Source of the DNA: Oscillospiraceae bacterium
GTDB taxonomy: Bacteria; Bacillota; Clostridia; Oscillospirales; Oscillospiraceae
Assembly (NCBI GenBank): GCA_017448455.1
Contig: JAFSLL010000158.1
Span: 1 to 35,135 of the forward strand
DNA length: 35,135 bases
Direction: 5' to 3'
The notes beneath the pieces are model-generated. The model worked only from the letters and a program-made list of their open reading frames with translations, did not search any database and was not told the origin of the DNA. The translations under genes were made by a program, and so were the position numbers. Shown here one piece after another: positions 1-35,135 of the stretch. Position 1 is the first letter of the stretch. Every line of letters begins with the position of its first letter.

Positions 1-1
1 G

Positions 2-67
2 GAATTCTGCCCGACAGGCGCAATGAAGGTGCAGCGCTCCCCGGTCGCCCGTCTTACCGGCAGATAA
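2..67 (+). CDS. C-terminal end of an unidentified protein (partial)
   Basis: An open frame enters from the left edge and stops with TAA. It encodes 21 residues that include CPTGAMKV and end in RLTGR. A good + strand terminator follows within 30 bp, which supports a real gene ending here. Too little is present to recognise a family, and the frame could be chance. Confidence 0.4.
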   Translation, partial: EFCPTGAMKVQRSPVARLTGR

Positions 68-96
68 GCTCATCCGACACTATTATCAAAGCAAGA

Positions 97-136
97 AACG
101 GCTCCGTAGATCAGAGCCGTTCTTTTTATTTCTTTT
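97..136. terminator. Intrinsic terminator, best on + strand
   Basis: An 8-bp stem (AACGGCTC pairing with GAGCCGTT) has a 9-nt loop and is followed on the + strand by a T-rich run from 121 to 136. It would end the partial gene at the left edge. It also lies just past the stop codon of the convergent PFL-family gene and may act weakly on that strand. Confidence 0.75.
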
Positions 137-1492
137 TTAGTTTCGCATGCTGTGTACCGGGGCGGGGATCCTTCCCCCGCGCGAGATAAACTCAGCCGCT
201 GAACCGGTATGAAGAGGCATGACGGGCGCTGAGCCGAGCAGACCGCCAAACTCGATCCTCTCCCCCGGAGCGGTGCCGACAGCCGGGATCAGCCTCACTG
301 CAGTAGTCTTGTTGTTAATCATCCCGATCGCTGCCTCATCCGCGATGATCGCAGAAATGGTATCCGCGTCTGTATCGCCTGGAACCGCAATCATGTCCAG
401 ACCGACCGAGCAGACGCAGGTCATCGCTTCCAGCTTGTCGATGGTCAGGACGCCTTCCTCTGCCGCCCGGATCATACCAGCGTCTTCCGAAACCGGTATA
501 AACGCGCCGGAAAGTCCCCCGACATGGCCGGACGCCATGATGCCGCCCTTTTTAACCGCATCATTCAGCAACGCCAGTGCTGCCGTCGTCCCGTGTGTTC
601 CGCAGCGTTCCAGACCAATCAGCTCGAGTATTTCCGCTACACTGTCCCCGATTGCCGGTGTCGGCGCCAGAGAAAGATCGACCACACCGAAAGGCACATG
701 CAGTCTGTGGGACGCCTCCTGCGCAACCAGCTGACCCATGCGTGTAATCTTGAACGCTGTTTTTTTAATGGTCTCCGCAACAAGGTCGATTTTTTCCCCT
801 CTGCAGCTTTTCAAGGCATGCGCAACCACGCCGGGCCCGGAAACACCGACATTGATCACACACTCCGGCTCTCCGACACCGTGGAAAGCACCGGCCATGA
901 AGGGGTTATCCTCTACAGCATTGCAGAATACCACCAGCTTCGCACAGCCGATCGGGCTCAGATCCGCTGTATTCCGAATGGTCTGCCCCATCAGCCGAAC
1001 CGCGTCCATATTGATGCCGGCACGGGTTGAACCGACATTAACGCTGCCGCATAGCATCTCCGTTTCTGTGAGAGCCTGCGGCATGGAATGAATCAGGCGG
1101 ATATCGCTCTCGGTGAAGCCCTTCTGCGCCAGAGCAGAGAATCCGCCAATAAAGTTAATGCCGACCGATTTGGCGGCTCTGTCCATTGCAAGCGCGATGG
1201 GGACATAATCCTCCTCGCAGCATGACGCGGCAACCAGCGAGACCGGTGTCACGGCAACCCGTTTATTGACAATCGGAATGCCAAATTCCTGCTCAATCGT
1301 TGTACAGACCGGAACCAGCTGCTCCGCTTTCCGGCATATCTTGTCATAGACCTTCTCAGAACACCTTTTAACGGATTCTGATGCGCAGTCCTGCAGGCTG
1401 ATGCCCATTGTGACGGTACGCACGTCCAGATGCTGCTGATCGATCATCTCGATGGTCTGAAGGATCTCACTGCTGTTCATCAAATAGCTCAT
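137..1492 (-). CDS. PFL family protein (UPF0210 / DUF711)
   Basis: The 451-aa product matches the usual length and the Gly-rich, cytoplasmic character of the UPF0210 (DUF711) family, including the conserved segment [17 protein letters not shown] near residue 208. Family members have a fold related to pyruvate formate-lyase, but the biochemical role is unknown. The start ATG overlaps the stop of the upstream ACT-domain gene (ATGA), indicating translational coupling. A second in-frame ATG four codons later is an alternative start. No signal peptide or membrane segment is seen. The family call is secure; no function can be assigned beyond its conserved pairing with the ACT protein. Confidence 0.9.
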
Positions 1493-1758
1493 ATGCGATG
1501 CATTGCCTCAAAAATATCCGAACGCTGAATATGAATATCCAAAGCGCGCTCTTCCCCCTTATCCTTCAGATGCCGGGCAAGCTCATGAAACGGCATCGGA
1601 CAGGTTTCCAGATCAACCAGCATAATCATGGCAAAATATTCCTGCATCAGGGTCTGACTGATATCCAGAATGTTGATATTCTGCTCCGCGAGCAGCGCCG
1701 TCACATAGGCTGTGATGCCGCGTGCATCTTTGGCAAAAACGCTTACAATCGCTTTCAT
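1489..1758 (-). CDS. ACT domain-containing protein (UPF0237)
   Basis: This is an 89-aa single ACT domain. ACT domains usually bind small ligands such as amino acids, and the UPF0237 family is typically about 90 aa. The N-terminus reads [18 protein letters not shown], the expected first strand and Gly turn. An upstream in-frame GTG (1762-1764) directly abuts the AGGAGG box, leaving no spacing, whereas ATG at 1756-1758 sits 6 nt after it, so the shorter start was chosen. The gene overlaps the downstream PFL-family gene by 4 nt. The two are commonly adjacent in Bacillota, so the ACT protein may act as a ligand-sensing partner. That role is inferred. Confidence 0.88.
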
Positions 1759-1787
1759 GTGCACCCTCCTGTAAAGTATTTTTTCTT

Positions 1788-1815
1788 ATTATACCCGACT
1801 GCCGACAAAAATCAA
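1788..1815 (-). promoter_or_regulatory. Sigma-A type promoter of the ACT/PFL operon
   Basis: On the minus strand, TTGATT (1810-1815) and TATAAT (1788-1793) are separated by 16 bp. They lie about 30 bp upstream of the ACT-domain start codon, and the region diverges from the tRNA-Arg promoter. Confidence 0.7.
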
Positions 1816-1844
1816 GCAATAAGAAAACCGCATGGAAAAAAGTC

Positions 1845-1873
1845 TTGCATTTTTCATGCAACTGTGCTATTAT
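1845..1873 (+). promoter_or_regulatory. Promoter of tRNA-Arg
   Basis: TTGCAT (1845-1850) and TATTAT (1868-1873) are spaced by 17 bp. They end 25 bp before the first base of the tRNA. Confidence 0.7.
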
Positions 1874-1898
1874 AACTGAGCTCTTGAGAAAGAGTCAT

Positions 1899-1975
1899 GC
1901 GCGATTAGCTCAGCTGGATAGAGCGTCTGGCTACGGACCAGAAGGTCAGGGGTTCGAATCCCTTATCGCGTGCCA
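1899..1975 (+). tRNA. tRNA-Arg (anticodon ACG)
   Basis: A full cloverleaf can be drawn. The acceptor GCGCGAT pairs with ATCGCGT (G-U at the first pair), the D-arm is GCTC/GAGC, the anticodon stem is TCTGG/CCAGA with loop CTACGGA, and the T-loop is TTCGAAT. The CCA end is encoded. Anticodon ACG is at 1933-1935 and would be deaminated to ICG to read CGU, CGC and CGA. The gene is monocistronic, with its own promoter and terminator. Confidence 0.96.
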
Positions 1976-1979
1976 TAAA

Positions 1980-2022
1980 AAAGACCGTCGATTTGATGAA
2001 AATCGGCGGTCTTTGGTTTTTC
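1980..2022 (+). terminator. Terminator of tRNA-Arg
   Basis: A 15-bp stem has arms 1980-1994 and 2000-2014 with one T-G pair and a 5-nt loop. It is followed by GGTTTTT. It begins 5 nt after the CCA end of the tRNA. Confidence 0.88.
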
Positions 2023-2156
2023 CGGCAGCTTTAATTCTTGACAATCCCGGTTTTCCTGACAGATTCCGCTCAATTACCACGCGGCTCCGGAAAACAGGTA
2101 ACCAAGTTTGCCGAAAACGCTGAAAAGAAACTCAGTTTTTTAAAGCTTTTTGCGGG

Positions 2157-2185
2157 TTGACAAAAACCGGCGGTATCTCTATAAT
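2157..2185 (+). promoter_or_regulatory. Strong promoter of the IMP dehydrogenase gene
   Basis: Perfect consensus TTGACA (2157-2162) and TATAAT (2180-2185) have 17-bp spacing, about 44 bp upstream of the chosen start codon. The leader is too short for a known purine riboswitch. Nothing else is recognised between 2023 and 2156. Confidence 0.85.
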
Positions 2186-2229
2186 GAGCAAAACGCCGTC
2201 AAGCGGCCACTTTGGAAAGGAGAGCATCC

Positions 2230-3735
2230 ATGGCAAGAATTATCAATGAGCCTGCGCATACTTTTAATGAATATCTTCTGATTCCCGGTTACTCCTCCTC
2301 ACAGTGTGTCCCTGAAAACGTCTCTCTGAAGACCCCCCTCGTCAAATTCCGCAAAGGGGAAACTCCGGCTATAACTATGAATATTCCGATGGTGTCCGCC
2401 ATCATGCAGTCCGTTTCCGGTGACCGGCTTGCCGTTGCGCTTGCGACCGAAGGCGGCATTTCGTTTATTTATGGCTCACAGACGGTGGAGGACGAGGCAG
2501 CCATGGTGCGCCGCGCCAAGAGCTATAAAGCCGGTTTTGTCCGCAGTGACTCCAATATCAGCCCGGATGCCACCCTCCTTGACGTGCTCCGCCTGAAAGA
2601 AAAAACAGGCCATTCTACAGTAGCCGTCACAGAAGACGGTACGGCGGACGGAAAGCTGGTCGGCATGGTTACCAGCCGTGACTACCGCATCAGCCGCATG
2701 GAACTGAGCACCAGGGTTTCTGATTTCATGACTCCCTTCGACAAACTTGTCTGGGCCAAAGAAGGCACCACCCTGAAAGAAGCCAACGACATCATCTGGG
2801 ATCACAAGCTCAATGCGCTCCCAATCATCGATGAAAACCAGCGTCTCTGCTATTTTGTGTTTCGGAAAGACTACGAAACACACAAGCAGAACCCGAATGA
2901 GCTGCTGGATGCTCACAAGCGTTATGTCGTCGGTGCCGGCATTAACACCCGGGACTATGCCACCCGTGTTCCCGCTCTGATCGAGGCCGGTGCGGATGTT
3001 CTCTGCATCGATTCCTCCGAAGGTCATACCGACTGGCAGAAGTTTACCCTTGCATGGATCCGCGAGCACTACGGCGACAGCGTCAAGGTTGGCGCCGGGA
3101 ATGTTGTTGACGCCGCGGGCTTCCGCTTCCTCGCAGACTGCGGCGCAGACTTCGTCAAAGTCGGCATAGGCGGCGGCTCCATCTGTATTACCCGTGAGAC
3201 AAAGGGAATCGGACGCGGGCAGGCAACCGCGGTCATCGAGGTCTGTGCCGAGCGTGACCGCTATTTTGAAGAAACCGGCATTTATGTCCCGGTCTGCTCT
3301 GACGGCGGAATCGTCTACGATCATCACATCACGCTGGCACTGGCAATGGGCGCTGACTTTGTCATGCTCGGACGCTACTTCGCCCGTTTCGACGAAAGCC
3401 CGACGAACCGCGTCAACATCGGCGGCACTTATTACAAAGAGTACTGGGGCGAAGGATCAGCCCGCGCCCGCAACTGGCAGCGCTATGATATGGGCGGCGA
3501 CAAGAAGCTCTCTTTTGAAGAAGGCGTCGACTCCTATGTCCCCTACGCCGGTTCTCTCAAGGACAATGTTGCGCTGACGCTCAGCAAGGTGCGTCACACC
3601 ATGTGCAACTGCGGCGCGCTCACCATTCCGGAACTTCAGGAAAAGGCCGTACTCACACTGGTCTCTTCCACCAGCATTGTCGAGGGCGGCGCACACGATG
3701 TCATCCAGAAGGACACCACGCCCTCTTTTAAGTAA
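2230..3735 (+). CDS. guaB: IMP dehydrogenase, divergent (Tritrichomonas-like) type
   Basis: The enzyme oxidises IMP to XMP with NAD+, the committed step of GMP synthesis, in the cytosol. The 501-aa product has an N-terminal barrel segment, a CBS-domain insert at about residues 95-220 ([23 protein letters not shown]), and the catalytic loop [19 protein letters not shown] with the active-site Cys at residue 319. The mobile-flap Arg-Tyr lies in [15 protein letters not shown] at 2230 lies 7 nt after AGGAG; an upstream TTG at 2212 has no suitable site. The loop reads [10 protein letters not shown] rather than the common GPGSICTTR. From memory, the whole protein follows the Tritrichomonas foetus enzyme closely, including length and Cys319. 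The gene is monocistronic between two tRNA genes. Confidence 0.96.
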
Positions 3736-3772
3736 ACGGGAACAAATCTTTCTGCGGTTTCGAAGCTTTTCC

Positions 3773-3802
3773 TTGACAAGGAGCCTGTGCTTGTGCTATC
3801 AT
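3773..3802 (+). promoter_or_regulatory. Promoter of tRNA-Ser
   Basis: TTGACA (3773-3778) and TATCAT (3797-3802) are separated by 18 bp, and the tRNA begins 19 bp downstream. No separate terminator for the IMP dehydrogenase gene is visible before it, so guaB transcripts may run through the tRNA. Confidence 0.7.
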
Positions 3803-3820
3803 AGCTGAGCATTCGGATCT

Positions 3821-3912
3821 GCAGAAGTACCCAAGAGGCCGAAGGGGCTCCCCTGCTAAGGGAGTAGGTGTCTAAAAAGCACGCGAGGGTTCAAATCCCT
3901 CCTTCTGCGCCA
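3821..3912 (+). tRNA. tRNA-Ser (anticodon GCT)
   Basis: This is a 92-nt class II tRNA. The acceptor GCAGAAG pairs with CTTCTGC, the anticodon stem is CTCCC/GGGAG with loop CTGCTAA (anticodon GCT at 3855-3857), there is a long variable arm, the T-loop is TTCAAAT, and the CCA end is encoded. It reads AGC and AGU codons. It sits 41 bp from the left copy of the 130-bp direct repeat. Confidence 0.97.
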
Positions 3913-3915
3913 CAT

Positions 3916-3952
3916 AAAAACACCGGGAAATGTTTCATTTCCCGGTGTTTTT
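3916..3952. terminator. Symmetric bidirectional terminator after tRNA-Ser
   Basis: A 17-bp perfect stem (3916-3932 with 3936-3952) has a 3-nt TTT loop and A/T runs at both ends, so it can act on both strands. It terminates tRNA-Ser on + and is the first strong terminator met by leftward transcripts from the glycoside operon. Confidence 0.92.
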
Positions 3953-3953
3953 C

Positions 3954-4083
3954 TATTCAGATGCTTTGTTATCTGATGAAATTCGTTGTGGAGTCCCATT
4001 CCGTCTCAGGATAAGGAATCCCCTGCTGCCGCTCCAGTTCGAAGCACTTCATCATCCAGACCATGTTTCTGGCCAGATTTCTC
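3954..4083 (+). repeat. 130-bp direct repeat, left copy
   Basis: This stretch matches 13503-13632 in the same orientation with 5 mismatches and no gaps (about 96% identity). It begins 2 bp after the tRNA-Ser terminator and ends 22 bp before the stop of the GPH symporter gene. The right copy is the 3' end of the intact flavoprotein gene. The two copies are 9549 bp apart and enclose the whole glycoside islet. Confidence 0.95.
3969..4082 (-). pseudogene. 3'-end remnant of an iron-sulfur flavoprotein gene
   Basis: The frame holds 37 codons plus a TAA stop and encodes the C-terminus of the flavoprotein located at 13518-14141, including the ending TTNFIR. Two residues differ (Leu to Met and Gly to Glu), and the frame has no internal stop. 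There is no start codon context or upstream part of the gene, so it is a truncated copy. It would be transcribed only by read-through from the symporter gene. It was probably created when the islet arrived or during a duplication. Confidence 0.9.
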
Positions 4084-4105
4084 TGTTGTCAGGTAGATCT
4101 CCGTA

Positions 4106-5644
4106 TCAATTCTTTAAAACTGAGGGATATTTAGCCATTGCCTCATCTATGCTGAGTCCGTCCGCAACAGCTAATTTTCGCTGTGCATTTACTGCCTGGA
4201 TTTCCTTCAGACGTTCTCCGTCGAGTTCATAGCCTCGCATGGACCAGAGCGTCAAAGCCCAGGCGCACATGGGCAGAATACAGAAGAGAATAATGACAAC
4301 CACATTCATACCGGAAGTATAAGGAGTTGTCTTGGTAGGCAGTGCATCCAGTCCGATCAGCGTAACTGCAATACCGACTATTGTCGCGGACAGAGAAGAG
4401 ACCAACTTGTCAACCAAAGAAAAGAGTGTACCCATGATGCCGGGAATAAACTTTCCGGAGCGATAGGTTTCATAGTCAGCACAATCGGCGACCATCGGAA
4501 TGGGCATATCAGCCGTCGCGTAGTAGGCACCATATCCCACCCCAAAGAACAGGACAAAGAGGACCGTATAGAGGTTAACTGCCAATTTTCCGTCCTTCAT
4601 GAAGGACATATGCATGGCTGTATTCGGGTTCCACAGCAGGAGCAAAACCAGCACGCCTACATAGCAAACCAACGCAACCGCAACATAACGCATGAGGGAG
4701 GCCTTCTGTCCTTTTTTCTGGCTGGTACGCACAGTAAGGCCAAAAAATGGGACAGCAAAGACATAGCCCACGATCATCATCGGCAGGTACAGCCCATCGT
4801 AATCCCCCATCATACAGGAGTAAAGCATAATCAGAACCGTAATATTTGTTGCGACGGACAGTGCCAGCTTGCATCCGCCACCTGCAATCATAAGACGCTG
4901 CAGGGGTTTGTTCGCTTTCATAATCTGAATGTACTCAGATACTTTGACAGTTTCCTGCCTTCCACCCAGCCCGAAGTATTTAGACTGGTCCTTTTCCCAG
5001 ATGCCAATGATGGCAAGAATCGTGAGGAGAACAGATATGCCGATTCCAATTGGGGTCATGGCAGCGAACCAGCTCTGGTTGTAATCACCGAAGATGCTGT
5101 CACGGGCAAGGATGGGACCTATGAACTGCATGATGCCCATACCCGCAAGAGAGCCGATCGTATTAAAAATTGTAAACAGCGGCCGCTGTTTCGGATCATT
5201 GGTCAAAACTGCCTGCGCCGCTCTGGTGACAGAGGTCTGGAAGGTGTAACCGATAACCCATACTGCGTAAAGCAGGATAAAGAGTGCATACCGCAGCCAC
5301 ATCATGCTTGCCGGCACAAAAGGAGTAAACACATACAGGAGGATGACAGAAACAGCCATAACGACCGAACCGATAATCATAAATGGCCGAAACTTGCCAA
5401 AACGGCCATTGGTTTTATCCATCAGTGCACCGATAATCGGATCTGTAATGGCATCAAAAACACGCATCCCTGTGACCATAAAGGACGCAAAAACCGTTGC
5501 GATTCCCAGCACGACACTGCCAAAGGTAGCAATATACGTCAGAATCAGGACATAATAAACGTTGGTTGCACCGTTATTCATCGGGAACAGCGCAAGCTGG
5601 TAAAACTTTGCCCGGTTTAACTGTGTGTTGCTTGTGTTTTCCAT
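4106..5644 (-). CDS. GPH-family glycoside/hexuronide:cation symporter
   Basis: This 512-aa polytopic membrane protein has about 12 hydrophobic segments and belongs to the glycoside-pentoside-hexuronide (MelB-like) branch of the major facilitator superfamily. The family signature is clear: D64 and D68-P69 in FDAITDPIIGALMDKT, followed by GRFGKFRP at 80-87. The residues equivalent to D64 and D68 form the cation site in MelB. Such carriers import intact glycosides with Na+ or H+. It lies 15 bp downstream of the GH2 gene and is the last gene of the operon; GAAAGGG precedes the ATG. The substrate is inferred to be a beta-glucuronide or beta-galactoside because of the adjacent GH2 enzyme. Confidence 0.9.
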   Translation of the reverse strand: MENTSNTQLNRAKFYQLALFPMNNGATNVYYVLILTYIATFGSVVLGIATVFASFMVTGMRVFDAITDPIIGALMDKTNGRFGKFRPFMIIGSVVMAVSVILLYVFTPFVPASMMWLRYALFILLYAVWVIGYTFQTSVTRAAQAVLTNDPKQRPLFTIFNTIGSLAGMGIMQFIGPILARDSIFGDYNQSWFAAMTPIGIGISVLLTILAIIGIWEKDQSKYFGLGGRQETVKVSEYIQIMKANKPLQRLMIAGGGCKLALSVATNITVLIMLYSCMMGDYDGLYLPMMIVGYVFAVPFFGLTVRTSQKKGQKASLMRYVAVALVCYVGVLVLLLLWNPNTAMHMSFMKDGKLAVNLYTVLFVLFFGVGYGAYYATADMPIPMVADCADYETYRSGKFIPGIMGTLFSLVDKLVSSLSATIVGIAVTLIGLDALPTKTTPYTSGMNVVVIILFCILPMCAWALTLWSMRGYELDGERLKEIQAVNAQRKLAVADGLSIDEAMAKYPSVLKN

Positions 5645-5659
5645 AGTGTTATCCCTTTC

Positions 5660-7570
5660 TCAAACCCAATTAGCACCTTTGTCCCCTGCTGCCTGCAGCG
5701 TGTAGGAAGCGTTCGGTTTGGAGACCTTGTAAAAGACCGCTTCATCGGCCACTTCACCGCCAGCCGCGCGTATTCTGGTTTCGGCGCCCATGGGAACCAT
5801 AAAGGTAAAGATATGTTCGCCATGCTTAGTCTCAAGTTTATCACCATTGACATAGAGCGTTATTTCATTCTGATTGGAATAGACTTTTACCTCAATTTTT
5901 TCTTCCGTGCGGTCCTGAAAGCGTTTGGAGCAGATATGTACGAACGGCTCTCTGGACCAGTATGCTTTATACAGGTAAAAGCTGTCTTTGCGAGTCTTCC
6001 GGTCAAAGGTGACGAGGCCCTTGTGATTCATGCCCGGTTCCCCTCCCTGATCACGGGCATCTGCAGCAAAGTCAAACATATTCCAGACATGGGTGGCCCA
6101 CATATACGGGTTGCGTTCGAAACACGCCAGCATATACTCATGGTATCTGGCCTGATACTCTTCCGTATGGTCCCCGCGGTGCGGATGAGAAGAATGCAGA
6201 TTGGGTATCCCTTCGCAGCCATATTCGGAGTAGCCCAGACAGCGATCGGGATAAGCGGTATGGAAGAAGCGCATCCAGACGTCATTCAGCCACAGGCCCG
6301 GTACATACCAGCCAAGGTAGAGATTCCAGCTGACCACATCTGTTATATGGGCAACCGGGTTAAAAGGGCCACACATGGCATAACAGGCAAGTGTCGTAAA
6401 GCGGTTCGGATCCATGCGATGGCAAAGATCATTCAGAACACGGTGATTATCCAGCATGTCTTTTTTGTCTCTGGTAGAGTTTGTAATCTCATTCGACACT
6501 CCCCAGCAGACAATAGAGGGATGATTATAGCACTGTACAATCAGCTCTTTCATCTGAGATATGGTGTTTTCCCTGCCCTTCGGCATATGTTCGGAGATAT
6601 AGGGTATTTCGGCCCAGACAACCATACCCCGTTCATCGCAGAGATCATAAAAGTACTGATCATGCTGATAATGGGCAAGACGGATTGTATTTGCCCCCAT
6701 CTCGCAAATGATGTCCATATCTTCTCTGTGCATGTCCCGGGTGATCGCGTTTCCCACCCCCTTACGGTCCTGATGGCGGCTCACACCGCGCAGCGGATAT
6801 CTGCGGCCATTCAGATAAAAACCGGTTTTGGGATGATAGTGGAAATCGCGCACACCAAAGCGAGCCGAAACTTCATCTCCTGATGATAGTTTTGCAATAC
6901 AGGTGTAGAGATAGGGATCCTCAATACCGTTCCAAAGGTGTACATTCTCGATATACAGAAGTTGTTCAGATCCTTTTCCAGCTGCTACTTCCCTTCCATC
7001 CGCATCAACCAGGGTGACGGTTACAGTTTCTTCACTGTTCTGGAAGGTCTTTACAGAAACCTCTGCACGATCATAGCCCTCCAGAGGTTTTGCCGTTACC
7101 GTCAGACCGTATCCGCCGTAATAGTCGAGGTCAAAATGCTTCTCCGGAACGATCAGCAGTTCCACATCGCGGTAAATTCCGCCATAGAAAGTAAAATCGG
7201 CCTTCTGAGGATATACACTGTCGTTCGGTGCATTGGAAACCGATACGGATAACACATTCTCTTCGGAAAGAACATCTGTTACATCTGTACGGAACGTGGA
7301 ATAACCGCCTTCATGCGACATCACTTTTTTTCCGTTCAATGTAACCGTGCATTCGGAGTTGACCCCGTGGAACTGAAGATAGACCCGTTCCGAATCCGCA
7401 TAGGCAGGTTTCTCAAACGTTTTCTCATAGCCGCATAGGCAGCGTTTATAATCGTTCCCGCCATCCTGGCCGTCGACTGCATTCCAGGTGTGGGGAACAC
7501 TGATCACTTCTACCGTGCCGGCCGGACCTTTAAAATGCCAGTCCTGATTCAGATTAATTATCGTTCTCAT
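5660..7570 (-). CDS. GH2 beta-glycosidase (beta-glucuronidase/beta-galactosidase family)
   Basis: The 636-aa cytoplasmic enzyme has no signal peptide. It shows the GH2 order: sugar-binding jelly roll (1-140), immunoglobulin-like domain (about 150-245), TIM barrel (about 250-540) and a short C-terminal beta domain. The acid/base is E361 in WGVSNEI and the likely nucleophile is E449 in GYSEYG. An Asn-x-Lys triplet (N515-H516-K517, before GLVTFDRK) is where E. coli beta-glucuronidase carries its glucuronate-recognition NxK motif. Related beta-galactosidases can carry a similar triplet, so the substrate is not settled. GGAGGG lies just upstream of the ATG. It would hydrolyse glycosides imported by the next gene's product. 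Confidence 0.9.
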   Translation of the reverse strand: MRTIINLNQDWHFKGPAGTVEVISVPHTWNAVDGQDGGNDYKRCLCGYEKTFEKPAYADSERVYLQFHGVNSECTVTLNGKKVMSHEGGYSTFRTDVTDVLSEENVLSVSVSNAPNDSVYPQKADFTFYGGIYRDVELLIVPEKHFDLDYYGGYGLTVTAKPLEGYDRAEVSVKTFQNSEETVTVTLVDADGREVAAGKGSEQLLYIENVHLWNGIEDPYLYTCIAKLSSGDEVSARFGVRDFHYHPKTGFYLNGRRYPLRGVSRHQDRKGVGNAITRDMHREDMDIICEMGANTIRLAHYQHDQYFYDLCDERGMVVWAEIPYISEHMPKGRENTISQMKELIVQCYNHPSIVCWGVSNEITNSTRDKKDMLDNHRVLNDLCHRMDPNRFTTLACYAMCGPFNPVAHITDVVSWNLYLGWYVPGLWLNDVWMRFFHTAYPDRCLGYSEYGCEGIPNLHSSHPHRGDHTEEYQARYHEYMLACFERNPYMWATHVWNMFDFAADARDQGGEPGMNHKGLVTFDRKTRKDSFYLYKAYWSREPFVHICSKRFQDRTEEKIEVKVYSNQNEITLYVNGDKLETKHGEHIFTFMVPMGAETRIRAAGGEVADEAVFYKVSKPNASYTLQAAGDKGANWV

Positions 7571-7583
7571 ATTCCCTCCGATA

Positions 7584-7620
7584 GAATCATACTCCAGCAG
7601 GAGCTGCCGGAGTATGATTC
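7584..7620. other. Strong intercistronic hairpin
   Basis: A 12-bp perfect inverted repeat (GAATCATACTCC with GGAGTATGATTC) has a further 4-bp GCAG/CTGC pairing inside the loop. It lies between the 145-aa membrane protein gene and the GH2 gene. Neither strand has a T-run, so it is more likely an mRNA processing or stability element, or a partial attenuator, than a terminator. Confidence 0.6.
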
Positions 7621-7628
7621 AAAACTGT

Positions 7629-8066
7629 TTATTTCGCGGTTTTCGCGTTCTTCATGAAGGAAGCAATGATCAGCAGCAGGCACCCCAAAACAAACCCGAC
7701 AACTCCGGTGACGGTGGCATAAAACACACGCCATCCAACCATATTCTGAGAGTTGTAGGAGAAGAGGCCGGCGATCATCAGGACGCGATCAGAAATCATA
7801 GTTCCGACAACGCCCATGAAAAGAGCGATTGCACCGACGGTTCCGAATGTGCTGAGAATGTCATGGTTCCCGAAGCGGGTCGGAGTCCATACCGCAACCA
7901 GACAGAGAAGGACACCGCAGACGCCCATCACCGTCAGTGTACTGACCGTTTTGTAAGCATACGCTGAATCGATGCTGCTGGAGGTCCGCATGCCAACGAC
8001 ACCAACAATACCGGCAACAGCGGCAATCAGGGTCAACCAGGAACCGAAAGTAAGCTTTTTAAGCAT
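7629..8066 (-). CDS. Small four-helix membrane protein, unknown function
   Basis: The 145-aa hydrophobic protein has four likely membrane helices at about residues 9-27, 40-61, 73-92 and 113-137, with a Lys-rich C-terminus (KNAKTAK). I do not recognise a family. ATG at 8064-8066 is preferred because AGGAGG lies 9 nt upstream; longer in-frame starts lack a site. Its start codon is one base past the stop of the GH3 gene, with the ribosome site inside the GH3 coding end, so it is translationally coupled to GH3. That placement suggests a partner or membrane organiser of the GH3 enzyme, which is inference only. Confidence 0.75.
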   Translation of the reverse strand: MLKKLTFGSWLTLIAAVAGIVGVVGMRTSSSIDSAYAYKTVSTLTVMGVCGVLLCLVAVWTPTRFGNHDILSTFGTVGAIALFMGVVGTMISDRVLMIAGLFSYNSQNMVGWRVFYATVTGVVGFVLGCLLLIIASFMKNAKTAK

Positions 8067-8067
8067 C

Positions 8068-11000
8068 TTATTTTTCCTCCTTTTTCCGCAGTTTGGCAAC
8101 AAGATACAGGGCAGCGGAGCAGATCATCAGAGCGCCGAAAGCATACTCTGCAGTCTGATATGCGGTACGCCAGAACACAGGCAGCTTCACCACACGGGTG
8201 GACGCATCATAACGGTTCATAAGGTTAGACTGGCTCATCGCATAAAGAATCTTATGCACAGATGCCTTAATGGCATTCTGAGCGGTGGCATCACCGGAGA
8301 ACACCCGCGCATCAATAACAGAGCCGTCAACCTGATCAGCGAAACGGCCGCCGTCAAGCGTTGTGGTAGAATAGAAGCCTGCCATTCCGCGTGTGTCATA
8401 ACAGGTTGTACCGGAGGTCAAAACTGCGCCGTAAATATCGAAATCATCGTAGATATCGGTGACGGCATAACCACGGAAGCCGAATTCTTTTGCCAGGATA
8501 TTTGTCATCAGACCGACAGAAGCCGTGCATTCAACGGAGCCTATTTTTGAGAAGGAGATCATCAGGCCGCGCATTCCCTGATCAAATTCGTCCGTATCAT
8601 ACTTGGTTGCCTCAAAAGCATACTGATAGGCACGAAGCTCAACTTCACGCGCGCGCTGCTCGGTCATGTAAGGGGCTACACCGGAGCGGTTGGTCTCCTG
8701 GTCATTGAAGGCATAGTGCTTCGGTGCGGCGATCAGGCCGTATTTCAGAGCGCCAACAGCGAATTCCATGGCCGTAACACCGGAGAGGATTGGATCTTCC
8801 GAATAGTATTCTCCGTTGCGACCATTATAGGCATGGCGATGGGTGTTCAGACCGGGTCCCCAGAGGATGGGAATTCCTGTAAAGAGGCTTTCTTCGCCGA
8901 CAAAGGCACCGAGATCATAGCAGAGCTGCGGATTAAAGGAGGAAGCTGTCAGCGGACTGTTGCCGAACACTTCCGGATGCCAGTTCCCGTTGGGATCGGA
9001 AGCTGCAATGTTCCAGGGGGCCATCGTATCCTTAGAGGCGTTGAGATTGACAGCAACACCGTTGCCGGCGTTTTCCGTCATATAGGTCTCAACCGTGCCG
9101 ATCGTGCTTGCTCCGGGAATGGAGGGACCGCCATAAGTAGCGAGGTACTGGGCTTCTTCAAGAGTCATGTTGTTGATGAGCTCGTCCCACTTCTCATCTT
9201 CAAAGTCAACGCCCCACATCTCATAAAACTTGACGCCGTTGTCTTCTTCCCAAATGATATCAGATGTATCATCATCGGTTTTGATAGTGTAATACTTGCC
9301 GTTGAGGTTGTCAATCAGCTCCTGACTGGTAAGGGTCAGAGCATCGTAGGTCTTCGGCCAGGTGCCGGACCAGTCGGCGCGGCTGAGATAGGTCACTTCG
9401 CCGGGCTGATAGTAGTTCCAGTCAGCATAGGGAATCTGATTTACAATCTTTTCGCCGGTCTTGGCAACGGAGAAGGCAGTGCGCTCGATAAAGCTCTCAT
9501 CAATCTCACGTTCATAAGCCATATCGGCATTACCGGGGACATCCATGCCCTGCAGGGCCATAATGTTCTGAAGTGCAGCATGTGCTCCATTTCCGACAGC
9601 AAAGAAATAGGCCCCAGGATCGAGAATATAGCCACCCTCTCCATTATTGAGGGTTACATCATAACTTGCAATATACTGCAGATCGCAGATAACCTCGACT
9701 GTCTCAGACTCACCTGGCTGAAGGACCTGGGATTTGTCATAGTTAAGGAGCTGAATCGCACTTTTCTCGATACCGCCCTGAATATAAGGAGCCTGTCCAT
9801 AAATCTGAACCGGCGTCTTGCCTGCCACATCACCGATGTTCGTAACTTTCACTCTGAATGTGGCTGTCGCATCGACGGAGCCGTTACTGTTCTTCTTAAC
9901 CGCGAACTCCGGCTCCCCTTCAAATTCAAAGCTGAAGTCCGTATAGCTCAAGCCATAACCAAACCCATAAGCGACTTCTTCATCATAGTTCCAGTTGCCT
10001 GTGGATGCATATACGCCAGCAGTGGATGCAGCATTGCCCTGTCCTGCCACCGCATCATAATACCGGGTCTCGTAATAGCGGTATCCGACATAGATTCCCT
10101 CTGCTTCCATAATATACATGCCTGTATTACCACCGAACATACCGCCGCCACGGGTCACAGTACCATCGGCATTGGCATAGCGGAAGTTGCCCATGTTCTG
10201 CATGGCAGGTGCAGACATATTCTTTGCAGCGAAGATGTCAAACAGACCGCCGGAAGGACTGACCTTACCTGAGAGAATGTCAGCAACACCGAGCATTCCA
10301 TAGGCACCTGGTGCGCCAATCCAGAGGATAGCATCAACATCCGGATCATTCTTCAGGTCTGCAATTTCCACAGAGGCAGAGCTGTTGATAAGGACGATAA
10401 CCTTATCGGAGCACTCTTTAGCAAGAGCAATGGCATCACGCTCGTTCTGGGAAAGAGCAAGGGGCTCATCCATACCGAGGCCGGGAACTACACCGCCCGG
10501 AAGATAGTCATGGCTCTCACCGGACGCACGAGAAATCACCACAATGGCTGCATCGCCATACTGTGCAAAACTGTCTTTATAACCCGGATTCACCTTTTCA
10601 ATGTCCGCAAGAGAAGGCTCGCGCGGGTCAAAGACTTCTTCCGCCCCTTCGTTGTACTCGTGGTGGAAGTCCGCGAGAAGTTTCTCATAGATGTCTATCA
10701 TCGTCTGATTGAGTTTGTAACCTGCGCCGTCAAAGTCAAACTCGTCACCGGTCCAAGCATCCATGGTCGGTCCAATCGTCACTTCACCTGTTGCCCAGTT
10801 ACTGGAAGCAGAATCGGACATCGTGTTGGCAAAGTCAGTTCGATTATCCCGCAAAGCCTGTTCGAGATTAATGACCGGGCCCCAGACTTTTACGCCGAAG
10901 GCACTGCCCAGCACTGGTTTGTGACTGCGGATGCCGAGCAGGGTCACATTTGCGCCGGATGCGAGCGGCAGAACGTCATTCTCGTTTTTGAGAAGAACGC

Positions 11001-11274
11001 TGCCCTCATAAGCCTGACGCCGGTTGAGGTCAATGGCTTTCTGAATCAGTGCGTGGGAATTTCCGGTGCCATCCTCGTTCAGGACTTCATCGGAGGGGAC
11101 AAACTTGTCATAGAGCGCACCGTCAGACTCCACCCGTTCCGACTGTGTGCCCATATAAGTGTCGATCGTCGCAGCATTTGCCTCAAGGACATTGCCCGCT
11201 ATGATCGAGAGGGCGAGGAAGAAGCACATCAGGCTTGTCAGTCCCCGCCAGAGACCGGTTCTTTTCACTTTCAT
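8068..11274 (-). CDS. Membrane-anchored GH3 enzyme with permuted domain order
   Basis: The 1068-aa exported protein has an N-terminal signal sequence (hydrophobic 11-29, ANA cleavage motif 32-34) and a C-terminal membrane helix (about 1041-1060) followed by KLRKKEEK, predicting an outside-facing, tail-anchored enzyme. GH3 modules are in reverse order. The alpha/beta C-domain comes first (about 75-345, starting GSVLLKNENDVLPL), then a fibronectin-III-like domain (about 445-565), then the catalytic barrel (about 690-1020). The barrel has GRNGEYYSEDP at 818-828, K852-H853 in APKHYAFND, and the probable nucleophile D940 in GFRGYAVTDIYDD. Permuted GH3 beta-glucosidases are known from Butyrivibrio and Ruminococcus. 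The substrate is unknown. It is the first gene of the glycoside operon, with AGGAGG upstream of the ATG. Confidence 0.9.
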   Translation of the reverse strand: MKVKRTGLWRGLTSLMCFFLALSIIAGNVLEANAATIDTYMGTQSERVESDGALYDKFVPSDEVLNEDGTGNSHALIQKAIDLNRRQAYEGSVLLKNENDVLPLASGANVTLLGIRSHKPVLGSAFGVKVWGPVINLEQALRDNRTDFANTMSDSASSNWATGEVTIGPTMDAWTGDEFDFDGAGYKLNQTMIDIYEKLLADFHHEYNEGAEEVFDPREPSLADIEKVNPGYKDSFAQYGDAAIVVISRASGESHDYLPGGVVPGLGMDEPLALSQNERDAIALAKECSDKVIVLINSSASVEIADLKNDPDVDAILWIGAPGAYGMLGVADILSGKVSPSGGLFDIFAAKNMSAPAMQNMGNFRYANADGTVTRGGGMFGGNTGMYIMEAEGIYVGYRYYETRYYDAVAGQGNAASTAGVYASTGNWNYDEEVAYGFGYGLSYTDFSFEFEGEPEFAVKKNSNGSVDATATFRVKVTNIGDVAGKTPVQIYGQAPYIQGGIEKSAIQLLNYDKSQVLQPGESETVEVICDLQYIASYDVTLNNGEGGYILDPGAYFFAVGNGAHAALQNIMALQGMDVPGNADMAYEREIDESFIERTAFSVAKTGEKIVNQIPYADWNYYQPGEVTYLSRADWSGTWPKTYDALTLTSQELIDNLNGKYYTIKTDDDTSDIIWEEDNGVKFYEMWGVDFEDEKWDELINNMTLEEAQYLATYGGPSIPGASTIGTVETYMTENAGNGVAVNLNASKDTMAPWNIAASDPNGNWHPEVFGNSPLTASSFNPQLCYDLGAFVGEESLFTGIPILWGPGLNTHRHAYNGRNGEYYSEDPILSGVTAMEFAVGALKYGLIAAPKHYAFNDQETNRSGVAPYMTEQRAREVELRAYQYAFEATKYDTDEFDQGMRGLMISFSKIGSVECTASVGLMTNILAKEFGFRGYAVTDIYDDFDIYGAVLTSGTTCYDTRGMAGFYSTTTLDGGRFADQVDGSVIDARVFSGDATAQNAIKASVHKILYAMSQSNLMNRYDASTRVVKLPVFWRTAYQTAEYAFGALMICSAALYLVAKLRKKEEK

Positions 11275-11287
11275 TCCTCCTGCAATT

Positions 11288-11344
11288 GTGTGTTAGGGAT
11301 AGAATAGGCTCCAATGATATTTTGCTGTGATCTATATAACACAC
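11288..11344 (-). promoter_or_regulatory. GH3 operon leader: inverted repeat and candidate promoter region
   Basis: The 78-bp stretch between the kinase terminator and the GH3 start carries an 8-bp inverted repeat, GTGTGTTA (11288-11295) and TAACACAC (11337-11344), 41 bp apart. Reading leftward, a TATTCT could serve as a -10 element, but no convincing -35 is seen, as expected of an activator-dependent promoter. The repeats could be binding sites for the adjacent LytTR regulator. This is a weak assignment. Confidence 0.4.
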
Positions 11345-11352
11345 GCAAAGCG

Positions 11353-11386
11353 AAAACGGCAGTTTTTAGAGCGAACTGCCGTTTTT
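11353..11386. terminator. Terminator of the two-component operon
   Basis: A 12-bp perfect stem (AAAACGGCAGTT with AACTGCCGTTTT) has a 9-nt loop and T-runs on both sides, located 51 bp past the kinase stop codon. It separates the sensor/regulator operon from the GH3 operon. Confidence 0.85.
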
Positions 11387-11436
11387 CCAGTGCGAATTGT
11401 CAGGGCACCATCTTATGGAATCCTGTGTTCGATTAT

Positions 11437-12690
11437 TCAGTTCTGAAGCAGATAAATATCCAACGTGAAAAGATCCCCGTCGACAGACGCACAGAGACTG
11501 CCGCCGTATTTCTCGGCAATGAGCTTCATGCTCTTCATCCCATAACCGTGGAACCCTTCTTCCTCAGTCTTACTGGTCTTCGGGACACCGTCCTCAAAAT
11601 GAAGCGTACCTGCAAAATAATTGCTGATGTGGATGCTGACCAGCTCTCCCCTGCGTTCGGAAATGATATCAATAATCTTCTTTTCCGGATCCTCCAATTT
11701 TTCCACAGCCTCAACTGCATTGGACACCGCGTTGCCAAACAGGGAATATACATCCATGATCTGCATGAAGCTGAGGTCTGCGCCATTTCCCGTGTAGGTC
11801 AGACGGATTCCCTCCTCCGAGCATCGAAGGCTGTTCTCGGTGAGAAGCACATCCAACGCCTCGTTGCCGGTATGAATCCGACTGCCATAAATGCGAACGG
11901 CATTCTTAATACTCTCAACTTCTTCCGGCGGCAGACGCATATCATGCAGCTTATGCTTTAAATCATGATATTTGATATTGATGGTGTCTATGGTCTTCTT
12001 GGAAAGCTCGTACTGTTTGCGTTCCTCCTGCCACATGAGATTCAACGCAGTATTTTCTGTCTGCAGGTCAACCAGCCGGTAGAGTACAAACTGTACCACC
12101 AGTGCCATTAAACAACAGGTAATGGCGTAGATGTTAACAGGAATGGAGTCTGCCGCTTTATACTGATTTACGACACGTGTCAAGCCAATACAGATCAGCA
12201 TTACTGCAATCGACAATGCATTAAACCGCAAGTCCGGCTTTTTCCATCCCTGCGTTCGAGCAGAAAACAGGCCAATGGTCAAGAACGCCAACAGATATAC
12301 CGGCGGAAAAACCACCAGTTCTGCCAGTTCCCAGTCTGCAAGCCCCATAGCAGTCATCCCACGGAACAGACCGGTTGTTGCCTGCACGATTTTCGCTGTG
12401 TGGTAAGCAATGTGTTCTACTGCATAACCGGCAACACAGAGGGAGAACAGGGCAGAAAAACGCAGACGGAAACAAAAACTCATGCCGGCAACCGTAAGTC
12501 CGAAGAGGAAGAGGTATATTAAAATCTGCACGAAAAGAGGCTGGTTTAAAGGTTCCCGGCGCGGCACGAGCAAATAACCTGCCATAAGCACCAAAAACAC
12601 CCCTGCCAGACGAAGTGCAAAGTGTTTTCGTCTGTCTGCCGGATAGAGAAAAATGAATTCTGCAAAGAGAAGCTCGAGAACAAACTTCAT
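11437..12690 (-). CDS. Sensor histidine kinase, GHKL (AgrC-like) type
   Basis: The 417-aa protein has about six membrane helices in residues 1-205, a short coiled linker, the phosphoacceptor motif YHDLKHKL (H242), and a GHKL ATPase domain with N-box FGNAVSNAVEAVE (N320, N324) and G-box GFHGYGMKS (379-387). This architecture is typical of LytTR-partner kinases that sense peptides or envelope signals through the membrane domain. Its ATG overlaps the regulator's stop codon (ATGA), so the pair is co-translated. A strong terminator follows. Its position just upstream of the glycosidase operon suggests it controls that operon, which would be an uncommon job for this kinase type. Confidence 0.92.
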   Translation of the reverse strand: MKFVLELLFAEFIFLYPADRRKHFALRLAGVFLVLMAGYLLVPRREPLNQPLFVQILIYLFLFGLTVAGMSFCFRLRFSALFSLCVAGYAVEHIAYHTAKIVQATTGLFRGMTAMGLADWELAELVVFPPVYLLAFLTIGLFSARTQGWKKPDLRFNALSIAVMLICIGLTRVVNQYKAADSIPVNIYAITCCLMALVVQFVLYRLVDLQTENTALNLMWQEERKQYELSKKTIDTINIKYHDLKHKLHDMRLPPEEVESIKNAVRIYGSRIHTGNEALDVLLTENSLRCSEEGIRLTYTGNGADLSFMQIMDVYSLFGNAVSNAVEAVEKLEDPEKKIIDIISERRGELVSIHISNYFAGTLHFEDGVPKTSKTEEEGFHGYGMKSMKLIAEKYGGSLCASVDGDLFTLDIYLLQN

Positions 12691-13394
12691 CTTCTACCCC
12701 CCATAAAATCCGACATTGCTGCCAGAAACGCCTTTCTCTGCGGACGGGAGATATCCAGCTTCTTCTCGCCTATTTTCGCTTCCGTCTTACTGACAGACGT
12801 CACGTGATACAGATTAACTAAGCAGCTGCGATTAACAAAGACAAAGTAGCTGCGGTTAAGTTTTCCATAGGCTTCCTTGAGAGTCCCATATTCTTCAATA
12901 TCCCCGTCAGCTGTGTGATATACAACATAATGCCCGTCAATATCAAGATATCGGATAGCAGAGATTTCAAGCTGACGGATTTCTCCATCGCATTTAACGG
13001 GAATATATTCTTCCGCACGTTTTGGAACACGGGAAACAGCACGCCTCATTTTGATGGCAAAGGAATACCTGTTGACCGGCTTCAAAATATAGTCCAATGC
13101 ATCAACTTCATATCCGGCTATGGCATACTGGGTCATGTTGGTAACAAAGATCAGCAAGACTGTCGGATCCATCTTTCGCAGCACCCGTGCAGTTTCCATG
13201 CCGTTCATGCCCGGCATCTCAATATCCATAAATACAAGGTCATAATCGTTGGAGTAATTCCCTATAAAGGCAGTCCCGGTTAAGAACTCGGTGACAGAAA
13301 AGGAATAGCCTTCGCTCTCTTCCAGCCAGCGCAGACAGCTGCAAAGACGTGCCCGCTCTGCAGAATCATCTTCGACAACAGCAACACGGATCAA
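12687..13394 (-). CDS. LytTR-family response regulator
   Basis: The 235-aa regulator has a receiver domain (1-120) with the acidic pair in VVEDD, phosphoacceptor D57 in VFMDIEMPG and Lys in LKPV. A LytTR DNA-binding domain (about 128-230) contains YFVFVNRSCLVNL. An upstream GTG at 13401-13403 directly touches GGAGG and has no spacing. TTG at 13392-13394 lies 8 nt after GGAGG and gives the usual N-terminus MIRVAVVEDD, so the TTG start was chosen. Family members bind pairs of direct repeats upstream of target promoters. The likely target is the neighbouring GH3 operon. Confidence 0.9.
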   Translation of the reverse strand: MIRVAVVEDDSAERARLCSCLRWLEESEGYSFSVTEFLTGTAFIGNYSNDYDLVFMDIEMPGMNGMETARVLRKMDPTVLLIFVTNMTQYAIAGYEVDALDYILKPVNRYSFAIKMRRAVSRVPKRAEEYIPVKCDGEIRQLEISAIRYLDIDGHYVVYHTADGDIEEYGTLKEAYGKLNRSYFVFVNRSCLVNLYHVTSVSKTEAKIGEKKLDISRPQRKAFLAAMSDFMGGRR

Positions 13395-13423
13395 TTCCCT
13401 CACCTCCCGCTTCTTTATCTGCT

Positions 13424-13452
13424 ATCTTATCACAACTTGCGGATTCTTACAA
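13424..13452 (-). promoter_or_regulatory. Promoter of the two-component operon
   Basis: On the minus strand, TTGTAA (13447-13452) and TAAGAT (13424-13429) are spaced by 17 bp, 30 bp upstream of the TTG start codon. Confidence 0.55.
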
Positions 13453-13457
13453 TTATG

Positions 13458-13493
13458 AAAGCAACGGCCAGGTCATATCCTGCCCGTTGCTTT
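13458..13493. terminator. Hairpin after the flavoprotein gene
   Basis: A 10-bp perfect stem (AAAGCAACGG with CCGTTGCTTT) has further pairing (CAGG/CCTG) in its loop. It lies 25 bp past the flavoprotein stop, but the leftward T-run is short. It differs completely from the sequence that follows the left repeat copy. Confidence 0.55.
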
Positions 13494-13502
13494 GTAGATT
13501 CG

Positions 13503-13632
13503 TATTCAGATGCTTTGTTATCTGATGAAATTCGTTGTGGAGTCCCATTCCGTCTCAGGATAGGGAATCCCCTGCTGCCGGCCCAGTTCGAAGCACTTCA
13601 GCATCCAGACCATGTTTCTTGCCAGATTTCTC
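13503..13632 (+). repeat. 130-bp direct repeat, right copy
   Basis: This is the partner of 3954-4083 (125 of 130 bases identical, same orientation). This copy contains the last 38 codons (stop included) of the intact flavoprotein gene plus 15 bp downstream. It marks the right edge of the glycoside islet. Confidence 0.95.
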
Positions 13633-14141
13633 ATCGTCTGCAGTCCTTCCGCGTCCTGTTCCGCATCGGCGGCAACACGGCCGTGGACCATATTCCAATA
13701 GGTTGAACCTGCCACAGGCATCTGGGAGATCCCAAAATACTTGTTCACTGCATCCAGCGCCGCTGTCGTTCCGCCGCGCCTCGCAACCGCCACCGCCGCT
13801 CCGGGTTTAAACATGAAAACATCGCTGTTGCTGAAGAAAACCCGATCCAGGAAAGAAAACAATCTGCCGCTGGGATGCGCATAATAGGTCGGCGTCGCAA
13901 AGACAAAACCGTCTGCTTCTTTGGCTTTCTCTACAAATTCGTTCACGCCGTCGTCATCAATAACGCATTTTCCCAGTTGTGAACACTTCCCGCACTGAAG
14001 GCAGTCCGCGATGGCTTTGCCTCCAAGATGGATGATCTCGGTTTCCACGCCGGCATCCTGGAAGACACCGACCATCTCATTGAGCGCACGCGCTGTTGTG
14101 CCATTCACATGGCTGCTGCCGTTCACCATCAATACTTTCAT
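13518..14141 (-). CDS. Iron-sulfur flavoprotein / NAD(P)H-dependent FMN reductase family
   Basis: The 207-aa flavodoxin-fold protein begins with VLMVNGSSHVNGTTA, an FMN phosphate-binding loop. The compact cluster C47-x2-C50-x2-C53-x5-C59 is the ligand pattern of iron-sulfur flavoproteins (Isf), which move electrons between ferredoxin-type donors and acceptors. A flavin-binding segment ATPTYYAHPSG follows at about 83-93. It is likely cytosolic. The ATG is preceded by AAAGGGG. Its terminal 38 codons form the right 130-bp repeat, and the other repeat copy is a truncated duplicate. The electron partner is unknown. Confidence 0.9.
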   Translation of the reverse strand: MKVLMVNGSSHVNGTTARALNEMVGVFQDAGVETEIIHLGGKAIADCLQCGKCSQLGKCVIDDDGVNEFVEKAKEADGFVFATPTYYAHPSGRLFSFLDRVFFSNSDVFMFKPGAAVAVARRGGTTAALDAVNKYFGISQMPVAGSTYWNMVHGRVAADAEQDAEGLQTMRNLARNMVWMLKCFELGRQQGIPYPETEWDSTTNFIR

Positions 14142-14180
14142 TTTTTCAGCCCCTTTGCGGAAAGATTATGTTCGGTTATT

Positions 14181-15971
14181 TCAGGGCTTGAGCTCGAGGT
14201 ACAGCGCGCGATACTGTTCGGCGGAGACATCCCAGGAGACATCCTTTGCCATGTCACGCTTTACCATCTCATCCCAGCGATCACGCTCTGTAAAGTAAAC
14301 TGTTTTGGCACGGTTGATCGCATCGAGCAGCAGGCCTGCCTCATAGCGGTCAAAGGTAAAGCCTTCCCCGCTGTTCTCGTACTGATTGTAAGGAGCTACC
14401 GTGTCTTTCAGGCCGCCTGTTTCGCGCACGATCGGCACAGTGCCATAGCGCATCGCAATCAGCTGTGTCAGGCCGCAAGGCTCAAACAGAGAGGGCACCA
14501 GAAACGCGTCTGACGCAGCATAGATATTATGGGCACGGCCCTCATCATACATAATGTTGGAGCAGACACTTCCCTTATAAGCCTGTTCATAGTAGCGGAA
14601 AGAATCCTCATAATACGCATCGCCGGTTCCGAGAACGACGACCTGGGTATTCCCGTCAATGACCGCCGGCAGAATGGCATTCACCAAATCCAGACCTTTC
14701 TGGTTCGTCAGGCGGGACACCAGCCCCAGGACGAACTTGTTCTCGTCAACTTCCAGGCCGAGCGCTTCCTGAAGGGCTTTTTTATTTGCCTTTTTCTTTT
14801 CGATCACATCAGAAGCCTGATAATTGACCGCCAGCAGGGAGTCCGTCGCGGTGTCCCACAGTTCGGTGTCGATGCCGTTGACGATCCCGCGAAGCTTCCA
14901 GGAGTGATGACGCATATGCGCATCCAGGTTTTCTCCGTAGAATGGGGTCTGAATTTCTCCGGCATAGGTGTTGGAAACCGTTGTGATCATATCGGCATAC
15001 GCCAGACCGCCCTTGAGCATATTGGCGTCATCCTGACCCTGTTTGAGCACATCAATATTGAACACTTCGTCGGGCAGCCCGGACCAGTACTTGATCGTCG
15101 GGATGTTGTATACGCCCTGGAAACGAAGATTATGAATCGTCAGCATGCTTTTGGCACTGGAAACCGGGGTGCCGGCGAACAGTGTGCGCAGATAGATGGG
15201 CACGAGAGCAGCCTGCCAGTCATGGCAGTGGATGATATCCGGAACCCAGTTCATGTAGTTCAGGGCAGCCAGCGCCGCCTTCGAGAAGAAGCAGAAGCGG
15301 GGAATATCGTCGATCAGGTTAATGTACGGATTGCCGGCAGAGAAGAACTCCTCATTGTCAATAAAATCATAGACAACGCCGTCCCATACATATTCCATAA
15401 TCCCCACATAGTAGCTGCGGCCGTCAGAGCATAGATTCATCATGAACTCACCGCGATAGATCATCTTGTCCTGATACTTCTGCGGGATGCATTTATAGCG
15501 CGGCAGGATCACCTTTACGTCGCAATTCTGCGCAGCGAGAGCCTTGGGCAGCGCGTACATCACGTCGCCGAGACCGCCGGTCTTTACGAAGGGATAGCAC
15601 TCCGAACCGATGAAGGCAACGCTTCTTCTGGGCTGAGGAAGCACTTTCTCCTCTGCTGGCTCTTCATAAATCTCAACAGAGATATCTTCGGTTTTTTCCA
15701 CGGGCTCCGCAGTCTCCTTTACGGTCTTTTTGCGGGGTGCCGCTTTCTTCACCGGCTTTTCCGCCGGTTCTGCTGCCTTTTTGGCGGCAGTCTTTTTGGT
15801 GCTTTCCTTTTTCGCGGGTTTTTCAGCGGTCTTCGCAGACGCGGATTCCGTTTTCACAGCGGTCTTCTTTGCCGTTGTTTTTTTTACGGGCTTTTCAGCC
15901 GTCTCTGCCTTTGCGGCAGTTTTCTTTTCTTTTACAGCGGCTTCTTCCGCCGCAGCTGTCTTTTTCGGCAT
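14181..15971 (-). CDS. glgA: Glycogen synthase (ADP-glucose, GT5) with Lys/Ala-rich N-terminal tail
   Basis: The enzyme transfers glucose from ADP-glucose to alpha-1,4-glucan. The GT5 core starts near residue 115. The donor-site motif K130-TGGLGDV follows SECYPFV, and the C-terminal domain holds FEPCGLTQLIAMRYGT. Residues 1-112 are an added low-complexity tail with many AKKT, EKPVKK and TAAKKA units, resembling the tails of histone-H1-like proteins; bacterial GlgA usually begins at the core. AAGGAG lies 10 nt before the ATG, so the tail is part of the gene and not a start artefact. The gene is monocistronic with its own promoter. The tail may bind polyanions or glycogen particles, which is inference. 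Confidence 0.94.
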   Translation of the reverse strand: MPKKTAAAEEAAVKEKKTAAKAETAEKPVKKTTAKKTAVKTESASAKTAEKPAKKESTKKTAAKKAAEPAEKPVKKAAPRKKTVKETAEPVEKTEDISVEIYEEPAEEKVLPQPRRSVAFIGSECYPFVKTGGLGDVMYALPKALAAQNCDVKVILPRYKCIPQKYQDKMIYRGEFMMNLCSDGRSYYVGIMEYVWDGVVYDFIDNEEFFSAGNPYINLIDDIPRFCFFSKAALAALNYMNWVPDIIHCHDWQAALVPIYLRTLFAGTPVSSAKSMLTIHNLRFQGVYNIPTIKYWSGLPDEVFNIDVLKQGQDDANMLKGGLAYADMITTVSNTYAGEIQTPFYGENLDAHMRHHSWKLRGIVNGIDTELWDTATDSLLAVNYQASDVIEKKKANKKALQEALGLEVDENKFVLGLVSRLTNQKGLDLVNAILPAVIDGNTQVVVLGTGDAYYEDSFRYYEQAYKGSVCSNIMYDEGRAHNIYAASDAFLVPSLFEPCGLTQLIAMRYGTVPIVRETGGLKDTVAPYNQYENSGEGFTFDRYEAGLLLDAINRAKTVYFTERDRWDEMVKRDMAKDVSWDVSAEQYRALYLELKP

Positions 15972-16056
15972 AACAGATATACTCCTTATGACTGAAATCC
16001 TTACGGATTCGTGATTGACTGTTTATATGCATTCTCTGAGAGGAATGCCGTGCTTT

Positions 16057-16084
16057 AATATAGTCATAAAAAAGGAAAAGTCAA
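16057..16084 (-). promoter_or_regulatory. Promoter of glgA
   Basis: On the minus strand, TTGACT (16079-16084) and TATATT (16057-16062) have 16-bp spacing. An approximately 80-nt leader follows with a small stem (GCATTC with GAATGC). Confidence 0.7.
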
Positions 16085-16173
16085 GGACATTCCAATTAAA
16101 ATACGGCTTTTGAGGGAATTTTTGTGCAATATGACCGGCATTCTTTCAATTATTATCGTGCATAATACCGTTA

Positions 16174-16179
16174 TATAAT
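16174..16179 (+). promoter_or_regulatory. Candidate -10 element for the 71-aa gene
   Basis: TATAAT lies 38 bp upstream of the start codon, on the strand diverging from glgA. No clear -35 hexamer is present at 16-18 bp, so the assignment is tentative. Confidence 0.4.
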
Positions 16180-16217
16180 GATACAATGAGTTATCCAAAA
16201 AGTCTGGAGGAATCATC

Positions 16218-16433
16218 ATGAAGAAACTGATCAACAAGTTTTTTAACAGGGAAAAGAAAAAAGCAAAGAAGAAAATGATGAAAAAAGTGAGAAATGCCAT
16301 CCTCGGCTGCTGCGCCGCCGTTTGCCTGCTCGGAACCGGATATTTCCTCGGAGTTCACCGCAAAGTGCTCAAGGCTTACATCCAGGGCCGTCCGCTTCCG
16401 AAAGCGCCGAAAGGCCATTGCTGTCACAGATGA
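16218..16433 (+). CDS. Small single-helix membrane protein, Cys-rich, unknown
   Basis: The 71-aa product has a strongly basic N-terminus (about residues 2-24, mostly Lys), one hydrophobic helix at about 27-46 that contains three Cys, and a tail ending GHCCHR. The positive-inside rule puts the Lys-rich end in the cytoplasm and the Cys/His tail outside. TGGAGGA precedes the ATG with good spacing, a TATAAT lies upstream and a strong terminator follows, so expression is credible. I do not recognise a family. The CC-H tail could bind metal or form disulfides. Confidence 0.7.
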   Translation: MKKLINKFFNREKKKAKKKMMKKVRNAILGCCAAVCLLGTGYFLGVHRKVLKAYIQGRPLPKAPKGHCCHR

Positions 16434-16441
16434 CATGATGT

Positions 16442-16482
16442 AAAAACCCGAAACCGCGTTCTGCATGCGGCTTCGGGTTTTT
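16442..16482. terminator. Bidirectional terminator
   Basis: The long stem (AAAAACCCGAA with TTCGGGTTTTT, extended inside by CCGC/GCGG around one mismatch) sits between the convergent 71-aa gene and the epimerase gene, with A/T tails on both sides. Confidence 0.9.
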
Positions 16483-16496
16483 CTTTCAGCTGTTTC

Positions 16497-17186
16497 TCAG
16501 CCCTGCCCGTAGTAAGCGTTTTTGCCGTGTTTGCGAAGATAGTGCTTATCCAGCAGTTCCTGCTGCATGGGGCCACGCTCCGGATTGATCATCATGGCAT
16601 GCCAATCCATAAAGGCAACTTCTTCCATAACAACCGCGTTGTGAACCGCGTTCATGGCGTCGGTGCCCCAGGCAAAGGGGCCGTGTGAAAAGACCAGCAC
16701 GCCCAGTACATCCGCCGGGTCTCTGTCAGAGAAGGTCTCAACAATGACCCTGCCGGTTTCCTTCTCGTACTCGCCCTTAATCTCCTCTTCTGTCATCGGA
16801 CGGGTGCAGGGAATTGCACCATAAAAGTAATCCGCCTGTGTGGTTCCCATTGCGGGGATTGCCATACCCGCCTGCGCAAAAGTCGTCGCCCAGCGGGAAT
16901 GCGTATGCACTATCCCGCCGCACGCGGGGAAAGCTTTATAAAGCTCTATATGAGTCGGCGTATCACTGCTCGGTTTCCATTTGCCATCGACGACCTTCCC
17001 TTCGAGATCAACCACCACCATATCCTCGACGGACATCCCGTCATAAGGAACACCGGACGGCTTGATAACGACGAGACCGGATTCCCGATCGATTGCGGAA
17101 ACATTGCCCCAGGTAAAGGTAACGAGATGGTATTTCGGAAGGAGCAGATTCGCTTCGAGCACCTGCTTTTTCAGTCGCTTCAGCAT
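16497..17186 (-). CDS. araD: L-ribulose-5-phosphate 4-epimerase
   Basis: The enzyme interconverts L-ribulose-5-phosphate and D-xylulose-5-phosphate, the last step of bacterial L-arabinose use. The 229-aa class II aldolase/epimerase fold has zinc ligands H94 and H96 in VHTHSRWAT and H168 in [10 protein letters not shown], plus D119 in GTTQADY; these sit within three positions of the E. coli residues. TWGNVSAID at 25-33 is the phosphate loop. The start at 17184-17186 was chosen because GGAGG lies 9 nt upstream and it begins one base after the kinase stop. A longer frame adds an unlikely 26-aa extension. It is the third gene of the pentose cassette. Confidence 0.94.
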
Positions 17187-17187
17187 G

Positions 17188-18744
17188 TCACAGAACCTCC
17201 GTAGCTGCTTTTTCCATTGGCAGCGCTTTCTGATAGCGTGAGAGAAAGACAGAGAATCCCGCAATGTCTGACGGATCCGCCATCAGCGTCGTGGAAACCG
17301 CGTCAGCGAATACGCGCTTGTCCAGATAGTCCTCCAGGCTCTCGTTCTCCTGCTTCCACAGCATGTATGCCGCAAGCAAGGCCATGCCGTAGGGTCCGCC
17401 TTCCCCTGCGGTCTCCATAACAGAAACCGGAGCCCCAACCGCCGCAGAGAGCATCCGCTGTCCGACACCGGGCGTCTTAAAGAAACCGCCGTGACCGTAA
17501 AGCTTATCAATCTCGACCTGTTCATTCTGTGTCAGAATATCCAAGCCGATTTTCAGTGTCGCGAGTGCGGAGAGAAGATGTGTCCGCATAAAATTCGCAA
17601 GTGTAAAACGGGCATTCTGCATCCGGGCAAATACCGGTCTTCCCTCGTTCAGGTCTGTTACGCCTTCCCCGGAGAAGTAATTGTAGCTGAGCAGACCGCC
17701 GCAGTCGCTGTCCCCTTCCATGGCCTTGTTAAACAGGAGCCGGAAGAGCGTGCCCCTGTCTACCGGAGTACCAATGAGCTCGGCAAATGAAGAAAAGAGA
17801 TTCACCCAGGCATTGATATCGCTGGTGCAGTTGTTGCAGTGTACCATTGCAACCGGAAGACCGGCTGGGGTCGTCACCATATCGATTTCTCGATGAACAC
17901 CAAGAGGCTTGTCCGTAACAATCATGGCAAAATCCGAGGTGCCTGCAGAAACATTGCCGGTTCTTACCCTGACGGAGTTGGTTGCTGTCATGCCGGTACC
18001 GGCATCTCCTTCACAGGGTGCGAGAGGAATCCTGGGCTGAAGCGTGCCGGTCGGATCCAGAAACAGAGCGCCTTCCTGCGTCAGTCTGCCGGCACAAACT
18101 CCCGCGGGCAGAACCTTTGGCAGAATGCAATGCAGATCAATGCCGGTAAGAGCATAGAACTTCTGAACCATCTCTTCATCATAATCGCAGATGGAGGAAT
18201 CGATCGGGAACATGCCGCTGGCTTCTCCCACGCCCATCAGTTTTTCACCGCTGAGTTGCCAGTGGATATAGCCGGCGAGCGTTGTGAGAAAGGCGATCTG
18301 TCCGACATGTTCTTCCCCGTTCAGGATTGCCTGATAGAGGTGCGCAATGCTCCAGCGCTGAGGGATGTTGAATCCGAACAGATTCGTCAGTTCCTCCGCA
18401 GCTTCCCCTGTGATGGTGTTTCGCCAGGTGCGAAACTCCGCCAGCTGCCTGCCATCGGCGTCAAACGGGAGATAGCCGTGCATCATGGCAGAGACACCAA
18501 TCGCGCCGACTGTTGTCAGATCGGTGCCAAACTTCTGCCTCACATCCTCACGCAGAGAAGCAAAGCAGGACTGGATCCCGCTGTGGATATCCTCCATGGT
18601 ATAAGTCCAGATTCCGTTGACGAGACGGTTTTCCCACTCGTGGTCGCCGGAGGCAATCGGGAGATGATTCTCATCAACCAGGACGGCCTTGATCCTGGTG
18701 GAGCCAAGCTCAAGGCCGAGAACAGTCTTCGTCAGATCCATCAT
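17188..18744 (-). CDS. FGGY-family carbohydrate kinase (ribulokinase role likely)
   Basis: The 518-aa cytosolic sugar kinase starts with the FGGY phosphate-binding segment [16 protein letters not shown] (10-25). It also has [11 protein letters not shown] at about 89, [17 protein letters not shown] near 242 and a Gly-rich [15 protein letters not shown] in the C-terminal half. Members phosphorylate pentuloses, hexuloses or polyols. Between an isomerase and AraD the expected reaction is L-ribulose to L-ribulose-5-phosphate. It does not look like classical AraB and is nearer the XylB-like FGGY group often paired with this isomerase type, so the substrate is inferred. The ATG overlaps the isomerase stop by 4 nt (ATGA). 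An immediate second ATG is an alternative start. Confidence 0.85.
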
Positions 18745-20216
18745 GCGAAAGGATTCTCCGTGGGATACGGGAGAGCCTTGGGCTGGTTGTATCCGATATC
18801 TTCAACACCGAGGAACTTGAAGACCTCGAAGAGCGCCTTGCCGTGGTGGCCGAACGCCACAGCGCCGTGATGCGGGAAGCGCTTCTGAATCAGCACATGG
18901 CGATAAAATCTGCCCATTTCATGGATGGCGAAAACACCAATCCCACCAAAGCTGGTCGTTGCAACCGGCAGCACTTCGCCTTCCGCAATATAAGAGCGGA
19001 GTTTGCCTTCGCTGTCGCACTGAAGCCGGAAGAAGGTGATCTCACCGGGCGCAATGTCACCTTCCAGCGTACCGCGGGTAAAGTCGGGGTCGCTTCCTTC
19101 CGGTTCGAGAAGGCGATGCTGAATGAGCTGGTACTTGACAGCACGGTCAGAGCACATCTTGCAGCTGGGAGTATTGCCGCAGTGGAAGCCCATGAAGGTG
19201 TCGGTCAGGGTGTAATCGAACTTGCCCTTGATCTGCTGCTCCCACATCTGTGCGGGAACGGAGTTGTTGATATCAAGGATTGTCACGGCATCACCGCTGA
19301 TGCAGGCACCGATGTATTCGGACAGAGCACCGTAAATATCCACTTCGCAGCTGACAGGAATCCCTCTGGCAGCGAGGCGGGAGTTGACAAAGCAGGGCTC
19401 AAAACCGAACTGCTCCGGAAATGCCGGCCAGCATTTATCGGCAAAGGCAACGAACTTTCTGGCACCCTTGTGCGCCTCTACCCAGTCGAGCAGAGTCAGC
19501 TCAAACTGAGCCATACGCTCCAGCAGATCGGGGAAGTACTTGCCTTCTCCCATCTCTTTGGCCATGTCCTCACAGACAGCAGGGATGCGGGCATCACCTT
19601 TGTGTGCCTTGTAGCTCACGAGCAGATCAAGTTCGGAATTCTCTTCGATTTCCACACCGAGCTCATACAGGCCCTTGATCGGCGCGTTGCACGCGAAGAA
19701 GTCCTGCGGACGGGGACCGAAGGTAATGATCTTCAGGTTCTGAACACCGATTACCGCGCGGGCAATGGGATAGAACTCCTTGATCATCCGGCCGATATCC
19801 TCTGCGGTTCCGACCGGGTACTCGGGAATATAGCCCTTGAGGTGGCGCATGCCGAGGTTATAAGAGCAGTTGAGCATGCCGCAGTACGCATCGCCGCGTC
19901 CGTTGATGAGGTCTCCGTCTCCCTCCGCAGCCGCTACAAACATGCAGGGGCCGTCAAAGTTCTTTGCGATCAGCGTCTCGGGGGTCTCCGGTCCGAAGTT
20001 GCCAAGAAAGACAACAAGCGCGTTGCAGCCGGCAGCCTTGACATCTTCCACCGCTTTGAGCATGTCCAGTTCATTCTCAACGGTTACGGGGCACTCATAG
20101 ATGTTCCCGCCGCAGGTCCTGACAATCGCTTCCCGACGGGAAATGGAAAGGCCAATGGGAAAGCAGTCGCGGCTGACGGCAACAATACCAAGTTTCACTT
20201 CCGGAATATTCTGCAT
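18741..20216 (-). CDS. L-fucose/L-arabinose isomerase family protein
   Basis: The 491-aa enzyme belongs to the FucI/AraA superfamily of Mn2+-dependent aldose-ketose isomerases. Candidate metal and catalytic residues are E291 in [14 protein letters not shown]315 in TILDINN and the His pair H449-H450 in [13 protein letters not shown] Cys-containing stretch [11 protein letters not shown] (345-355) is typical of this subgroup. It differs from classical AraA. With the downstream FGGY kinase and AraD, an L-arabinose to L-ribulose reaction is most likely, but another aldose is possible. AGGAGG lies upstream of the ATG. It is the first gene of the three-gene operon. Confidence 0.87.
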
Positions 20217-20279
20217 TTTTTACTCCTCCTGATTTCATTTTAATAATGATTCTGTTTCGGTCATGAATTGTTCACCTTG

Positions 20280-20316
20280 ACTGATTTCAGTATAGCAAAA
20301 GCAGTGTGGATTTCCA
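20280..20316 (-). promoter_or_regulatory. Promoter and candidate operator of the pentose operon
   Basis: On the minus strand, TGGAAA (20311-20316) and TATACT (20289-20294) are 16 bp apart. A perfect 5-bp-arm inverted repeat, ACTGA-N2-TCAGT (20280-20291), overlaps the -10 and could be an operator. The poor -35 fits an activator-dependent promoter, with the upstream AraC-type regulator as candidate. Confidence 0.45.
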
Positions 20317-20405
20317 TGACATTTCTGAAAAAAACATTAGACAATCTTGACATTCTATCATTTTCGGCATCTTCAACAGAAAGCGCATGAAAAATTGTGC
20401 AAAAT

Positions 20406-20447
20406 ATACAAGGCTCCTTTCCCATCAAAGAGAACGGAGCCTTGTAT
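20406..20447 (-). terminator. Terminator overlapping the end of the AraC-type gene
   Basis: A 12-bp perfect stem (ATACAAGGCTCC with GGAGCCTTGTAT) has an 18-nt loop and is followed leftward by ATTTTGC. The regulator's stop codon (20425-20427) lies inside the loop, so its last codons form one arm of the hairpin. Confidence 0.75.
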
Positions 20448-21345
20448 AGCTTTCTTCCCTCGTAAAAAAACGTTCAACAGAGTAGAGGCTGCGCGGTCCA
20501 GGGCCCTGATCGGGGAGTTCCGTACGCCGTCGGTATTCCTCCGGTGTCATTCCGCATTCTTTGCGAAAGCAGGAAGAAAAGTAACGATAGTCGGAAAAGC
20601 CGACTTCCTCGCAGACATCCAGCAGGCGCATTCTGCCGGAGCGGATCAGACGGCAGGCACTGTGATAGCGAATCATATTGATATATTCCTGAAAGGTCTG
20701 ATTAAGATTCTGCTTTAGGAAGCGCGACATATAACTGACCGTGCATCCCTCTGCTTCGGCGAATTCTGCCAGACTGATCTTATGCATATAATTCTCGTCC
20801 GCGTAATTCAGAAATCTGGAAAGCCTGGCATTTCGCTTGTCCGCGCTGGACAATTCTTCCTCACTGAGCCGATACGCCGGCGCAACAGATAACAGCGACG
20901 CCATAATCTCCGCAGCGCGGCTGATGCAGCGGAGTTCGTAATATGGTTTTCGGTCCAGATACTCCTGCAGAAGAGATCGCATCTCCATCCGGAGCGCGGT
21001 TTTCTGAGATTCGCAGCAGAATTCACTTACCACGCAGCTCTTCACCGCCACTGTTCGCAGCTCCGGATAGGCAGACGCAAAAACCTGCGGAGAAATCTGA
21101 AGACAGAGGAAAACCGCCTCTCCACCCGCTGTACGAAACTCATGAAGCTGATTGGGATAGAACAGGAACAGGTCTCCCTTTTTCCCAGAGAACCGCTGCC
21201 CACCGCAGCCAATCTGCAAATCACCGTCCGTGATCCAAATCAGCTCCCATTCCGAGTGAAAATGCGGTGTCCGGTACTCAACCGCATCAAAAAAGATGCT
21301 GATCCCGTCTATCTGTCGATGCCGTATGATTTCAAGCTCGCTCAT
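20425..21345 (-). CDS. AraC-family transcriptional regulator
   Basis: The 306-aa protein has an N-terminal cupin-like ligand domain (PHFHSEWELIWITDGDLQI, about 28-46) and a C-terminal pair of helix-turn-helix motifs (about residues 200-295), including HKISLAEFAEAEGCTVSYMS and the conserved VGFSDYRYFSSCFRKECGMTPEEYR region. A longer frame would overlap the D,D-carboxypeptidase gene by 86 bp and lacks a site. The ATG at 21343-21345 has GGAG 8 nt upstream and begins 19 bp past that gene. Such regulators usually activate sugar genes when bound to a sugar. The pentose operon immediately downstream is the likely target. Confidence 0.9.
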   Translation of the reverse strand: MSELEIIRHRQIDGISIFFDAVEYRTPHFHSEWELIWITDGDLQIGCGGQRFSGKKGDLFLFYPNQLHEFRTAGGEAVFLCLQISPQVFASAYPELRTVAVKSCVVSEFCCESQKTALRMEMRSLLQEYLDRKPYYELRCISRAAEIMASLLSVAPAYRLSEEELSSADKRNARLSRFLNYADENYMHKISLAEFAEAEGCTVSYMSRFLKQNLNQTFQEYINMIRYHSACRLIRSGRMRLLDVCEEVGFSDYRYFSSCFRKECGMTPEEYRRRTELPDQGPGPRSLYSVERFFTREESYTRLRSL

Positions 21346-21364
21346 TCTGCCTGCTCCGTTCTGT

Positions 21365-22711
21365 TTAATCTGTTTGAGAGAGCCTGTCCGCGGCATAACG
21401 CAGGAGAATCTCCGCTGCCTGTCCGCGGACATCGGCGGACTCCGCACCAAGGATTACCAGCACGATCACGTGCTCTCCATCCTCTGCCTGCACCGGCATG
21501 GTGGCAACAAGGCAATAGCCCGCACGATTGGTGGAGCCGGTTTTCATCCCTGTTACCCCCTCCATGTTAAACAGCAGCGGGTTGGAGTTGGCAGACTGGT
21601 AGTTATCCAGAGACGGCATCTTCAGATACTGCCGGGAAGTAATCTCCGTGATGTCGGGATAGCGTTCCAGAATCAGACAGGTCAGTTTGAACAGATCTGA
21701 CGCACTCATCCGATTTTGGTGTTTAACCGGTACATTCCCCTCCGAATAGGAGGGCAGCCCATGACAGTTAAACATCTCCGCGCTTCTCAGACCGAGCTCC
21801 TGTGCTTTGGTATTCATCCTCTGTACGAATGCTTCTTCACTGCCGCAGAGATGTTCCGCCAGGGCCAACGCACATTCATTGCTGCTGGAGATGAGCATCC
21901 CCTCCAGCAGTTCCCGGAAAGGGATCGCCTGACCGGCGAGCATGCGTATAATTCCGTCCGCTGAGAAGGACAGGCGCTGTACATTCTCTGAAATGCGTAC
22001 CGTATCCGTCTCTCTGATTTCTCCGGAATCGAGGGCTTCCCGCAGTACCACATAGCTCAGGAGCTTGCTGATGCTGGCAACCGGCATCGTCTCGCGGCTG
22101 TCATAATAGAAGAGGCTTTTCCCTGTTGCGGCGTCTCCGAGATAAACGCTGTTCATCATCTCAAAATAGCCGTCTTCTTTCAGTTGACTGATGTCCGGCA
22201 GGAAAGGCCGGTCAAGCTGCAGCACGAGCCGCCCCGAATCGGGAAGTTCTGCCGTCAGGTCCAGCATCAGCTGCACATCCGTGAGGGACATATAAAGATC
22301 GCCGTTACCGTTGTTATGTGTATAGTATTTGTGCTCATTGCCATCAACAAAGAGCCTGTTGCGATACGGATTTAGCACGTCAGTTCCGGAATATGGACGC
22401 TCCTCAGAGGCTCCGGAGGACAGCGCCGCTGCCTGAGCGCGCGTCACAGCGAAATACTCCCCGTCCGTGGAAGATACAATCCGTTCAAAGCGAAACTGCT
22501 TCTCTGTTCCGTTCAGGGCAGCTGCCAGGTCTGTCAGGGAGAGATAGATGTTTCCGGCATACAGCGCGTCATAGGCGCGGATCAGCTGAGGGTCTTTCCC
22601 CTCGATCTCCGTACGCAGCGTGTACGGCCCGTTATCCGCGAAAGCAGAGACCGGGCAGAGAGCCACAATCAGCAGCAAAACCAGTATCCACAGGACAATC
22701 CGTTTTTTCAT
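21365..22711 (-). CDS. Serine-type D-alanyl-D-alanine carboxypeptidase (S11)
   Basis: This 448-aa exported protein trims the terminal D-Ala of peptidoglycan stem peptides. It has a signal peptide (hydrophobic 5-22, SAFA cleavage region 22-25). Active-site motifs are S213-x-x-K216 (SISK), S276-x-N278 (SSN) and K390-TG. Residues about 30-165 form an extra N-terminal region with two similar units (IYLSLTDLAAALNG and LYMSLTDVQLMLDL) resembling copper-amine-oxidase-N-like repeats, which are often surface or substrate-binding modules. The C-terminus (VIVLVILGAESADVRG) matches the family. Its ATG overlaps the mnmA stop by 4 nt. Confidence 0.93.
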   Translation of the reverse strand: MKKRIVLWILVLLLIVALCPVSAFADNGPYTLRTEIEGKDPQLIRAYDALYAGNIYLSLTDLAAALNGTEKQFRFERIVSSTDGEYFAVTRAQAAALSSGASEERPYSGTDVLNPYRNRLFVDGNEHKYYTHNNGNGDLYMSLTDVQLMLDLTAELPDSGRLVLQLDRPFLPDISQLKEDGYFEMMNSVYLGDAATGKSLFYYDSRETMPVASISKLLSYVVLREALDSGEIRETDTVRISENVQRLSFSADGIIRMLAGQAIPFRELLEGMLISSSNECALALAEHLCGSEEAFVQRMNTKAQELGLRSAEMFNCHGLPSYSEGNVPVKHQNRMSASDLFKLTCLILERYPDITEITSRQYLKMPSLDNYQSANSNPLLFNMEGVTGMKTGSTNRAGYCLVATMPVQAEDGEHVIVLVILGAESADVRGQAAEILLRYAADRLSQTD

Positions 22712-23796
22712 ATCCGCTCCTTTCTCCTGGAACTCGACAGAATCGTGCCACCCCCCAGGACAGTGTCACCGTCATACAGAACCGCGGCCTGTCCCGGAGC
22801 GGGCGCCCGCTGTGGTTCGTCGAAGCAAATGATCAGAGTATGATCCTCCTGATAAACTGTGGCGGGTCGGGCTGCCTGGCGATAGCGCAGTTTGACATCC
22901 GCGCGAATTGGGCCGGTCAATGCTTCACCGGAGATGATATTGACATCACCGGCAAAAACCGTATCAATCATCAGGCCCTCTTCTTCTGTCAAAGTAACGG
23001 TGTTTCGGACCGGGTCAATCGCGGAAACATACAGGCGCTCTTTTGCAGAAACTCCAAGTCCTCTGCGCTGACCGACCGTGTAATGGATAATCCCTTTGTG
23101 TCTGCCAAGCACCGTTCCGTCGGGTCTGATGAAATCCCCTTCCGGAAAACGCTTTCCGGTGTGACGCTCAATAAAAGACGCATAATCTCCATCCGGAACA
23201 AAACAGATATCCTGGCTGTCCGGCTTTTCCGCATTGCGGAAGCCGGCCTGATCCGCCAGCATCCTCGTTTCCTGCTTGCGTAGTTCCCCGAGCGGGAAAA
23301 GGGTCCGGGACAGCTGTTCCTGGGTGAGCGAATAGAGCACATAGCTTTGATCTTTCGACCCATCCAATGCTTTTTTCAGAAAATATCGCTCCCCTTCCCG
23401 GACAACTCTTGCATAGTGACCTGTTGCGATGGCATCACAGGAGAGAAGGAGTGCGCGTTCATAGAGCATTTCAAACTTCAGATAGCGGTTGCAGTCGATG
23501 CAGGGATTCGGTGTCCAGCCCCGCTGGTAGCTTTCTGTAAAAGGATCCATGACTTTTTCCCGAAACAGATCGGACAGGTTGAAGACATAGTATGGCATGC
23601 CCAAGCGGCAGGCAACCCCACGCGCGTCCTCCACGTCATCAAGAGAACAGCAACTCTTGTCTGTCCTGGGTGGAAGCGTCTCGTTCCCAAACAGTTTCAT
23701 TGTGCACCCGACACAGTCATACCCTTGCTGCTTCAGCAAAAGTGCCGTAACACTGCTGTCTACACCGCCGCTCATGGCAACCAAAACTCTGCCCAT
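22708..23796 (-). CDS. mnmA: tRNA-specific 2-thiouridylase
   Basis: MnmA installs 2-thiolation on U34 of tRNA-Lys, -Glu and -Gln, using ATP and persulfide sulfur. The 362-aa protein has the PP-loop SGGVDSS (9-15), the nucleophile C99 in NPCIDCN, the second catalytic cysteine C198 in DSQDICFVPDG, and the ending typical of the family (AVLYDGDTVLGGGTI). GGGAGG precedes the ATG and a strong promoter lies upstream. The gene is translationally coupled to the D,D-carboxypeptidase gene, and the regulator gene follows 19 bp later, so the three may share a transcript. Confidence 0.97.
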   Translation of the reverse strand: MGRVLVAMSGGVDSSVTALLLKQQGYDCVGCTMKLFGNETLPPRTDKSCCSLDDVEDARGVACRLGMPYYVFNLSDLFREKVMDPFTESYQRGWTPNPCIDCNRYLKFEMLYERALLLSCDAIATGHYARVVREGERYFLKKALDGSKDQSYVLYSLTQEQLSRTLFPLGELRKQETRMLADQAGFRNAEKPDSQDICFVPDGDYASFIERHTGKRFPEGDFIRPDGTVLGRHKGIIHYTVGQRRGLGVSAKERLYVSAIDPVRNTVTLTEEEGLMIDTVFAGDVNIISGEALTGPIRADVKLRYRQAARPATVYQEDHTLIICFDEPQRAPAPGQAAVLYDGDTVLGGGTILSSSRRKERI

Positions 23797-23829
23797 TTCG
23801 TCTCACCTCCCATCACAGAACGATAAATA

Positions 23830-23858
23830 ATTATAACATTGTGATTCTTCCCTGCCAA
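23830..23858 (-). promoter_or_regulatory. Promoter of the mnmA operon
   Basis: On the minus strand, TTGGCA (23853-23858) and TATAAT (23830-23835) have 17-bp spacing, 33 bp upstream of the mnmA start. Confidence 0.82.
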
Positions 23859-23885
23859 GCCCTTTTGTTTTTTGAAAAACTGTGA

Positions 23886-23891
23886 TAGAAT
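23886..23891 (+). promoter_or_regulatory. Candidate extended -10 for dtd
   Basis: TAGAAT is preceded by TG one base upstream (an extended -10), 32 bp before the dtd start. The -35 region is only T-rich (TTTTGT/TTGTTT). Confidence 0.4.
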
Positions 23892-23923
23892 CCCTGCAGA
23901 ACATAGGGAAAGGAACGAATGCC

Positions 23924-24367
23924 ATGCGCGCTGTTGTTACCAGAGTTAATCATGCTTCCGTCCGCATCGACGGTGAAATCCACGGAAAGATTGAAAAGGG
24001 GCTGCTGGTCCTGCTGGGTGTACACCGGGACGACACGGAGAAGGAGGCTGACAAGATTGCGGACAAGATCTGCGGACTGCGGATCTTTGAAGATGAAAAC
24101 GGAAAGATGAACCTCTCTCCCGACAAAGTCGGAGCAGACCTGCTGATCATCAGCCAGTTTACCCTGTTCGCAGACTGTCGTTCGCGGCGTCCGGGCTTCT
24201 CTCTGGCCGCGAGACCGGAAACAGCCATCCCACTGTATGAAAGAGTGATCGCCTCCTGCCGGGAACGCGGTTTCGATGTTCAGACCGGTGTTTTTGCTGC
24301 GGAGATGATGGTCGATTCCGAAAATGACGGTCCCGTAACCATCCTGCTCGATACCAACGAGCTATAG
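23924..24367 (+). CDS. dtd: D-aminoacyl-tRNA deacylase
   Basis: Dtd hydrolyses D-amino acids (and mischarged glycine) from tRNA, a translation quality-control step. The 147-aa length is normal. The conserved SQFTLFADC (residues 77-85) and the Gly-cisPro motif within GPVTILLDT near the C-terminus are present. The start was placed at ATG 23924, preceded by AAAGGA; an upstream ATG at 23882 lies within the promoter region. The gene diverges from mnmA, another tRNA gene, and ends at a strong shared terminator. Confidence 0.96.
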   Translation: MRAVVTRVNHASVRIDGEIHGKIEKGLLVLLGVHRDDTEKEADKIADKICGLRIFEDENGKMNLSPDKVGADLLIISQFTLFADCRSRRPGFSLAARPETAIPLYERVIASCRERGFDVQTGVFAAEMMVDSENDGPVTILLDTNEL

Positions 24368-24376
24368 TGCTATCGT

Positions 24377-24412
24377 GCAAAATGAACGCTGCTGAAGCAG
24401 CGTTCATTTTGC
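24377..24412. terminator. Bidirectional terminator between dtd and the XRE gene
   Basis: A 16-bp perfect stem (24377-24392 with 24397-24412) has a TGAA loop and embedded AAAA/TTTT runs near its base. It lies between two convergent genes. Confidence 0.88.
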
Positions 24413-24424
24413 ATTCTGATCTTT

Positions 24425-25006
24425 TTATTTTATCATTCCCTGGAGTTTTCCCAGAAGGCCGCCGAGGAGTCCGTCTTCACCGATCGTACCGTTATTCATC
24501 AGGATCGGAAGAATATCTGCGATTTCGAGCTTATCTCCTTTCAGGATTCTGCCTGCAAGCTTTTTGCTGTCCGAATCAGCTGAGCGATAAAGCTCCAGAA
24601 ATTTCTTTTCGGAAGCCGTCAGCTTCTCTGTCGCAGCCGTCTTGGCTGCAGTACCGGCAGTCTTCGCAGCCGTACCTGCCTTCCCGGCAGTGCTCGATGT
24701 TTTCGCTGTTGTACCTGTTTTTTTGGAAGTACCAGACGTCTTGGCTGTTGTGCCTGTCGTCTTCTTCGCGGCAGCTGAAGTCGTTGAAGTACCGCCTTTC
24801 GGTGCTTCCAGAAGAGACTTCTGCGTTACACCGAGAACCTTGGCAATTGCCTTCAGTTGTGCCTGCGTCAGTTCCTTCTCACCCCGCTCGGCTTTCCCGA
24901 CATCCGCGGCGCTTAGCCCGTCAACTGCGTTTGCCAATGCGGTCTGAGACAGCTTTTTCGCTGTTCTTCCCTCATTAATCAGTGTGCCGACATTTTTTGC
25001 TGCCAT
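24425..25006 (-). CDS. XRE-type HTH protein with Thr/Lys/Ala-rich linker
   Basis: This 193-aa protein has three parts. Residues 5-65 are an XRE helix-turn-helix (LSQTALANAVDGLSAADVGK). Residues 70-128 are a low-complexity linker with repeated GTTAKT, GTSKKT and GTAAKT units. Residues 129-193 are a compact C-terminal segment (LTASEKKFLELYRSADSDSK) ending in a Gly/Leu-rich stretch. GAGGAG lies 7 nt before the ATG. The linker is Lys-rich without acidic residues, so it may add non-specific DNA affinity. I do not recognise the full architecture and no target is evident. Confidence 0.82.
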   Translation of the reverse strand: MAAKNVGTLINEGRTAKKLSQTALANAVDGLSAADVGKAERGEKELTQAQLKAIAKVLGVTQKSLLEAPKGGTSTTSAAAKKTTGTTAKTSGTSKKTGTTAKTSSTAGKAGTAAKTAGTAAKTAATEKLTASEKKFLELYRSADSDSKKLAGRILKGDKLEIADILPILMNNGTIGEDGLLGGLLGKLQGMIK

Positions 25007-25058
25007 GGTACTGCTCCTCTCTTTTTATTATCATTCTTAACAATCAAATTTATTTTGC

Positions 25059-25778
25059 TTATTGATCACTCCAAAACGGCGTAACCATCGGCTGATCATT
25101 TGCTGCAGCGGTTTTCAGAAGCTTCAGCGCCCGGCTGAACATCCAGCTGACAAATATGAGAAAGACAATCCCCATAATTTCACTGTGCAGGGTAGCGACA
25201 AAATCATAGATGCCATGCAGCAGCGCCGGTAGAATGAGCGCTGTCCAGCGCGCATTCTTCGCTTCCTCATCATAACCAGCCAGTTCATATTTTTTAGCTA
25301 CGCCGTACCACACTCCCATAAACACGCCAAAGCAGGCATGGCCGGGGACCGCGGTCACCGCGCGCGCAAGCGCGGCACCGAAACCATAGGTGAGGACATA
25401 ACCGATGTTTTCCCACAGGGCAAACCCGAGGGACACGAAAACTGCGTAGACCACGCCGTCGAAAGTACAGTTGAAATGCGGGCTCCTCCATGTGCGCAGC
25501 TTTAACAGCAGGTATTTAAATCCCTCTTCCGAGACTGCAACTACAATAAAATACAGTAAAACGTTGTATACCAGTCCCCCGTCGGGGAATACGGAAGTGA
25601 GGGCTCTTTCGCCCAGCTGTTCCGTTACGGCCGCCATTGAAGTCGATAAAATGCCGAGGAACAGCAGCGATAAAAGAAGCCCGATCGGTTCCTTCTCCAC
25701 CTTATCCGCCCGATAGACACGTACCATCAAATACACAGCCGGGAAAACAGCCGCTGCAACAAGTATCAATACCACCAT
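25059..25778 (-). CDS. PrsW-family intramembrane metalloprotease
   Basis: The 239-aa integral membrane protein has about seven hydrophobic segments. The family motifs are present: E84-E85 in VSEEGFKYL, E123-N124 in FALWENIGY, H147 in VPGHACFGVFMG, and H188/D192 in LLHGIYDF, together a probable zinc site. In Bacillus, PrsW performs site-1 cleavage of the anti-sigma factor RsiW; other members have unknown substrates. The start at 25776-25778 has GGAAGG 8 nt upstream. A longer frame begins inside the terminator hairpin of the preceding gene and was rejected. No sigma/anti-sigma pair is in the window. Confidence 0.9.
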   Translation of the reverse strand: MVVLILVAAAVFPAVYLMVRVYRADKVEKEPIGLLLSLLFLGILSTSMAAVTEQLGERALTSVFPDGGLVYNVLLYFIVVAVSEEGFKYLLLKLRTWRSPHFNCTFDGVVYAVFVSLGFALWENIGYVLTYGFGAALARAVTAVPGHACFGVFMGVWYGVAKKYELAGYDEEAKNARWTALILPALLHGIYDFVATLHSEIMGIVFLIFVSWMFSRALKLLKTAAANDQPMVTPFWSDQ

Positions 25779-25803
25779 GAGAGTATCCTTCCGTAAAAGA
25801 CGC

Positions 25804-25824
25804 AAGCCCGGCAATGCCGGGCTT
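25804..25824 (-). terminator. Terminator after ireB
   Basis: A compact GC-rich hairpin (AAGCCCGGC with GCCGGGCTT) lies 9 bp past the ireB stop. Leftward it is followed by GCGTCTTTTA. Confidence 0.7.
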
Positions 25825-25832
25825 GTTGTGTT

Positions 25833-26078
25833 TTATTGTTTATCCAGATAAGTCTTTAAAAGTTCCTGCAGAAGCTCATCCCTGTCCAGGCGACAGATCA
25901 GACTTCTCGCGTTGTTGTAACTGGTAATGTAGGTTGGGTCCTCTGACAGGATATATCCGACAATCTGGTTGATAGGATTGTAGCCCTTGACCATCAGGGA
26001 ATTATAGACAGAAGAAAGAATCTCCTTCATCTCCGCCTTGCTGTCAAGTGCTGCAAACTTTCTGGTTGCGTCCTGCAT
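25833..26078 (-). CDS. ireB: IreB family regulatory phosphoprotein (UPF0297)
   Basis: The 81-aa protein matches the IreB family over its whole length, including KGYNPINQIVGYILSEDPTYI and NNARSLICRLDRDELLQELL. In Enterococcus faecalis, IreB is phosphorylated by the Ser/Thr kinase IreK and restrains cephalosporin resistance. ATG at 26076-26078 was chosen; a TTG one codon upstream is the alternative, with GGAG closer to it. Family neighbours such as the Holliday junction resolvase gene are absent here, so the gene appears isolated with its own promoter and terminator. Confidence 0.95.
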   Translation of the reverse strand: MQDATRKFAALDSKAEMKEILSSVYNSLMVKGYNPINQIVGYILSEDPTYITSYNNARSLICRLDRDELLQELLKTYLDKQ

Positions 26079-26092
26079 CAAACATCACTCCC

Positions 26093-26164
26093 GATCACAA
26101 GTCATTTCTCTCATTCTCCGTAAAATAACGGGATCTTGGTATTATTATACCACAACTTGTGATC
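26093..26164 (-). promoter_or_regulatory. ireB promoter flanked by a 10-bp inverted repeat
   Basis: On the minus strand, TATAAT lies at 26144-26149 with a weak TTTACT at 16 bp. A perfect 10-bp inverted repeat, GATCACAAGT (26093-26102) and ACTTGTGATC (26155-26164), has one arm between -35 and -10 and the other in the leader beside the ribosome site. It could be a two-site operator or fold in a longer transcript. Confidence 0.5.
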
Positions 26165-26198
26165 AAGTAAAGAGTTTTTTGCACATTTTGTGGTGAGT

Positions 26199-28889
26199 TC
26201 AGCGCATTTCGGCTCCAAAACGAGTCTGGAGTGCTTTCAGCACATTGCTGACGATTGTTTCCGCATGTTCATCCGTCAAAGTCTGATCTTCCGCGCGCAT
26301 GGTCAGTGAGAAGGCAACCGACTTTTTCCCCTCGACGATGTGGTGACCTGTGTAGACGTCAAACACCTTGCAGTCTTTCAGGTATTCCCCACCGCTCTCG
26401 CGAATCACATCCTGCATATCGCCGACCGGAAGATTAAGATCACAGATTACCGCGATATCACGGGTAACCGCCGGGAAGCGCGGCAGCGGTTTGAAGACCG
26501 GTGTGCCGCCCCGCAGCCGAAACAGTTCATCAAAGGAGATCTGCGCGCAGTAGAATTCCGCATCAACGGAATAGTTGTTCATGACACGGGGATGAATCTG
26601 TCCCAGGGTGCCGATACAGGCATCCCCTGCCCAGACCTTCGCGCAGCGGCCCGGATGATAGGATGGATTCTCCAGATCCCGGCTGTATCGGACATTCTGA
26701 ATGCCGAGCCGTTCAAACAGTTCTTCCAGCCAGCCCTTTAATACAAAGAAATCAACATTCTCGCCGTAGGCACCGATCGACAGCGTCTTCGGCTCGTCCG
26801 CGAGACCGTCCTCACGCTTGTGATAGGTTCTTCCGATCTCATACAGGGCTGCCGACGGATTGCGGTAATTGAAGTTTCTGGTTAAAATCTCCAGCATGGA
26901 GGGGAGCGTTGTGGTACGCATGATGGAAGTATCTTCTCCCAAGGGATTCAGGATCTTCAAGCTGTCCCGCAGCGGAGAATCTTTCGGCAGGCAGATCCGG
27001 TCATAATAGCTGGGGCTGATGAAGGAATAGGTGATGATCTCATCCATGCCAAGGCTGCGGCAAATCTCGCCGATGCTCCGCTCACACTGCTGTTCCGGTG
27101 TAAAGCCTCCGCAGGTGCTGATCGCCCCGGTAAACTGGACCGGAATCTCATTGTATCCGTAGAAACGCGCAACCTCTTCCGCGAGATCGGAGTAATGCTC
27201 CACATCCGCGCGCCAGCTGGGAACACGGACGAGATCGCCGTCGACCGAAAAGCCGAGTTTCACCAGGATCTCTTTCATTGTCTGTGCGCTGATATCGGTT
27301 CCGAGAAGCGCGTTGATCTTCGCCGGCTCCAGCGCAAGCACGGTTTCTTTTCTTCCGGCAGGATAGACATCAATAATGCCTTCAACCACTTCGCCCGCGC
27401 CAAGCATCTCGACCAGTTCACAGGCGCGCTGAACCGCCTTCAGGGTATTTTCGGGATCGAGGCCTTTCTCATAGCGGGAAGAAGCGTCCGTCCGCATGCC
27501 AAGCGCTGTGGCGGTACGGCGGATAGATACGCCGTCGAAGTTCGCACTCTCAAAAAGAACCATTGCCGTATCGCCGACAATCTCACTGTTTTCACCACCC
27601 ATGACACCGGCAACACCGACCGGTCTTTCCGTGTCACAGATGCAAAGCATATTGGGGCTCAGCTTTCGCTCAGTTCCGTCCAGCGTCCGAATCGCCTCAC
27701 CCTCCCGAGCAAGCCGTACATGAATTTCTCCGTTCTGCACACAGCTGAAGTCGAAAGCGTGCATCGGCTGGCCATACTCGAGCATGACATAGTTGGTGAT
27801 GTCGACCAGATTATTAATCGGGCGCATTCCGGCATTGCGGATACGCTCCCGCATCCAGGCCGGGGACGGCGCAATTTTGACATTCCGTACCATACGGGCC
27901 GTATAGCGGCGGCAGAGGGTCGGTTCCTCAATGATGATCTTTGTCAGTTCATTGATATCACCGCCGGCTTTCGCCTCAACAACCGGTGTATGGAGTTTGA
28001 GCGGACGGTCGAAGGTAACAGAGGCTTCCCTCGCGAGACCGATCATGCAGAGGCAGTCCGGCCGGTTCGGGGTAATCTCGAACTCGACGACATGGTCATC
28101 GCGTCCGATCATCGCCGCAACATCATCACCGGGTTTTACGTCTTCTTTCAGAACGAAGATGCCGTCCGGAATGCAGTGCGGAAACTCCGCCTGCTGCGCA
28201 TGCAGATCCGCAAGCTCACAGACACTGCCCTTCTTTGTATCAAATGCAAGCAGATCGCCTCCGTGTACGTTCATACAGCGGGTAACAACCTGAATTTCGC
28301 CGTCACCGAGAGAAAGGCTCAGTGCCCAGCCGGCGTCGCAGGACTGTACGGTCAGAACTCTTGCCGCTTTCACGGAACCGAAAATTCTGTCACCTTCGCG
28401 AATATCCGACGAGATCGACGGTTTATTTCTGTCGAGCGGATGATAGTCGCCCAGGATCGCCGCCGCATGGATTTCACCATAGGCATAATCGTGTGTCGTC
28501 AGCTCCAGTTCCTTCAGAGAGCAGAGCATCCCCTGAGATTCGACCCCGCGCAGTTTGCCGCTGTGAATCTCCGTTCCGTTGGGCAGAAGCGCCCCATCAA
28601 GCGCGGCAGGGACCAGATCACCGACATGGACATTCCACGCGCCGGTTACAATCTGTATCGGCAGTTCAGAACCGACATCCACTTTCACAACAAACATATG
28701 GTCGGAATCCGGATGCTTTTCCATGCTGAGAATCTTCCCTACCACGACGCCACGCAGATTCGCAGACAGGTCTTCCGTCACTTCGACCTTGGAGCCGGAA
28801 ACGGTCATCGCTTCCGCAAAGCTGCGGTCGCCATATTCTTCCAAAGGAAGATCAACAAACTCATTCAGCCATTTTCTGGATAAATTCAT
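26199..28889 (-). CDS. pheT: Phenylalanyl-tRNA synthetase beta subunit, enlarged
   Basis: This subunit of the alpha2-beta2 enzyme charges tRNA-Phe. It is 896 aa, about 100 longer than usual bacterial PheT. Domains in order are: N-terminal helix region, EMAPII-like tRNA-binding OB fold (about 44-122), an extra region (about 140-236), B3/B4 editing region (about 300-480), B5 (PVQF region), the synthetase-like core and the C-terminal anticodon-binding ferredoxin fold (from about 800, FPAVTRDIAVICD). Within the insert, QVVTRCMNVHGGDLL (200-214) matches QIVTGAWNVHVGDLV (79-93) at 9 of 15 positions, so it looks like a degenerate duplicate of the OB domain. AAGGAGG precedes the ATG, 14 bp after pheS. 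Confidence 0.95.
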   Translation of the reverse strand: MNLSRKWLNEFVDLPLEEYGDRSFAEAMTVSGSKVEVTEDLSANLRGVVVGKILSMEKHPDSDHMFVVKVDVGSELPIQIVTGAWNVHVGDLVPAALDGALLPNGTEIHSGKLRGVESQGMLCSLKELELTTHDYAYGEIHAAAILGDYHPLDRNKPSISSDIREGDRIFGSVKAARVLTVQSCDAGWALSLSLGDGEIQVVTRCMNVHGGDLLAFDTKKGSVCELADLHAQQAEFPHCIPDGIFVLKEDVKPGDDVAAMIGRDDHVVEFEITPNRPDCLCMIGLAREASVTFDRPLKLHTPVVEAKAGGDINELTKIIIEEPTLCRRYTARMVRNVKIAPSPAWMRERIRNAGMRPINNLVDITNYVMLEYGQPMHAFDFSCVQNGEIHVRLAREGEAIRTLDGTERKLSPNMLCICDTERPVGVAGVMGGENSEIVGDTAMVLFESANFDGVSIRRTATALGMRTDASSRYEKGLDPENTLKAVQRACELVEMLGAGEVVEGIIDVYPAGRKETVLALEPAKINALLGTDISAQTMKEILVKLGFSVDGDLVRVPSWRADVEHYSDLAEEVARFYGYNEIPVQFTGAISTCGGFTPEQQCERSIGEICRSLGMDEIITYSFISPSYYDRICLPKDSPLRDSLKILNPLGEDTSIMRTTTLPSMLEILTRNFNYRNPSAALYEIGRTYHKREDGLADEPKTLSIGAYGENVDFFVLKGWLEELFERLGIQNVRYSRDLENPSYHPGRCAKVWAGDACIGTLGQIHPRVMNNYSVDAEFYCAQISFDELFRLRGGTPVFKPLPRFPAVTRDIAVICDLNLPVGDMQDVIRESGGEYLKDCKVFDVYTGHHIVEGKKSVAFSLTMRAEDQTLTDEHAETIVSNVLKALQTRFGAEMR

Positions 28890-28903
28890 GATTCGCCCCT
28901 CCT

Positions 28904-29929
28904 TCAGAACTGTTCCAGGAACCGAACATCGTTTTCGAATATGAGACGAAGATCGGTAATCTTATACTCGCCCATAGCCAGACGCTCCAAGCCCATGCCA
29001 AATGCCCAGCCTGAATAGACATCCGGATCGATCCCACAGCCGGCCAACACTTTCGGATGCACCATTCCGGCGCCCAGAACTTCAATCCAGCCCTCGCCCT
29101 TGCAGGTCGGGCAGCCCTTTCCTCCGCACTTGTGGCACTGGATATCCATCTCACAGCTCGGCTCGGTAAACGGAAAATGGTGCGGACGGAAGCGGGTAAC
29201 CGTTCCTTTGCCGTAAATCTTCTCCACAACCAGATTCAGCGTCGCCTTCAGATCAGACATGGTAACGCCCTTATCTATGACCATTCCTTCAATCTGATGA
29301 AACATCGGAGAATGGGTCGCGTCCACTTCATCCTTGCGGTAGACACGGCCCGGTGCAATCATGCGAATCGGGAGTTCTTTGGTCTCCATCGCATGAATCT
29401 GCATGGGAGAGGTCTGGGTCCGCAGGCAGATACGGCTGTCTTCCGTGAAATAGAAAGTATCCGTCCACTCACGCGAGGGGTGACCCTCATCGATGTTGAG
29501 TTTCGTAAAGTTATAATCCGAGAGCTCGACCTCCGGACCGTCAACGATCTCAAAGCCCATCCCGATAAAGATGTCCTTAATCTGATCAAGAACGTTGTAC
29601 ATGGGGTGTTTATACCCCAGTTTCCGTTTTTCACCCGGCAGGGTAACGTCCACCGTCTCCTGAAGAAGCTTCATGTTCAGTCTGGCTTCATTCAGCACCC
29701 TGCGGCGCAGCTCAATGTTCTCTTCAATCTCGCTGCGCAGCTGATTCGCCAGCTGTCCCATCTGGGGGCGCTCTTCCGCAGACAGTTTTCCCATCTGACG
29801 GAGAATGGCGGTCAGTTCGCCTTTCTTGCCGAGGTAACGCACACGAAGACTTTCCAGAGAGTCGACATCCTCGCTCTCCAGAATCGCCTTCAGGGAAGCA
29901 TCTCTCAGCTTCATCAACATTTCTTTCAT
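28904..29929 (-). CDS. pheS: Phenylalanyl-tRNA synthetase alpha subunit
   Basis: The catalytic subunit of PheRS is 341 aa, the usual length. An N-terminal coiled-coil arm (about 1-90) is followed by class II motifs: the motif 2 region with RTQTSPMQI and GRVYRKDEVDATHSPMFHQIEG, and motif 3 GMGLERLAM near 320. An FTEPSCEMD segment and a Cys-rich loop (CHKCGGKGCPTC) are normal for the family. The start at 29927-29929 has GAGGAG 6 nt upstream; a longer frame runs back into the T-box and was rejected. Expression is controlled by the leader T-box. Confidence 0.97.
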   Translation of the reverse strand: MKEMLMKLRDASLKAILESEDVDSLESLRVRYLGKKGELTAILRQMGKLSAEERPQMGQLANQLRSEIEENIELRRRVLNEARLNMKLLQETVDVTLPGEKRKLGYKHPMYNVLDQIKDIFIGMGFEIVDGPEVELSDYNFTKLNIDEGHPSREWTDTFYFTEDSRICLRTQTSPMQIHAMETKELPIRMIAPGRVYRKDEVDATHSPMFHQIEGMVIDKGVTMSDLKATLNLVVEKIYGKGTVTRFRPHHFPFTEPSCEMDIQCHKCGGKGCPTCKGEGWIEVLGAGMVHPKVLAGCGIDPDVYSGWAFGMGLERLAMGEYKITDLRLIFENDVRFLEQF

Positions 29930-29944
29930 GGCCTGCTCCTCATT

Positions 29945-29983
29945 AAAAAAATAAGCCCTCGTCCTATCAAATAGGACGAAAGC
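29945..29983 (-). terminator. T-box-controlled terminator before pheS
   Basis: On the minus strand a 13-bp stem (CGTCCTAT with ATAGGACG at the core, extended by G-T pairs) has a 3-nt loop and ends in a run of seven T. It lies between the antiterminator sequence and the pheS ribosome site. Confidence 0.9.
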
Positions 29984-30168
29984 GTGCTTCCGCGGTACCA
30001 CCTATCTTCGGCATAAGCATGCCGCAGCTCAAACGGACTTAACGCGTCCCACACGCCGGTGATTGGCCGGAGCTCCCGGGCGAACCAGACACCGCTTTTT
30101 GAAGGGGCTCTCAGCCGCTGACCCCTACTCTCTGACAAATCGCACTGCGCCATTTTCCCGTTCACAGC
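29945..30168 (-). promoter_or_regulatory. T-box riboswitch for tRNA-Phe, leader of pheST
   Basis: The minus strand carries the T-box core AGGTGGTACCGCGG (29990-30003), including the tRNA-acceptor-binding bulge. Farther upstream a stem-I region has AGTA (near 30124) on one side and, after the GGGG/CCCC stem, TTC (30101-30103) as the probable specifier codon for phenylalanine. Uncharged tRNA-Phe would stabilise the antiterminator and allow pheS-pheT transcription. This explains most of the 456-bp gene-free stretch from 29930 to 30385. The leader promoter is not clear; TTGCAA with 17-bp spacing to TAAGCT (30176-30181) is a weak candidate. Confidence 0.93.
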
Positions 30169-30169
30169 A

Positions 30170-30200
30170 AAAGTGAGCTTAACACAAACCGGCTCACTTT
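30170..30200. other. Hairpin upstream of the T-box leader
   Basis: A 9-bp perfect inverted repeat (AAAGTGAGC with GCTCACTTT) has a 13-nt loop and a short T-run on the leftward strand. It may be a back-up terminator for the nucleotidase gene or may overlap the start of the T-box transcript. Confidence 0.5.
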
Positions 30201-30348
30201 GCAAGCCTGAATTGACAGTTTTCCGGAAAATGCTTTCAATACGGTCGATCTTTCTGTCAAGGAACAGAATATCAGAAAACTGATCTGACGAAAACGATCC
30301 AGGCAGAGGCGATAAACGTGTCCATCGTTTCTGTATGGTTGAATGATG

Positions 30349-30379
30349 AAAACGAAGAGGCCGACGCCGGTCTCTTCGT
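30349..30379 (-). terminator. Terminator of the YfbR-like gene
   Basis: A stem ACGAAGAG with CTCTTCGT, extended by inner GC pairs, is followed leftward by TTTTCATC, 7 bp past the stop codon. Confidence 0.75.
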
Positions 30380-30385
30380 AATTCT

Positions 30386-30976
30386 TTACTGTTCAATAGT
30401 TCCCAGCTCGTCAAGGTTCAGTTCGAAAGCCGGAATGAAGTGCTCCAGAAAATACTGCACTTCGGGCATCCCACTTTCTTCCAGGATCTGTCGGGTCTGC
30501 GCTTCGGCAGATAAGAATTCATTATTACCCGCTTTGCGCTCTTCTATGCATTTCATATACGCGGAAAGCTTGTCTGCCGCTTTCACAAGATCATGTACCC
30601 GCTCCTGAACTTCCCCGGTCAGGATCGGCTCATACGAGGGGCGGAGCTCTTCGGGAAGTGTCTCCAGCAGCTTATGGCAGGCCAGTTCCTCCACCTGTTT
30701 ATAGGCATTTCGAATCTCCGCACTGTGGTACTTGATCGGCGTTGGCAGATCGCCCGTCAGAATCTCGGAACTGTCGTGATAGAGCGCAACCGTTGCCGCT
30801 TCATCCGGATTGCAGGGCTGTTTGAACACATCCCTTCGAATAACGCCGAGCGCATGTGCCAGGACCGCAACCATGTGACTGTGCTCCTGGATATTTTCGG
30901 GCAAAGAGTTGCGCATCAGGCTCCAGCGTCCGATATAGCGCATTCTGGAAATATAGGCAAAAAAATTCCCTGTCAT
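30386..30976 (-). CDS. yfbR: 5'-deoxynucleotidase, YfbR-like HD hydrolase
   Basis: The enzyme dephosphorylates deoxyribonucleoside 5'-monophosphates in the cytosol. The 196-aa HD-domain protein has H32 in EHSHMVA, H67-D68 in LYHDSSEIL and D135 in VKAADKLSAY as metal ligands. R17-W18 and the substrate loop TGDLPTPIKY match E. coli YfbR almost position for position. AGGAG lies 6 nt before the ATG. It is a single-gene unit with a strong promoter and its own terminator, lying between the opp operon and pheST. Confidence 0.93.
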   Translation of the reverse strand: MTGNFFAYISRMRYIGRWSLMRNSLPENIQEHSHMVAVLAHALGVIRRDVFKQPCNPDEAATVALYHDSSEILTGDLPTPIKYHSAEIRNAYKQVEELACHKLLETLPEELRPSYEPILTGEVQERVHDLVKAADKLSAYMKCIEERKAGNNEFLSAEAQTRQILEESGMPEVQYFLEHFIPAFELNLDELGTIEQ

Positions 30977-31025
30977 AAACTTCTCCTGTGCGGTACCCTA
31001 ATTCTGAAAAACAAGTACAGAAAGC

Positions 31026-31054
31026 ATTATAGAGACTCCAGCCCTGCAAGTCAA
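31026..31054 (-). promoter_or_regulatory. Promoter of the YfbR-like gene
   Basis: On the minus strand, TTGACT (31049-31054) and TATAAT (31026-31031) have 17-bp spacing, about 50 bp upstream of the start codon. Confidence 0.85.
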
Positions 31055-31065
31055 GGCCGGAACAG

Positions 31066-31091
31066 AAAACTCCCCGGGAAGTCCCGGGGAG
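31066..31091 (-). terminator. Terminator of the opp operon
   Basis: A GC-rich hairpin (CTCCCCGGGA with TCCCGGGGAG) is followed leftward by TTTTCTGTT, 39 bp past the oppA stop. Confidence 0.85.
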
Positions 31092-31129
31092 CCGTTTTAT
31101 CTGGTCTATATGATGGTTGCAGCCTGTAA

Positions 31130-32986
31130 TCAGCCGACCGTGCAGTACATGAAGTACTTGTATCCGAGCGGGTTGGCGAAGAAGCCATCCACATCGGAGC
31201 TGATCATGTAGGTGTCGGTGTAGAAGTACAGCGGGCAGATGCAGCCGGTGCTCATGAGGAGGTCCTCAGCGCGGTGCATGAGCTCGTAGCGAACTTCGTT
31301 GTCGGTGCAGGTCTTGATGGTCTTGATCAGAACATCATAGGTGTCTGCCCAGGTTCCGTTCTCAACGGCAACATCATAGCCGAGATCTGTGAGATCGAGG
31401 CTGTAAGCAGCGACATCCTTGTGCGCATCCTTACCGAACTGAACGTCATTGTTGCCGGAACCGCTGGTCCACATATCCAGGAAGCAGATCGGATCGTTGT
31501 AGTCAGCGAGCCAGCCGTTACGGGCGATGGAATAGTCGCCGTTCTTACGGGTGTTCAGGAAGGTGGCCCACTCCTGGTTCTCCAGGTTCATGGTGATGCC
31601 GACACCGGCAAGAGCGCTCTGCAGATACTCACCGATCGCCTTGTGGCTTTCAGAAGTATTGTAGAGGTAGGTCATGGTCGGGAAGCCGGAAATCATACCG
31701 GTCGCTTCATCATAGGCATAATACTTCTTCAGGACTTCAAGAGCCTGGGTGAAGTTGTCTTCAAAAGCATCGGCAGAAACATTGTAGTAACCGTTAAAGC
31801 CGTCGTTGTGACCGGCAGTCTCATAGAACTGAGAACCATCGGGGTTGGTCATACCCATGGCAACGAAGGAGGAAGCGGGAACCTGGCCAGCCTGGCCGAT
31901 TTCCTCAACGATGTAGTTGCGGTCGAATAGAAGGCTGATCGCGTTGCGGATCTCCGCTTTCGCAGCTTCCGCCTCAGCGCCGGTCAGGCCACTGTCGGCA
32001 GGAAGGATTTCCTCGTTGACATTCCAGCAGACATAGTAAGTGCCGATCTGGCCGGCCACGACATATTCATCGGGATACTCAGCCTGCAGAGTGGCCATCT
32101 CGTTGGTGGGAACATCATCAATCAGCTGCCAGGTGCCGTTCTTGAAGTTGGCAACCATGTTGTTGGCGTCATCGGACAGATAGAACTCGATCTTTTCCAT
32201 CAGGATGGAATCAGCATCGACATAGTTGGGGTTCTTCTCCAGGGTGATCACGCTGTTGTGATCCCAACCGGTCATGGTGTAGGGCCCGTTGGAAACATAG
32301 GTGGAGGGATCGGTTGCCCAGGCTTCATCAGCGACAACATCCTCACGTACGGGGAAGTAGGTCGGGAAGGCAAGCAGCTCGTTCCAGTAGGAAACAGCAT
32401 TTGCCAGGGTAACTTCGAGGGTCTTGTCATCAACGGCAACAACATTGAGCTGAGCACCTTCAACCGGCTCATCTGCCCAGATATCATCATAGCCATCTAC
32501 CACTTCGAACATGTAGCCATAGTCTGCAGCCAGCTCAACGGAAGCGGCGCGCTGCCATGCAAAAGCAAAGTCAGCAGCAGTGACATCCTTGCCGTCAGAC
32601 CACTTCAGACCGTCACGAAGGGTGTAGGTATAGGTGACAGTGCCGTCTTCATTCTCAACACCTTCCACGAGCTCTTCAGCAGCATCAGCAACAATGACCA
32701 GAGCACCGTTGTCATCCTGGGCCCATTTGGCAAGGCCGGAGAACAGGTGGCTGACCAGTGTCGCACCGTCAACTGCAGAGTTGAGGGCGGGGTCAAGCGT
32801 GTCAGGCTCAGAAGCAAGGCAGACAGCAATGGAGCTGGGGCCGGCTTCTGCCGCCGGTTCGGCAGCTGCTTCAGCAGGCTCTGCTGCTGCAGGAGCTTCC
32901 GTCGCTGCGGGAGCAGCGGATCCGCCGCAGGCGGCCAGTGCGAAGACCATGGCCAGTGCGAGGATCATTGCAAGAATCTTCTTCAT
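31130..32986 (-). CDS. oppA: Oligopeptide ABC transporter substrate-binding lipoprotein
   Basis: This 618-aa surface lipoprotein captures peptides for uptake. It has a lipoprotein signal (MKKILAMILALAMVFALAACGG, lipid-attached Cys at about residue 20), then an Ala/Pro/Glu-rich linker to about residue 50, then an SBP_bac_5 fold starting SIAVCLASEPDTLDPAL. Interior segments such as FAFAWQRAAS, YVSNGPYTMTGW and LFDRNYIVEEI match the OppA/DppA group. AAAGGA precedes the ATG. It is the last gene of the operon, 80 bp after oppF; final-gene placement with a short intergenic gap is common for separately abundant binding proteins. Confidence 0.94.
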   Translation of the reverse strand: MKKILAMILALAMVFALAACGGSAAPAATEAPAAAEPAEAAAEPAAEAGPSSIAVCLASEPDTLDPALNSAVDGATLVSHLFSGLAKWAQDDNGALVIVADAAEELVEGVENEDGTVTYTYTLRDGLKWSDGKDVTAADFAFAWQRAASVELAADYGYMFEVVDGYDDIWADEPVEGAQLNVVAVDDKTLEVTLANAVSYWNELLAFPTYFPVREDVVADEAWATDPSTYVSNGPYTMTGWDHNSVITLEKNPNYVDADSILMEKIEFYLSDDANNMVANFKNGTWQLIDDVPTNEMATLQAEYPDEYVVAGQIGTYYVCWNVNEEILPADSGLTGAEAEAAKAEIRNAISLLFDRNYIVEEIGQAGQVPASSFVAMGMTNPDGSQFYETAGHNDGFNGYYNVSADAFEDNFTQALEVLKKYYAYDEATGMISGFPTMTYLYNTSESHKAIGEYLQSALAGVGITMNLENQEWATFLNTRKNGDYSIARNGWLADYNDPICFLDMWTSGSGNNDVQFGKDAHKDVAAYSLDLTDLGYDVAVENGTWADTYDVLIKTIKTCTDNEVRYELMHRAEDLLMSTGCICPLYFYTDTYMISSDVDGFFANPLGYKYFMYCTVG

Positions 32987-33066
32987 TTTGCGATTTTCCT
33001 TTCGCTAAATTTTATTTTCAAACCGAACGATTGTCCGAGTTTGAATCGAATAATAATGCCTGTCCT

Positions 33067-34053
33067 TCAGTTCAGCTCTTCAATTCGATGACAGGCCGCG
33101 AAGTGTCCGGAAGACACCTCTTTAAACTCCGGCATGCTCTGGGCACAGGCTTCTAAGGCATGTGGGCATCTTGTGCGGAACGGGCATCCGGAGGGAGCAT
33201 TTAAAGGACTCGGAATATCCCCTGTCAGGACAATACGTTTATTTGCCCTGGCAATTCGGGGATCCGGCTGGGGAACTGCCGACATCAGTGATTTTGTATA
33301 AGGATGCAGCGGCTGACTGTAAATTTCCTTCGCGTCCGCAAGTTCTACCATCTTTCCAAGATACATGACGGCAATTCTGTCACTGATGTGACGGACGACC
33401 AGAATATCATGAGCAATGAAGAGATAGGTCAGCCCCATTTCTTCCTGCAGCTCATCAAACATATTGATAACCTGAGCCTGAATGGAAACGTCAAGTGCGG
33501 AGACCGGCTCATCGCAGACGATAAATTCCGGGTTCAGTGCGAGTGCTCTCGCAATACCAATCCGCTGACGCTGTCCGCCGGAGAACTCATGAGCATATCG
33601 GGAGGCATGCTCACTGTTCAGGCCGACTTTATCCATCAGGTCAAGAATCCGCTCTTCCCGGGCTTTCCTGTCGGAATACATCTTGTGGATATCAAGCGGT
33701 TCTCCTATGATATCCGAAACGGTCATGCGCGGATTCAGCGAAGAATAGGGATCCTGGAAGACCATGGTGGCCTTTTTCCGGAATTCGTTAATCTCCGCTT
33801 TTGTCTTTACGGGTTTGTCATGGAAAAAAACTTCTCCGCCAGTCGGTTTATAAAGATGAAGCAGCGTGCGGCCCACCGTTGTCTTCCCGCATCCGGACTC
33901 TCCTACCAGGCCGAGTGTCTCGCCCCGTTTGATCGAGAAAGAAACATCATCTACCGCTTTCAGCGGTTTTGAGCTGAACATGCCGGTATTGATACTGAAA
34001 TATTGCTTCAAATGACGAACATCTACCAGGGTTTCGTTGTTTACTGCGCTCAC
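33067..34053 (-). CDS. oppF: Oligopeptide ABC transporter ATP-binding protein OppF
   Basis: The 328-aa ATPase has Walker [11 protein letters not shown]-loop [15 protein letters not shown], signature FSGGQRQRI, Walker [13 protein letters not shown] and H-loop FIAHDILV. The C-terminal oligopeptide_HPY domain contains [15 protein letters not shown], a Cys-rich segment that in related proteins can bind an iron-sulfur cluster. It pairs with OppD at the inner membrane. Its start overlaps the oppD stop by 4 nt (ATGA). Confidence 0.96.
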
Positions 34054-35075
34054 TGTCCGTCACCGCCTTTCTGTTCTGCTTCTTCGTTCTTCTCAGGAGA
34101 GCAGTCCATCTCCGCCTTTACATTCATCCAGCAGGCAGCTTCGTGCTCGGAATTGATTTCCATGCTTTCGCAGCATTCCCGCAGACAGATCTTCATCGCA
34201 TTGTCACAGCGGGGCGCAAAGGGACAGCCCTTGGGCATATTCAGGAGATCAATCGGCGTGCCGCTGATCGGCTGCAGTTTGGTTCCTGCCGTATCTGCTG
34301 TGGGGATCGAGCGCATCAGGCCTTTCGTGTATTCGTGCTTCGGATTATAGAAGATCTCCTCCGCGCTTCCTTTCTCACACACAGAGCCGGCATACATGAC
34401 GATCACTTCATCGCACAGCTGCGCCACAACGCCCAGGTCATGCGTAATCATAATGATCGCCATTCCCAGCTCATCCTGCAGATCTTTCATCAGGTCCAGA
34501 ATCTGTGCCTGAATCGTAACGTCCAATGCGGTTGTAGGTTCATCCGCAATCAGGATATCCGGTTCGCAGGCAAGCGCCATGGCAATCATCACGCGCTGTC
34601 TCATGCCGCCGGAAAACTCATACGGATACTGTTTCATCCGCTTTTCCGGTTCATTGACATTGACGAGCCGAAGCATCTCGACCGCCCGGTCCCACGCCTG
34701 TTTCCTGTTGCGGCTGGTATGAAGCGTGATTGCCTCCACCAGCTGATGACCGATGGTGTATGTCGGGTTCAAGGATGTCATCGGATCCTGGAAAATAATG
34801 GAAATCTTATTTCCGCGGACAGTTTTCATTACCTTTTCACCGGAATTAACCAGTTCCTGCCCGTCCAGTTTGATGGATCCACCGACAATTTTACCCGTGC
34901 TCGCCAGAATCTGCATGATGGAGTAGGCTGTTACGGACTTTCCGGATCCCGACTCACCGACAATCCCCAGCACCTTTCCGCGTTCAAGGTTGAAGGAAAC
35001 GCCATTCACCGCACGCACTTCACCGGCGGGTGTAAAGAAGGAAGTATGCAGATCATTAACTTCTAACAATGCCAT
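34050..35075 (-). CDS. oppD: Oligopeptide ABC transporter ATP-binding protein OppD
   Basis: The 341-aa ATPase has Walker A GESGSGKS, Q-loop IIFQDPMTSLNPTYT, signature FSGGMRQRV, Walker B ILIADEPTTALD and H-loop MITHDLGV. It has a C-terminal HPY domain with GCPFAPRCDNAMKICLREC. AAGGAGG lies 7 nt before the ATG, and the oppC stop is 15 bp upstream. Together with OppF it energises peptide import. Confidence 0.96.
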   Translation of the reverse strand: MALLEVNDLHTSFFTPAGEVRAVNGVSFNLERGKVLGIVGESGSGKSVTAYSIMQILASTGKIVGGSIKLDGQELVNSGEKVMKTVRGNKISIIFQDPMTSLNPTYTIGHQLVEAITLHTSRNRKQAWDRAVEMLRLVNVNEPEKRMKQYPYEFSGGMRQRVMIAMALACEPDILIADEPTTALDVTIQAQILDLMKDLQDELGMAIIMITHDLGVVAQLCDEVIVMYAGSVCEKGSAEEIFYNPKHEYTKGLMRSIPTADTAGTKLQPISGTPIDLLNMPKGCPFAPRCDNAMKICLRECCESMEINSEHEAACWMNVKAEMDCSPEKNEEAEQKGGDGQ

Positions 35076-35090
35076 TTCTCTGCCTCCTTC

Positions 35091-35135
35091 TCAGGTTCTG
35101 AGCTTCGGGTCAAACGCATCGCGAAGTCCGTCACC
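35091..35135 (-). CDS. oppC: C-terminal end of peptide ABC permease (OppC-type), partial
   Basis: Only the last 14 codons and a TGA stop are inside the window. The residues GDGLRDAFDPKLRT match the conserved C-terminal tail of OppC/DppC permeases, and the gene sits directly upstream of oppD in the expected order. The rest lies beyond the right edge. Confidence 0.85.
   Translation of the reverse strand, partial: GDGLRDAFDPKLRT

Follow-up and report, generated by a model that had tools for sequence, protein, structure and literature searches.

Introduction

As far as the excerpted sources go, the closest described counterparts of the locus reported here are the immunity-gene arrays of V. cholerae, for which the proposed model is homology on one side only, leaving the end of a resident gene stranded (homology-facilitated illegitimate recombination; PMC5361080). 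The same excerpt mentions orphan 3' regions of Rhs and calls such events rare. Repeated gene ends or sequences are also described for e14, which integrates site-specifically in icd of E. coli (PMC6379469), and for transformation merodiploids (PMC3784515). Among the papers listed by literature searches, none was on point for integrase-free islets with gene-end repeats.

The window analysed here, a stretch of 35,135 nucleotides, comes from a gut-type genome labelled Oscillospiraceae, a MAG in 308 contigs with 7.29% contamination. ComEC is present in this genome, although ComEC alone does not show competence.

Results

Self-comparison of the window identified a direct repeat of 130 nt at 3954-4083 and 13503-13632, with 125 identical positions, a start-to-start distance of 9549 and a longest exact run of 60 nt. 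The five mismatches lie at 4014, 4032, 4033, 4052 and 4071. This pair is the sole direct repeat of at least 30 nt that a seed of 14 revealed in the window, and a genome-wide search found the sequence at these two places in its own genome, with no third copy (E 3.5e-56 for the second), which bears out the 130-bp repeat of the original prediction. No comparable pair (at least 80 nt, at least 85%, more than 1 kb apart) was found in 97 other loci comprising 1,731,100 bases (1.73 Mb). Given this absence and the E value of the second copy, the repeat is not a product of chance.

The right copy is the true 3' end of a flavoprotein gene of the FMN_red family (13518..14141, minus strand, Pfam), comprising a single base of codon 170, all of codons 171-207 with the stop, and a further 15 nt downstream. 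The left copy, on the same strand, is a stranded, startless fragment of a flavoprotein allele, retaining its final 37 codons, its stop and another 15 nt. The two encode different residues at 181 and 187: Met181 and Glu187 on the left, Leu181 and Gly187 in the intact gene. Of 109 orthologues, the 12 closest have Met181 and 95 have Gly187. We therefore rejected plain decay of the right copy as the source of the left one, which shares Met181 with the closest orthologues. The original prediction was thus right about the true gene end and the 37-codon remnant, although the remnant is not simply a decayed right copy. The copies differ by 3.8%, against 52-54% at four-fold sites of IMPDH in the seven nearest sampled species, so the flavoprotein alleles split recently. 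On the same comparison we rejected the left copy as an old independent duplication, an outcome that the original prediction had named as one that would count against it.

The sequence that follows the gene end is also different at each copy. On the left, the remnant abuts a perfect bidirectional, terminator-like hairpin (3916..3952) that follows tRNA-Ser(gct) (3821..3912, plus strand). On the right there is a separate strong hairpin (13459..13494, limits approximate), possibly the flavoprotein terminator, for which a search across the genus returned just two weak partial matches, in G064 and G122; in G064 a hairpin-like stretch, judged by eye, follows the flavoprotein stop. The inner border of the left copy is abrupt, lying inside a codon 22 nt past the stop of the nearest operon gene. 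The 22-nt spacer (4084..4105) contains no hairpin, and the operon lacks a terminator of its own.

Between the copies lie six genes, all on the minus strand: a GPH-family sugar symporter (4106..5644), a GH2 glycosidase (5660..7570), a small hydrophobic protein that lacks a Pfam match and is conserved in relatives (7629..8066), a GH3 glycosidase (8068..11274), a GHKL sensor kinase (11437..12690) and a LytTR response regulator (12687..13403), with all assignments other than the small protein from Pfam. The GH3 enzyme has a permuted Pfam domain order, with PF01915 at 93-390, PF14310 at 489-562 and PF00933 at 777-941, such that the C-terminal-type domain precedes the FnIII-like domain and the barrel. 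The small ORF had been listed from 8102; it probably starts at the Met near 8066, as the corresponding ORF of G113 begins at the same MLKK. The genes leave uncovered only 22 nt at the left end of the segment and 99 nt at the right, the latter including the operon upstream region (13404..13454, minus strand), where homology to G030 ends at 13454. No recombinase or integrase is among the six genes that fill 4106-13403, and there is no space for one, in keeping with the earlier description of the islet as integrase-free. When GC content was compared with the flanks, as had been proposed, the islet was lower, at 0.495 against 0.526-0.538 in its surroundings.

GH3 matches at 90-91% were identified in three of 101 other genomes of the genus (G030, G113 and G090), and each contains the whole operon, the same six genes in collinear order with different neighbours. 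Homology with these relatives ends at the promoter and at the last stop codon. Judged from these alignments, the six genes are a mobile operon that moves as a unit, in agreement with the original view of one functional set between the repeats. The three operon loci have no match to the gene-end repeat and no repeat of at least 80 nt around the operon; at 18 nt, the G113 operon is bracketed only by a weak 21-nt repeat family. The operon does not adjoin the flavoprotein gene at any of the three, and the FMN-reductase-like match in G113 is just 36%, partial and at least 4 kb away. None of these genomes is the direct donor, since four-fold sites of GH3, GPH, sensor kinase and response regulator differ by 54-64% and operon GC is 0.60-0.61 there versus 0.495 here. 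At 'near' sensitivity, plasmid records gave one matching plasmid, in the tRNA-Ser stretch only, and phage records gave no match; a search of viral contigs with the GH3 found no relative.

Both outer flanks of the locus are syntenic with sister species, and the insert is missing at this site from close relatives. In one of these, G117, tRNA-Ser faces a DacA-like gene (window position 21392) across a gap of within about 80 bp, and the GH3 found no match at E<=1e-100 in any of the seven species closest by IMPDH. The segment missing in G117 runs from 3954 to 21390 (end approximate), so that the variable region includes the flavoprotein gene. The proposed comparison of this interval thus found, in G117, the islet missing and the flavoprotein with it; the tRNA-Ser/flavoprotein junction of the original prediction is not a conserved one. 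Flavoprotein matches at E<=1e-75 occur in 12 of 102 genomes of the genus, its own included. No other window protein was detected at E<=1e-10 at the 11 relatives' flavoprotein loci, several of which are near contig ends with their neighbours partly unseen. Recombination between the repeats is computed to remove 9549 bp and to leave an intact flavoprotein frame whose stop is 57 bp from tRNA-Ser; this much of the earlier excision model stands, whereas G117 argues against that junction as the ancestral one.

Although the genus has an integration hot spot at this tRNA-Ser, an integrase target in relatives, a tRNA-Ser att island was rejected for the window, as the far border has no duplicated tRNA 3' end: a 16-base tRNA pattern matches the window exactly once, at tRNA-Ser, and at three mismatches it has two window matches (tRNA-Arg and the start of a regulator). 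In G015, next to a second tRNA 3' piece, there was no integrase among the six ORFs run against Pfam, of 47 ORFs there.

Discussion

The scar is of a kind already known, one that ordinary DNA recombination can produce with no dedicated mobile-DNA enzyme. Our leading interpretation, held tentatively and at somewhat less than even chances, is that a horizontally mobile glycoside-use operon was placed beside the flavoprotein gene by general recombination, homologous within that gene and illegitimate at the other end, with no integrase. The incoming DNA, of the same species or one very close to it, would have had the order GPH to response regulator, hairpin and flavoprotein end, and would have paired with the flavoprotein gene of the resident. 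Homologous exchange would have occurred on the right, within that gene or beyond it; on the left, codon 170/171 of the resident gene would be the point of an illegitimate join to the incoming end. The last 37 codons of the resident gene would then be stranded beside tRNA-Ser and the working gene would have received the incoming 3' end, such that the 'repeat' would be the resident and incoming alleles of one gene end. We observe the repeat, an islet that behaves as a unit and is missing from close relatives, the lack of an operon terminator and differences on both copies; the donor, the order of events and the pathway we infer.

This exchange needs a single step to give the footprint and agrees with the changes on both copies, which simple duplication could also cause. 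It is consistent with the operon lacking its own terminator and with separate flanks after each gene end, as two alleles would have. Against it, an operon-flavoprotein pairing without the left remnant was not found among 11 flavoprotein and three operon loci of relatives, and the rarity noted in PMC5361080 also counts.

A credible though unlikely alternative is tandem duplication followed by deletion, in which the operon and flavoprotein gene were already adjacent, the stretch from 4084 to 13632 was duplicated, deletion then took out the first operon copy as far as the tRNA hairpin, and the left remnant is the duplication joint. The border at 4083/4084 resembles such a joint, the copies are close in age, and the right junction retains the gene with its own hairpin, as in G064, but two events with precise outcomes are needed and a two-islet genome was not seen, with one genome per species available. 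Doubtful as well is the first model of the original prediction, in which a circle bearing the operon and a flavoprotein 3' end enters by a single crossover. Its geometry (tRNA, gene end, islet, gene end, rest of gene) fits exactly, and it is favoured by the fate of linear DNA in E. coli, which the excerpt of PMC3240628 gives as degradation or, usual in conjugation, circularisation and integration by single crossing-over. However, the circle must close between GPH and codon 170, and its donor must already pair the operon with a 96% identical gene end, when the best congener gene has 76% DNA identity. Both models come from the original prediction, and each is less probable than the double exchange, homologous at one end and illegitimate at the other, which yields the same footprint at once.

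Insertion in one step with a 130-bp target duplication, as might happen between sister chromatids, would leave the same footprint, and the excerpt of PMC3784515 has interchromatid integration forming merodiploids and also notes a 3.3-kb duplication that lacks flanking repeats; the cases described there, however, duplicate chromosomal DNA, chiefly large, and are not foreign operon insertions, which makes this route improbable. We consider site-specific integration at a gene 3' end, with an integrase since lost or acting in trans, very improbable: the duplicated gene end with its working end on the element side is the e14 pattern (PMC6379469), and tRNA-Ser is itself such a target in relatives, yet the islet has neither an integrase nor room for one, and the three related operons carry no gene end or long bracketing repeat. 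Least probable of all is an assembly or binning artefact, which a contaminated MAG of many contigs might suggest but which five differing sites, exact runs of at most 60 nt, a separate flank at each border and syntenic outer flanks argue against.

The locus is a legible scar, of fairly recent date, of how an entire regulated carbohydrate operon can settle without transposase or integrase, next to a tRNA gene that is a classic integrase target in the same genus. The two copies should permit RecA-type deletion at a low rate; were strains with and without the islet to exist, their junctions would make the entry route directly testable. We give little credence to the further idea of a switchable, integrase-free cassette that RecA deletes and incoming DNA restores, with the flavoprotein always working, populations mixing sugar users and non-users, and the operon spreading across species via borrowed ends of neighbouring genes.

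Several parallels with the excerpted systems can be drawn. As in the V. cholerae arrays, one end would be anchored by homology, the other joined without it, and a resident gene or gene end displaced; the mechanism is proposed rather than demonstrated in both, and the arrays displace immunity genes, whereas here a 37-codon startless fragment is displaced and the cargo is a sugar operon (PMC5361080). Like e14, the islet borders a gene 3' end present twice and supplies the working end, but e14 integrates site-specifically, while here no integrase is possible and relatives' operons lack the gene end (PMC6379469). Transformation merodiploids similarly retain duplicated sequence when recombining DNA is partly repeated in the chromosome, although those duplications are chiefly large (e.g. 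107.4 kb) with IS copies at their borders, unlike here (PMC3784515). Finally, the islet GH3 shares with GlyA1 the order sandwich, FnIII, barrel, a likeness drawn from domain order alone, and unlike GlyA1, as described in the excerpt of PMC5104943, it sits in a regulated operon with GH2 and GPH.

A direct repeat encloses a six-gene operon

Self-comparison of the window returned a 130-nt direct repeat, identical at 125 positions, whose copies at 3954–4083 and 13503–13632 are spaced by 9549 nt, as originally predicted; no other direct repeat of ≥30 nt was reported within the window, and the repeat occurs in two places only in the genome itself, both in the window. The right copy is the 3′ end of an intact flavoprotein gene (13518–14141, minus strand; FMN_red, Pfam), and the left, also on the minus strand, comprises that gene's last 37 codons, its stop codon and 15 nt. 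Direct repeats of ≥80 nt and ≥85% identity with >1 kb between copies were found in 0/97 other loci by self-comparison (1,731,100 bases), a set of loci of at least 9 kb drawn from this genome (4), genus relatives (31) and, by subtraction, contig-search matches, from which one known duplicate was left out and in which other overlaps are possible.

The operon between the copies (4106–13403, minus strand) encodes a GPH symporter, a GH2, a small hydrophobic protein, a GH3 (Pfam order sandwich, FnIII-like, barrel), a GHKL kinase and a LytTR regulator. Because these genes fill the interval there is no space for an integrase, whose absence had been noted. Base composition was also compared across the islet and its flanks, giving a GC content of 0.495 inside versus 0.526–0.538 outside. 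No Pfam match was found for the small hydrophobic protein (7629–8066), whose gene adjoins GH3 in four congeners, this genome included, and in three genomes of the order (G480, G412 and G333).

The operon recurs in different surroundings

GH3 matches at E≤1e-100 were present in 20 of the 102 genus genomes (own included), with 90–91% identity in G030, G113 and G090 only and 47% for the next best. All three contain the complete operon with its genes in identical order, in keeping with the claim that a single functional set lies between the repeats. Their homology to the window begins at 4103–4119 and stops at 13406–13454, limits that correspond to the final stop codon and to the promoter region, while the operon's neighbours differ in each genome and its GC content there is 0.60–0.61. 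Judged by this distribution, the islet is a mobile operon. Among 393 other genomes sampled from the order, four had a GH3 match at E≤1e-200: G333, which also encodes GPH, GH2, the small protein and a weakly similar kinase (29%) and regulator (34%) in a different order; G412, with GPH, GH2 and the small protein; G480 (7.7-kb contig), with the small protein and a weakly similar kinase and regulator; and G485 (5.3-kb contig), with GH2.

The flavoprotein gene lies in a variable segment beside tRNA-Ser

The nearest species by IMPDH (94–95%) are G015, G120, G117, G076, G094, G111 and G064. In G117, tRNA-Ser is oriented as in the window and a DacA-like gene, which aligns in the window from 21392, lies within about 80 bp; farther out the flank stays mostly collinear as far as about window 30240, and one gene past that point is inverted. 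This comparison makes the 17.4 kb from 3954 to about 21390 variable, a segment that includes the flavoprotein, GlgA and fucose-type genes, so the tRNA-Ser/flavoprotein interval on which the original prediction relied is not shared with this relative. Within the genus, the closest orthologue of the flavoprotein (G064, 85%) does not lie near the window's other genes. Second, diverged copies of GlgA (67%) and FGGY kinase (82%), window genes within 14181–18744, are found elsewhere in the genome (contigs C238 and C231). In G111 and G094 the tRNA points the opposite way with respect to IMPDH and has the DacA-like gene 5′ of it, in G094 with an extra gene in between; in G076 this gene likewise lies 5′. 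Relative to its neighbours, tRNA-Ser has one orientation in the window and G117 and the reverse in G111, G094 and G076, in neighbourhoods (L076, L075, L271) that are otherwise similar.

This tRNA-Ser is an integration hot spot in the genus. Queried with short flanks, it was matched in 87 of the 102 genomes and, by hand count, at least 19/102 have a 21–31-nt piece of its 3′ end farther downstream, on the contig and strand of the tRNA itself, although some short nearby pieces could be unrelated; among the matches listed, the nearest piece is 0.1–26 kb from the tRNA. In G120, two tRNA ends enclose about 12.5 kb, a mobilisable element (contig C74, locus L072, 2809–15566) with a tyrosine integrase (14080–15303) next to the tRNA, a MobA/MobL relaxase (10296–11654), a D5-type protein and an AAA/DUF4143 ATPase; a further tRNA-end-like piece lies near 1900. 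A second tRNA-Ser 3′ end was not found in the window, and the islet adjoins an integrase target that, judging from the sequence, it did not use. Elsewhere in the genome, contig C163 (locus L291) starts with a loose tRNA-Ser 3′ piece (1–40) followed by a TnpV gene; another element, or DNA of a co-binned strain, may end there. The tRNA-Ser region is also matched with 94% identity at 438537–438633 of NZ_AP023421.1, a 504-kb Pusillibacter faecalis plasmid predicted to be conjugative.

Junctions, age and stability of the islet

Beyond the gene end each copy has a separate flank: on the left the tRNA is followed by a perfect bidirectional hairpin, and on the right there is another strong hairpin. 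Whichever strand was folded, 0/200 shuffles equalled the left or the right hairpin. On its left side the operon breaks off 22 nt past the GPH stop codon, where G030 and G113 have hairpin-like sequence by eye, and the fold of window 4040–4110 is no stronger than that of shuffled sequence (z −0.85). An operon transcript would run through the flavoprotein remnant up to the tRNA hairpin.

Five differences separate the copies: two silent, two in codon 187 and one in codon 181. Among 109 distinct orthologues reaching residue 200, own loci left out, 62 have Leu at residue 181, 20 Met, 18 Ile, 8 Val and 1 Lys, with Met in 12/12 of the closest; at residue 187, 95 have Gly and 1 has Glu. Met181 and Glu187 occur in the left remnant, Leu181 and Gly187 in the intact gene; each copy therefore probably bears a change that the other lacks. 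Divergence between the copies is 3.8%, and that of IMPDH four-fold sites from the seven nearest species is 52–54%, a scale on which the event, or the split of the two alleles, is recent.

Computed deletion between the copies takes out 9549 bp and leaves an intact flavoprotein frame whose stop lies 57 bp from tRNA-Ser. Repeat-mediated loss would be possible, as predicted; comparison with G117 does not support the resulting junction as ancestral. Sixty exact bases, the length of the longest identical run in the repeat, are enough for RecA in many bacteria. ComEC is present in this genome, which alone is no proof of competence.

Origin of the repeat

A double exchange with one homologous and one illegitimate end explains most with least, and we favour it tentatively, at somewhat under even chances. 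The donor would belong to this species or to one very close to it and would already have had the operon beside the flavoprotein gene; homologous exchange inside that gene and an illegitimate join at codon 170/171 would have left the resident gene end stranded and put the incoming end in service. Tandem duplication with deletion would leave an identical footprint, and we regard it as doubtful. Entry of a circle, slightly more doubtful still, would do likewise; in its favour, a study of E. coli conjugation describes linear DNA as otherwise degraded, or circularised and then integrated by single crossing-over (PMC3240628). Site-specific entry at a gene end, as described for e14 in icd (PMC6379469), is unlikely because G030, G113 and G090 carry the operon without the flavoprotein gene end, the only such match near it in G113 being a partial FMN-reductase-like one of 36%. 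The original observation stands and its interpretation was right in part; the mobile operon is framed by a scar of a known kind. An exchange of the favoured type is reported for conjugation in E. coli (PMC3240628), where its frequency was very low, and its one-homologous, one-illegitimate-end logic is that proposed, and there called rare, for immunity-gene arrays of V. cholerae (PMC5361080).
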